Below, one piece after another: positions 1 through 64,000 of a DNA stretch of 64,000 nucleotides. The first letter of the stretch is position 1. Every line of letters starts with the position of its first letter. This DNA is from Litoditis marina (lineage: Eukaryota > Nematoda > Chromadorea > Rhabditida > Rhabditidae). A model generated the notes under the pieces. That model searched no databases. It was not told the origin of the DNA and saw only the letters and a list, made by a program, of their open reading frames with translations. The stretch covers positions 62,001-126,000 of the forward strand of contig CAXIWQ010000389.1 of assembly GCA_964036275.1 (NCBI GenBank). The letters are read 5' to 3'. A program made the translations under genes and the position numbers.

Positions 1-3000
1 GCCGCGCTGATATTGAATCGGCCGGATTTCGAAGTTTTCACCGGTCAATCTGAAGATTGTAAGGAGGCCAATTGTTTCATGGTAGTTGTTACCATAAGTG
101 GGAAGATAGTCCAATTGAGTAGTAACAGCGTACTAAAGGTTTTTCATGTTTACAAGCTCTGTATCGAAACTCAGAAAGTTCGAATTTTGGCCGCGCTGAT
201 ATTCAATCGGCCGGATTCCGAAGTTTTCACAGGTCAATCTGAAGATTGTAAGAAAACCAATTGTTTCATGTTAGTTGTTACCATAAGTGGGAAAATAGTC
301 CAATTGAGTAGTAACAGTGTACTAAAGATTTTTCATGTATACAAGCTCTGTATCGAAACTCAGAAAGTTCGAATTTTGGCCGCGCTGATATTGAATCGGC
401 CGGATTCCGAAGTTTTCACAGGTCAATCTGAAGATTGTAAGAAAACCAATTGTTTCATGGTAGTTGTTACTATAAGTGGGGAGATAGTCCAATTGAGTAG
501 TAACAGTGTACTAAAGGTTTTTCATGTATACAAGCTCTGTATCGAAACTCAGAAAGTTCGAATTTTGGCCGCGCTGATATTTAATCGGCCGGATTCCGAA
601 GTTTTCACAGGTCAATCTGAAGATTGTAAGAAAACGAATTGTTTCATGGTAGTTGTTACTATAAGTGGGGAGATAGTCCAACTGAGTAGTAACAGTGTAC
701 TAAAGGTTTTTCATGTATACAAGCTCTGTATCGAAACCCAGAAAGTTCGAATTTTGGCCGCGCTGATATTGAATCGGCCGGATTTCGAAGTTTTCACAGA
801 ACAATCTAAAGATTGTAAGAAAACCAATTGTTTCATGGTAGTTGTTACCATACGTGGGAAGATAGTCCAATTGAGTAGTAACAGTGTACTAAAGGTTTTT
901 CATGTATACAAGCTCTGTATCGAAACTCAGAAAGTTTGAATTTTGGCCGCGCTGATATTGAATCGGACGGATTTCGAAGTTTTCACCGGTCAATCTGAAG
1001 ATTGTAAGGAGGCCAATTGTTTCATGGTAGTTGTGACCATAAGTGGGAAGATAGTCCAATTGAGTAGTAACAGTGTACTAAAGGTTTTTCATGTATACAA
1101 GCTCTGTATCGAAACTCAGAAGGTTTGAATTTTGGCCGCGCTGATATTGAATCGGACGGATTTCGAAGTTTTCACCGGTCAATCTGAAGATTGTAAGGAG
1201 GCCAATTGTTTCATGGTAGTTGTGACCATAAGTGGGAAGATAGTCCAATTGAGTACTAACAGTGTACTGAAGGTTTTACATGTATACAAGCTCTGTATCG
1301 AAACTCAGAAAGTTCGAATTTTGGCCGCGCTGATATTGAATCGGCCGGATTTCGAAGTTTTCACCGGTCAATCTCAAGATTGTAAGGAGGCCAATTGTTT
1401 CATGGTAGTTGTGACCATAAGTGGAAAGATAGTCCAATTGAGTAGTAACAGTGTACTAAAGGTTTTTCATGTATACAACCTCTGTATCGAAACTCAGAAA
1501 GTTCGAATTTTGGCCGCGCTGATATTCAATCGGCCGGATTCCGAAGTTTTCACAGGTCAATCTGAAGATTGTAAGGAAACCAATTGTTTCATAATAGTTG
1601 TTACAATAAGTGGGAAGATAGTTCAATTAAGTGGTAACAGTGTACGGAAGGTTTTTCATGTATACAAGCTCTGTATCGAAACTCAGAAAGTTCGAATTTT
1701 GGCCGCGCTGATATTGAATCGGCCGGATTTCGAAGTTTTCACAGGTCAATCTGAAGATTGTAAGAAAACCAATTGTTTCATGGTAGTTGTTACCATAAGT
1801 GGGAAGATAGTCCAATTGAGTAGTAACAGTGTACTAAAGATTTTTCATGTATACAAGATCTGTATCGAAACTCAGAAAGTTCGAATTTTGGCCGCGCTGA
1901 TATTGAATCGGCCGGATTTCGAAGTTTTCACCGGTCAACCTGAAGATTGTAAGGAGGCCAATTGTTTCATGGTAGTTGTTACTATAAGTGGAAAGATAGT
2001 CCAATTAAGTAGTAACAGCGTACTAAAGGTTTTTCATGTATACAAGCTCTGTATCGAAACTCAGAAAGTTCGAATTTTGGCCGCGCTGATATTCAATCGG
2101 CCGGATTCCGAAGTTTTCACAGGTCAACCTGAAGATTGTAAGAAAACCAATTGTTTCATGGTAGTTGTTACTATAAGTGGGGAGATATTCCAACTGAGTA
2201 GTAACAGTGTACTAAAGGTTTTTCATGTATACAAGCTCTGTATCGAAACTCAGAAAGTTCGAATTTTGGCCGCGCTGATATTGAATCGGCCGGATTTCGA
2301 GGTTTTCACAGGTCAATCTGAAGATTGTACGAAGGCCAATTGTTTCATAATAGTTGTTACAATGAGTGGGAAGATAGTCCAATTGAGTATTAACAGTGTA
2401 CTAAAGGTTTTTCATGTATACAAGCTCTGTATCGAAACTCAGAAAGTTCGAATTTTGGCCGCGCTGATATTGAATCGGCCGGATTTCGAAGTTTTCACAG
2501 GTCAACCTGAAGATTGTAAGGAGGCCAATTGTTTCATGGTAGTTGTTACTATAAGTGGAAAGATAGTCCAATTAAGTAGTAACAGCGTACTAAAGGTTTT
2601 TCATGTATACAAGCTCTGTATCGAAACTCAGAAAGTTCGAATTTTGGCCGCGCTGATATTCAATCGGCCGGATTCCGAAGTTTTCACAGGTCAACCTGAA
2701 GATTGTAAGAAAACCAATTGTTTCATGGTAGTTGTTACTATAAGTGGGGAGATATTCCAACTGAGTAGTAACAGTGTACTAAAGGTTTTTCATGTATACA
2801 AGCTCTGTATCGAAACTCAGAAAGTTCGAATTTTGGCCGCGCTGATATTCAATCGGCCGGATTCCGAAGTTTTCACAGGTCAATCTGAAGATTGTAAGAA
2901 AACCAATTGTTTCATGGTAGTTGTTACCATAAGTGGGAAAATAGTCCAACTGAGTAGTAACAGTGTACTAAAGGTTTTTCATGTATACAAGCTCTGTATC

Positions 3001-3712
3001 GAAACCCAGAAAGTTCGAATTTTGGCCGCGCTGATATTGAATCGGCCGGATTTCGAAGTTTTCACCGGTCAATCTGAAGATTGTAAGGAGGCCAATTGTT
3101 TCATGGTAGTTGTTACCATAAGTGGGAAGATAGTCCAATTGAGTAGTAACAGCGTACTAAAGGTTTTTCATGTTTACAAGCTCTGTATCGAAACTCAGAA
3201 AGTTCGAATTTTGGCCGCGCTGATATTCAATCGGCCGGATTCCGAAGTTTTCACCGGTCAATCTGAAGATTGTAAGGAGGCCAATTGTTTCATGGTAGTT
3301 GTTACCATAAGTGGGAAGATAGTCCAATTGAGTAGTAACAGCGTACTAAAGGTTTTTCATGTTTACAAGCTCTGTATCGAAACTCAGAAAGTTCGAATTT
3401 TGGCCGCGCTGATATTCAATCGGCCGGATTCCGAAGTTTTCACAGGTCAATCTGAAGATTGTAAGAAAACCAATTGTTTCATGGTAGTTGTTACCATAAG
3501 TGGGAAAATAGTCCAACTGAGTAGTAACAGTGTACTAAAGGTTTTTCATGTATACAAGCTCTGTATCGAAACCCAGAAAGTTCGAATTTTGGCCGCGCTG
3601 ATATTGAATCGGCCGGATTTCGAAGTTTTCACAGAACAATCTAAAGATTGTAAGAAAACCAATTGTTTCATGGTAGTTGTTACCATAAGTGAGAAAATAG
3701 TCCAATTGACTA
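1..3712 (+). repeat. satA satellite array, forward orientation
   Basis: Tandem array of a 189-bp monomer, about 19-20 copies, continuing beyond the window's left edge. Each monomer contains GCGCTGATATTGAATCGGCC, a TGTATACA palindrome and an imperfect hairpin ATGGTA-GTTGT-TACCAT. Monomers fall into subfamilies that differ in blocks, for example AAGAAAACC, AAGGAGGCC, ACGAAGGCC or AAATAGGTC at one site, TTC/TTG before AATCGG, and ACCATA/ACTATA in the hairpin. The orientation is defined here as the strand on which the monomer reads open. No spacers separate units, so this is satellite DNA and not a CRISPR. Confidence 0.97.
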
Positions 3713-3774
3713 CTTTCTCACGTATGGTAACAACTACCATGAAACAATTGGTTTTCTTACAATCTTCAGATTGA
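1132..3774 (+). other. Long open frame through satA (880 codons), probably not a gene
   Basis: The frame stays open through about 14 satellite monomers because 189 is divisible by three and most monomers lack a stop in this frame. The translation is a 63-residue repeat containing VVVTISGKIVQLSSNSVLKV and LCIETQKVRILAAL. Differences between monomers include many that change the amino acid (S/F, L/F, K/E, KKT/KEA) as well as silent ones, so I see no mark of purifying selection. There is no signal peptide, no recognised domain and no conserved start. The frame ends where the array inverts. Transcription of the satellite is possible but not shown. Confidence 0.6.
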
Positions 3775-3819
3775 CCTGTGAAAACTTCGGAAACCGGCCG
3801 ATTCAATATCAGCGCGGGG
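3600..3819. other. Head-to-head satA inversion junction
   Basis: Forward satA runs to GTGAGAAA (ends 3696). After a 17-bp spacer the reverse complement TTTCTCAC starts at 3714 and the same monomer sequence is read backwards (CATGGTAACAACTACCATGA region). The two arms pair over at least 45 bp with only a few mismatches, and further as diverged satA. This is where the array flips from + to -. Confidence 0.9.
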
Positions 3820-3836
3820 TCGAAACGTGTCACTAA
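3818..3836. other. 19-bp non-satA insert at array flip
   Basis: Between reversed satA (ending GCGCGG at 3817) and a short forward satA piece (from 3837) lie 19 bases, GGTCGAAACGTGTCACTAA, that do not belong to the monomer. GTCGAAACG and TGTCACTA both occur in satB, so this may be a scar made of two satB fragments. Confidence 0.6.
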
Positions 3837-3905
3837 GTTCGAATTTTGGCCGCGCTGATATTCAATCGGCCGGATTCCGAAGTTTTCACTGGTCAATCTG
3901 AAGAT
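3837..3905 (+). repeat. Short forward satA piece inside reversed array
   Basis: A partial forward monomer (GTTCGAATTTTGG through TCTGAAGAT) sits between reversed satA on both sides, so a micro-inversion occurred at the array boundary. The frame breaks at the right edge, where AACCTTTAGGACAC starts in the reverse orientation. Confidence 0.85.
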
Positions 3906-6900
3906 AACCTTTAGGACACTGTTACTACTTAATTGGACTATTTTCCCACTTATGGTAACAACTACCATGAAACAATTGGTTTTCTTACAATCTTCAGATT
4001 GACCTGTGAAAACTTCGAAATCCGGCCGATTCAGTATCAGCGCGGCCAAAATTCGAACTTTCTGAGTTTCGATACAGAGCTTGTATACATGAAAAACCTT
4101 CAGTACACTGTTACTACTCAATTGGACTATCTCCCCACTTATAGTAACAACTACCATGAAACAATTGGTTTTCTTACAATCTTCAGATTGACCTGTGAAA
4201 ACTTCGGAATCCGGCCGATTCAATATCGGCGCGGCCAAAATTCGAACTTTCTGAGTTTCGATACAGAGCTTGTATACATGAAAAACCTTCCGTACACTGT
4301 TACCACTTAATTGGACTATCTTTCCACTTATAGTAACAACTAACATGAAACAATTGACCTATTTACAATCTTCAGGTTGACCGGTGAAAACTTCGAAATC
4401 CGGCCGATTCAATATCAGCGCGGCCAAAATTCGAACTTTCTGAGTTTCGATACAGAGCTTGTATACATGAAAAACCTTTAGTACACTGTTACTACTCAGT
4501 TGGACTATCTCCCCACTTATAGTAACAACTACCATGAAACAATTGGTTTTCTTACAATCTTCAGATTGACCTGTGAAAACTTCGGAATCCGGCCGATTGA
4601 ATATCAGCGCGGTCAAAATTCGAACTTTCTGAGTTTCGATACAGAGCTTGTATACATGAAAAACCTTCCGTACACTGTTACTACTCAGTTGGACTATCTC
4701 CCCACTTATAGTAACAACTAACATGAAACAATTGACCTATTTACAATCTTCAGATTATCCTGTGAAAACTTCGGAATCCGGCCGATTGAATATCAGCGCG
4801 GCCAAAATTCGAACTTTCTGAGTTTCGATACAGAGGTTGTATACATGAAAAACCTCAAGTACACTGTTACTACTCAATTGGACCATTTTCCCACTTATGG
4901 TAACAACTACCATGAAACAATTGGTTTTCTTACAATCTTCAGATTGACCTGTGAAAACTTCGAAATCCGGCCGATTCAGTATCAGCGCGGCCAAAATTCG
5001 AACTTTCTGAGTTTCGATACAGAGCTTGTATACATGAAAAACCTTCAGTACACTGTTACTACTCAATTGGACTATCTCCCCACTTATAGTAACAACTACC
5101 ATGAAACAATTGGTTTTCTTACAATCTTCAGATTGACCTGTGAAAACTTCGGAATCCGGCCGATTCAATATCAGCGCGGCCAAAATTCGAACTTTCTGAG
5201 TTTCGATACAGAGCTTGTATACATGAAAAACCTTCCGTACACTGTTACCACTTAATTGGACTATCTTTCCACTTATAGTAACAACTACCATAAAACAATT
5301 GGTTTTTCTACAATCTTCAGATTGACCTGTGAAAACTTCGGAATCCGGCCGATTGAATATCAGCGCGGCCAAAATTGGAACTTTCTGAGTTTCGATACAG
5401 AGCTTGTATACATGAAAAACCTTTAGTACACTGTTACTACTCAATTGGACTATTTTCCCACTTATGGTAACAACTACCATGAAACAATTGGTTTTCTTAC
5501 AATCTTCAGATTGACCTGTGAAAACTTCGGAATCCGGCCGATTGAATATCAGCGCGGCCAAAATTCGAACTTTCTGAGTTTCGATACAGAGCTTGTATAC
5601 ATGAAAAACCTTTAGTACACTGTTACTACTTAATTGGGCTATCTTTCCACTTATAGTAACAACTAACATGAAACAATTGACCTATTTACAATCTTCAGGT
5701 TGACCGGTGAAAACTTCGAAATCCGGCCGATTCAATATCAGCGCGGCCAAAATTCGAACTTTCTGAGTTTCGATACAGAGCTTGTATACATGAAAAACCT
5801 TTAGTACACTGTTACTACTTAATTGGACTATCTTTCCACTTATAGTAACAACTAACATGAAACAATTGACCTATTTACAATCTTCAGGTTGACCGGTGAA
5901 AACTTCGAAATCCGGCCGATTCAATATCAGCGCGGCCAAAATTCGAACTTTCTGAGTTTCGATACAGAGGTTGTATACATGAAAAACCTTTAGGACACTG
6001 TTACTACTTAATTGGACTATTTTCCCACTTATGGTAACAACTACCATGAAACAATTGGTTTTCTTACAATCTTCAGATTGACCTGTGAAAACTTCGAAAT
6101 CCGGCCGATTCAGTATCAGCGCGGCCAAAATTCGAACTTTTTGAGTTTCGATACAAAGCTTGTATACATGAAAAACCTTTAGTACACTGTTACTACTCAG
6201 TTGGACTATCTCCCCACTTATAGTAACAACTACCATGAAACAATTGGTTTTCTTACAATCTTCAGATTGACCAGTGAAAACTTCGGAATCCGGCCGATTG
6301 AATATCAGCGCGGCCAAAATTCGAACTTTCTGAGTTTCGATACAGAGCTTGTATACATGAAAAACCTTTAGTACACTGTTACTACTCAGTTGGACTATCT
6401 CCCCACTTATAGTAACAACTACCATGAAACAATTGGTTTTCTTACAATCTTCAGATTGACCTGTGAAAACTTCGGAATCCGGCCGATTGAATATCAGCGC
6501 GGTCAAAATTCGAACTTTCTGAGTTTCGATACAGAGCTTGTATACATGAAAAACCTTCCGTACACTGTTACTACTCAGTTGGACTATCTCCCCACTTATA
6601 GTAACAACTAACATGAAACAATTGACCTATTTACAATCTTCAGATTATCCTGTGAAAACTTCGGAATCCGGCCGATTGAATATCAGCGCGGCCAAAATTG
6701 GAACTTTCTGAGTTTCGATACAGAGCTTGTATACATGAAAAACCTTTAGTACACTGTTACTACTCAATTGGACTATTTTCCCACTTATGGTAACAACTAC
6801 CATGAAACAATTGGTTTTCTTACAATCTTCAGATTGACCTGTGAAAACTTCGGAATCCGGCCGATTGAATATCAGCGCGGCCAAAATTCGAACTTTCTGA

Positions 6901-9900
6901 GTTTCGATACAGAGCTTGTATACATGAAAAACCTTTAGTACACTGTTACTACTTAATTGGGCTATCTTTCCACTTATAGTGACAACTAACATGAAACAAT
7001 TGACCTATTTACAATCTTCAGGTTGACCGGTGAAAACTTCGGAATCCGGCCGATTGAATATCAGCGCGGCCAAAATTGGAACTTTCTGAGTTTCGATACA
7101 GAGCTTGTATACATGAAAAACCTTTAGTACACTGTTACTACTCAATTGGACTATTTTCCCACTTATGGTAACAACTACCATGAAACAATTGGTTTTCTTA
7201 CAATCTTCAGATTGACCTGTGAAAACTTCGGAATCCGGCCGATTGAATATCAGCGCGGCCAAAATTCGAACTTTCTGAGTTTCGATACAGAGCTTGTATA
7301 CATGAAAAACCTTTAGTACACTGTTACTACTTAATTGGGCTATCTTTCCACTTATAGTAACAACTAACATGAAACAATTGACCTATTTACAATCTTCAGG
7401 TTGACCGGTGAAAACTTCGAAATCCGGCCGATTCAATATCAGCGCGGCCAAAATTCGAACTTTCTGAGTTTCGATACAGAGCTTGTATACATGAAAAACC
7501 TTTAGTACACTGTTACTACCTAATTGGACTATCTTTCCACTTATAGTAACAACTAACATGAAACAATTGACCTATTTACAATCTTCAGGTTGACCGGTGA
7601 AAACTTCGAAATCCGGCCGATTCAATATCAGCGCGGCCAAAATTCGAACTTTCTGAGTTTCGATAAAAAGCTTGTATACATGAAAAACCTTTAGGACACT
7701 GTTACTACTTAATTGGACTATTTTCCCACTTATGGTAACAACTACCATGAAACAATTGGTTTTCTTACAATCTTCAGATTGACCTGTGAAAACTTCGAAA
7801 TCCGGCCGATTCAGTATCAGCGCGGCCAAAATTCGAACTTTCTGAGTTTCGATAAAAAACTTGTATACATGAAAAACCTTTAGTACACTGTTACTACTCA
7901 GTTGGACTATCTCCCCACTTATAGTAACAACTACCATGAAACAATTGGTTTTCTTACAATCTTCAGATTGACCTGTGAAAACTTCGGAATCCGGCCGATT
8001 CAATATCAGCGCGGCCAAAATTCGAACTTTCTGAGTTTCGATACAGAGCTTGTATACATGAAAAACCTTCCGTACACTGTTACCACTTAATTGGACTATC
8101 TTTCCACTTATAGTAACAACTACCATAAAACAATTGGTTTTTCTACAATCTTCAGATTGACCTGTGAAAACTTCGGAATCCGGCCGATTGAATATCAGCG
8201 CGGCCAAAATTGGAACTTTCTGAGTTTCGATACAGAGCTTGTATACATGAAAAACCTTTAGTACACTGTTACTACTCAATTGGACTATTTTCCCACTTAT
8301 GGTAACAACTACCATGAAACAATTGGTTTTCTTACAATCTTCAGATTGACCTGTGAAAACTTCGGAATCCGGCCGATTGAATATCAGCGCGGCCAAAATT
8401 CGAACTTTCTGAGTTTCGATACAGAGCTTGTATACATGAAAAACCTTTAGTACACTGTTACTACTTAATTGGACTATCTTTCCACTTATAGTAACAACTA
8501 ACATGAAACAATTGACCTATTTACAATCTTCAGGTTGACCGGTGAAAACTTCGAAATCCGGCCGATTCAATATCAGCGCGGCCAAAATTCGAACTTTCTG
8601 AGTTTCGATACAGAGGTTGTATACATGAAAAACCTTTAGGACACTGTTACTGCTTAATTGGACTATTTTCCCACTTATGGTAACAACTACCATGAAACAA
8701 TTGGTTTTCTTACAATCTTCAGATTGACCTGTGAAAACTTCGAAATCCGGCCGATTCAGTATCAGCGCGGCCAAAATTCGAACTTTCTGAGTTTCGATAC
8801 AGAGCTTGTATACATGAAAAACCTTCAGTACACTGTTACTACTCAATTGGACTATCTCCCCACTTATAGTAACAACTACCATGAAACAATTGGTTTTCTT
8901 ACAATCTTCAGATTGACCTGTGAAAACTTCGGAATCCGGCCGATTCAATATCAGCGCGGCCAAAATTCGAACTTTCTGAGTTTCGATACAGAGCTTGTAT
9001 ACATGAAAAACCTTCCGTACACTGTTACCACTTAATTGGACTATCTTTCCACTTATAGTAACAACTACCATAAAACAATTGGTTTTTCTACAATCTTCAG
9101 ATTGACCTGTGAAAACTTCGGAATCCGGCCGATTGAATATCAGCGCGGCCAAAATTGGAACTTTCTGAGTTTCGATACAGAGCTTGTATACATGAAAAAC
9201 CTTTAGTACACTGTTACTACTCAATTGGACTATTTTCTCACTTATGGTAACAACTACCATGAAACAATTGGTTTTCTTACAATCTTCAGATTGACCTGTG
9301 AAAACTTCGGAATCCGGCCGATTGAATATCAGCGCGGCCAAAATTCGAACTTTCTGAGTTTCGATACAGAGCTTGTATACATGAAAAACCTTTAGTACAC
9401 TGTTACTACTTAATTGGGCTATCTTTCCACTTATAGTAACAACTAACATGAAACAATTGACCTATTTACAATCTTCAGGTTGACCGGTGAAAACTTCGAA
9501 ATCCGGCCGATTCAATATCAGCGCGGCCAAAATTCGAACTTTCTGAGTTTCGATACAGAGCTTGTATACATGAAAAACCTTTAGTACACTGTTACTACTT
9601 AATTGGACTATCTTTCCACTTATAGTAACAACTAACATGAAACAATTGACCTATTTACAATCTTCAGGTTGACCGGTGAAAACTTCGAAATCCGGCCGAT
9701 TCAATATCAGCGCGGCCAAAATTCGAACTTTCTGAGTTTCGATACAGAGGTTGTATACATGAAAAACCTTTAGGACACTGTTACTACTTAATTGGGCTAT
9801 CTTTCCACTTATAGTAACAACTAACATGAAACAATTGACCTATTTACAATCTTCAGGTTGACCGGTGAAAACTTCGAAATCCGCCGATTGAATATCAGCG

Positions 9901-12105
9901 CGGCCAAAATTCGAACTTTCTGAGTTTCGATACAGAGCTTGTATACATGAAAAACCTTTAGTACACTGTTACTACTTAATTGGGCTATCTTTCCACTTAT
10001 AGTAACAACTAACATGAAACAATTGACCTATTTACAATCTTCAGGTTGACCGGTGAAAACTTCGAAATCCGGCCGATTCAATATCAGCGCGGCCAAAATT
10101 CGAACTTTCTGAGTTTCGATACAGAGCTTGTATACATGAAAAACCTTTAGTACACTGTTACTACCTAATTGGACTATCTTTCCACTTATAGTAACAACTA
10201 ACATGAAACAATTGACCTATTTACAATCTTCAGGTTGACCGGTGAAAACTTCGAAATCCGGCCGATTCAATATCAGCGCGGCCAAAATTCGAACTTTCTG
10301 AGTTTCGATAAAAAGCTTGTATACATGAAAAACCTTTAGGACACTGTTACTACTTAATTGGACTATTTTCCCACTTATGGTAACAACTACCATGAAACAA
10401 TTGGTTTTCTTACAATCTTCAGATTGACCTGTGAAAACTTCGAAATCCGGCCGATTCAGTATCAGCGCGGCCAAAATTCGAACTTTCTGAGTTTCGATAA
10501 AAAGCTTGTATACATGAAAAACCTTTAGGACACTGTTACTACTTAATTGGACTATTTTCCCACTTATGGTAACAACTACCATGAAACAATTGGTTTTCTT
10601 ACAATCTTCAGATTGACCTGTGAAAACTTCGGAATCCGGCCGATTCAATATCAGCGCGGCCAAAATTCGAACTTTCTGAGTTTCGATACAGAGCTTGTAT
10701 ACATGAAAAACCTTCCGTACACTGTTACCACTTAATTGGACTATCTTTCCACTTATAGTAACAACTACCATAAAACAATTGGTTTTTCTACAATCTTCAG
10801 ATTGACCTGTGAAAACTTCGGAATCCGGCCGATTGAATATCAGCGCGGCCAAAATTGGAACTTTCTGAGTTTCGATACAGAGCTTGTATACATGAAAAAC
10901 CTTTAGTACACTGTTACTACTCAATTGGACTATTTTCCCACTTATGGTAACAACTACCATGAAACAATTGGTTTTCTTACAATCTTCAGATTGACCTGTG
11001 AAAACTTCGGAATCCGGCCGATTCAATATCAGCGCGGCCAAAATTCGAACTTTCTGAGTTTCGATACAGAGCTTGTATACATGAAAAACCTTCCGTACAC
11101 TGTTACCACTTAATTGGACTATCTTTCCACTTATAGTAACAACTACCATAAAACAATTGGTTTTTCTACAATCTTCAGATTGACCTGTGAAAACTTCGGA
11201 ATCCGGCCGATTGAATATCAGCGCGGCCAAATTGGAACTTTCTGAGTTTCGATACAGAGCTTGTATACATGAAAAACCTTTAGTACACTGTTACTACTCA
11301 ATTGGACTATTTTCCCACTTATGGTAACAACTACCATGAAACAATTGGTTTTCTTACAATCTTCAGATTGACCTGTGAAAACTTCGGAATCCGGCCGATT
11401 GAATATCAGCGCGGCCAAAATTCGAACTTTCTGAGTTTCGATACAGAGCTTGTATACATGAAAAACCTTTAGTACACTGTTACTACTTAATTGGGCTATC
11501 TTTCCACTTATAGTAACAACTAACATGAAACAATTGACCTATTTACAATCTTCAGGTTGACCGGTGAAAACTTCGAAATCCGGCCGATTCAATATCAGCG
11601 CGGCCAAAATTCGAACTTTCTGAGTTTCGATACAGAGCTTGTATACATGAAAAACCTTTAGTACACTGTTACTACTTAATTGGACTATCTTTCCACTTAT
11701 AGTAACAACTAACATGAAACAATTGACCTATTTACAATCTTCAGGTTGACCGGTGAAAACTTCGAAATCCGGCCGATTCAATATCAGCGCGGCCAAAATT
11801 CGAACTTTCTGAGTTTCGATACAGAGGTTGTATACATGAAAAACCTTTAGGACACTGTTACTGCTTAATTGGACTATTTTCCCACTTATGGTAACAACTA
11901 CCATGAAACAATTGGTTTTCTTACAATCTTCAGATTGACCTGTGAAAACTTCGAAATCCGGCCGATTCAGTATCAGCGCGGCCAAAATTCGAACTTTCTG
12001 AGTTTCGATACAGAGCTTGTATACATGAAAAACCTTTAGTACACTGTTACTACTTAATTGGGCTATCTTTCCACTTATAGTAACAACTAACATGAAACAA
12101 TTGAC

Positions 12106-15100
12106 CTATTTACAATCTTCAGGTTGACCGGTGAAAACTTCGAAATCCGGCCGATTCAATATCAGCGCGGCCAAAATTCGAACTTTCTGAGTTTCGATAC
12201 AGAGGTTGTATACATGAAAAACCTTTAGGACACTGTTACTGCTTAATTGGACTATTTTCCCACTTATGGTAACAACTACCATGAAACAATTGGTTTTCTT
12301 ACAATCTTCAGATTGACCTGTGAAAACTTCGAAATCCGGCCGATTCAGTATCAGCGCGGCCAAAATTCGAACTTTCTGAGTTTCGATACAGAGCTTGTAT
12401 ACATGAAAAACCTTCAGTACACTGTTACTACTCAATTGGACTATCTCCCCACTTATAGTAACAACTACCATGAAACAATTGGTTTTCTTACAATCTTCAG
12501 ATTGACCTGTGAAAACTTCGGAATCCGGCCGATTCAATATCAGCGCGGCCAAAATTCGAACTTTATGAGTTTCGATACAGAGCTTGTATACATGAAAAAC
12601 CTTCCGTACACTGTTACCACTTAATTGGACTATCTTTCCACTTATAGTAACAACTACCATAAAACAATTGGTTTTTCTACAATCTTCAGATTGACCTGTG
12701 AAAACTTCGGAATCCGGCCGATTGAATATCAGCGCGGCCAAAATTGGAACTTTCTGAGTTTCGATACAGAGCTTGTATACATGAAAAACCTTTAGTACAC
12801 TGTTACTACTCAATTGGACTATTTTCTCACTTATGGTAACAACTACCATGAAACAATTGGTTTTCTTACAATCTTCAGATTGACCTGTGAAAACTTCGGA
12901 ATCCGGCCGATTGAATATCAGCGCGGCCAAAATTCGAACTTTCTGAGTTTCGATACAGAGCTTGTATACATGAAAAACCTTTAGTACACTGTTACTACTT
13001 AATTGGGCTATCTTTCCACTTATAGTAACAACTAACATGAAACAATTGACCTATTTACAATCTTCAGGTTGACCGGTGAAAACTTCGAAATCCGGCCGAT
13101 TCAATATCAGCGCGGCCAAAATTCGAACTTTCTGAGTTTCGATACAGAGCTTGTATACATGAAAAACCTTTAGTACACTGTTACTACTTAATTGGACTAT
13201 CTTTCCACTTATAGTAACAACTAACATGAAACAATTGACCTATTTACAATCTTCAGGTTGACCGGTGAAAACTTCGAAATCCGGCCGATTCAATATCAGC
13301 GCGGCCAAAATTCGAACTTTCTGAGTTTCGATACAGAGGTTGTATACATGAAAAACCTTTAGGACACTGTTACTACTTAATTGGACTATTTTCCCACTTA
13401 TGGTAACAACTACCATGAAACAATTGGTTTTCTTACAATCTTCAGATTGACCTGTGAAAACTTCGAAATCGGCGATTCAGTATCAGCGCGGCCAAAATTC
13501 GAACTTTCTGAGTTTCGATACAGAGCTTGTATACATGAAAAACCTTCCGTACACTGTTACCACTTAATTGGACTATCTTTCCACTTATAGTAACAACTAC
13601 CATGAAACAATTGGTTTTCCTACAATCTTCAGATTGACCTGTGAAAACTTCGGAATCCGGCCGATTGAATATCAGCGCGGCCAAAATTGGAACTTTCTGA
13701 GTTTCGATACAGAGCTTGTATACATGAAAAACCTTTAGTACACTGTTACTACTCAATTGGACTATTTTCTCACTTATGGTAACAACTACCATGAAACAAT
13801 TGGTTTTCTTACAATCTTCAGATTGACCTGTGAAAACTTCGGAATCCGGCCGATTGAATATCAGCGCGGCCAAAATTCGAACTTTCTGAGTTTCGATACA
13901 GAGCTTGTATACATGAAAAACCTTTAGTACACTGTTACTACTTAATTGGGCTATCTTTCCACTTATAGTAACAACTAACATGAAACAATTGACCTATTTA
14001 CAATCTTCAGGTTGACCGGTGAAAACTTCGAAATCCGGCCGATTCAATATCAGCGCGGCCAAAATTCGAACTTTCTGAGTTTCGATACAGAGCTTGTATA
14101 CATGAAAAACCTTTAGTACACTGTTACTACTTAATTGGACTATCTTTCCACTTATAGTAACAACTAACATGAAACAATTGACCTATTTACAATCTTCAGG
14201 TTGACCGGTGAAAACTTCGAAATCCGGCCGATTCAATATCAGCGCGGCCAAAATTCGAACTTTCTGAGTTTCGATACAGAGGTTGTATACATGAAAAACC
14301 TTTAGGACACTGTTACTACTTAATTGGACTATTTTCCCACTTATGGTAACAACTACCATGAAACAATTGGTTTTCTTACAATCTTCAGATTGACCTGTGA
14401 AAACTTCGAAATCCGGCCGATTCAGTATCAGCGCGGCCAAAATTCGAACTTTCTGAGTTTCGATACAGAGCTTGTATACATGAAAAACCTTCAGTACACT
14501 GTTACTACTCAATTGGACTATCTCCCCACTTATAGTAACAACTACCATGAAACAATTGGTTTTCTTACAATCTTCAGATTGACCTGTGAAAACTTCGGAA
14601 TCCGGCCGATTCAATATCAGCGCGGCCAAAATTCGAACTTTCTGAGTTTCGATACAGAGCTTGTATACATGAAAAACCTTCCGTACACTGTTACCACTTA
14701 ATTGGACTATCTTTCCACTTATAGTAACAACTACCATAAAACAATTGGTTTTTCTACAATCTTCAGATTGACCTGTGAAAACTTCGGAATCCGGCCGATT
14801 GAATATCAGCGCGGCCAAAATTGGAACTTTCTGAGTTTCGATACAGAGCTTGTATACATGAAAAACCTTTAGTACACTGTTACTACTCAATTGGACTATT
14901 TTCCCACTTATGGTAACAACTACCATGAAACAATTGGTTTTCTTACAATCTTCAGATTGACCTGTGAAAACTTCGGAATCCGGCCGATTGAATATCAGCG
15001 CGGCCAAAATTCGAACTTTCTGAGTTTCGATACAGAGCTTGTATACATGAAAAACCTTTAGTACACTGTTACTACTTAATTGGGCTATCTTTCCACTTAT

Positions 15101-17192
15101 AGTAACAACTAACATGAAACAATTGACCTATTTACAATCTTCAGGTTGACCGGTGAAAACTTCGAAATCCGGCCGATTCAATATCAGCGCGGCCAAAATT
15201 CGAACTTTCTGAGTTTCGATACAGAGCTTGTATACATGAAAAACCTTTAGTACACTGTTACTACTTAATTGGACTATCTTTCCACTTATAGTAACAACTA
15301 ACATGAAACAATTGACCTATTTACAATCTTCAGGTTGACCGGTGAAAACTTCGAAATCCGCCGATTCAATATCAGCGCGGCCAAAATTCGAACTTTCTGA
15401 GTTTCGATACAGAGGTTGTATACATGAAAAACCTTTAGGACACTGTTACTACTTAATTGGACTATTTTCCCACTTATGGTAACAACTACCATGAAACAAT
15501 TGGTTTTCTTACAATCTTCAGATTGACCTGTGAAAACTTCGAAATCCGGCCGATTCAGTATCAGCGCGGCCAAAATTCGAACTTTCTGAGTTTCGATACA
15601 GAGCTTGTATACATGAAAAACCTTCAGTACACTGTTACTACTCAATTGGACTATCTCCCCACTTATAGTAACAACTACCATGAAACAATTGGTTTTCTTA
15701 CAATCTTCAGATTGACCTGTGAAAACTTCGGAATCCGGCCGATTCAATATCAGCGCGGCCAAAATTCGAACTTTCTGAGTTTCGATACAGAGCTTGTATA
15801 CATGAAAAACCTTCCGTACACTGTTACCACTTAATTGGACTATCTTTCCACTTATAGTAACAACTACCATAAAACAATTGATTTTTCTACAATCTTCAGA
15901 TTGACCTGTGAAAACTTCGGAATCCGCCGATTGAATATCAGCGCGGCCAAAATTGGAACTTTCTGAGTTTCGATACAGAGCTTGTATACATGAAAAACCT
16001 TTAGTACACTGTTACTACTCAATTGGACTATTTTCCCACTTATGGTAACAACTACCATGAAACAATTGGTTTTCTTACAATCTTCAGGTTGACCGGTGAA
16101 AACTTCGAAATCCGGCCGATTCAATATCAGCGCGGCCAAAATTCGAACTTTCTGAGTTTCGATACAGAGCTTGTATACATGAAAAACCTTTAGTACACTG
16201 TTACTACTTAATTGGACTATCTTTCCACTTATAGTAACAACTAACATGAAACAATTGACCTATTTACAATCTTCAGGTTGACCGGTGAAAACTTCGAAAT
16301 CCGGCCGATTCAATATCAGCGCGGCCAAAATTCGAACTTTCTGAGTTTCGATACAGAGGTTGTATACATGAAAAACCTTTAGGACACTGTTACTACTTAA
16401 TTGGACTATTTTCCCACTTATGGTAACAACTACCATGAAACAATTGGTTTTCTTACAATCTTCAGATTGACCTGTGAAAACTTCGAAATCCGGCCGATTC
16501 AGTATCAGCGCGGCCAAAATTCGAACTTTCTGAGTTTCGATACAGAGCTTGTATACATGAAAAACCTTCAGTACACTGTTACTACTCAATTGGACTATCT
16601 CCCCACTTATAGTAACAACTACCATGAAACAATTGGTTTTCTTACAATCTTCAGATTGACCTGTGAAAACTTCGGAATCCGGCCGATTCAATATCAGCGC
16701 GGCCAAAATTCGAACTTTCTGAGTTTTGATACAGAGCTTGTATACATGAAAAACCTTTAGTACACTGTTACCACTTAATTGGACTATCTTTCCACTTATA
16801 GTAACAACTACCATAAAACAATTGGTTTTTCTACAATCTTCAGATTGACCTGTGAAAACTTCGGAATCCGGCCGATTGAATATCAGCGCGGCCAAAATTG
16901 GAACTTTCTGAGTTTCGATACAGAGCTTGTATACATGAAAAACCTTTAGTACACTGTTACTACTCAATTGGACTATTTTCCCACTTATGGTAACAACTAC
17001 CATGAAACAATTGGTTTTCTTACAATCTTCAGATTGACCTGTGAAAACTTCGGAATCCGGCCGATTGAATATCAGCGCGGCCAAAATTCGAACTTTCTGA
17101 GTTTCGATACAGAGCTTGTATACATGAAAAACCTTTAGTACACTGTTACTACTTAATTGGGCTATCTTTCCACTTATAGTAACAACTAACAT
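12106..17192 (-). repeat. 11-monomer higher-order repeat of satA (2077 bp)
   Basis: Near-identical five-monomer open blocks begin at 12106, 14183 and 16260, exactly 2077 bp apart. Eleven monomers of 189 bp are 2079 bp, so the unit is an 11-mer with small deletions. The order of monomer subfamilies and several private substitutions are kept between units. A related block at 8517-9449 lies 3589 bp upstream (19 monomers minus 2 bp). Confidence 0.85.
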
Positions 17193-19848
17193 GAAACAGT
17201 TGACCTATTTACAATCTTCAGGTTGACCGGTGAAAACTTCGAAATCCGGCCGATTCAATATCAGCGCGGCCAAAATTCGAACTTTCTGAGTTTCGATACA
17301 GAGCTTGTATACATGAAAAACCTTTAGTACACTGTTACTACTTAATTGGACTATCTTTCCACTTATAGTAACAACTAACATGAAACAATTGACCTATTTA
17401 CAATCTTCAGGTTGACCGGTGAAAACTTCGAAATCCGGCCGATTCAATATCAGCGCGGCCAAAATTCGAACTTTCCGAGTTTCGATACAGAGGTTGTATA
17501 CATGAAAAACCTTTAGGACACTGTTACTACTTAATTGGACTATTTTCCCACTTATAGTAACAACTACCATGAAACAATTGGTTTTCTTACAATCTTCAGA
17601 TTGACCAGTGAAAACTTCGGAATCCGGCCGATTGAATATCAGCGCGGCCAAAATTCGAACTTTCTGAGTTTCGATACAGAGCTTGTATACATGAAAAACC
17701 TTTAGTACACTGTTACTACTCAGTTGGACTATCTCCCCACTTATAGTAACAACTACCATGAAACAATTGGTTTTCTTACAATCTTCAGATTGACCTGTGA
17801 AAACTTCGGAATCCGGCCGATTGAATATCAGCGCGGCCAAAATTCGAACTTTCTGAGTTTCGATACAGAGCTTGTATACATGAAAAACCTTTAGTACACT
17901 GTTACTACTCAGTTGGACTATCTCCCCACTTATAGTAACAACTAACATGAAACAATTGACCTATTTACAATCTTCAGATTATCCTGTGAAAACTTCGGAA
18001 TCTGGCCGATTCAATATCAGCGCCGCCAGAATTCGAATTTTCTGAGTTTCGATACAGAGCTTGTATACATGAAAAACCTTTAGTACACTGTTACTACTTA
18101 ATTGGACTATATTTCCACTTATAGTAACAACTAACATGAAACAATTGACCTATTTACAATCTTCAGGTTGACCGGTGAAAACTTCGAAATCCGGCCGATT
18201 CAATATCAGCGCGGCCAAAATTCGAACTTTCTGAGTTTCGATACAGAGGTTGTATACATGAAAAACCTTTAGGACACTGTTACTACTTAATTGGACTATT
18301 TTTCCACTTATGGTAACAACTACCATGAAACAATTGGTTTTCTTACAATCTTCAGATTGACCTGTGAAAACTTCGAAATCCGGCCGATTCAGTATCAGCG
18401 CGGCCAAAATTCGAACTTTCTGAGTTCGATACAAAGCTTGTATACATGAAAAACCTTTAGTACACTGTTACTACTCAGTTGGACTATCTCCCCACTTATA
18501 GTAACAACTACCATGAAACAATTGGTTTTCTTACAATCTTCAGATTGACCTGTGAAAACTTCGGAATCCGGCCGATTCAATATCAGCGCGGCCAAAATTC
18601 GAACTTTCTGAGTTTCGATACAGAGCTTGTATACATGAAAAACCTTCCGTACACTGTTACCACTTAATTGGACTATCTTTCCACTTATAGTAACAACTAC
18701 CATAAAACAATTGGTTTTTCTCCAATCTTCAGATTGACCTGTGAAAACTTCGGAATCCGGCCGATTGAATATCAGCGCGGCCAAAATTCGAACTTTCTGA
18801 GTTTCGATACAGAGCTTGTATACATGAAAAACCTTTAGTACACTGTTACTACTCAATTGGACTATTTTCCCACTTATGGTAACAACTACCATGAAACAAT
18901 TGGTTTTCTTACAATCTTCAGATTGACCTGTGAAAACTTCGGAATCCGGCCGATTGAATATCAGCGCGGCCAAAATTCGAACTTTCTGAGTTCGATACAG
19001 AGCTTGTATACATGAAAAACCTTTAGTACATTGTTACTACTTAATTGGGCTATCTTTCCACTTATAGTAACAACTAACATGAAACAATTGACCTATTTAC
19101 AATCTTCAGGTTGACCGGTGAAAACTTCGAAATCCGGCCGATTCAATATCAGCGCGGCCAAAATTCGAACTTTCTGAGTTTCGATACAGAGCTTGTATAC
19201 ATGAAAAACCTTTAGTACACTGTTACTACTTAATTGGACTATCTTTCCACTTATAGTAACAACTAACATGAAACAATTGACCTATTTACAATCTTCAGGT
19301 TGACCGGTGAAAACTTCGAAATCCGGCCGATTCAATATCAGCGCGGCCAAAATTCGAACTTTCTGAGTTTCGATGCAGAGGTTGTATACATGAAAAACCT
19401 TTAGTACACTGTTACTACTCAATTGGACTATTTTCCCACTTATGGTAACAACTACCATGAAACAATTGGTTTTCTTACAATCTTCAGATTGACCTGTGAA
19501 AACTTCGGAATCCGGCCGATTGAATATCAGCGCGGCCAAAATTCGAACTTTCTGAGTTTCGATACAGAGCTTGTATACATGAAAAACCTTTAGTACATTG
19601 TTACTACTTAATTGGGCTATCTTTCCACTTATAGTAACAACTAACATGAAACAATTGACCTATTTACAATCTTCAGGTTGACCGGTGAAAACTTCGAAAT
19701 CCGGCCGATTCAATATCAGCGCGGCCAAAATTCGAACTTTCTGAGTTTCGATACAGAGCTTGTATACATGAAAAACCTTTAGTACACTGTTACTACTTAA
19801 TTGGACTATCTTTCCACTTATAGTAACAACTAACATGAAACAATTGAC

Positions 19849-22222
19849 CTATTTACAATCTTCAGGTTGACCGGTGAAAACTTCGAAATCCGGCCGATTC
19901 AATATCAGCGCGGCCAAAATTCGAACTTTCTGAGTTTCGATGCAGAGGTTGTATACATGAAAAACCTTTAGGACACTGTTACTACTTAATTGGACTATTT
20001 TCCCACTTATGGTAACAACTACCATTAAACAATTGGTTTTCTTACAATCTTCAGATTGACCTGTGAAAACTTCGAAATCCGGCCGATTCAGTATCAGCGC
20101 GGCCAAAATTCGAACTTTCTGAGTTTCGATACAAAGCTTGTATACATGAAAAACCTTTAGTACACTGTTACTACTCAGTTGGACTATCTCCCCACTTATA
20201 GTAACAACTACCATGAAACAATTGGTTTTCTTACAATCTTCAGATTGACCAGTGAAAACTTCGGAATCCGGCCGATTGAATATCAGCGCGGCCAAAATTC
20301 GAACTTTCTGAGTTTCGATACAGAGCTTGTATACATGAAAAACCTTTAGTACACTGTTACTACTCAGTTGGACTATCTCCCCACTTATAGTAACAACTAC
20401 CATGAAACAATTGGTTTTCTTACAATCTTCAGATTGACCTGTGAAAACTTCGGAATCCGGCCGATTGAATATCAGCGCGGCCAAAATTCGAACTTTCTGA
20501 GTTTCGATACAGAGCTTGTATACATGAAAAACCTTCCGTACACTGTTACTACTCAGTTGGACTATCTCCCCACTTATAGTAACAACTAACATGAAACAAT
20601 TGACCTATTTACAATCTTCAGATTATCCTGTGAAAACTTCGGATCTGGCCGATTCAATATCAGCGCGGCCAGAATTCGAATTTTCTGAGTTTCGATACAG
20701 AGCTTGTATACATGAAAAACCTTCCGTACACTGTTACTACTCAGTTGGACTATCTCCCCACTTATAGTAACAACTAACATGAAACAATTGACCTATTTAC
20801 AATCTTCAGTTTCGATACAGAGCTTGTATACATGAAAAACCTTCCGTACACTGTTACCACTTAATTGGACTATCTTTTCACTCATTGTAACAACTACCAT
20901 GAAACAATTGGTTTTCTTACAATCTTCAGATTGACCTGTGAAAACTTCGGAATCCGGCCGATTGAATATCAGCGCGGCCAAAATTCGAACTTTCTGAGTT
21001 TCGATACAGAGCTTGTATACATGAAAAACCTTTAGTACACTGTTACTACTCAATTGGACTATTTTCCCACTTATGGTAACAACTACCATGAAACAATTGG
21101 TTTTCTTACAATCTTCAGATTGACCTGTGAAAACTTCGGAATCCGGCCGATTGAATATCAGCGCGGCCAAAATTCGAACTTTCTGAGTTTCGATACAGAG
21201 CTTGTATACATGAAAAACCTTTAGTACATTGTTACTACTTAATTGGGCTATCTTTCCACTTATAGTAACAACTAACATGAAACAATTGACCTATTTACAA
21301 TCTTCAGGTTGACCGGTGAAAACTTCGAAATCCGGCCGATTCAATATCAGCGCGGCCAAATTCGAACTTTCTGAGTTTCGATACAGAGCTTGTATACATG
21401 AAAAACCTTTAGTACACTGTTACTACTTAATTGGACTATCTTTCCACTTATAGTAACAACTAACATGAAACAATTGACCTATTTACAATCTTCAGGTTGA
21501 CCGGTGAAAACTTCGAAATCCGGCCTATTCAATATCAGCGCGGCCAAAATTCGAACTTTCTGAGTTTCGATGCAGAGGTTGTATACATGAAAAACCTTTA
21601 GGACACTGTTACTACTTAATTGGACTATTTTCCCACTTATGGTAACAACTACCATTAAACAATTGGTTTTCTTACAATCTTCAGATTGACCTGTGAAAAC
21701 TTCGAAATCCGGCCGATTCAGTATCAGCGCGGCCAAAATTCGAACTTTCTGAGTTTCGATACAAAGCTTGTATACATGAAAAACCTTTAGTACACTGTTA
21801 CTACTCAGTTGGACTATCTCCCCACTTATAGTAACAACTACCATGAAACAATTGGTTTTCTTACAATCTTCAGATTGACCAGTGAAAACTTCGGAATCCG
21901 GCCGATTGAATATCAGCGCGGCCAAAATTCGAACTTTCTGAGTTTCGATACAGAGCTTGTATACATGAAAAACCTTTAGTACACTGTTACTACTCAGTTG
22001 GACTATCTCCCCACTTATAGTAACAACTACCATGAAACAATTGGTTTTCTTACAATCTTCAGATTGACCTGTGAAAACTTCGGAATCCGGCCGATTGAAT
22101 ATCAGCGCGGCCAAAATTCGAACTTTCTGAGTTTCGATACAGAGCTTGTATACATGAAAAACCTTCCGTACACTGTTACTACTCAGTTGGACTATCTCCC
22201 CACTTATAGTAACAACTAACAT
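19849..22222 (-). repeat. Second satA higher-order repeat (1630 bp)
   Basis: The blocks 19849-20592 and 21479-22222 are nearly identical and 1630 bp apart. The unit includes a truncated monomer in which ACAATCTTCAG is joined directly to TTTCGATACAGAG (about 20808 and 22440). This is why the period is not a multiple of 189. The shared deletion shows that amplification followed the truncation. Confidence 0.85.
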
Positions 22223-23483
22223 GAAACAATTGACCTATTTACAATCTTCAGATTATCCTGTGAAAACTTCGGAATCTGGCCGATTCAATATCAGCGCGGC
22301 CAGAATTCGAATTTTCTGAGTTTCGATACAGAGCTTGTATACATGAAAAACCTTCCGTACACTGTTACTACTCAGTTGGACTATCTCCCCACTTATAGTA
22401 ACAACTAACATGAAACAATTGACCTATTTACAATCTTCAGTTTCGATACAGAGCTTGTATACATGAAAAACCTTCCGTACACTGTTACCACTTAATTGGA
22501 CTATCTTTTCACTCATTGTAACAACTACCATGAAACAATTGGTTTTCTTACAATCTTCAGATTGACCTGTGAAAACTTCGGAATCCGGCCGATTGAATAT
22601 CAGCGCGGCCAAAATTCGAACTTTCTGAGTTTCGATACAGAGCTTGTATACATGAAAAACCTTTAGTACAATGTTACTACTCAGTTGGACTATTTCCCCA
22701 CTTATAGTAACAACTACCATGAAACAATTGGTTTTCTTACAATCTTCAGGTTCACCGGTGAAAACTTCGAAATCCGGCCGATTCAGTATCAGCGCGGCCA
22801 AAATTCAAACTTTCTGAGTTTCGATACAGAACTTGTATACATGAAAAACCTTCCGTACACTGTTACTACTCAGTTGGACTATCTCCCCACTTATAGTAAC
22901 AACTACCATGAAACAATTGGTTTTCTTACAATCTTCAGATTGACCAGTGAAAACTTCGGAATCCGGCCGATTGAATATCAGCGCGGCCAAAATTCGAATT
23001 TTCTGAGTTTCGATACAGAGCTTGTATACATGAAAAACCTTTAGTACACTGTTACTACTCAGTTGGACTATTTCCCCACTTATAGTAACAACTACCATGA
23101 AACAATTGGTTTCTTACAATCTTCAGATTGACCTGTGAAAACTTCGGAATCCGGCCGATTGAATATCAGCGCGGCCAAAATTCAAACTTTCTGAGTTTCG
23201 ATACAGAACTTGTATACATGAAAAACCTTCCGTACACTGTTACTACTCAGTTGGACTATCTCCCCACTTATAGTAACAACTAACATGAAACAATTGACCT
23301 ATTTACAATCTTCAGATTATCCTGTGAAAACTTCGGAATCTGGCCGATTCAATATCAGCGCGGCCAGAATTCGAACTTTCTGAGTTTCGATACAGAGCTT
23401 GTATACATGAAAAACCTTCCGTACACTGTTACTACTCAGTTGGACTATCTCCCCACTTATAGTAACAACTAACATGAAACAAT

Positions 23484-24788
23484 AATAATAATGAGTTTAT
23501 CAATATTCTGTATAACAATCGAATTAGCGACGAGATGATAACTTATGAATTGATGTCTAAAAACAAAAAAAACTACTAAAACAGCGAGTAATACATAAAA
23601 GTTCATATTATTCAGAAGATAATAAAAGCGATTGAAGGTGAGCACATAGGAACGTGAGATGCCTATTTGCAAGGTGGTAGGGGTTCCCATGATGGGTTAA
23701 TGTGATAACGGAAACCATAGCGATCAAAGTACACATCAGAAACAATTGGGGCAAGATGAGAATGCATTTGATAGCAACCATGGAAAGCACTGTAACGTTC
23801 ACGCATAGGAAACTTACTGCGATGCATGTCATACAAAGCAATAACATATTTCTCAACAAGTTGCAACGATACAGCATCTAGTGCACTGATACGGAGAGAT
23901 AAGGGCTGGGGGTCTGGAGACGGGACACATGTAACAGAAACTTCAACGGGAGGACTTGGTAGTATTTCAGTGGAAACTGTTTCTTGGACAATATGATCAT
24001 CAATATCAGTTGCTATCAACGAAGTGGGCAGAATAGGAGAAGAAAAACATTCGGGAACAATATTGCGAGCAACATTTCTGGATTGTTCAACTACCTCCAT
24101 TTCTGTTTGGTGGTTGGTGTCGGCTGGATTGGACTGCGTTGTAGTTTGGTCGGTGACCTCAGCTCGAGTGGCGTCTCTTTTCGATTGTCTAGCAATGAAT
24201 CCGGCCTTCCGCTGTTCCGGTGTCTCGAATTTTCGCACATGAAAAGTTGACATAGAAGCATCAGATTTCATTACATTGGAGAGATCAATTAGACGAGGAA
24301 ACGGAACACCATCTTTGATAGAAACTTTGAGTGGACGAGATAAACCATCTTGACGAGGTTTTCCCAAACGGTGGAGAATTGATATACTAGATGGAGAGAT
24401 AGGCACCAAATTGAAAATTGCATTCACCTTTCTCTTTGTTGTGGAATCCTCTGGTAGACCATAAATAGTGAGACATCGACGATCGTTGAAATGGTGTAGT
24501 TCGGATTGAATAAGGGTGGGTAGAGATTGAGTCAGATTGTCGATTTTGGAGTTGAGTGTTTTGATTTCACTCAAAATGGTGGAAAAATGGGTTCGAGATG
24601 GTACCATTTTTGGACGAGGCGAGGGCATGATGAGACGAGGCGAGGGCATGATGAGACGAGGCGAGGGCATGATGGACGAGGCGAGGGCATGATGGACGAG
24701 GCGAGGGCATGATGGACGAGGCGAGGGCATGATGGACGAGGCGAGGGCATGATGAGAGGCGAGGGCATGATGAGGCGAGGGCATGATG
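23484..24788 (-). mobile_element. Retroposon-like ORF element, copy 1 (intact)
   Basis: A 1.3-kb non-satellite insert in satA. Read on the minus strand it starts with a minisatellite (24788-24612), then one open frame, about 180 bp of untranslated sequence and an (ATT)n tail at 23484-23492 where satA resumes. A simple-repeat 3' tail is typical of non-LTR retroposons, but no reverse transcriptase is present. The same two satellite junctions occur around the copy at 39090-56231, so the copies share one insertion event. I could not find a clean target-site duplication within the satellite. Confidence 0.65.
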
Positions 24789-24820
24789 ATATTGAATCGG
24801 CCGGATTTCGAAGTTTTCAC
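23663..24820 (-). CDS. ORF1-like protein of a non-LTR element (385-codon frame)
   Basis: The frame opens in flanking satA and runs through the minisatellite (residues about 12-71, HHALASS/MPSPRP repeats) into unique sequence. Met72 (codon at 24607-24605), beginning MVPSRTHFS, is the likeliest native start and gives 314 residues. Residues 75-110 have heptad-spaced Ile/Leu (coiled-coil like). Residues about 117-175 (RRCLTIYGLPED, then HRLGKPRQDGLSRPLKVSI) resemble the RNA-binding region of nematode LINE ORF1 proteins, judged by pattern only. A basic stretch (ARQSKRDATRAE) follows. The C-terminal 80 residues, rich in Tyr, His and Phe, are not recognised. No RT or nuclease motif is seen. It is expected to act in a ribonucleoprotein, but this is inference. 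Confidence 0.5.
   Translation of the reverse strand: MKTSKSGRFNIIMPSPHHALASHHALASSIMPSPRPSCPRLVHHALASSIMPSPRLIMPSPRLIMPSPRPKMVPSRTHFSTILSEIKTLNSKIDNLTQSLPTLIQSELHHFNDRRCLTIYGLPEDSTTKRKVNAIFNLVPISPSSISILHRLGKPRQDGLSRPLKVSIKDGVPFPRLIDLSNVMKSDASMSTFHVRKFETPEQRKAGFIARQSKRDATRAEVTDQTTTQSNPADTNHQTEMEVVEQSRNVARNIVPECFSSPILPTSLIATDIDDHIVQETVSTEILPSPPVEVSVTCVPSPDPQPLSLRISALDAVSLQLVEKYVIALYDMHRSKFPMRERYSAFHGCYQMHSHLAPIVSDVYFDRYGFRYHINPSWEPLPPCK
24612..24788 (-). repeat. Coding minisatellite, nine units
   Basis: Nine copies of GGCGAGGGCATGATG (written on +) separated by 0-6 bases, giving an 18-21 bp period, at the 5' end of the ORF element. All three forward frames of the coding strand read open (HHALASS, MPSPRP and CPRLVSS peptides), so the repeat adds ATG codons and length without stopping the ORF. 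Copy 2 at 39090 has six units. Confidence 0.85.
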
Positions 24821-24853
24821 AGGTCAATCTGAAGATTGTACGAAGGCCAATTG
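24789..24853 (+). repeat. Inverted satA fragment at 5' junction of ORF element copy 1
   Basis: A 65-bp forward satA piece (ATTGAATCGGCCGG through GTACGAAGGCCAATTG) lies between the element and reversed satA. The same piece, reverse complemented, flanks copy 2 at 39015-39089. This shared anomaly marks the two copies as products of one duplication. Confidence 0.85.
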
Positions 24854-25776
24854 ACCTATTTGACCTAACAATTGACCTATTTACAATTTTCAGGTTGACC
24901 GGTGAAAACTTCGAAATCCGGCCGATTCAATATCAGCGCGGCCAAAATTCGAACTTTCTGAGTTTCGATACAGAGGTTGTATACATGAAAAACCTTAAGT
25001 ACACTGTTACTACTCAATTGGACCATTTTCCCACTTATGGTAACAACTACCATGAAACAATTGGTTTTCTTACAATCTTCAGATTGACCTGTGAAAACTT
25101 CGGAATCCGGCCGATTCAATATCAGCGCGGCCAAAATTCGAACTTTCTGAGTTTCGATACAGAGCTTGTATACATGAAAAACTTTCCGTACAGTGTTACC
25201 ACTTAATTGGACTATCTTCCCATTTATTGTAACAACTATTATGAAACAATTGGTTTCCTTACAATCTTCAGATTGACCTGTGAAAACTTCGGAATCCGGC
25301 CGATTGAATATCAGCGCGGCCAAAATTGGAACTTTCTGAGTTTCGATACAGAGGTTGTATACATGAAAAACCTTTAGGACACTGTTACTACTCAATTGGA
25401 CTATTTTCCCACTTATGGTAACAACTACCATGAAACAATTGGTTTTCTTACAATCTTCAGATTGACCTGTGAAAACTTCGGAATCCGGCCGATTCAATAT
25501 CAGCGCGGCCAAAATTCGAACTTTCTGAGTTTCGATACAGAGCTTGTATACATGAAAAACCTTCCGTACACTGTTACCACTTAATTGGACTATCTTTCCA
25601 CTTATAGTAACAACTACCATAAAACAATTGGTTTTTCTACAATCTTCAGATTGACCTGTGAAAACTTCGGAATCCGGCCGATTGAATATCAGCGCGGCCA
25701 AAATTGGAACTTTCTGAGTTTCGATACAGAGCTTGTATACATGAAAAACCTTTAGTACACTGTTACTACTCAATTG
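24854..25776 (-). repeat. satA array, reverse, between ORF element and satB
   Basis: Just under five reversed satA monomers. The first is disturbed (TGACCTAACAATTGACC repeats TTGACCTA around 24852-24886). The array ends in CAATTG, joined to satB CCAAACCAACTC with GCC/G microhomology. Confidence 0.93.
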
Positions 25777-27432
25777 CCAAACCAACTCGAGGGAAACACG
25801 CTTTAGAAGTTATATATTAGGTTATTTATTTGAACAAAATATATTGTGTCACTAGGACGTTTTGGGTGTTATAATTATATGAATGTGCTCAGTAAAAGTT
25901 GTACTCAAAAATCGTTTCGACCCTGATTCAAGACGATTTTTGGGTTGTTTTTCTCAGAGGGTTGGGTCATCATCAGTTGAACCCCTCTGAGAAAATTAAA
26001 ACAGGACGAAAAGACTTACTGACCGTCTTCTAACGATGAATTGAGAGAAATGGACATTGCTTTTACTTCATTACACGTTTTCAAGCTCGAAAGCTGGTAT
26101 ACGTGTTTCCACCTACCATTTTGAATGGTGAAAGGCAGCTGGGGCGATTTCGCCGAACCAACTCGAGGGAAACACGCTTTAGAAGTTATATATTAGGTTA
26201 TTTATTTGAACAAAATATATTGTGTCACTAGGACGTTTTGGGTGTTATAATTATATGAATGTGCTCAGTAAAAGTTGTACTCAAAAATCGTTTCGACCCT
26301 GATTCAAGACGATTTTTGGGTTGTTTTTCTCAGAGGGTTGGGTCATCATCAGTTGAACCCCTCTGAGAAAATTAAAACAGGACGAAACGACTTACTGACC
26401 GTCTTCTAACGATGAATTGAGAGAAATGGACATTGCTTTTACTTCATTGCACGTTTTCAAGCTCGAAAGCTGGTATACGTGTTTCCACCTACCATTTTGA
26501 ATGGTGAAAGGCAGCTGGGGCGATTTCGCCAAACCAACTCGAGGGAAACACGCTTTAGAAGTTATATATTAGGTTATTTATTTGAACAAAATATATTGTG
26601 TCACTAGGATGTTTTGGGTGTTATAATTATATGAATGTGCTCAGTAAAAGTTGTACTCAAAAATCGTTTCGACCCTGATTCAAGACGATTTTTGGGTTGT
26701 TTTTCTCAGAGGGTTGGGTCATCATCAGTTGAACCCCTCTGAGAAAATTAAAACAGGACGAAAAAACTTACTGACCGTCTTCTAACGATGAATTGAGAGA
26801 AATGGACATTGCTTTTACTTCATTGCACGTTTTCAAGCTCGAAAGCTGGTATACGTGTTTCCACCTACCATTTTGAATGGTGAAAGGCAGCTGGGGCGAT
26901 TTCGCCAAACCAACTCGAGGGAAACACGCTTTAGAAGTTATATATTAGGTTATTTATTTGAACAAAATATATTGTGTCACTAGGACGTTTTGGGTGTTAT
27001 AATTATATGAATGTGCTCAGTAAAAGTTGTACTCAAAAATCGTTTCGACCCTGATTCAAGACGATTTTTGGGTTGTTTTTCTCAGAGGGTTGGGTCATCA
27101 TCAGTTGAACCCCTCTGAGAAAATTAAAACAGGACGAAAAGACTTACTGACCGTCTTCTAACGATGAATTGAGAGAAATGGACATTGCTTTTACTTCATT
27201 GCACGTTTTCAAGCTCGAAAGCTGGTATACGTGTTTCCACCTACCATTTTGAATGGTGAAAGGCAGCTGGGGCGATTTCGCCAAACCAACTCAAGGGAAA
27301 CACGCTTTAGAAGTTATATATTAGGTTATTTATTTGAACAAAATATATTGTGTCACTAGGACGTTTCGGGTGTTATAATTATATGAATGTGCTCAGTAAA
27401 AGTTGTACTCAAAAATCGTTTCGACCCTGATT
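25777..27432 (+). repeat. satB satellite, forward run
   Basis: Tandem 376-bp monomer: ACCAACTCGAGGGAAACACG recurs at 25781, 26157, 26533, 26909 and (one change) 27285, each 376 bp apart. About 4.4 copies. Each monomer has a 13-bp perfect stem (TTTTCTCAGAGGG with CCCTCTGAGAAAA) around a loop of about 21 nt, and a second stem AAAAATCGT/ACGATTTTT. There is no ORF of note. Confidence 0.95.
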
Positions 27433-28722
27433 TCGTCCTGTTTTAATTTTCTTTTCGTCCTGTTTTAATTTTCTCAGAGGGGTTCAACTGATGATGACCC
27501 AACCCTCTGAGAAAAACAACCCAAAAATCGTCTTGAATCAGGGTCGAAACGATTTTTGAGTACAACTTTTACTGAGCACATTCATATAATTATAACACCC
27601 AAAACGTCCTAGTGACACAATATATTTTGTTCAAATAAATAACCTAATATATAACTTCTAAAGCGTGTTTCCCTCGAGTTGGTTTGGCGAAATCGCCCCA
27701 GCTGCCCTTCACCATTCAAAATGGTAGGTGGAAACACGTATACCAGCTTTCGAGCTTGAAAACGTGCAATGAAGTAAAAGCAATGTCCATTTCTCTCAAT
27801 TCATCGTTAGAAGACGGTCAGTAAGTCTTTTCGTCCTGTTTTAATTTTCTCAGAGGGGTTCAACTGATGATGACCCAACCCTCTGAGAAAAACAACCCAA
27901 AAATCGTCTTGAATCAGGGTCGAAACGATTTTTGAGTACAACTTTTACTGAGCACATTCATATAATTATAACACCCAAAACGTCCTAGTGACACAATATA
28001 TTTTGTTCAAATAAATAACCTAATATATAACTTCTAAAGCGTGTTTCCCTCGAGTTGGTTTGGCGAAATCGCCCCAGCTGCCTTTCACCATTCAAAATGG
28101 TAGGTGGAAACACGTATACCAGCTTTCGAGCTTGAAAACGTGCAATGAAGTAAAAGCAATGTCCATTTCTCTCAATTCATCGTTAGAAGACGGTCAGTAA
28201 GTCTTTTCGTCCTGTTTTAATTTTCTCAGAGGGGTTCAACTGATGATGACCCAACCCTCTGAGAAAAACAACCCAAAAATCGTCTTGAATCAGGGTCGAA
28301 ACGATTTTTGAGTACAACTTTTACTGAGCACATTCATATAATTATAACACCCAAAACGTCCTAGTGACACAATATATTTTGTTCAAATAAATAACCTAAT
28401 ATATAACTTCTAAAGCGTGTTTCCCTCGAGTTGGTTTGGCGAAATCGCCCCAGCTGCCTTTCACCATTCAAAATGGTAGGTGGAAACACGTATACCAGCT
28501 TTCGAGCTTGAAAACGTGCAATGAAGTAAAAGCAATGTCCATTTCTCTCAATTCATCGTTAGAAGACGGTCAGTAAGTCTTTTCGTCCTGTTTTAATTTT
28601 CTCAGAGGGGTTCAACTGATGATGACCCAACCCTCTGAGAAAAACAACCCAAAAATCGTCTTGAATCAGGGTCGAAACGATTTTTGAGTACAACTTTTAC
28701 TGAGCACATTCATATAATTATA
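27433..28722 (-). repeat. satB satellite, reverse run
   Basis: The same monomer in the opposite orientation, about 3.4 copies. The flip at 27431-27470 carries a direct duplication of TTCGTCCTGTTTTAATTTT. The run ends CATATAATTATA at 28722, joined to satA GTGTACTAAAGG. Confidence 0.95.
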
Positions 28723-29298
28723 GTGTACTAAAGGTTTTTCATGTATACAAGCTCTGTATCAAAACTCAGAAAGTTCGAATTTGGCCGCGCTGATATTGAA
28801 TCGGCCGGATTTCGAAGTTTTCACCGGTCAATCTGAAGATTGTAAGGAGGCCAATTGTTTCATGGTAGTTGTGACCATAAGTGGGAAGATGGTCCAATTG
28901 AGTAGTAACAGTGTACTAAAGGTTTTACATGTATACAAGCTCTGTATCGAAACTCAGAAAGTTCGAATATTGGCCGCGCTGATATTGAATCGGCCGGATT
29001 TCGAAGTTTTCACCGGTCAACCTGAAGATTGTAAATAGGTCAATTGTTTCATGTTAGTTGTTACTATAAGTGGAAAGATAGTCCAATTAAGTAGTAAAGC
29101 GTACTAAAGGTTTTTCATGTATACAAGCTCTGTATCGAAACTCAGAAAGTTCGAATTTTGGCCGCGCTGATATTGAATCGGCCGGATTTCGAAGTTTTCA
29201 CAGGTCAATCTGGAGATTGTACGAAGGCCAATTGTTTCATAATAGTTGTTACAATAAGTGGGAAGATAGTCCAATTGAGTAGTAACAGTGTACTAAAG
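28723..29298 (+). repeat. satA segment 1 within satB
   Basis: About three forward satA monomers flanked by satB on both sides. It contains a private change (TGTATCAAAACTCAG), an in-frame TAG monomer and a 3-bp deletion near 29097. The right junction shares AAG with satB (ACTAAAGTTATATATT). It is repeated almost identically at 31457-32034, offset about 2734 bp. Confidence 0.93.
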
Positions 29299-30543
29299 TT
29301 ATATATTAGGTTATTTATTTGAACAAAATATATTGTGTCACTAGGACGTTTTGGGTGTTATAATTATATGAATGTGCTCAGTAAAAGTTGTACTCAAAAA
29401 TCGTTTCGACCCTGATTCAAGACGATTTTTGGGTTGTTTTTCTCAGAGGGTTGGGTCATCATCAGTTGAACCCCTCTGAGAAAATTAAAACAGGACGAAA
29501 AGACTTACTGACCGTCTTCTAACGATGAATTGAGAGAAATGGACATTGCTTTTACTTCATTGCACGTTTTCAAGCTCGAAAGCTGGTATACGTGTTTCCA
29601 CCTACCATTTTGAATGGTGAAAGGCAGCTGGGGCGATTTCGCCAAACCAACTCGAGGGAAACACGCTTTAGAAGTTATATATTAGGTTATTTATTTGAAC
29701 AAAATATATTGTGTCACTAGGACGTTTTGGGTGTTATAATTATATGAATGTGCTCAGTAAAAGTTGTACTCAAAAATCGTTTCGACCCTGATTCAAGACG
29801 ATTTTTGGGTTGTTTTTCTCAGAGGGTTGGGTCATCATCAGTTGAACCCCTCTGAGAAAATTAAAACAGGACGAAAAGACTTACTGACCGTCTTCTAACG
29901 ATGAATTGAGAGAAATGGACATTGCTTTTACTTCATTGCACGTTTTCAAGCTCGAAAGCTGGTATACGTGTTTCCACCTACCATTTTGAATGGTGAAAGG
30001 CAGCTGGGGCGATTTCGCCGAACCAACTCGAGGGAAACACGCTTTAGAAGTTATATATTAGGTTATTTATTTAAACAAAATATATTGTGTCACTAGGACG
30101 TTTTGGGTGTTATAATTATATGAATGTGCTCAGTAAAAGTTGTACTCAAAAATCGTTTCGACCCTGATTCAAGACGATTTTTGGGTTGTTTTTCTCAGAG
30201 GGTTGGGTCATCATCAGTTGAACCCCTCTGAGAAAATTAAAACAGGACGAAAAGACTTACTGACCGTCTTCTAACGATGAATTGAGAGAAATGGACATTG
30301 CTTTTACTTCATTGCACGTTTTCAAGCTCGAAAGCTGGTATACGTGTTTCCACCTACCATTTTGAATGGTGAAAGGCAGCTGGGGCGATTTCGCCAAACC
30401 AACTCGAGGGAAACACGCTTTAGAAGTTATATATTAGGTTATTTATTTGAACAAAATATATTGTGTCACTAGGACGTTTTGGGTGTTATAATTATATGAA
30501 TGTGCTCAGTAAAAGTTGTACTCAAAATCGTTTCGACCCTGAT
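29299..30543 (+). repeat. satB forward run 2
   Basis: About 3.3 forward satB monomers, starting at TTATATATTAGG inside the monomer and ending at the same CCCTGATTTCGTCCTG inversion point as the first run. Confidence 0.93.
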
Positions 30544-31456
30544 TTCGTCCTGTTTTAATTTTCTTTTCGTCCTGTTTTAATTTTCTCAGAGGGGTTCAAC
30601 TGATGATGACCCAACCCTCTGAGAAAAACAACCCAAAAATCGTCTTGAATCAGGGTCGAAACGATTTTTGAGTACAACTTTTACTGAGCACATTCATATA
30701 ATTATAACACCCAAAACGTCCTAGTGACACAATATATTTTGTTCAAATAAATAACCTAATATATAACTTCTAAAGCGTGTTTCCCTCGAGTTGGTTTGGC
30801 GATATCGCCCCAGCTGCCTTTCACCATTCAAAATGGTAGGTGGAAACACGTATACCAGCTTTCGAGCTTGAAAACGTGCAATGAAGTAGAAGCAATGTCC
30901 ATTTCTCTCAATTCATCGTTAGAAGACGGTCAGTAAGTCTTTTCGTCCTGTTTAATTTTCTCAGAGGGGTTCAACTGATGATGACCCAACCCTCTGAGAA
31001 AAACAACCCAAAAATCGTCTTGAATCAGGGTCGAAACGATTTTTGAGTACAACTTTTACTGAGCACATTCATATAATTATAACACCCAAAACGTCCTAGT
31101 GACACAATATATTTTGTTCAAATAAATAACCTAATATATAATTCTAAAGCGTGTTTCCCTCGAGTTGGTTTGGCGAAATCGCCCCAGCTGCCTTTCACCA
31201 TTCGAAATGGTAGGTGGAAACACGTATACCAGCTTTCGAGCTTGAAAACGTGCAATGAAGTAAAAGCAATGTCCATTTCTCTCAATTCATCGTTAGAAGA
31301 CGGTCAGTAGGTCTTTTCGTCCTGTTTTAATTTTCTCAGAGGGGTTCAACTGATGATGACCCAACCCTCTGAGAAAAACAACCCAAAAATCGTCTTGAAT
31401 CAGGGTCGAAACGATTTTTGAGTACAACTTTTACTGAGCACATTCATATAATTATA
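30544..31456 (-). repeat. satB reverse run 2
   Basis: About 2.4 reversed satB monomers. It begins with the duplicated TTCGTCCTGTTTTAATTTT and ends at the same CATATAATTATA/GTGTACT junction seen at 28722. Private changes (GATATCGCC near 30800, a missing T near 30951 and C near 31142) show that the copies are real and diverging. Confidence 0.93.
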
Positions 31457-32034
31457 GTGTACTAAAGGTTTTTCATGTATACAAGCTCTGTATCAAAACT
31501 CAGAAAGTTCGAATTTTGGCCGCGCTGATATTGAATCGGCCGGATTTCGAAGTTTTCACCGGTCAATCTGAAGATTGTAAGGAGGCCAATTGTTTCATGG
31601 TAGTTGTGACCATAAGTGGGAAGATGGTCCAATTGAGTAGTAACAGTGTACTAAAGGTTTTACATGTATACAAGCTCTGTATCGAAACTCAGAAAGTTCG
31701 AATATTGGCCGCGCTGATATTGAATCGGCCGGATTTCGAAGTTTTCACCGGTCAACCTGAAGATTGTAAATAGGTCAATTGTTTCATGTTAGTTGTTACT
31801 ATAAGTGGAAAGATAGTCCAATTAAGTAGTAACAGCGTACTAAAGGTTTTTCATGTATACAAGCTCTGTATCGAAACTCAGAAAGTTCGAATTTTGGCCG
31901 CGCTGATATTGAATCGGCCGGATTTCGAAGTTTTCACAGGTCAATCTGGAGATTGTACGAAGGCCAATTGTTTCATAATAGTTGTTACAATAAGTGGGAA
32001 GATAGTCCAATTGAGTAGTAACAGTGTACTAAAG
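31457..32034 (+). repeat. satA segment 2 within satB
   Basis: Second copy of the three-monomer satA segment, with both satB junctions identical to those of 28723-29298. It lacks the 3-bp deletion and the 1-bp deletion of the first copy. Confidence 0.93.
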
Positions 32035-34032
32035 TTATATATTAGGTTATTTATTTGAACAAAATATATTGTGTCACTAGGACGTTTTGGGTGTTATAAT
32101 TATATGAATGTGCTCAGTAAAAGTTGTACTCAAAAATCGTTTCGACCCTGATTCAAGACGATTTTTGGGTTGTTTTTCTCAGAGGGTTGGGTCATCATCA
32201 GTTGAACCCCTCTGAGAAAATTAAAACAGGACGAAAAGACTTACTGACCGTCTTCTAACGATGAATTGAGAGAAATGGACATTGCTTTTACTTCATTGCA
32301 CGTTTTCAAGCTCGAAAGCTGGTATACGTGTTTCCACCTACCATTTTGAATGGTGAAAGGCAGCTGGGGCGATTTCGCCAAACCAACTCGAGGGAAACAC
32401 GCTTTAGAAGTTATATATTAGGTTATTTATTTGAACAAAATATATTGTGTCACTAGGACGTTTTGGGTGTTATAATTATATGAATGTGCTCAGTAAAAGT
32501 TGTACTCAAAAATCGTTTCGACCCTGATTCAAGACGATTTTTGGGTTGTTTTTCTCAGAGGGTTGGGTCATCATCAGTTGAACCCCTCTGAGAAAATTAA
32601 AACAGGACGAAAAGACTTACTGACCGTCTTCTAACGATGAATTGAGAGAAATGGACATTGCTTTTACTTCATTGCACGTTTTCAAGCTCGAAAGCTGGTA
32701 TACGTGTTTCCACCTACCATTTTGAATGGTGAAAGGCAGCTGGGGCGATTTCGCCGAACCAACTCGAGGGAAACACGCTTTAGAAGTTATATATTAGGTT
32801 ATTTATTTGAACAAAATATATTGTGTCACTAGGACGTTTTGGGTGTTATAATTATATGAATGTGCTCAGTAAAAGTTGTACTCAAAAATCGTTTCGACCC
32901 TGATTCAAGACGATTTTTGGGTTGTTTTTCTCAGAGGGTTGGGTCATCATCAGTTGAACCCCTCTGAGAAAATTAAAACAGGACGAAAAGACTTACTGAC
33001 CGTCTTCTAACGATGAATTGAGAGAAATGGACATTGCTTTTACTTCATTGCACGTTTTCAAGCTCGAAAGCTGGTATACGTGTTTCCACCTACCATTTTG
33101 AATGGTGAAAGGCAGCTGGGGCGATTTCGCCAAACCAACTCGAGGGAAACACGCTTTAGAAGTTATATATTAGGTTATTTATTTGAACAAAATATATTGT
33201 GTCACTAGGACGTTTTGGGTGTTATAATTATATGAATGTGCTCAGTAAAAGTTGTACTCAAAAATCGTTTCGACCCTGATTCAAGACGATTTTTGGGTTG
33301 TTTTTCTCAGAGGGTTGGGTCATCATTAGTTGAACCCCTCTGAGAAAATTAAAACAGGACGAAAAGACTTACTGACCGTCTTCTAACGATGAATTGAGAG
33401 AAATGGACATTGCTTTTACTTCATTGCACGTTTTCAAGCTCGAAAGCTGGTATACGTGTTTCCACCTACCATTTTGAATGGTGAAAGGCAGCTGGGGCGA
33501 TTTCGCCGAACCAACTCGAGGGAAACACGCTTTAGAAGTTATATATTAGGTTATTTATTTGAACAAAATATATTGTGTCACTAGGACGTTTTGGGTGTTA
33601 TAATTATATGAATGTGCTCAGTAAAAGTTGTACTCAAAAATCGTTTCGACCCTGATTCAAGACGATTTTTGGGTTGTTTTTCTCAGAGGGTTGGGTCATC
33701 ATCAGTTGAACCCCTCTGAGAAAATTAAAACAGGACGAAAAGACTTACTGACCGTCTTCTAACGATGAATTGAGAGAAATGGACATTGCTTTTACTTCAT
33801 TGCACGTTTTCAAGCTCGAAAGCTGGTATACGTGTTTCCACCTACCATTTTGAATGGTGAAAGGCAGCTGGGGCGATTTCGCCAAACCAACTCGAGGGAA
33901 ACACGCTTTAGAAGTTATATATTAGGTTATTTATTTGAACAAAATATATTGTGTCACTAGGACGTTTTGGGTGTTATAATTATATGAATGTGCTCAGTAA
34001 AAGTTGTACTCAAAAATCGTTTCGACCCTGAT
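32035..34032 (+). repeat. satB forward run 3
   Basis: About 5.3 forward satB monomers, again ending at the CCCTGATTTCGTCCTG inversion point. CGCCGAACCAACTC and CGCCAAACCAACTC monomer variants alternate, which suggests a dimeric higher-order unit in this run. Confidence 0.93.
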
Positions 34033-34485
34033 TTCGTCCTGTTTTAATTTTCTTTTCGCCCTGTTTTAATTTTCTCAGAGGGGTTCAACTGATGATGACC
34101 CAACCCTCTGAGAAAAACAACCCAAAAATCGTCTTGAATCAGGGTCGAAACGATTTTTGAGTACAACTTTTACTGAGCACATTCATATAATTATAACACC
34201 CAAAACGTCCTAGTGACACAATATATTTTGTTCAAATAAATAACCTAATATATAACTTCTAAAGCGTGTTTCCCTCGAGTTGGTTTGGCGAAATCGCCCC
34301 AGCTGCCCTTCACCATTCAAAATGGTAGGTGGAAACACGTATACCAGCTTTCGAGCTTGAAAACGTGCAATGAAGTAAAAGCAATGTCCATTTCTCTCAA
34401 TTCATCGTTAGAAGACGGTCAGTAAGTCTTTTCGTCCTGTTTTAATTTTCTCAGAGGGGTTCAACTGATGATGACCCAACCCTCT
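34033..34485 (-). repeat. satB reverse run 3, truncated
   Basis: About 1.2 reversed satB monomers. It breaks off at CCAACCCTCT, inside the hairpin stem, and is joined to satA TTTCACCGGTC. Confidence 0.92.
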
Positions 34486-37400
34486 TTTCACCGGTCAACC
34501 TGAAGATTGTAAATAGGTCAATTGTTTCATGTTAGTTGTTACTATAAGTGGAAAGATAGCCCAATTACCTTTAGTACACTGTTACTACTCAGTTGGACTA
34601 TCTCCCCACTTATAGTGGTCAATCTGAAGATTGTAAGGAGGCCAATTGTTTCATGATAGTTGTGACCATAAGTGGGAAGATGGTCCAATTGAGTAGTAAC
34701 AGTGTACTAAAGGTTTTTCATGTATACAAGCTCTGTATCGAAACTCAGAAGGTTCGAATTTTGGCCGCGCTGATATTCAATCGGCCGGATTCCGAAGTTT
34801 TCACAGGTCAATCTGAAGATTGTAAGAAAACCAATTGTTTCATGGTAGTTGTTACTATAAGTGGAAAGATAGTCCAATTAAGTAGTAACAGTGTACTAAA
34901 GGTTTTTCATGTATACAAGCTCTGTATCGAAACTCAGAAAGTTCGAATTTTGGCCGCGCTGATATTGAATCGGCCGGATTTCGAAGTTTTCACCGGTCAA
35001 CCTGAAGATTGTAAATAGGTCAATTGTTTCATGTTAGTTGTTACTATAAGTGGAAAGATAGCCCAATTAAGTAGTAACAGTGTACTAAAGGTTTTTCATG
35101 TATACAAGCTCTGTATCGAAACTCAGAAAGTTCGAATTTTGACCGCGCTGATATTCAATCGGCCGGATTCCGAAGTTTTCACAGGTCAATCTGAAGATTG
35201 TAAGAAAACCAATTGTTTCATGGTAGTTGTTACTATAAGTGGGGAGATAGTCCAACTGAGTAGTAACAGTGTACTAAAGGTTTTTCATGTATACAAGCTC
35301 TGTATCGAAACTCAGAAAGTTCGAATTTTGGCCGCGCTGATATTGAATCGGCCGGATTTCGAAGTTTTCACAGGTCAATCTGAAGATTGGAGAAAAACCA
35401 ATTGTTTTATGGTAGTTGTTACTATAAGTGGAAAGATAGTCCAATTAAGTGGTAACAGTGTACGGAAGGTTTTTCATGTATACAAGCTCTGTATCGAAAC
35501 TCAGAAAGTTCGAATTTTGGCCGCGCTGATATTGAATCGGCCGGATTCCGAAGTTTTCACAGGTCAATCTGAAGATTGTAAGAAAACCAATTGTTTCATG
35601 GTAGTTGTTACTATAAGTGGGGAGATAGTCCAACTGAGTAGTAACAGTGTACTAAAGGTTTTTCATGTATACAAGCTTTGTATCGAAACTCAGAAAGTTC
35701 GAATTTTGGCCGCGCTGATACTGAATCGGCCGGATTTCGAAGTTTTCACAGGTCAATCTGAAGATTGTAAGAAAACCAATTGTTTCATGGTAGTTGTTAC
35801 TATAAGTGGGGAGATAGTCCAACTGAGTAGTAACAGTGTACTAAAGGTTTTTCATGTATACAAGCTCTGTATCGAAACTCAGAAAGTTCGAATTTTGGCC
35901 GCGCTGATATTCAATCGACCGGATTCCGAAGTTTTCACTGGTCAATCTGAAGATTGTAAGAAAACCAATTGTTTCATGGTAGTTGTTACTATAAGTGGGG
36001 AGATAGTCCAACTGAGTAGTAACAGTGTACTAAAGGTTTTTCATGTATACAAGCTTTGTATCGAAACTCAGAAAGTTCGAATTTTGGCCGCGCTGATACT
36101 GAATCGGCCGGATTTCGAAGTTTTCACCGGTCAACCTGAAGATTGTAAATAGGTCAATTGTTTCATGTTAGTTGTTACTATAAGTGGACAGATAGTCCAA
36201 TTAAGTAGTAACAGTGTACTAAAGGTTTTTCATGTATACAAGCTCTGTATCGAAACTCAGAAAGTTCGAATTTTGGCCGCGCTGATATTGAATCGGCCGG
36301 ATTTCGAAGTTTTCACCGGTCAACCTGAAGATTGTAAATAGGTCAATTGTTTCATGTTAGTTGTTACTACAAGTGGAAAGATAGCCCAATTAAGTAGTAA
36401 CAGTGTACTAAAGGTTTTTCATGTATACAAGCTCTGTATCGAAACTCAGAAAGTTCGAATTTTGGCCGCGCTGATATTCAATCGGCCGGATTCCGAAGTT
36501 TTCACACTTCAATCTGAAGATTGTAAGAAAACCAATTGTTTCATGGTAGTTGTTACCATAAGTGCGAAAATAGTCCAATTGAGTAGTAACAGTGTACTAA
36601 AGGTTTTTCATGTATACAAGCTCTGTATCGAAACTCAGAAAGTTCCAATTTTGGCCGCGCTGATATTCAATCGGCCGGATTCCGAAGTTTTCACAGGTCA
36701 ATCTGAAGATTGTAGAAAAACCAATTGTTTTATGGTAGTTGTTACTATAAGTGGAAAGATAGTCCAATTAAGTGGTAACAGTGTACGGAAGGTTTTTCAT
36801 GTATACAAGCTCTGTATCGAAACTCAGAAAGTTCGAATTTTGGCCGCGCTGATATTGAATCGGCCGGATTCCGAAGTTTTCACAGGTCAATCTGAAGATT
36901 GTAAGAAAACCAATTGTTTCATGGTAGTTGTTACCATAAGTGGGAAAATAGTCCAATTGAGTAGTAACAGTGTCCTAAAGGTTTTTCATGTATACAACCT
37001 CTGTATCGAAACTCAGAAAGTTCCAATTTTGGCCGCGCTGATATTCAATCGGCCGGATTCCGAAGTTTTCACAGGTCAATCTGAAGATTGTAAGGAAACC
37101 AATTGTTTCATAATAGTTGTTACAATAAATGGGAAGATAGTCCAATTAAGTGGTAACAGTGTACGGAAGGTTTTTCATGTATACAACCTCTGTATCGAAA
37201 CTCAGAAAGTTCGAATTTTGGCCGCGCTGATATTGAATCGGCCGGATTCCGAAGTTTTCACAGGTCAATCTGAAGATTGTAAGAAAACCAATTGTTTCAT
37301 GGTAGTTGTTACCATAAGTGGAAAAATGGTCCAATTGAGTAGTAACAGTGTACTAAAGGTTTTTCATGTATACAAGCTCTGTATCGAAACTCAGAAAGTT

Positions 37401-39014
37401 CGAATTTTGGCCGCGCTGATATTCAATCGGCCGGATTCCGAAGTTTTCACAGGTCAATCTGAAGATTGTAAGAAAACCAATTGTTTCATGGTAGTTGTTA
37501 CCATAAGTGCGAAAATAGTCCAATTGAGTAGTAACAGTGTACTAAAGGTTTTTCATGTATACAAGCTCTGTATCGAAACTCAGAAAGTTCCAATTTTGGC
37601 CGCGCTGATATTCAATCGGCCGGATTCCGAAGTTTTCACAGGTCAATCTGAAGATTGTAGAAAAACCAATTGTTTTATGGTAGTTGTTACTATAAGTGGA
37701 AAGATAGTCCAATTAAGTGGTAACAGTGTACGGAAGGTTTTTCATGTATACAAGCTCTGTATCGAAACTCAGAAAGTTCGAATTTTGGCCGCGCTGATAT
37801 TGAATCGGCCGGATTCCGAAGTTTTCACAGGTCAATCTGAAGATTGTAAGAAAACCAATTGTTTCATGGTAGTTGTTACCATAAGTGGGAAAATAGTCCA
37901 ATTGAGTAGTAACAGTGTCCTAAAGGTTTTTCATGTATACAACCTCTGTATCGAAACTCAGAAAGTTCCAATTTTGGCCGCGCTGATATTCAATCGGCCG
38001 GATTCCGAAGTTTTCACAGGTCAATCTGAAGATTGTAAGGAAACCAATTGTTTCATAATAGTTGTTACAATAAATGGGAAGATAGTCCAATTAAGTGGTA
38101 ACAGTGTACGGAAGGTTTTTCATGTATACAAGCTCTGTATCGAAACTCAGAAAGTTCGAATTTTGGCCGCGCTGATATTGAATCGGCCGGATTCCGAAGT
38201 TTTCACAGGTCAATCTGAAGATTGTAAGAAAACCAATTGTTTCATGGTAGTTGTTACCATAAGTGGAAAAATGGTCCAATTGAGTAGTAACAGTGTACTA
38301 AAGGTTTTTCATGTATACAAGCTCTGTATCGAAACTCAGAAAGTTCCAATTTTGGCCGCGCTGATATTCAATCGGCCGGATTCCGAAGTTTTCACAGGTC
38401 AATCTGAAGATTGTAGAAAAACCAATTGTTTTATGGTAGTTGTTACTATAAGTGGAAAGATAGTCCAATTAAGTGGTAACAGTGTACGGAAGGTTTTTCA
38501 TGTATACAAGCTCTGTATCGAAACTCAGAAAGTTCGAATTTTGGCCGCGCTGATATTGAATCGGCCGGATTCCGAAGTTTTCACAGGTCAATCTGAAGAT
38601 TGTAAGAAAACCAATTGTTTCATGGTAGTTGTTACCATAAGTGGGAAAATAGTCCAATTGAGTAGTAACAGTGTCCTAAAGGTTTTTCATGTATACAACC
38701 TCTGTATCGAAACTCAGAAAGTTCCAATTTTGGCCGCGCTGATATTCAATCGGCCGGATTCCGAAGTTTTCACAGGTCAATCTGAAGATTGTAAGGAAAC
38801 CAATTGTTTCATAATAGTTGTTACAATAAATGGGAAGATAGTCCAATTAAGTGGTAACAGTGTACGGAAGGTTTTTCATGTATACAAGCTCTGTATCGAA
38901 ACTCAGAAAGTTCGAATTTTGGCCGCGCTGATATTGAATCGGCCGGATTCCGAAGTTTTCACAGGTCAATCTGAAGATTGTAAGAAAACCAATTGTTTCA
39001 TGGTAGTTGTTACC
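34486..39014 (+). repeat. satA array, forward, right of satB
   Basis: About 24 forward monomers. The left end is rearranged: 34486-34567 forward, 34568-34616 reversed, then forward. From 36354 monomers follow a five-monomer (945-bp) higher-order pattern, with matching blocks at 36768, 37713 (945 bp on) and 38469 (four monomers on). Confidence 0.95.
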
Positions 39015-39020
39015 AAATAG
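36354..39020 (+). other. Long open frame through satA (888 codons), probably not a gene
   Basis: Fourteen monomers without an in-frame stop, beginning just after a TAG monomer and ending where the array is broken by the ORF element. The subfamily order repeats every five monomers. As for 1132-3774, the translation has no known domain and its variation is not biased to silent changes. I read it as satellite. Confidence 0.6.
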
Positions 39021-39089
39021 GTCAATTGGCCTTCGTACAATCTTCAGATTGACCTGTGAAAACTTCGAAATCCGGCCGATTCAATATCA
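39015..39089 (-). repeat. Inverted satA fragment at 5' junction of ORF element copy 2
   Basis: Starts AGGTCAATTGGCC and runs reversed to GATTCAATATCA, where the minisatellite begins. It is the mirror of 24789-24853, apart from the outer edge. Confidence 0.85.
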
Positions 39090-39698
39090 TCATGCCCTCG
39101 CCTCATCATGCCCTCGCCTCTCATCATGCCCTCGCCTCGTCCATCATGCCCTCGCCTCGTCTCATCATGCCCTCGCCTCGTCTCATCATGCCCTCGCCTC
39201 GTCCAAAAATGGTACCATCTCGAACCCATTTTTCCACCATTTTGAGTGAAATCAAAACACTCAACTCCAAAATCGACAATCTGACTCAATCTCTACCCAC
39301 CCTTATTCAATCCGAACTACACCATTTCAACGATCGTCGATGTCTCACTATTTATGGTCTACCAGAGGATTCCACAACAAAGAGAAAGGTGAATGCAATT
39401 TTCAATTTGGTGCCTATCTCTCCATCTAGTATATCAATTCTCCACCGTTTGGGAAAACCTCGTCAAGATGGTTTATCTCGTCCACTCAAAGTTTCTATCA
39501 AAGATGGTGTTCCGTTTCCTCGTCTAATTGATCTCTCCAATGTAATGAAATCTGATGCTTCTATGTCAACTTTTCATGTGCGAAAATTCGAGACGGCGGA
39601 AGGCCGGATTCATTGCTAGACAATCGAAAAGAGACGCCACTCGAGCTGAGGTCACCGACCAAACTACAACGCAGTCCAATCCAGCCGACACCAACCAC
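39090..39698 (+). pseudogene. ORF element copy 2, 5' part (frameshifted, then split)
   Basis: Same protein as the 23663-24820 ORF, in the opposite orientation, with six minisatellite units instead of nine. The frame is intact from Met at about 39209 (MVPSRTHFS) to HVRKFET. It is then shifted by an 8-bp deletion at about 39593 (GAGACGGCGGAAGG against GAGACACCGGAACAGCGGAAGG in copy 1) and stops at 39619. Coding sequence continues in another frame to AACCAC at 39698, where the 15.9-kb insertion interrupts it. The remainder is at 55599-56051. Confidence 0.8.
39693..39698. repeat. Target-site duplication AACCAC, left
   Basis: AACCAC directly precedes the AG end of the 15.9-kb element and recurs directly after its other end (55599-55604). 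The intact paralogue has a single copy (24110-24115, GTGGTT on +), which proves a 6-bp duplication. Confidence 0.95.
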
Positions 39699-39896
39699 AG
39701 TAGTGTATGTATCTCCCCAGTCCAACGTCCCCCAGTTGTCCAATTCCTCAGAGACATTCTTAGACCCCAAAATGTCCCCCAGCTAGCCACTGGCCCCGTC
39801 TAGCCATGCTTCCAATTAGATCAGCTGGCCCTCGGTTAGCCACAATCACTTTCGAAATTTCGAAAATATTGCGAAATATTTTCTGAAGACTTTTTT
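39699..39896 (+). repeat. Terminal inverted repeat, left
   Basis: About 198 bp pairing with 55401-55598. The first 58 bp are identical and the rest has scattered substitutions. It contains several CCCCAG motifs and ends GAAGACTTTTTT. Confidence 0.95.
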
Positions 39897-39937
39897 CTAC
39901 CTTTTTTTCTTTTTTTCGAAAATTTAATAGTTTTCAC

Positions 39938-39959
39938 CTCAAACTTGGGTAATTGAACC
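39938..39959 (-). ncRNA. SL1-like spliced-leader exon with GT donor, left arm
   Basis: Read on the minus strand this is GGTTCAATTACCCAAG followed by TTTGAG: 21 of 22 bases of the nematode SL1 leader, with C for T at position 5. The next bases are GTGAAAAC, so a GT donor follows at the position of the SL RNA splice site. About 10 nt further is AAATTTTCG, like an Sm site but much closer than in a full SL RNA. There is no clear second stem-loop. It could be a truncated SL RNA gene, a captured leader, or a leader-like regulatory site. The sequence match is secure; function is not. Confidence 0.55.
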
Positions 39960-41232
39960 AGATTGAAAAATGTACACATACGTATCTAGTACAGGTTGAC
40001 ACTATAAGGTATCTAATAGGTTCGTAATCCGTGTACAGGTAAGTTTTTCTCACGTGAGGTCCCCTGATTGTTCTGGCCTGAACTGGTTCCTAGCCCTCCG
40101 CGATGTCACCCAGATCGGTCAGGGAAGCCCCCGAAACGTACCCCAGTTTAGTCAACCAGGATGGTCCGCAAGTAGGGGGAAGTAACCAGTAGGGTCCCCA
40201 GAAAAAAAATTCAAAAATTCAAAATTTTTTTTATTTATGTCACCTAATGTAGTCAAACAAAATGTCACCAAATTAAGCCGAATATCTAGTCTACGATTAT
40301 CGATAAGTTCGAAAAAAATTCATCGAAAGCTGTAAACTGTTCGAAAGTGTTTTCAAAGCTATACTTCAATCCAATTTCGACTGATTTTCTCGCCTGTACT
40401 GAACATGATATACACTTGGGAAGACTTCCACTCATATTTTCTACATTCTTGTTTCGAAGATCATGCAGAAATCGAAACTGCTTCAGACGTGCAAGTTAAA
40501 TGTTTGCGGACTGTAATTCACAGTCTCTTACACGAAAGTCTTAGAAGTTAATAAAGAAAATAATGTTGAACGAATGTGTAACAGCAGTACATTAACCAAA
40601 CTCAGTCACTACTCATAGGGAAAAGCAACAAAAAAGGTGTAAGTGCAACAAACATTTAAGAGGCAATCAACAATAGTGAAGAGAATGAGATAATGCAAAC
40701 AAATCTAATAAAATACAGGAATACCATGCAAGAGAATATGTGGAGAATTCAAGAAATTTTATCTTGGGTTCATTAAATCCATCATATAGGGATCAAATTT
40801 ATGCTTACGCGCTACCTTATACTGGATCGGAGTTGGGTTCGTCGTTCAGTACTCCTTTCACAATAATATTGTTTTAGGCTTTCCGAAGTCGGCTTTTTTT
40901 TGTAAAAAAAAACTCTAGGAACTCGGCCACCTCTGGCAATAATTCATCGTTGGTGTTATTTATACCTTCTTCACATCCTTCTATATATATTCCACAAATA
41001 CCTCTAAATGCATCCAACATTCTGAAGCTTCGCGTGTATTTCCAGGACCATCACAATCGAAACCAATATGACTCATAATTTTTTTCAAAGCTCATATTTA
41101 ACGAAACTAGATCTGACTCCTTTCCTGGTTGCTCTTCTGCCTACAAATTGAATTGAAATTACAATCGGTTACTGTGGGTGACCTTGATGTATGATCTTGT
41201 CACTCAACTTTTTTCCACCTCCGTTCCGGTCT

Positions 41233-41589
41233 TCACCAACTAAGTGTTCCTTTTTTGTATGAACCAACAGTCCATTTTTGCATGTGAGTCAAGAGTTGGC
41301 ATCCTTCTTTTTCCCCTCCAAATCTACGAGTATCCATAAGAAAGCTGTGGAATAAGAGAGACAAAATTTCCGGCATGCGACTGTTTTTTTTTTTCATCAG
41401 TAGACACCAAATTTCCAACTGCGTAGTTCTGATTTTCGGAATGTTGCAAAGAGGGCGGGACATTGGACTGCGGCTGACCAATGTTGTATTCACGAAGTTA
41501 TTATGAGGGAGCGAAGGGTGCATGGCCAAGACCTGTGATTGCTCACTTACCTCACGAAATGAACAGCTCAGAAATACGCAAAGAGTCAT
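41233..41589 (-). CDS. Hypothetical ORF in left arm, 118 codons
   Basis: Starts MTLCVFLSCSFRE and ends KWTVGSYKKGTLSW. No recognised domain. The right-arm counterpart (53717-54080, +) keeps the start MTLCVF and the end region but has stops and indels. The reading frame is therefore open in one arm only, which suggests decay of a once-shared gene or exon. A GTAAGTGAG string follows the first 14 codons, so splicing is possible. Confidence 0.25.
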   Translation of the reverse strand: MTLCVFLSCSFREVSEQSQVLAMHPSLPHNNFVNTTLVSRSPMSRPLCNIPKIRTTQLEIWCLLMKKKNSRMPEILSLLFHSFLMDTRRFGGEKEGCQLLTHMQKWTVGSYKKGTLSW

Positions 41590-41909
41590 TTAACACATTT
41601 CCATCACCAAGCTATAGCGTCTTTCTTTGAGTCTGAGTTGAGAAAGTCGCTTCCCTACGCTGTTACTATGAAAATTTATCATGCTGATCTACGTGTCGAG
41701 ACTCAACCATATAAAATAAAGTGGATTTGTGGAAGGATTGATCGTTTCAAGTGAATATTTGCAGCGTTTCAGCTCAGAAGATCTCGGTGCATGTGGTATT
41801 TCTTAGTCGCGAGAACGCTATGGCCTGGACGCTCTCAAGTCAGTTGCGCAAAGGCTTCGTCATCACCATTTTCAATACTATGTTCAGCTGTACCAACGCT
41901 TTCCAGCTG

Positions 41910-42221
41910 CTAAGAAGTATTCACTAACATGGGAATACAATACCAATAAAACTGGCTATTGCCTGTTTCAACCATAAATTCGGTGTATCTACGTTCAGAC
42001 CGGGGGCTTTTGTCAAGAAAACGTGTCGAGGACGTCTCAAACGGTATGTCAGTTAACAGCGTCATAAATGCTCGAACGTTTGCCATCACTGTCGTCGCAA
42101 GGAATGCACTGGAACTTGTATTCTCTCCGAACTGCCACGAGACTTTCCACATACAAGGGTGATATTGAAGAGTTGTTGTGTCTTCAATAAATATTTTACC
42201 TCTATTCTGTTTTTGATACAT
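41910..42221 (-). CDS. Hypothetical ORF in left arm, paired with 53006-53410
   Basis: 103 codons beginning MYQKQNRGK, with YHPCMWKVSWQFGEN and SPRSERRYTEF. The same protein is encoded in the right arm at about 53066-53410 with around ten replacements and a break at 53215. Conservation of peptide sequence in both arms suggests this was coding. I do not recognise the family. A copy of the eight-copy dyad motif lies about 230 bp upstream in both arms. Confidence 0.35.
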   Translation of the reverse strand: MYQKQNRGKIFIEDTTTLQYHPCMWKVSWQFGENTSSSAFLATTVMANVRAFMTLLTDIPFETSSTRFLDKSPRSERRYTEFMVETGNSQFYWYCIPMLVNTS

Positions 42222-42452
42222 ATACAGAACTACGACTACACTGGATGGAACTGATATCTTGGGAAAAAAACCATTTCACATTCAATCATAGTTAGTGAAA
42301 ACTCTTCTCGTTCTTTTTTCATGAGCGCACGTCAACACCGCTTGAGTTATTGAGCACGACAGTAACTATAACCTTTTCAACTCAGAAACAGAATCTCTAC
42401 ATCACAAAAAAACTCAAGCACGTAAAAATTCAATACCAACACTAAACCATTC

Positions 42453-42486
42453 GGAAACGGAGAGGTCACGTCAAGTGCCCTCGTAG
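42453..42486 (+). repeat. Dispersed dyad motif, copy 1
   Basis: 34 bp from GGAAACGGAGAGGTCAC through CTCGTAG, with an internal CAC-N5-GTG dyad. It mirrors the copy at 52743 and lies upstream of the 42221-41910 ORF. Confidence 0.75.
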
Positions 42487-43771
42487 AGTACGTTTCAACA
42501 CTATTTTGCCAATTGAGTCAGAACCATGAAGGGAGGTCGGCAACCTTAATTTTTCGATTTAGCCTTCTCGACTAAGTTTTAGGAATGAGAGTGTACGTGA
42601 GTATAATAAATAGGCAGACATGAAATTTACAATGCACCGCGGAACGCGACGCATCTAGTGTCGTTAGCCGCGAAAAAACCACTAGTGCTATTGAATGAGC
42701 TCCAATGTGTTCAATATTTCGAGAATTTTTATCCACTTTATAGTGTTCCAATATGATCTTTTCTTTATGGTCACCCAGGTATCATTATCTCTGCACATTC
42801 CAAATATCACCACCCTGGACGTAGGGCGAATTGCCACGACCCTTTTTTCTTTGTACGGGTAAAAAGTTACACGACTGCGCATAACAATCCCAAAATATTA
42901 AAAAAAAAACATTCTTTTGTGACTTTTGCGCCATCAAGCTCGTGAAAGCGAAATGTATCAGATGCCATGAAGACTTGTGGTAGTTATAGAAAGTGGCCTC
43001 CAGCTAAGGACACCACACAGAAAATGTAATTACATTGAGAATACACCAGGTTGGTCTCGACAAATCCCATGTCAGTTTTATATATATGCACAATTTAATT
43101 TCCACCACGAAAAAATCGGTATATAACTTGCTATACGAAAACATAAAAAAATGTGTGTAGCCCAGAATTCGATGAGAAAAACACTCTAAAGTCAGTATAA
43201 TACACGGAACCGAAGAACAGCAGAAGACCTTGAAGTCAGTTATGAACAAACTGCGACACAACTCAGTTTATTGTGAATTAACTTATGATTTTTTTGAATA
43301 TTTATTGTGATTGTTCACATCTTTTTGGCAAGAAAACCAAAATTAGGGCTGAAAGACAAATAAGATTGAGAATATTCATCGAATCTATGATCCAAATCAG
43401 AGAAGGAAATATTTAAACACCAGTAGCACCCCCTGCACTCTCTCATTTTATTACGTACTCTCACCATCACACCCTTTTTGACGGCAACGGGTTTTTTCTC
43501 TCTAGATCTTTGAGTATTGAATGCCTGTGAAGAATCTCTATGACTCTCCAGTCTCTCCATACTCTCCTGATTCTCCCCCTGCAAAAAAATCTCTAACTAT
43601 CGAGCAATCTCTTCACGAAATGTTATGGAAACCCCCCACTATGGTTGAGTTTCGCATAATTACGAAGCAGAATGGAGATATATTCATTTTAACACTATAG
43701 TTCAATAGTTTTCATATAAAATACGCAATACTTACACACGCACTACTTCAATTTACAACATATAAACTTTT

Positions 43772-43805
43772 GGAAACGGAGCGGTCACAACAAGTGATCC
43801 CGTAG
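43772..43805 (+). repeat. Dispersed dyad motif, copy 2
   Basis: GGAAACGGAGCGGTCAC followed by AACAAGTGATCCCGTAG. It mirrors copy 7 at 51280 and lies about 190 bp upstream of the 43584-43315 frame. Confidence 0.75.
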
Positions 43806-43922
43806 TGCCCATTTTTCATTCATCCTCTCTTGCTTTTACTGCGACCAACTATCAAACACATAGTTTTGATACACAAATAACAAGCCATATCTAGAATATT
43901 CATTTGGGATATTATACCTAAG

Positions 43923-44312
43923 TTACAAATTTGGTATCAAAGTTTGCTTTTTTCTCGGATGAAGTAGCAACGACTTAAGTTTTTCTCCTTTCACAGGAAA
44001 ACCATCCTGTACAGTTGCATTCAATTCTTCTTTTCGCGATGAAGTAGCAACCGTGGGATTTCCTCCATCTTTCTGGGTCTTCGAAATGAGAGTGTTTACA
44101 AGATTATTGGAATCAGCATGTATACGTTTGAGATAAGAAGGATGGTTCTTAAAGCGAGTAATAAAGTCTTTGTGGGAGAGATTCAACGAAGGGACTTCTA
44201 TTCCGGAATGGTGTGCGTGTATGTGAGATAGTCTTCTCTGTTTGTATGAGGAAAACTTGTCACATAGGGTACAGCTATGCAGGACAGAGAGAATGCATAA
44301 CCGACCGCTCAA
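43923..44312 (-). CDS. Hypothetical ORF with one C2H2-like zinc finger
   Basis: 129 codons. Residues about 14-35 contain C-x2-C-x12-H-x3-H (CTLCDKFSSYKQ..., then HIHAH), a C2H2 zinc-finger spacing, preceded by LCILSVLHS. The rest is basic (KTQKDGG, SSRKEEL, HPRKKQ). The right-arm counterpart near 51080-51180 keeps only the C-terminal part, so this frame is not conserved as a whole. It could be a fragment of a spliced gene or a chance frame. Confidence 0.25.
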   Translation of the reverse strand: MSGRLCILSVLHSCTLCDKFSSYKQRRLSHIHAHHSGIEVPSLNLSHKDFITRFKNHPSYLKRIHADSNNLVNTLISKTQKDGGNPTVATSSRKEELNATVQDGFPVKGEKLKSLLLHPRKKQTLIPNL

Positions 44313-44481
44313 AACAGATTAATATATTTAAACGATCAAACAGATTTGACCAGTTGTATTGATGTATTATTTCAACTGCGTTCGATTCCATTACATGAAC
44401 GCATTAAATGTAATCACGGAAGCATTCAAAACTGTATAATCTCGTATCAAAACCGTTTCAATGCATGCCTAAAGACTCAAA

Positions 44482-45019
44482 ATGCAATTTCCGAAACCTA
44501 AAATGCATTTTCCTAGAGCTATCGACTATTTTCCACGTGTCAGTAAACACTTTTACAGCCCAGAAATTTACTATAATTATCTCCCTCCTATTTTGGTCAT
44601 TGCAATGTGTGATGTGAAAATTCTCTTCCACATTACCAACGGAAGAGTGCCTAGATTTTTCTCTGTACGCACACTTTCAAATGTAAAATTTTGGAAATAA
44701 AATGACTTTGACAGATGTATAGATTAGTCTATATACACAAAAACTGCACATTTCCACTCTGATCTTTCTAATAGTAGTACGAATAGCACATTTCTTAATG
44801 AATATCGTGCCAATGTATGCCCTAAAAGTGAAAATTCACTTCCCAATAGTAAGAATGCACTTTCTCGAAGCTATTGAGCACTTTCTCAAAGCTATCGAGC
44901 ACTTTCAGAAGGTAATAATACACTCTCACATCCCAAAAAATAATTATAATTCGTTTCTTTCGCCCCATATATGGGTACTTTTGATGTGTAATTCCATGGA
45001 GTGTTTCTCAAAAAAGTGA
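44482..45019 (+). repeat. Diverged repeat pair with 21-bp internal units
   Basis: Two related blocks (44482-44660 and 44798-45000) share CACTTT...TATAATT...CTCCT/TTTC...GTGTGAT/GTGTAAT signatures. In the second, GCACTTTCTCGAAGCTAT-like units recur three times and would encode AIEHFLKAIEHFQK. The counterpart is at 50436-50880 on the opposite strand. Confidence 0.55.
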
Positions 45020-45726
45020 TATTATCCTTTTGTACACCATGAATTCGCAATAATTCGTTCTTTAGGCTCTCATATAAGAACAAATTTGTATGTGTAAGGC
45101 CATGAAATATGCTTGAAAAGTAATAATACACAGTCGTAGACTGAAAATTCCCTACAACCCATTTTTTTGCACCATGTATGACCATTTTCAATGTATAAGG
45201 TATTCATTTGTTCAATGTATAAGGTATTAGCCGTGTGGAAAAAAACCAGAAAGCATATTCTAGAAACAAGAGTATGTATCAGGAAAACTACTAGGTTCCC
45301 CACAATCCTCAGATGAGTTGCAGAAATGTCTTAAAATCTACCTTTTTCTATGAACGCTCAGTATATACCATGAATCTAGTGTCCTACATCGGAAACCCTT
45401 TGAGAGTTACACCGATATATCTATCCACTAGAGAAAGCGTGCTGGAGAACTTTTGATAATTTCATCCTCAAAACTCATTGTAAGAGCGTTTTTTTTCAAG
45501 GAACACAGCAGAGAAAACATGGTGATACATGTGCTTGAAAGTATGATTCGATGACATTCCTTGAGAGTGTCTTAAACTACTTTGAAAACTCAAAACATAG
45601 GAAAATTACAACTTTCTTAGTTGCAAACCAGTTGATAAGTCGCATAGAAGACATGAGAAAATTCAAATGCATAAGAACAATTCCTTACTTCATAAATACA
45701 AACGTTACTTCCATCACCAAATTACC

Positions 45727-45759
45727 GGAGTGGAGAGGTCACAACAGGTGATCTCGTAA
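45727..45759 (+). repeat. Dispersed dyad motif, copy 3
   Basis: GGAGTGGAGAGGTCAC followed by AACAGGTGATCTCGTAA. No mirror copy, because this part of the arm has no right-hand counterpart. Confidence 0.7.
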
Positions 45760-46317
45760 TGTAAGGTTCTTCTTCTTATTGACAGAGATGTATGTTTCTC
45801 CGGTATGGTTTTAAAGAATGGAGCTAAGAATTCGGACTTTTTCCATTGGTATTCAAGAACGAGCATCTCGTAGATACTTCAGAGATACCCCAGTATTAAT
45901 CGACTATTTAGGTTCATATGTTTTCAAGCACTAGAAAGTCAGTCACATTTCCGTAGATTTGAAAATAGCTCCGCTATTCTATAATAGATTATAGTCTTCC
46001 AGGTGTAAAAATCCTCTACGACACACGTTCAAGTCGTTTTTCTGTATAAAATTTTCTCTCTAAAGTATCATACAATTAGTCTTTCGCCAAAGAAATCCTG
46101 AAATCGATCAATCAACGAAGAGAAGAACTGAACTTATCTTGATTCTCTGTAGAACATTCTATCTCAAAATATTATTATTCAGTTGATCGTGTATCAAAAA
46201 AGTATGAAATTAATGAGTGAAAAGATGAATGACACATCATAGCCATTAGTGGTATACCTACCTCCACAAATTTCAAGGAAGTCCATGAAAATTTAATACA
46301 AATACAAGAAAAATGCA

Positions 46318-46724
46318 CTTTCCGTAAGTGAAAATGTACAAATTACTGATATTTACTAGGAATCCACCATAATACTCACTTTTCACACCTAATTAATGGA
46401 AATCACTCCCGAAAGTTTAGATATTTCACATAAGTATTTCGCTCCCTCTGTACTGATTCGTATTCAAGTTTTAAATCTACCTGTCTGGTCTACCCCTTTT
46501 CTGTTTGTCTGTTTTGAGACTTGTATGAAACTTGTAGAAAAAGTTGAGACTTGTAGAAACGTACACTCGAGGGCACTAGGCGTGACCTCTCCGTTTCCGA
46601 ATGGGTTGGTGTTGAAAGTAGGGAGTGTTATTGATGCTTAATACATTTTTAAATGTATTTCACCTTTTTCTGTCTTCTATTTCCTCTTTTTTATCTTTTT
46701 GTCTTTTATTCACTTCGTATCGCG
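46318..46724 (+). repeat. Partial copy of the 49448-50338 fold-back arm
   Basis: Direct-orientation homologue of 49848-50230, from CCGTAAGTGAAAATGTAC to TTCACTTCGTAT. It contains a 30-bp duplication around GAAACTTGTAGAAAAAGTTG that the other copies lack. Confidence 0.85.
46566..46598 (-). repeat. Dispersed dyad motif, copy 4
   Basis: The reverse strand reads GGAAACGGAGAGGTCAC then GCCTAGTGCCCTCGAG; it is identical to copies 5 and 6. Confidence 0.75.
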
Positions 46725-46989
46725 CGGAGCGCGAAGCGCTCTGCGTGAGTTGTCTTTGGTTTGGCCATTGCGGACTCGTTTTTTCCTTTTAATTAACAAA
46801 AAGCTTCAAATATAATCTTTTTTCGAAAACTAAAAGGAGAGAACGTTAGAGAATCACGAATTGAACATTGTGTGAAAATTTCAGCCAAATCGGAATATTT
46901 TCGCCTGAGTTATGGTTTCGTGTCGTTGTTGAAAAGTTCCGCCGTAATTCGTCCCTCGTCCCTCGTCCCTCCTCCCTCGTCCCTCGTTA
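46725..46989. other. Core left segment: GC hairpin and CCTCGT simple repeat
   Basis: Begins with a GC-rich stretch holding a perfect GAGCGC-GAA-GCGCTC hairpin (46736-46750). AT-rich sequence with no ORF follows, then CCTCGT-type simple repeats (46952-46987) into which the TA-flanked element is inserted. Confidence 0.7.
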
Positions 46990-47696
46990 GGGTTGTTAGA
47001 ATTGGAATTGGAATTGGAATTGGAATTGATAGAATCGAGATAATCATCCAAAAGAATTGCAATTTCAATTCTTTTTGTCTGTCGAAAAGAATTGGAATTG
47101 CAATTCCAATTCTTTTGTATGTCGAAAATGGTTGGAATTGCAATTCCAATTCTTTTGTATGTCAAAAAATTTCTGGAATTGCAATTCCAATTCTTTCGTA
47201 TATCAAAACAACTGGAATTGGAATCGGAATTGACTTGATTTTCTCTCAGAATTGATTCAGAATTGATTTACAATTTCATGCTGTTTTTCCTTGTTCATTA
47301 CCAAATTACCATTGTTCCTTATGTCTCTCGTTCAATGGAACCAAAGTGAACATTGTTTATCTTCGTTTTTTGAAATAAAAAACTGGCATGAAGTTGGAAA
47401 CACAGTCAATTCTAATCAATTCCAATCAATTCCAATCAATTCCAATGGAATTGGAATTGAAAATCTGAGATTTCGAGGAATTGATCGGAATTGGAATTGG
47501 AATTGAGCAGTTTTTGAAAATGTAAAAGAATTGGAATTGGAATTGAGTGGTTTCGCGAATTGCAAAAGAATTGGAATTGGAATTGAGTGGTTTTCGAGAA
47601 TTGAAAAAGAATTGGGATTGGAATTGAGTGGTTTTTGAGAAACGAAAAAGAATTCGAATTGGAATTGACTTGATTTTTGGAATTGATTAACAACCC
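46990..47696. mobile_element. MITE-like element of 707 bp with TA target duplication
   Basis: Ends GGGTTGTTA and TAACAACCC, flanked on both sides by TA and then by CCTCGT repeats, so the insertion split a simple-repeat tract. The interior is mostly GGAATT-rich sequence (AATTGGAATTGG runs at 47000-47030, 47400-47600). TA duplication and short TIRs fit a Tc1/mariner-type MITE. There is no transposase; open frames here are simple-repeat translations. Confidence 0.7.
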
Positions 47697-47755
47697 TATC
47701 CCTCGTCCCTCGTCCCTCGTCACTCGTCCCTCACGGATTCTGTCCGCATCGTAGT

Positions 47756-48840
47756 GGAAAAACTACTGAACCAATTTGGCTGAAATTTGGAACATATATT
47801 CTATGGCAAAAGTTAGCTCGTCGCGCCAAGTATGAAAAGTATATCTGATCTCTGGCGCCGGGCGCGGCCGCCAATAGGCGCCAAAAACCACTATTGGAAA
47901 AACTACCGAATCGATTTAGCTGAAATTTGAAACATGAGTTCTAATACAAAATTTAGCCCGTCGCGCCAAATATGATATGTACAGCTCCTCATTGGCGCCG
48001 GGCGCGGGCGCCAATAGGCGCCAAAAACCACTATTGGAAAAACTACCGAACCGATTCAGCTGAAATATGAAACATGAGGTATAATGCAAACGTTAGCCCG
48101 TCGCGCCAGATATGAGATGAATACATCATCATTGGCGCCCGGCGCTGGCGCCAATAGGCGCCAAAAACGGCAAAACACTATTTATCGTCAACTTAAATGT
48201 TGAACACTAATATAAATTGAATAGTTTGGTGGAAAGTGTGAAAGTCTTTTTCAAAAACTGAAATTTTTCTTCTGGCGCTCAAACCAGGCGCCAGATGGCG
48301 CCAAAACCCAAACTCACGACAGCGTTAATGGAATCGTCTGAAATTCGGTACACTAAATAACTGTCACATGGCAAGTAAAATGCTCAATCTGAAAATCCAA
48401 AAAGTTTTGTTGGCACTGTGCGCTGGCGCCAATTGGCGCCAAAGTTGGAAAAATATCAGTTATCGTCAATCAAACTGTTCCAAGTTAACAGATATTGAAT
48501 ATTCCAATGTGAAATATAGATCAACAAATTCAAAATCTAATTTTATCTTCTGGCTCGGAACAGACGCCAAATGGCGCCAAAACAAAAACACACGAAACTG
48601 ACAATTGAATAGTTTGAATATTGCTCCAATCAGTAATTGACACATGTAGTGTGTACTGGTAGCTCAAAAACCTAGAGAATTTCGTTTCGTTCTGGCGCCA
48701 GACGCGTGTGCCCATTGGCGCTGGAACGAAAAACAAGAAAGTTTCAACATGAAGGTTTTTGATGTGGTATCGGAAATAATGGCTATATTGTAAGTGATTT
48801 GGTGTTTCTAATTGTAGATTTGTCAATGGCGCCAATCCCG
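47756..48840 (+). repeat. 140-bp tandem repeat with GGCGCC dyads
   Basis: Three clear units start GGAAAAACTAC at 47756, 47896 and 48036, exactly 140 bp apart. Each ends with TGGCGCC...GGCGCCAATAGGCGCC clusters. Five more diverged units continue at about 48276, 48423, 48566, 48693 and 48829, recognised by GGCGCC-type pairs. In an AT-rich element these GC dyads are the strongest compositional feature. Confidence 0.85.
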
Positions 48841-49081
48841 TTCGCTTATCGCCGCTAAAAGCGGCGTACATGTAAATCGGAACTTTTAGCGTTTTTGTTC
48901 AGTTGTTGATAGTCACAGAGCCAGCAACTTGCGTTATATTACAACACCAGCAATTTTATGGTCTGCATTCGGCTTAGTGCACACACAAAACTGAGATTTC
49001 CATAATAATATCACAAGATCCACTCTGTGAATAGGCAACATATGAAGTTGTAGTAGTACAACTAGCAAAAAAAGGACAATT
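48841..49081. other. Unassigned spacer in element core
   Basis: Includes a small CGCCGCTAAAAGCGGCG hairpin at about 48850-48867. Otherwise AT-rich with no ORF or repeat that I recognise. Confidence 0.6.
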
Positions 49082-49446
49082 AGTAAAAAGTGGGGGAACC
49101 AACAAATGTGTGAGTTGTGTTTGGTTCGACCTCGATATCAGCAAAAAGTGAACGATACGAATTGCTGTGATACTGTAGCAGAAGTATTCTGCAAAAATAG
49201 AACAATACAAATGTTGCACAATGGTTCACAACGCACGCATGTCGTCACAGTACACATGAAATACCCTTCGGCAATTTCTGAAACATCACGCGGGCTTCGT
49301 GAACCATTGTGCAACATTTGTATTGTTCTATTTTTGCAGAATACTTCTGCTACAGTATCACAGCAATTCGTATCGTTCACTTTTTGCTGATATCGAGGTC
49401 GAACCAAACACAACTCACACATTTGTTGGTTCCCCCACTTTTTACT
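49082..49446. mobile_element. Near-perfect hairpin element of 365 bp
   Basis: Arms of 148 bp (49082-49229 and 49299-49446) appear perfectly complementary around a 69-bp loop. The ends are AGTAAAAAGTGGGGG and CCCCCACTTTTTACT, flanked by AATT on both sides. This is the structure of a fold-back MITE. ORFs on the two strands begin identically because of the symmetry and are not genes. Confidence 0.85.
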
Positions 49447-49679
49447 AATTCTCCTTGGATTTCCTGTCTGGAATTTTTTTAAATCAGAAATTACAGTTTC
49501 GATATATTTTCTCTTTTCTGAAGTATTGCGAAAGAGTTATAGTGAATTTCGAGCAAAATACGAAGTGAATAAAAGACAAAAAGATAAAAAAAAGGAAATA
49601 GAAGACAGAAAAAGGTGAAATACATTTAAAAATGTATTAAGCATCAATAACACTCCCTACTTTCAACACCAACCCATTC

Positions 49680-49712
49680 GGAAACGGAGAGGTCACGCCT
49701 AGTGCCCTCGAG
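49680..49712 (+). repeat. Dispersed dyad motif, copy 5
   Basis: In the left arm of the fold-back; identical in sequence to copies 4 and 6. Confidence 0.75.
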
Positions 49713-50072
49713 TGTACGTTTCTTTTCAATGCATACAAGTCTCAAAACAGACAAACAGAAAAGGGGTAGACCAGACAGGTAGATTTAAAACTTGAATACG
49801 AATCAGTACAGAGGGAGCGAAATACTTATGTGAAATATCTAAACTTTCCGTAAGTGAAAATGTACAAATTACTGATATTTACTAGGAATCCACCATAATA
49901 CTCACTTTTCACACCTAATTAATGGAAATCACTCCCGAAAGTTTAGATATTTCACATAAGTATTTCGCTCCCTCTGTACTGATTCGTATTCAAGTTTTAA
50001 ATCTACCTGTCTGGTCTACCCCTTTTCTGTTTGTCTGTTTTGAGACTTGTATGCATTGAAAAGAAACGTACA

Positions 50073-50105
50073 CTCGAGGGCACTAGGCGTGACCTCTCCG
50101 TTTCC
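50073..50105 (-). repeat. Dispersed dyad motif, copy 6
   Basis: In the right arm of the fold-back, inverted relative to copy 5. Confidence 0.75.
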
Positions 50106-51279
50106 GAATGGGTTGGTGTTGAAAGTAGGGAGTGTTATTGATGCTTAATACATTTTTAAATGTATTTCACCTTTTTCTGTCTTCTATTTCCTTTTTTTTT
50201 ATCTTTTTGTCTTTTATTCACTTCGTATTTTGCTCGAAATTCACTATAACTCTTTCGCAATACTTCAGAAAAGAGAAAATATATCGAAACTGTAATTTCT
50301 GATTTAAAAAAATTCCAGACAGGAAATCCAAGGAGAATACGAAGTGAATAAAAGACAAAAAGATAAAAAAAAGGAAATAGAAGACAGAAAAAGGTGAAAT
50401 ACATTTAAAAATGTATTAAGCATCAATAACACTCCCTACTCCATGGAATTACACATCGAAAATGCCCATACTTGGGGGGAAAGAAACGAATTGTAATGAA
50501 TTTTTGGGATATGAGAGTGTATTATGGCCTTCTGAAAGTGTTCGATAGCTCTGAGAAAGTGCTCAATAGCTTTGGGAAAGTGAATTTTGACTATTGGGAA
50601 GTGAATTTGAACTTTTAGAGTGTACACTTGCACGATATTCATTCAGAAATGTACGATTCGTACCATTATTAGGAATATCGGAGTGGAGATTTTTTGTATA
50701 TAGACAAGTTCATACATCTTTCAAAGTCATTTCATTCAAAATTTAAATTCGAAAGGATGCCTACAGAGAAGCACTCTTCCGTGGAGGAAATATATTCATC
50801 TCACACATTGTAATGACCGAAATAGGAGGGAGATAATTATAGTGAATGTCTGGTCTATAATAGTGTATTATGACCCGTTGGAAGTAGTGGGTAGCAGTAG
50901 CCATGTTCACCTTGTATTTTGAGTTTTCAGGCATGCATTGGTACACTTTCAGTATGAGATGTTTGAATGGTTTCGTGGTTACCATGATCGCAGTGTTGGA
51001 ATTGAGCAGAATTGAAAAAACTACATTAATACAAATATTTTGCTACTACACCGGAAAGGAAAGATGTGCCTGCAACTGTACTGAATGATTTTCCTGAGAA
51101 AAAAAGAACTAAAATCGATGTTACTTCATCTGAGAAGAATACTATTTTTGATACCAAATTCGTAACTTATGTATACTATTCCAAATAAACATTCTAGATA
51201 TGGCTTGTTTTTTTGGGCAATTGAAAACTCTGTGTTTGATAGTTTGTCTCAGTAAGAGAGAATGAATGAAAAACGGACA

Positions 51280-51313
51280 CTACGGGATCACTTGTTGTGA
51301 CCGCTCCGTTTCC
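51280..51313 (-). repeat. Dispersed dyad motif, copy 7
   Basis: The reverse strand reads GGAAACGGAGCGGTCAC and continues to CCCGTAG. It mirrors copy 2, with the 34 bp appearing identical while the surrounding arm has diverged. Confidence 0.75.
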
Positions 51314-52742
51314 GAAAGTTTATATGTTGTAAATTGAAGTTAAGCGTTTGTAAGTATTGCGTATTTTATATGAAAACCATTGAACTATAGTGTTAAAATA
51401 GATATATCTTGTTAAAATCAGTATATCTTCATCACGTTTCGTAATCATGCGAAAATCAATCATAGTGGGGGTTTCAATAACATTTCGTGAAGAGATTGCT
51501 GGATAGTTAGAGATTTTTTCCAGAACGAGAATTAGGAGAGTATGGAGAGAGTAGAGGATCATAGAGATTCCTGACAGGCATGAAATATTCAGAGATCTAG
51601 GACCAATTTCGATGCTTTCGCTAAAAATATGTAATCATCACAATACATATGAGGTAATTTACAATATACTGAGTCGTATCACCGTTTGTTCCTATCCGGC
51701 TTCAAGATCTTTTGCTGTTCTTCGGTGTAGAGCTTTTCTATATTAAATCTTTAATGATTGACTTTAGCGCGTTATTCCATTGATCTATGGGCGTCGTACA
51801 CATTTTTTATACTTTCATATTGAGTTTAGGTTATCTGTGTGATGTCCTTGGCAGAAGCCAACTTCTATGCCTTTCTAGGCATTTTACACTCTTCTCAAGT
51901 ATCTAAACCTAGCGTTCCGCGCGCCAAAACAGACTGGAACATGTGAACCGTATGCAAAATAGGTTGATTAGTTTGCATGAAGAATAGTAATTATGAGTTT
52001 CTCTCGAGCAGCTCTTTCACATTTACTTTCCTTTCGGTCCCCTTTAACTGGGGTTCTATAGAGTGGCGGTAGATAAAAACAAGACATATTCAGGGAAAAG
52101 ACAGTACGTACTTTCTGCCACACGATGGCAAATTTCGGCTTTTTTGGAGTGTGATTTTCAATTTAAAAGAGGAGTCTACCACATTTTGTACCTGATACAC
52201 ATGTAAACCACAAGTCTTCACGGCATCATTCAATTCGACGACAGTGTCGGTACTTTTAAGTTACTAAGCCCCCGATCTCGCGGTAAATTATTTTTGAAAT
52301 CACGGTGTGAGATGTAAAGACATTTCTAACATTGCAAACATAAGGTGCGTATAACTACGACTGAAACCCAAAAATTAATGGCAGCGAGTACACAGACATG
52401 CATTCACGACGTTTTCGTGGATCTATGGCTGATACATCTCGCTTTCACGAGCTTGCAGGCGCAACAATCAGTGTCTGTTGAAACTTCCCAAGAATGTTTC
52501 GCAAAACTGTGTGATCGATACGCGTACAACTAAATAAGGTCGTGACAGTTCGCCCAAGGTGAACTGATATTAAAAATGTGCTGAGATAATGATACCTGAG
52601 CGTCACGTCTGTTCATTTACGTTTATAGTCACGTACACTCTCATGCCTAAAACTTAGTCGAGAAGGCTAAATCGAAAAATTAAGGTTGCCGACCTCTCTT
52701 CGTGGTTCGGACTCACTTGGTGAAATAATGTGGAAACGTACT

Positions 52743-52776
52743 CTACGAGGGCACTTGATGTGACTTCTCCATTCCC
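52743..52776 (-). repeat. Dispersed dyad motif, copy 8
   Basis: The reverse strand reads GGAATGGAGAAGTCAC, then ATCAAGTGCCCTCGTAG. It mirrors copy 1 and lies about 230 bp upstream of the 53006 ORF. Confidence 0.7.
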
Positions 52777-53005
52777 GAATGGTTTGATGTTGGTATTAAA
52801 TTTATATAAGCTTGTGTTTTTTTGTGATGTAGAGATACTGTTTCTGAATTGATAAAAGCTCATAGTTACTGTCTTTCGTGATTTTTAAATGGATAAATAT
52901 CGTGCTATCGTGCTCGATAACTCAAACGGTGCAATGGTTATTGACGTGCGCTCATGAAAATAGAACGACAGGAGTTTTCACTAAGTTTTCACTAGCTATG
53001 ATTGA

Positions 53006-53410
53006 ATGTGGTATTACTTTTTGCGCGAGATATTAGTTTCATCAAGTGTAGTCGTAGTTCTGTATATGTATCAAAAACAGAATAGAGGTAAAAAATTTAT
53101 TAAAGACATAACAACTCTTCAGTATCACCCTTGTATGTGGAAAGTCTCGAGGCAGTTCGGAGAGAATACAAGTTCCAGTGCATTCCTTGCGACGACAGTG
53201 ATGGCAAACTTTTGAGCATTTAAGACGTTGCTAGCTGACATACCGTTTGAGACGTCCTCGACACGTTTTCTTTACAAAAGTCCCCGTTCTGAACGTAGAT
53301 ACACCGAATTTATTGTTGAAACAGGCAATAGCCAGTTTTTGGAAGCATTGGTGTTGTATTTCCATGTTAGTGAATACTTCTTAGCAGCTGGAAAGCGTTG
53401 GTACAGTTGA
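53006..53410 (+). pseudogene. Right-arm counterpart of the MYQKQNRGK ORF, broken
   Basis: Encodes MYQKQNRGK through TTVMANF, then a stop at 53213-53215. The conserved continuation (LADIPFETSSTRFL, SPRSERRYTEF, VETGNSQF) runs in a new frame to 53410. An upstream extension (MWYYFLREIL) is unique to this arm. Family not recognised. Confidence 0.4.
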
Positions 53411-54889
53411 ACATAGTATTGAAAATGGTGATGACGAAGCCTTTGCGCAATTGACTTGGGAGCGTCCAGGCCATAGCGTTCTCGCGACTAAGAAATACCA
53501 CATGCACCGAGATCTTCTGAACTGAAACGCTGCAAATATCCATCTGACTTGGAACGATCAATCCTTTCACGGATCCACTCTATTTTAGATGGTTGAGTCT
53601 CGACACGTAGATCAGCATGATACATTTTCATAGTAACAGCGTAGAGAAGCGACTCAATTCTCAACTCCGACTCGAAGAAAGACGCCATAACTTGGTGATG
53701 AAGATGTGTTAAATGACTCTTTGCGTATTTATGAGCTGTTCATTTCGTAAGTGAAGATATTACCAATCACAGGTCTTGGCCACGCACCCTTCGAACCCTC
53801 ATGGTATTTCCGTAAATGGAATGAGCATTCATCAACCCAGTCCAAGGTCCCGCCCTCTTTGCAACATTTCGAAAATTAGAACTACCAAATTTGTGATTTC
53901 GTGTCTACTGTTGAACAAAACACACTATGATATTCACTAGCGAACACGTTTTGAATTTGTCTCTCTTGTCCCGGAGCTGTCTTACGAATACTCGAAGATT
54001 TGAAGGGGGAAAAAGAAGGATGCCAATTTTGACTCACATGCAAAAATAGACTGTTGTTTCTTATAAAAAAAAGGAACACTTAGTTGGTGAAGACCAAAGC
54101 GGAGGTGGAGAAAAGTTGAGTGACAAGATCATACATTAAGGTCAGCCACAGTAATGGATTGTGATCTCAATTCATTTTGCAGACAGAAGAGCAACCAGTA
54201 AAAGGAGTCAAAATTAGTTCCGTTAAATATGAGCTTTGACAACGGTCTTATTGATTTCGATTGTGATGGTTTCGAAAACACATGTGGAGCTTCAGAATGT
54301 TGGAAGGATTTAGAGAAAATTGTGTATGTAAGAATGTAAAGAAAGTATGAATAATACCTACGATAAATTATTGCCAGAGGTGGCCGAATTTCTAGAGTTT
54401 TTCACGAAAAACCCGACTTCGGAAAACCTAAAACAATATTAATGTGAAAGGAGTACTGAACGACGAACCCAACTCCGATTGTAGCGCGTAAGCTTAGATT
54501 TGATCCCTATATGATGGATTTATTCCATCTTCTCTTCCATGCGTATTTCCGTATTTTATCTGTTTGCATTATCTCATTCTCTTCACTATTGTTGATTGCC
54601 TCTTAAATATACTTGACTTAGTGACTTGACTTTTGAACTTTCGAATTTTTTTTCTGGGGACCACACTGGTTACTTCCCCTATTCGTGGACTATCCTGGGT
54701 GACTAATCCGGGGGGCTTTTCGAGGGCTCCCCTGACCAATCTGGGTGATATCGCGGCGGGCTAGGAACCATTTCAGGCCTGAACAATCTGGGGACATAAC
54801 GTGAGAAAAACTTACCTGTAAACGGATTACGAAACTATTAGATGCCTGATACTGTCAACCTGTACTAGATACGTATGTGTACATTTCTC

Positions 54890-54914
54890 GGTTCAATTAC
54901 CCAAGTTTGATGAG
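54890..54914 (+). ncRNA. SL1-like spliced-leader exon with GT donor, right arm
   Basis: GGTTCAATTACCCAAG then TTTGA, the same SL1 match and same position-5 change as the left arm. Here a TGAG follows, then GTAACA, so a GAG/GTAACA donor is preserved three bases further on. GAAATTTTCG follows at a similar distance. Both copies point outward from the element centre. Compare with 39938-39959. Confidence 0.5.
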
Positions 54915-54949
54915 GTAACACGAGAACTATGAAATTTTCGAAAAAAATG

Positions 54950-55400
54950 AAATTGATCCGATTGGGGGAATGAGTAATCTGGGAGACCTGATCCGATGGG
55001 GGGACTGTTGGGTGATCCGATTGGGGACATGAGCCTTTTAGGTAGTGGCTGAGGAGGTGATCCGATTGGGGAAAGAGAACGTCTTCGCCATCGAGATATA
55101 GGATCAAATTCGTATTAAAATTAAATTTTTGTAGAATAAAATGTTTGTCTGTGTTCTTGGAGAAAGAAAAAAAGGGGCCAGCTGATCTGATTGGGGGTTT
55201 TCTGGGTGAGCCAGTTGGGGGACTCTAGGGTGATCCGATTGGGGACATGAGCCTTTTAGGTAGTGGCTGAGGAGGTGATCCGATTGGGGGAAGAGAACGT
55301 CTCCGCCATCGAGATATAGGATCAAATTCGTATTAAAATTAGATTTTTGTAGAATAAAATGTTCGTCTGTGTTCCTGGAAAATAAATAAAAATTTGAGAA
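54950..55400. repeat. Right-arm-only tandem repeats with TGATCCGATTGGGG
   Basis: TGATCCGATTGGGG or close variants recur at about eight sites. A larger block containing ACATGAGCCTTTTAGG is duplicated 218 bp apart (55027 and 55245). The left arm lacks this roughly 450-bp stretch, so it arose after the arms separated. Confidence 0.8.
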
Positions 55401-55598
55401 AAAAGTCTTCAGAAAATATTTCGCAATATTTTCGAAATTTCGAAAGTGATTGTGGCTAACCGGGGGGCCTGCTGATCCAATTGGAAGCATCGCTAGCCAG
55501 GGGCCAGTGGCTAGCTGGGGGACATTTTGGGCTCTAAGAGTGTCTCTGAGGAATTGGACAACTGGGGGACGTTGGACTGGGGAGATACATACACTACT
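55401..55598 (-). repeat. Terminal inverted repeat, right
   Basis: Reverse complement of 39699-39896, ending ACATACACTACT. The first mismatch from the tip is at base 59. Confidence 0.95.
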
Positions 55599-55604
55599 AA
55601 CCAC
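55599..55604. repeat. Target-site duplication AACCAC, right
   Basis: Second copy of the 6-bp duplication, directly after the CT end of the 15.9-kb element. Confidence 0.95.
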
Positions 55605-56051
55605 CAAACAGAAATGGAGGTAGTTGAACAATCCAGAAATGTTGCTTGCAATATTGTTCCCGAATGTTTTTCTTCTCCTATTCTGCCCACTTCGTTGATA
55701 GCAACTGATATTGATGATCATATTGTCCAAGAAACAGTTTCCACTGAAATACTACCAAGTCCTCCCGTTGAAGTTTCTGTTACATGTGTCCCGTCTCCAG
55801 ACCCCCAGCCCTTATCTCTCCGTATCAGTGCACTAGATGCTGTATCGTTGCAACTTGTTGAGAAATATGTTATTGCTTTGTATGACATGCATCGCAGTAA
55901 GTTTCCTATGTGTGAACGTTACAGTGCTTTCCATGGTTGCTATCAAATGCATTCTCATCTTGCCCCAATTGTTTCTGATGTGTACTTTGATCGCTATGGT
56001 TTCCGTTATCACATTAACCCATCATGGGAACCCCTACCACCTTGCAAATAG
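55599..56051 (+). pseudogene. ORF element copy 2, 3' part
   Basis: Continues the coding sequence interrupted at 39698, from NHQTEMEVVEQS to the same stop as copy 1 (PSWEPLPPCK). About 150 codons with only two replacements seen against copy 1 (R to C at VARNIV and at MRERYS), so the two copies separated recently. The frame here is intact but has no start of its own; an open frame from 55527 is fused to TIR sequence. Confidence 0.8.
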
Positions 56052-56231
56052 GCATCTCACGTTCCTATGTGCTCACCTTCAATCGCTTTTATTATCTTCT
56101 GAATAATATGAACTTTTATGTATTACTCGCTGTTTTAGTAGTTTTTTTTTGTTTTTAGACATCAATTCATAAGTTATCATCTCGTCGCTAATTCGATTGT
56201 TATACAGAATATTGATAAACTCATTATTATT
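56052..56231 (+). mobile_element. ORF element copy 2, 3' untranslated part and ATT tail
   Basis: About 180 bp nearly identical to 23484-23662 reversed, ending in CATTATTATTATT and joined to satA GTTTCATG exactly as in copy 1. Confidence 0.75.
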
Positions 56232-59200
56232 ATTGTTTCATGTTAGTTGTTACTATAAGTGGGGAGATAGTCCAACTGAGTAGTAACAGTGTACGGAAGG
56301 TTTTTCATGTATACAAGCTCTGTATCGAAACTCAGAAAGTTCGAATTCTGGCCGCGCTGATATTGAATCGGCCAGATTCCGAAGTTTTCACAGGATAATC
56401 TGAAGATTGTAAACAGGTCAATTGTTTCATGTTAGTTGTTACTATAAGTGGGGAGATAGTCCAACTGAGTAGTAACAGTGTACGGAAGGTTTTTCATGTA
56501 TACAAGCTCTGTATCGAAACTCAGAAAGTTCGAATTTTGGCCGCGCTGATATTCAATCGGCCGGATTCCGAAGTTTTCACAGGTCAATCTGAAGATTGTA
56601 AGAAAACCAATTGTTTCATGGTAGTTGTTACTATAAGTGGGGAGATAGTCCAACTGAGTAGTAACAGTGTACTAAAGGTTTTTCATGTATACAAGCTCTG
56701 TATCGAAACTCAGAAAGTTCGAATTTTGGCCGCGCTGATATTCAATCGGCCGGATTCCGAAGTTTTCACTGGTCAATCTGAAGATTGTAAGAAAACCAAT
56801 TGTTTCATGGTAGTTGTTACTATAAGTGGGGAGATAGTCCAACTGAGTAGTAACAGTGTACTAAAGGTTTTTCATGTATACAAGCTCTGTATCGAAACTC
56901 AGAAAGTTCGAATTTTGGCCGCGCTGATACTGAATCGGCCGGATTTCGAAGTTTTCACCGGTCAACCTGAAGATTGTAAGAAAACCAATTGTTTCATGGT
57001 AGTTGTTACTATAAGTGGGGTAATAGTCCAACTGAGTAGTAACATTGTACTAAAGGTTTTTCATGTATACAAGCTCTGTATCGAAACTCAGAAAGTTCGA
57101 ATTTTGGCCGCGCTGATATTGAATCGGCCGGATTTCGAAGTTTTCACAGGTCAATCTGAAGATTGTACGAAGGCCAATTGTTCCATAATAGTTGTTACAA
57201 TGAGTGAAAAGATAGTCCAATCAAGTGGTAACAGTGTACGGAAGGTTTTTCATGTATACAAGCTCTGTATCGAAACTCAGAAAGTTCGAATTTTGGCCGC
57301 GCTGATATTGAATCGGCCGGTTTCCGAAGTTTTCACAGGTCAATCTGAAGATTGTAAGAAAACCAATTGTTTCATGGTAGTTGTTACTATAAGTTGGGAG
57401 ATAGTCCAACTGAGTAGTAACAGTGTACTAAATGTTTTTCATGTATACAAGCTCTGTATCGAAACTCAGAAAGTTCGAATTTTGGCCGCGCTGATATTGA
57501 ATCGGCCGGATTTTTGTAGTTTTCACAGGTCAATCTGAAGTTTGTACGAAGGCCAATTGTTTCATAATAGTTGTTACAATAAGTGGGAAGATAGTCCAAT
57601 TAAGTGGTGACAGTGTACTTAAGGTTTTTCATGTATACAACCTCTGTATCGAAACTCAGAAAGTTCGAATTTTGGCCGCGCTGATATTGAATCGGCCGGA
57701 TTTCGAAGTTTTCACCGGTCAACCTGAAGATTGTAAATAGGTCAATTGTTTCATGTTAGTTGTTACTATAAGTGGAAAGATAGTCCAATTAAGTAATAAC
57801 AGTGTACTAAAGGTTTTTCGTGTATACAAGCTCTGTATCGAAACTCAGAAAGTTCGAATATTGGCCGCGTTGATATTCAATCGGCCGGATTCCGAAGTTT
57901 TCACAGGTCAATCTGATGATTGTAAGAAAACCAATTGTTTCATGGTAGTTGTTACTATAAGTGGGGAGATGGTCCAATTGAGTAGTAACAGTGTACTAAA
58001 GGTTTTTCATGTATACAAGCTCTGTATCGAAACTCAGAAAGTTCGAATTTTGGCCGCGCTGATATTGAATCGGCCAGATTCCGAAGTTTTCACAGGTCAA
58101 TCTGAAGATTGTAAATAGGTCAATTGTTTCATGTTAGTTGTTACTATAAGTGGAAAGATAGTCCAATTAAGTAGTAACAGTGTACTAAAGGTTTTTCATG
58201 TATACAAGCTCTGTATCGAAACTCAGAAAGTTCGAATTTTGGCCGCGCTGATATTCAATCGGCCGGATTCCGAAGTTTTCACAGGTCAATCTGAAGATTG
58301 TAAGAAAACCAATTGTTTCATGGTAGTTGTTACCATAAGTGGGAAAATAGTCCAATTGAGTAGTCACAGTGTACTAAAGGTTTTTCATGTATACAAGCTC
58401 TGTATCAAAACTCAGAAAGTTCCAATTTTGGCCGCGCTGATATTCAATCGGCCGGATTCCGAAGTTTTCACAGGTCAATCTGAAGATTGTCGGAAAACCA
58501 ATTGTTTCATGGTAGTTGTTACTATAAGTGGAAAGATAGTCCAATTGAGTGGTAACAGTGTACGGAAGGTTTTTCATGTATACAAGCTCTGTATCGAAAC
58601 TCAGAAAGTTCGAAATTTGGCCGCGCTGATTATGAATCGGCCGGATTCCGAAGTTTTCACAGGTCAATCTGAAGATTGTAAGAAAACCAATTGTTTCATG
58701 GTAGTTGTTACCATAAGTGGGAAAATAGTCTAATTGAGTAGTAACAGTGTCCTAAAGGTTTTTCATGTATACAACCTCTGTATCGAAACTCAGAAAGTTC
58801 GAATTTTGGCCGCGCTGATATTGAATCGGCCGGATTTCGAAGTTTTCACCGGTCAACCTGAAGATTGTAAATAGGTCAATTGTTTCATGTTAGTTGTTAC
58901 TATAAGTGGAAAGATAGTCCAATTAAGTAGTAACAGTGTACTAAAGGTTTTTCATGTATACAAGCTCTGTATCGAAACTCAGAAAGTTCGAATTTTGGCC
59001 GCGCTGATATTGAATCGGCCGGATTTCGAAGTTTTCACCGGTCAACCTGAAGATTGTAAATAGGTCAATTGTTTCATGTTAGTTGTTACTATAAGTGGAA
59101 AGATAGTCCAATTAAGTAGTAACAGTGTAATAAAGGTTTTTCATGTATACAAGCTCTGTATCGAAACTCAGAAAGTTCGAATTTTGGCCGCGCTGATATT

Positions 59201-59447
59201 CAATCGGCCGGATTCCGAAGTTTTCACAGGTCAATCTGAAGATTGTAAGAAAACCAATTGTTTCATGGTAGTTGTTACCATAAGTGGGAAAATAGTCCAA
59301 TTGAGTAGTAACAGTGTCCTAAAGGTTTTTCATGTATACAACCTCTGTATCGAAACTCAGAAAGTTCGAATTTTGGCCGCGCTGATATTGAATCGGCCGG
59401 ATTTCGAAGTTTTCACCGGTCAACCTGAAGATTGTAAATAGGTCAAT
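56232..59447 (+). repeat. satA array, forward, right flank
   Basis: About 17 forward monomers. The first ones mirror 23100-23483 closely, including CCAGATTCCGAAG and CAGGATAATCTG variants, consistent with an inverted duplication. Frame breaks and the TAG-carrying subfamily limit ORFs to under 370 codons. Confidence 0.95.
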
Positions 59448-59685
59448 TGTTGTATCCTTACCACAAAGGATCAACACTGATAACACACAACGATATTAAC
59501 ACCAAGGTTTATACCTGTACAAGCAAGGAGACTGGTGAGGCAGACCGGTTTATTCGTAGGCAGCAGATACAATACTCTTGATAGACGAGAAACGCGACAC
59601 GTTACTTTACACGTGTGCGCAAATATGCTAAACAGTTAACATGTTACAACAGGAATGAAATAGACTTGTGTGTAACCACACAACA
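59448..59685 (-). repeat. 3' LTR (element orientation)
   Basis: 238 bp, TGTTGTATCC to CACACAACA, identical by eye to 62263-62500. TG...CA termini. Confidence 0.95.
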
Positions 59686-59697
59686 CCTCCCTTTCTT
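59686..59697 (-). other. Polypurine tract
   Basis: On the element strand AAGAAAGGGAGG directly abuts the 3' LTR, the usual plus-strand primer position. Confidence 0.85.
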
Positions 59698-59746
59698 GAG
59701 AACTAACATTTGGGGAGATGTGAAACAATTGGATACAAAATGATCG

Positions 59747-59903
59747 GCTGTAGACAGCTTCGGGTTCACATAAGAGAGTGTTCGCTGTAGACAGCTTCAG
59801 TTTTACATATGGGATTGTTCGCTGTAGACAGCTTCAGCAACGAGACTTGAGAGGTTGTTCACTGTAGACAGCATCAGCAACAAAACATAGCTGTAGACAG
59901 CTT
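59747..59903 (-). repeat. Five-copy hairpin motif in the 3' untranslated region
   Basis: GCTGTAGACAGCTT or a one- to two-base variant at 59747, 59784, 59821, 59861 and 59890. Each can fold as AGCTG-TCTA-CAGCT on the element strand. The copies lie between the ORF stop and the polypurine tract; the last overlaps the stop codon. Confidence 0.8.
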
Positions 59904-61903
59904 CAGCAACGGGACATAGCCATGTTCGTGTTGACAAAACCATTGTCAACCTCAACACTACTATGTGGATCTTCATAGTTCTCACGCATTTCTGCCAGTT
60001 CATCATCAGTAGGCACCCTCTTCTCCTCTTTCAACTTTTGCCACAACACATGTGCAAATCTAGAAGACTCAGAGTTGAACAACGACTGCTCCTGCCGTAT
60101 ACCATTCTGAACACATTCTCTACGGAATCGCTCCGTCACGAACTGCGTACTAAGACTAGTAACAATGGTCTTCGGCGTTTTTCCAATCAACTTGAACACT
60201 TCTGACAAAGTGAGAGCTGTTGTTCGCGATGTGCAGTCTTTCATCTCTGCCACATCCGTCCACTTATTCTCAGAATCCTCGAGAACTAAGTATGATAGAC
60301 CTTTCACGGGACCCACAATGTCCACATAGACTCTATCATTCCATTTCCTTTGCGAAGATGACATTTCGCTAACACTGATCGATGAATTTCCGTCCTTGTT
60401 GAACCGTTCCTTGGCCTCAACCTTCGCCACAACACTCATAACCTTCTCATTCACTTGAGGTTTCAACGAGCTGTTGGTACATTCCTTCAATCGATCTTTG
60501 ATCTCACTTTGACCAGTCATCATCTTCAGGTAATACTTCATGTTTTCATTCTGCGTCAACCAATCAAGGCCAACCAGACTACTTGCGTGAGAAACATATG
60601 CACAACCAGTACCGTATTCACCTTTCATCTTGAAATCACAGCTCAGTTTGCCAAGCACTCTTATAGGCTTTCCATTGGCATCCGCAACTCGAACTTTGGA
60701 CTTCTCAAGATTAGGTTCACCAAGCTTCTTCCAATCGTGTACATTCAACAATGTCACGTCCGAACCAGTATCAAGTTGAAAATCGATTTTCACTCCTTCG
60801 ATATCTACTGGTAGGTAACGTCTCACAGCGTTCACCTTCAGCTTCTTCTCTGAAGACTCGACAACAACCGAGTTGTTCACACGAGCTCTTCCAGATGAGT
60901 TAGCAGTGTACTTGGCTATTTGCTCACAAAACTCCTGCTTGTGACCGCTCCTCTTGCACTTGCCACACGTCCACTTTTTGGCCTTACAGTGTCTCGATAA
61001 GTGACCATCCTTTCCACAGTTCCAGCACAATCTACCAATGTGCTCAACTTGATCTTGACCTTGAAGCTGTGACTCTACCGCATACACTCGATGGGAATCA
61101 CTTTGAACCATCTTCGCCTCTCGCTTGATGTTCAACCAACTGTCACACTCCTTATACAGGTCTCTCAACGTTACCGCTTGCTTGTCTGCATACCGCCTGT
61201 CCAAAAACATGAGCAGTCTTGTTTTCAGGTCATTATCTCTGTTTGACTTCAAACCAGATATCCAGAACAATGCCTTCAAACCATCTTTGTCAAGCTCCTG
61301 TAGTTTTCCTCTCTCACACTGCTCATTCACTCGACCAGTGTACTCCATATAATCTTCCGATTCAATCTTCTCGAGCTTCAGACAATTGTATCTCTCCGTG
61401 AATACTGATGTTTTCACATCAAACATCTCTTTCAAAATTTCCAGAGTTTCAGCAAACTCCAACTCAGCCGTGGTCTTTGGCAGAATATGACTCTTGTAAC
61501 GATCGAAAACTTCATTCGACAGTTTGCCAACCAACAGTCTCACTTTAGATTTATCATCCAACAGTGCACCGTCAACAGTGAACACTTCACCGTATCGATC
61601 ATACCAACGTGAGAATGTGAGATCACTCTCAGGATCAAATACAAAGGTTGTCAGCCTTGCATTCAAATCACTCATCAATCGGGCTGCAGTCGTTATCGGA
61701 GATCCAACACTCGTACCACTACGATCTTCTTGAACATTAGCAACACCACTTTGAAGTAACTTCAACTGGTCTCTTTGCATGTCTAACTGCTCTTGCTGAA
61801 TCCTCATCCTCTCCTCTTGTTGCTTGAATTGCTCTTGTTGACCTTTCAACAATTCCAACAGCAAATTCTGCATGTTCGTGTCCTGTTGTTGCTGTCCCTC
61901 CAT
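59903..61903 (-). CDS. Gag - zinc knuckles - aspartic protease - degraded integrase polyprotein
   Basis: 666 residues. Residues 1-55 are Gln-rich and coiled-coil like. 70-265 is a Ty3/gypsy-type capsid region (FVFDPESDLTFSRWYDRYGEVF). Two CCHC knuckles: C293-C296-H301-C306 and C313-C316-H321-C326. A retropepsin follows with DTG at 378-380 and GLDWL at 445. After a linker of about 65 residues comes an integrase core-like stretch (521-630: WNDRVYVDIVGP, TQF). Of the D,D-35-E triad only Asp528 is kept: the second Asp position is Ser583 and the Glu position aligns with His618. RT and RNase H, which normally lie between protease and integrase, are missing, yet the frame is unbroken. Gag and protease probably work; integrase does not. 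Confidence 0.9.
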   Translation of the reverse strand: MEGQQQQDTNMQNLLLELLKGQQEQFKQQEERMRIQQEQLDMQRDQLKLLQSGVANVQEDRSGTSVGSPITTAARLMSDLNARLTTFVFDPESDLTFSRWYDRYGEVFTVDGALLDDKSKVRLLVGKLSNEVFDRYKSHILPKTTAELEFAETLEILKEMFDVKTSVFTERYNCLKLEKIESEDYMEYTGRVNEQCERGKLQELDKDGLKALFWISGLKSNRDNDLKTRLLMFLDRRYADKQAVTLRDLYKECDSWLNIKREAKMVQSDSHRVYAVESQLQGQDQVEHIGRLCWNCGKDGHLSRHCKAKKWTCGKCKRSGHKQEFCEQIAKYTANSSGRARVNNSVVVESSEKKLKVNAVRRYLPVDIEGVKIDFQLDTGSDVTLLNVHDWKKLGEPNLEKSKVRVADANGKPIRVLGKLSCDFKMKGEYGTGCAYVSHASSLVGLDWLTQNENMKYYLKMMTGQSEIKDRLKECTNSSLKPQVNEKVMSVVAKVEAKERFNKDGNSSISVSEMSSSQRKWNDRVYVDIVGPVKGLSYLVLEDSENKWTDVAEMKDCTSRTTALTLSEVFKLIGKTPKTIVTSLSTQFVTERFRRECVQNGIRQEQSLFNSESSRFAHVLWQKLKEEKRVPTDDELAEMRENYEDPHSSVEVDNGFVNTNMAMSRC

Positions 61904-61929
61904 GTTGTTTAGTGCGTATTTGCTCCAAA

Positions 61930-61995
61930 TGAAAAATTGGGCAGCACTTCCCCTGACCTCCGGTAGTAATCAATTGAAAAATTGGGCAGCACTTC
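61930..61995 (-). repeat. Direct repeat in the element leader
   Basis: TGAAAAATTGGGCAGCACTT occurs at 61930 and again at 61975, 45 bp apart, just upstream of the ORF start on the element strand. It may belong to the packaging or translation leader; function unknown. Confidence 0.7.
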
Positions 61996-62262
61996 TCCTA
62001 AGGAAAAGGCTTTACCAGCAATTCAACTGGGTGCTCACTTCGCGGGGGTCGGTGACAGTACTTACAGTCTCGTACAGACCTAGCACTCCACAACAAACAG
62101 ATTGTTCTGATTCCCGCTTAACAGGTTTCAGAGTTACTACGCCTCGTTTGCTTCACAAGACGCAGCCAATAAAGTGTCGATCTCTTCGTACAAGAGACTT
62201 TGTAGACGACAATACACAGGGAAACAACAACAACAACTTTTGCCTATCCTGATCGTCAGTTA
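61996..62262 (-). other. LTR element 5' leader, no gene
   Basis: Untranslated leader between the 5' LTR and the ORF. Next to the LTR the element strand reads TAACTGACGATCAGGATAGG. There is no TGG, so no ordinary tRNA 3'-end primer-binding site is evident. Confidence 0.6.
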
Positions 62263-62500
62263 TGTTGTATCCTTACCACAAAGGATCAACACTGATAACA
62301 CACAACGATATTAACACCAAGGTTTATACCTGTACAAGCAAGGAGACTGGTGAGGCAGACCGGTTTATTCGTAGGCAGCAGATACAATACTCTTGATAGA
62401 CGAGAAACGCGACACGTTACTTTACACGTGTGCGCAAATATGCTAAACAGTTAACATGTTACAACAGGAATGAAATAGACTTGTGTGTAACCACACAACA
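62263..62500 (-). repeat. 5' LTR (element orientation)
   Basis: 238 bp, identical by eye to 59448-59685; followed by the TCAAT duplication. Confidence 0.95.
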
Positions 62501-64000
62501 TCAATTGTTTCATGTTAGTTGTTACTATAAGTGGAAAGATAGTCCAATTAAGTAGTAACAGTGTACTAAAGGTTTTTCATGTATACAAGCTCTGTATCGA
62601 AACTCAGAAAGTTCGAATTTTGGCCGCGCTGATATTGAATCGGCCGGATTTCGAAGTTTTCACCGGTCAACCTGAAGATTGTAAATAGGTCAATTGTTTC
62701 ATGTTAGTTGTTACTATAAGTGGAAAGATATTCCAATTAAGTAGTAACAGTGTACTAAAGGTTTTTCATGTATACAAGCTCTGTATCGAAACTCAGAAAG
62801 TTCGAATTTTGTCCGCGCTGATATTCAATCGGCCGGATTCCGAAGTTTTTACATGTCAATCTGAAGATTGTAAGAAAACCAATTGTTTCATGGTAGTTGT
62901 TACCATAAGTGGGAAAATAGTCCAATTGAGTAGTAACAGTGTACTAAAGGTTTTTCATGTATACAAGCTCTGTATCGAAACTCAGAAAGTTCCAAGTTTG
63001 GCCGCGCTGATATTCAATCGGCCGGATTCCGAAGTTTTCACAGGTCAATCTGAAGATTGTAGGAAAACCAATTGTTTCATGGTAGTTGTTACTATAAGTG
63101 GAAAGATAGTCCAATTAAGTGGTAACAGTGTACGGAAGGTTTTTCATGTATACAAGCTCTGTATCGAAACTCAGAAAGTTCGAATTTTGGCCGCGCTGAT
63201 ATTCAATCGGCCGGATTCCGAAGTTTTCACAGGTCAATCTGAAGAATGTAAGAAAACCAATTGTTTCATGGTAGTTGTTTCCATAAGTGGGAAAATAGTC
63301 CAATTGAGTAGTAACAGTGTCCTAAAGGTTTTTCATGTATACAACCTCTGTATCGAAACTCAGAAAGTTCGAATTTTGGCCGCGCTGATATTGAATCTGC
63401 CGGATTTCGAAGTTTTCACCGGTCAACCTGAAGATTGTAAATAGGTCAATTGTTTCATGTTAGTTGTTACTAAAAGTGGAAAGATAGTCCAATTAAGTAG
63501 TAACAGTGTACTAAAGGTTTTTCATGTATACAAGCTCTGTATCGAAACTCAGAAAGTTCGAATTTTGGCCGCGCTGATATTCAATCGGCCGGATTCCGAA
63601 GTTTTCACAGGTCAATCTGAAGATTGTAAGAAAACCAATTGTTTCATGGTAGTTGTTACCATAAGTGGGAAAATAGTCCAATTGAGTAGTAACAGTGTAC
63701 TAAAGGTTTTTCATGTATACAAGCTCTGTATCGAAACTCAGAAAGTTCGAATTTTGGCCGCGCTGATATTGAATCGGCCGGATTTCGAAGTTTTCACCGG
63801 TCAACCTGAAGATTGTAAATAGGTCAATTGTTTCATGTTAGTTGTTACTATAAGTGGAAAGATATTCCAATTAAGTAGTAACAGTGTACTAAAGGTTTTT
63901 CATGTATACAAGCTCTGTATCGAAACTCAGAAAGTTCGAATTTTGTCCGCGCTGATATTCAATCGGCCGGATTCCGAAGTTTTTACATGTCAATCTGAAG
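62501..64000 (+). repeat. satA array, forward, right edge
   Basis: Continues the array interrupted by the LTR element and runs off the window. About eight monomers. The block from 62690 is repeated from about 63822 (TGGAAAGATATTCC, TTTTGTCCGCGC and TTTTTACATGTC variants shared), a six-monomer higher-order unit of about 1134 bp. Confidence 0.95.

What the first reader, a model, noticed from the sequence alone, without database searches (positions are those of the whole stretch)
39699..55598. A 15.9-kb Polinton-like element that is almost entirely a giant inverted repeat
Seen: termini AG...CT, 58 bp of perfect and about 198 bp of near-perfect TIR, exact 6-bp duplication AACCAC, total 15,900 bp. 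Known: this combination fits Polintons/Mavericks. Odd: no Polinton core gene is visible, and the two halves pair as arms of about 5-7 kb with partly shared decayed ORFs. Published Polinton TIRs are usually hundreds of bases. This may be an undescribed non-autonomous or fold-back class of Polinton.
Basis: partly seen in the sequence, partly recalled or inferred. Interest (0 to 1): 0.9.

Follow-up and report, generated by a model that had tools for sequence, protein, structure and literature searches.

The report
Polinton transposons built as giant palindromes
A virus-like jumping gene in what is probably a roundworm genome exists in many copies built as two mirror-image halves of about 7,000 letters, and in most copies examined the halves match almost perfectly, as if each new copy were made by copying one half twice.

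Summary
Window 39699-55598 is a 15.9-kb element with AG...CT ends, a 221-bp TIR at 92.8%, an exact AACCAC duplication and an empty-site paralogue in the window. It is a rearranged, hybrid member of a large family. Related copies at other loci are near-perfect palindromes of 13.6-15.2 kb (two longer, 26-28 kb), with arms of about 7 kb around a ~100-bp loop. A probe over the loop hits 20 loci. The arms keep only the two ends of the Polinton polymerase gene. Gene-bearing Polintons in the same genome share the end sequence, in one case 97.4% over 272 bp. In 8 of 11 copies the two arms are sisters on a tree; the window copy is an exception. Palindromes arose more than once: a second lineage (17.5 kb) has integrase and ATPase in both arms, no detected polymerase and a sister with a full-length polymerase frame; a third (13.0 kb) is a loopless palindrome with polymerase in both arms. 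My reading: these are Polinton derivatives in which one end was replaced by an inverted copy of the other; complete Polintons move them, and each new copy is made from a single arm. These mechanism steps are inferred.

The parts
39693..39698 (.). left target-site duplication AACCAC
   Evidence: empty site
39699..39917 (+). left terminal inverted repeat, AGTAGTGTATG tip
   Evidence: pairs with 55378-55598, 92.8% over 221 columns
39699..46720 (+). left arm, ending at the edge of the family's central loop
41566..42122 (+). remnant of polB N-terminus, in three pieces (aa 24-220 of the separate N-terminal ORF of copy G; aa 84-197 of G polB)
   Evidence: tblastn
43209..43298 (+). remnant of polB C-terminal tail (aa 1148-1177 of G polB)
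   Evidence: tblastn
46721..49447 (.). 2,727-bp insertion between left arm and loop, possibly a separate element
49467..49557 (-). copy 1 of the family's asymmetric central loop, 95.6% to palindrome B
50229..50319 (+). copy 2 of the central loop, inverted, 95.6% to B: a doubled centre around 49893
50320..55598 (-). right arm, from a different sublineage than the left arm
53165..53715 (-). remnant of polB N-terminus in the right arm (aa 9-197 of G polB)
   Evidence: tblastn
55378..55598 (-). right terminal inverted repeat
55599..55604 (.). right target-site duplication AACCAC
24110..24115 (-). single AACCAC at the empty site in the paralogous ORF 23663-24823
   Evidence: coordinates worked out from the alignment

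Best explanation
The element belongs to a family of non-autonomous Polinton (Maverick) derivatives built as giant palindromes. SHOWN: Polinton-type ends with 6-bp duplications; TIRs shared with gene-bearing Polintons in the same genome; arms of about 7 kb that keep only the two ends of polB; a ~100-bp loop at the same point in the five copies compared, so this palindrome formed once and has been inherited; arms nearly or fully identical within most copies examined, while copies differ strongly and mosaically from each other; at least two further Polinton lineages with mirrored arms. INFERRED: during extrachromosomal, protein-primed replication one end was lost and replaced by copying the opposite end, with the TIR as the point of annealing (copy-back). 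The product keeps two functional ends and is replicated and integrated in trans by complete Polintons. At each round the palindrome is rebuilt from one arm, either by fold-back of a single strand at the loop with self-primed copying or by mismatch repair of the long hairpin. The two arms are then identical at birth and diverge afterwards, like the LTRs of a retrotransposon. The window copy is an exception: its unlike arms come from exchange between copies.
For: Family. Exact 6-bp TSDs in 7 of 8 class-1 copies examined (W, A, B, D, E, F, H; not C). Arm differences: D 0 in the 6,734 bp outside the loop, H 0 in the 7,042 bp compared, B 9 substitutions outside its loop. Over a homologous segment (860 bp in the window) the arms of A-E and H are 100% identical, while matches to the window's arm elsewhere fall to 73%. 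Arms are sisters in 8 of 11 copies with both arms in the tree. In 400-bp windows against the other 15 arms of the set the own partner is uniquely best in 16 of 17 (A), 16 of 17 (B), 16 of 16 (D) and 17 of 17 (H), although the best foreign match swings, in D for example, from 72.5 to 98.2%. Loop homology; loop-probe hits. Loss of genes; no PF03175, integrase or capsid match listed inside the 8 class-1 spans (these searches score only the best candidates). Helper link: 97.4% over 272 bp. Further palindromes. Sister of class 2 with polB at C18:1852277-1865930.
Against: Arms in W (92.5%), L (97.5%) and J (98.5%) are not identical, so identity at birth is either not universal or can be undone. Sisterhood of W's and L's arms is rejected only modestly (AU p 0.040 and 0.031, groups named after seeing a tree), and K is unresolved. 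C and E are so close that own and foreign arms mostly tie or the foreign arm wins (C 11 ties and 2 losses of 18; E 7 ties and 6 losses of 18, some because the partner piece was cut). TIRs of one copy being alike is also seen in Galileo (98-100%), so alikeness as such is not special; length and mosaicism are. No replication intermediate was observed. Ongoing gene conversion between arms inside the chromosome is not fully excluded. Mobilisation in trans rests on shared ends alone. Copy C lacks 22 bp of its right tip and its flank duplication is longer than 6 bp. D's centre is not among the hits of the loop probe and is only 72-76% alike to the others.
Confidence: 0.6

Rival explanations
1. The arms are kept identical in place by gene conversion between the two arms of a chromosomal palindrome, as in primate Y palindromes (recalled), not at each transposition.
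For: Long inverted repeats with a short spacer are good substrates for conversion (general knowledge); most copies examined have near-identical arms.
Against: Arm-private tracts persist: A's left arm is 98.2% to D (221 columns) but 95.4% to its own right arm (241 columns) at 3030-3270; C's left arm is 99.8% to E but 98.7% to its own right arm at 6480-7080. B has scattered single differences. W and L keep unlike arms. Arm divergence is graded from 0 upward, as expected for age since insertion.
Confidence: 0.25
2. The inverted repeats grew inside chromosomes by ectopic gene conversion or break-induced copying between TIRs, as proposed for Galileo, with no special role for Polinton replication.
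For: Galileo shows TIR extension, 98-100% TIR identity within copies, and chimeric copies, and its authors propose conversion (PMC3573991, passages seen). Chimeric copies seem to exist here too (W, L).
Against: The longest Galileo TIRs are about 1.2 kb at 95%, and its chimeric copies lack matching TSDs. Here arms are 6.5-7.3 kb, D and H differ at no compared site outside the loop, and the hybrid W has a perfect TSD and empty site.
Confidence: 0.2
3. The window element is a chance nest of two old Polintons in opposite orientation, or an assembly artefact.
For: The window centre is rearranged with a 2.7-kb insertion and a doubled loop; long palindromes can be a sequencing artefact (recalled).
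Against: The same mirror structure recurs at unlinked loci with different flanks and their own 6-bp TSDs; five copies share one asymmetric loop; an empty site exists. An artefact would mirror the flanks too, and those seen are not mirrored.
Confidence: 0.03

Closest known systems
Polinton/Maverick self-synthesizing transposons
   Same: AG...CT ends, 6-bp TSD, size class; gene-bearing relatives in the same genome carry polB, rve integrase with chromodomain, and weaker matches to ATPase, C5-type protease and DJR capsid domains; TIR shared
   Different: Each arm is roughly 38-50% of the element, against a TIR of 339 bp in copy G and hundreds of bases in published Polintons (recalled); class 1 has no core gene except polB remnants
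Foldback-like transposons (FB, Galileo, Tetris, Tm1)
   Same: Most of the element is inverted repeat; non-autonomous copies; chimeric copies; variable arm length; TIRs of one copy alike (Galileo)
   Different: Other transposase superfamilies where classified; Galileo TIRs reach about 1.2 kb (PMC3573991, passages), not about 7 kb; Tetris and Tm1 were seen only in a search listing
Teratorn (piggyBac-herpesvirus element)
   Same: Very large virus-derived mobile element with long inverted repeats (PMC6431247, passage)
   Different: Active transposase of piggyBac type, herpesvirus genes, 41-182 kb
Defective adenovirus genomes in incomplete particles (Daniell 1976)
   Same: Linear protein-primed DNA; incomplete particles carry left-end DNA (PMC5033970, passage). 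That some are inverted duplications is recalled, not read
   Different: Transient packaging by-products, not inherited transposons with their own lineages

Membership tests
Polinton/Maverick | 6-bp target-site duplication | tested here: met
   7 of 8 class-1 copies, plus G, one class-2 and one class-3 copy; copy C not
Polinton/Maverick | AG...CT termini and TIR | tested here: met
   AGTAGTGTATG tips in W, A, B, D, E, F, G, H and class 2, and at the left end of C; AGTAGTAGACC in class 3
Polinton/Maverick | TIR shared with gene-bearing Polintons | tested here: met
   C106 end 97.4% over 272 bp to A, with integrase and ATPase matches on C106
Polinton/Maverick | encodes protein-primed polB | tested here: not met
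   class 1 keeps only N-terminal and C-tail remnants; no PF03175 match listed in these spans
Polinton/Maverick | encodes rve integrase, ATPase, protease, capsid | tested here: not met
   tblastn of G proteins (E<1e-4) found none in the class-1 pieces. Hence filed as a non-autonomous derivative, not as an autonomous Polinton
Polinton/Maverick | mobilised by Polinton proteins in trans | not testable with these tools
   needs experiment
Foldback-like elements | inverted repeats make up most of the element | tested here: met
Foldback-like elements | membership of the FB, P/Galileo or Mutator/Tm1 superfamily | tested here: inconclusive
   6-bp TSD and Polinton TIR argue against Galileo, whose TSD is 7 bp; no transposase of those groups was specifically searched for

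The most novel reading that the evidence does not exclude
Polintons here pass through a half-genome hairpin: a single arm with a loop is the true replicating unit, copied round its loop into a palindrome before each integration. Palindromic lineages with complementary genes (class 2: integrase, ATPase and capsid without detected polymerase; class 3: polymerase without detected integrase or capsid) then form a split, mutually dependent Polinton, comparable to the two-segment bidnaviruses (recalled).
Probability: 0.15. Interest if true: 0.92.

Novelty: new variant of a known kind. Interest (0 to 1): 0.8.

Why it matters
How Polintons replicate and move has, to my knowledge (recalled), not been observed directly. 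If arms are identical at birth, the palindromes are a fossil record of the replication intermediate and point to fold-back or end-copying during protein-primed synthesis. They also give a built-in clock for Polinton insertions, as LTRs do for retrotransposons. Recurrent palindromes with partial gene sets suggest that Polintons generate heritable defective or satellite genomes. Among the papers listed by ten searches (lists cut short) I saw no title or abstract start that describes palindromic Polintons, but the library is partial and the main paper on nematode Polintons (PMC10748475) is not held.

Tried and rejected
Chance or nested insertion of two elements, and assembly artefact: rejected. 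A conserved gene in the arms: not supported. Of ORFs of 60 aa or more in H and D, none of 100 aa or more is open over its full length in the other copies; one 68-aa frame of H (arm position 3496-3699, reverse) is open in every copy it matched, and I leave it unexplained. The polB N-terminal ORF open in copy H carries 1-4 stops in the other copies listed and had no database relatives. Pfam on ten more ORFs (eight from arms or the window element, two from G) gave nothing above cut-off. A fully palindromic second class was my first reading of the mirrored integrases; the centre proved to be unique capsid and protease sequence, so class 2 is long-armed, not fully palindromic. A mirrored polB pair at C4:52931016-52938477 has a non-palindromic centre. 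The first extraction of arm segments over-extended some rows and was redone; copy I entered the tree with one arm only, because its other arm matched in fragments. Rfam search of the window and three loci: one tRNA only. Host species: not identified; the nearest named polB and integrase relatives are Caenorhabditis (34% and 50%), though closer unnamed database proteins exist (65% and 75%), so probably a nematode.
Full report
WHAT IS IN THE WINDOW. The window is C397:62001-126000 of a 262-Mb genome in 522 contigs. The element at 39699-55598 begins AGTAGTGTATG and ends CATACACTACT, has a TIR perfect for 58 bp and 92.8% over 221 columns, and is flanked by AACCAC on both sides. A paralogous ORF in the same window (23663-24823, reverse strand) has the same flanks with a single AACCAC and no insert. 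The joined flanks align to it without interruption at the site; the flanks are 97.4% (left, 625 columns) and 98.6% (right, 1,679 columns) identical to the paralogue. Inverted repeats at E<1e-10 cover 9,889 of 15,900 bp, against 0 in each of 10 shuffles of 2-base blocks; the satellite around the element is itself partly inverted, so neighbouring stretches are no clean control. The left arm runs to 46720, the edge of the family's loop. A 2,727-bp insertion (46721-49447) follows, then two inverted copies of the loop (49467-49557 and 50229-50319, 95.6% to palindrome B), then the right arm.

THE FAMILY. Searches with the window's TIR (27 matches) and with an 860-bp arm segment (42 matches) found related elements at many unlinked loci. 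I fetched eight in pieces: seven palindromic copies (A-F, H) and one gene-bearing Polinton (G). A (C4:51.74 Mb), B (C18:96 kb), C (C4:34.75 Mb), D (C1:16.1 Mb) and H (C4:12.46 Mb) are palindromes of 13.6-15.2 kb; E (C17:8.58 Mb, 28.4 kb) and F (C4:15.34 Mb, 26.4 kb) are longer copies with internal duplications. Exact 6-bp TSDs: A GACGTT, B CTCGTT, D ACTATC, E GATAAT, F TTTGGG, H GACCAC, and the gene-bearing G ATCGTC. Copy C lacks 22 bp of its right tip and has a longer flank duplication. So 7 of 8 palindromic copies examined, window included, have a canonical TSD.

IDENTICAL ARMS. Aligning left against right arm: D has no difference until its loop (6,734 bp), H none over the 7,042 bp that the pieces allow, B nine scattered substitutions outside its loop, A a tract of differences around 3.06-3.25 kb and differences at its centre, C differences only from about 6.4 kb inward. 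In a tree of 39 arm segments (33 different) the two arms of one copy are sisters in 8 of the 11 copies for which both arms were included (A, B, C, D, E, F, H, J); K is unresolved; L and the window copy W are not sisters (AU p 0.031 and 0.040, groups chosen after seeing a first tree, so indicative only). Along the whole arm, in 400-bp windows against the other arms of A-F, H and W, the best foreign match swings widely (D 72.5-98.2%, H 75.9-98.2%), so copies are mosaics. Yet the own partner is the unique best match in 16 of 17 windows for A, 16 of 17 (one tie) for B, 16 of 16 for D, 17 of 17 for H and 16 of 21 for F. C (5 of 18, 11 ties, 2 lost) and E (5 of 18, 7 ties, 6 lost) are too close to each other to tell. 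For the window copy it is 4 of 17 (one tie) from the left arm and 0 of 13 from the right. In A, B, D and H a recombination that made a mosaic is thus present in both arms.

ONE ORIGIN FOR THIS PALINDROME. The centres of A, B, C, D and H contain the same asymmetric loop of about 100 bp; 401-bp centre fragments of A and B match at 95%, A and H at 92.8%; D is more distant (72-76% in its longest matches). A 201-bp probe over B's centre matches 20 loci by my count, the window included; D is not among them, two 50-bp stem matches on C311 are set aside, and some small contigs may be alternative haplotypes. Arms of A and B are homologous to within about 40 bp of the centre, and the other pairs of palindrome arms compared over most of their length.

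GENE CONTENT AND HELPER. Copy G (C16:24358791-24377936) has a 339-bp TIR at 99.4% and ORFs matching DNA_pol_B_2 (E 1e-41), rve plus Chromo, an ATPase (best E 4e-6, below cut-off), DJR-like domain (E 4e-4, below cut-off) and Peptidase_C5 (E 7e-4, just below cut-off). tblastn of 12 G ORFs against the pieces found in the palindromes only the polB N-terminus (about aa 9-214) and, in A, D, H and the window's left arm, the polB tail (about aa 1143-1177): a polymerase gene with its core deleted. No ORF of 100 aa or more is open over its full length across copies; one 68-aa frame is. A gene-bearing Polinton on C106, with integrase and ATPase 99-100% identical to G's, ends in a TIR 97.4% identical over 272 bp to palindrome A and continues inward at 96% to G's left end. 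That is the main evidence for mobilisation in trans and for exchange between both kinds.

PALINDROMES AROSE AGAIN. Class 2: C16:3001230-3018735 (17,506 bp), tip AGTAGTGTATG, TSD ATGAAG. The arms are identical at all six probes between the end and 3007859 (350 of 350 bases) and in integrase (0 of 1,069 differ) and ATPase (0 of 620). Two of those probes encode parts of the ORF next to G's ATPase, probably the minor capsid protein (that name is recalled; no Pfam match). The centre is unique and carries capsid and protease homologues. Two further loci have the same mirrored layout (C16:18.6 Mb, C2:16.3 Mb). No PF03175 match is listed in any of the three. A relative with integrase 99% identical at C18:1852277 does have an ATPase, a capsid gene and a 1,168-aa polB frame downstream. 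I infer that the polB end of such an element was replaced by an inverted copy of the integrase end. Class 3: C1:3481508-3494506 (12,999 bp), AGTAGTAGACC tip, TSD ACTGTT, one mismatch in 420 bases at seven inner probes, none in the 93 bases at the ends, no loop (0 mismatches in the central 295 bp), polB domain in both arms, no integrase or capsid match listed. A second locus, C3:21.33 Mb, has mirrored polB and a centre palindromic but for 10 of 200 pairs, nine of them within 16 bases of the middle; its ends were not examined. Mirrored capsid pairs also occur at C1:6821515-6833257, C16:27.27 Mb and C16:31.41 Mb (coordinates only).

MECHANISM. Shown: architecture, ends, TSDs, gene loss, within-copy identity, mosaicism, recurrence. 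Inferred: (i) end replacement by copying the opposite end, primed at the shared TIR during linear protein-primed replication; (ii) trans-mobilisation; (iii) rebuilding of both arms from one at each round. In-place conversion is the main rival. It is weakened by arm-private tracts in A and C, by B's scattered differences and by copies that keep unlike arms. For the window copy, the empty-site paralogue is about 98% identical in the flanks, while its arms differ by 7.5% in the tree segment and more elsewhere. So the arms were probably already unlike at insertion, with the caveat that paralogues in a tandem array may be homogenised.

KNOWN OR NEW. Works like: a foldback element; built from: a Polinton. 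It is a non-autonomous Polinton derivative, not an autonomous Polinton, because the core genes were tested and not found. Galileo is the nearest precedent for TIR growth, within-copy TIR identity and chimeras (PMC3573991, passages seen). I saw no description of palindromic Polintons among the papers listed in ten searches of a partial library; the main paper on nematode Polintons could not be read.

Noticed in passing
window 1-39000 and 56400-64000: Much of the window is an array of 189-bp satellite units that stay open as long ORFs and occur in both orientations, with two paralogous ORF copies embedded (23663-24823, and 39053-39619 plus 55515-56051 split by the element).
   Followed up: partly
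window 59903-61969 (-): Retrotransposon gag-like ORF of 688 aa with DUF7083, aspartyl protease and a weak zinc knuckle match.
   Followed up: no
C343:103860-104188: Five units at 65-bp spacing made of the Polinton TIR tip: a satellite apparently born from a Polinton end.
   Followed up: no
C3:1988017-1988172: A 156-bp mini-palindrome made of two TIR pieces joined directly, tips outward.
   Followed up: no
L031 2168-2884 (C16:24360567-24361283): Gene-bearing copy G carries an open 239-aa second copy of the polB N-terminus at its opposite end, about 50% identical to its polB: possibly an older end-duplication.
   Followed up: partly
L027 9454-9535: A tRNA gene lies about 75 bp beyond the right end of palindrome E.
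   Followed up: no
C446:50892-57028: Another contig carries the window's left arm at 99.9-100% but with different spacing downstream: alternative haplotype or rearranged duplicate.
   Followed up: no
L021/L022 (copy C centre): Copy C's centre contains extra inverted copies of loop sequence outside the main loop, somewhat like the doubled centre of the window copy.
   Followed up: partly
C106:6599-24813: A gene-bearing Polinton whose two ends match different TIR variants, suggesting end exchange with palindromes.
   Followed up: partly
L033 (copy H arm positions 3496-3699, reverse): A 68-aa frame is open in every other copy it matched; its relatives were not searched for.
   Followed up: no
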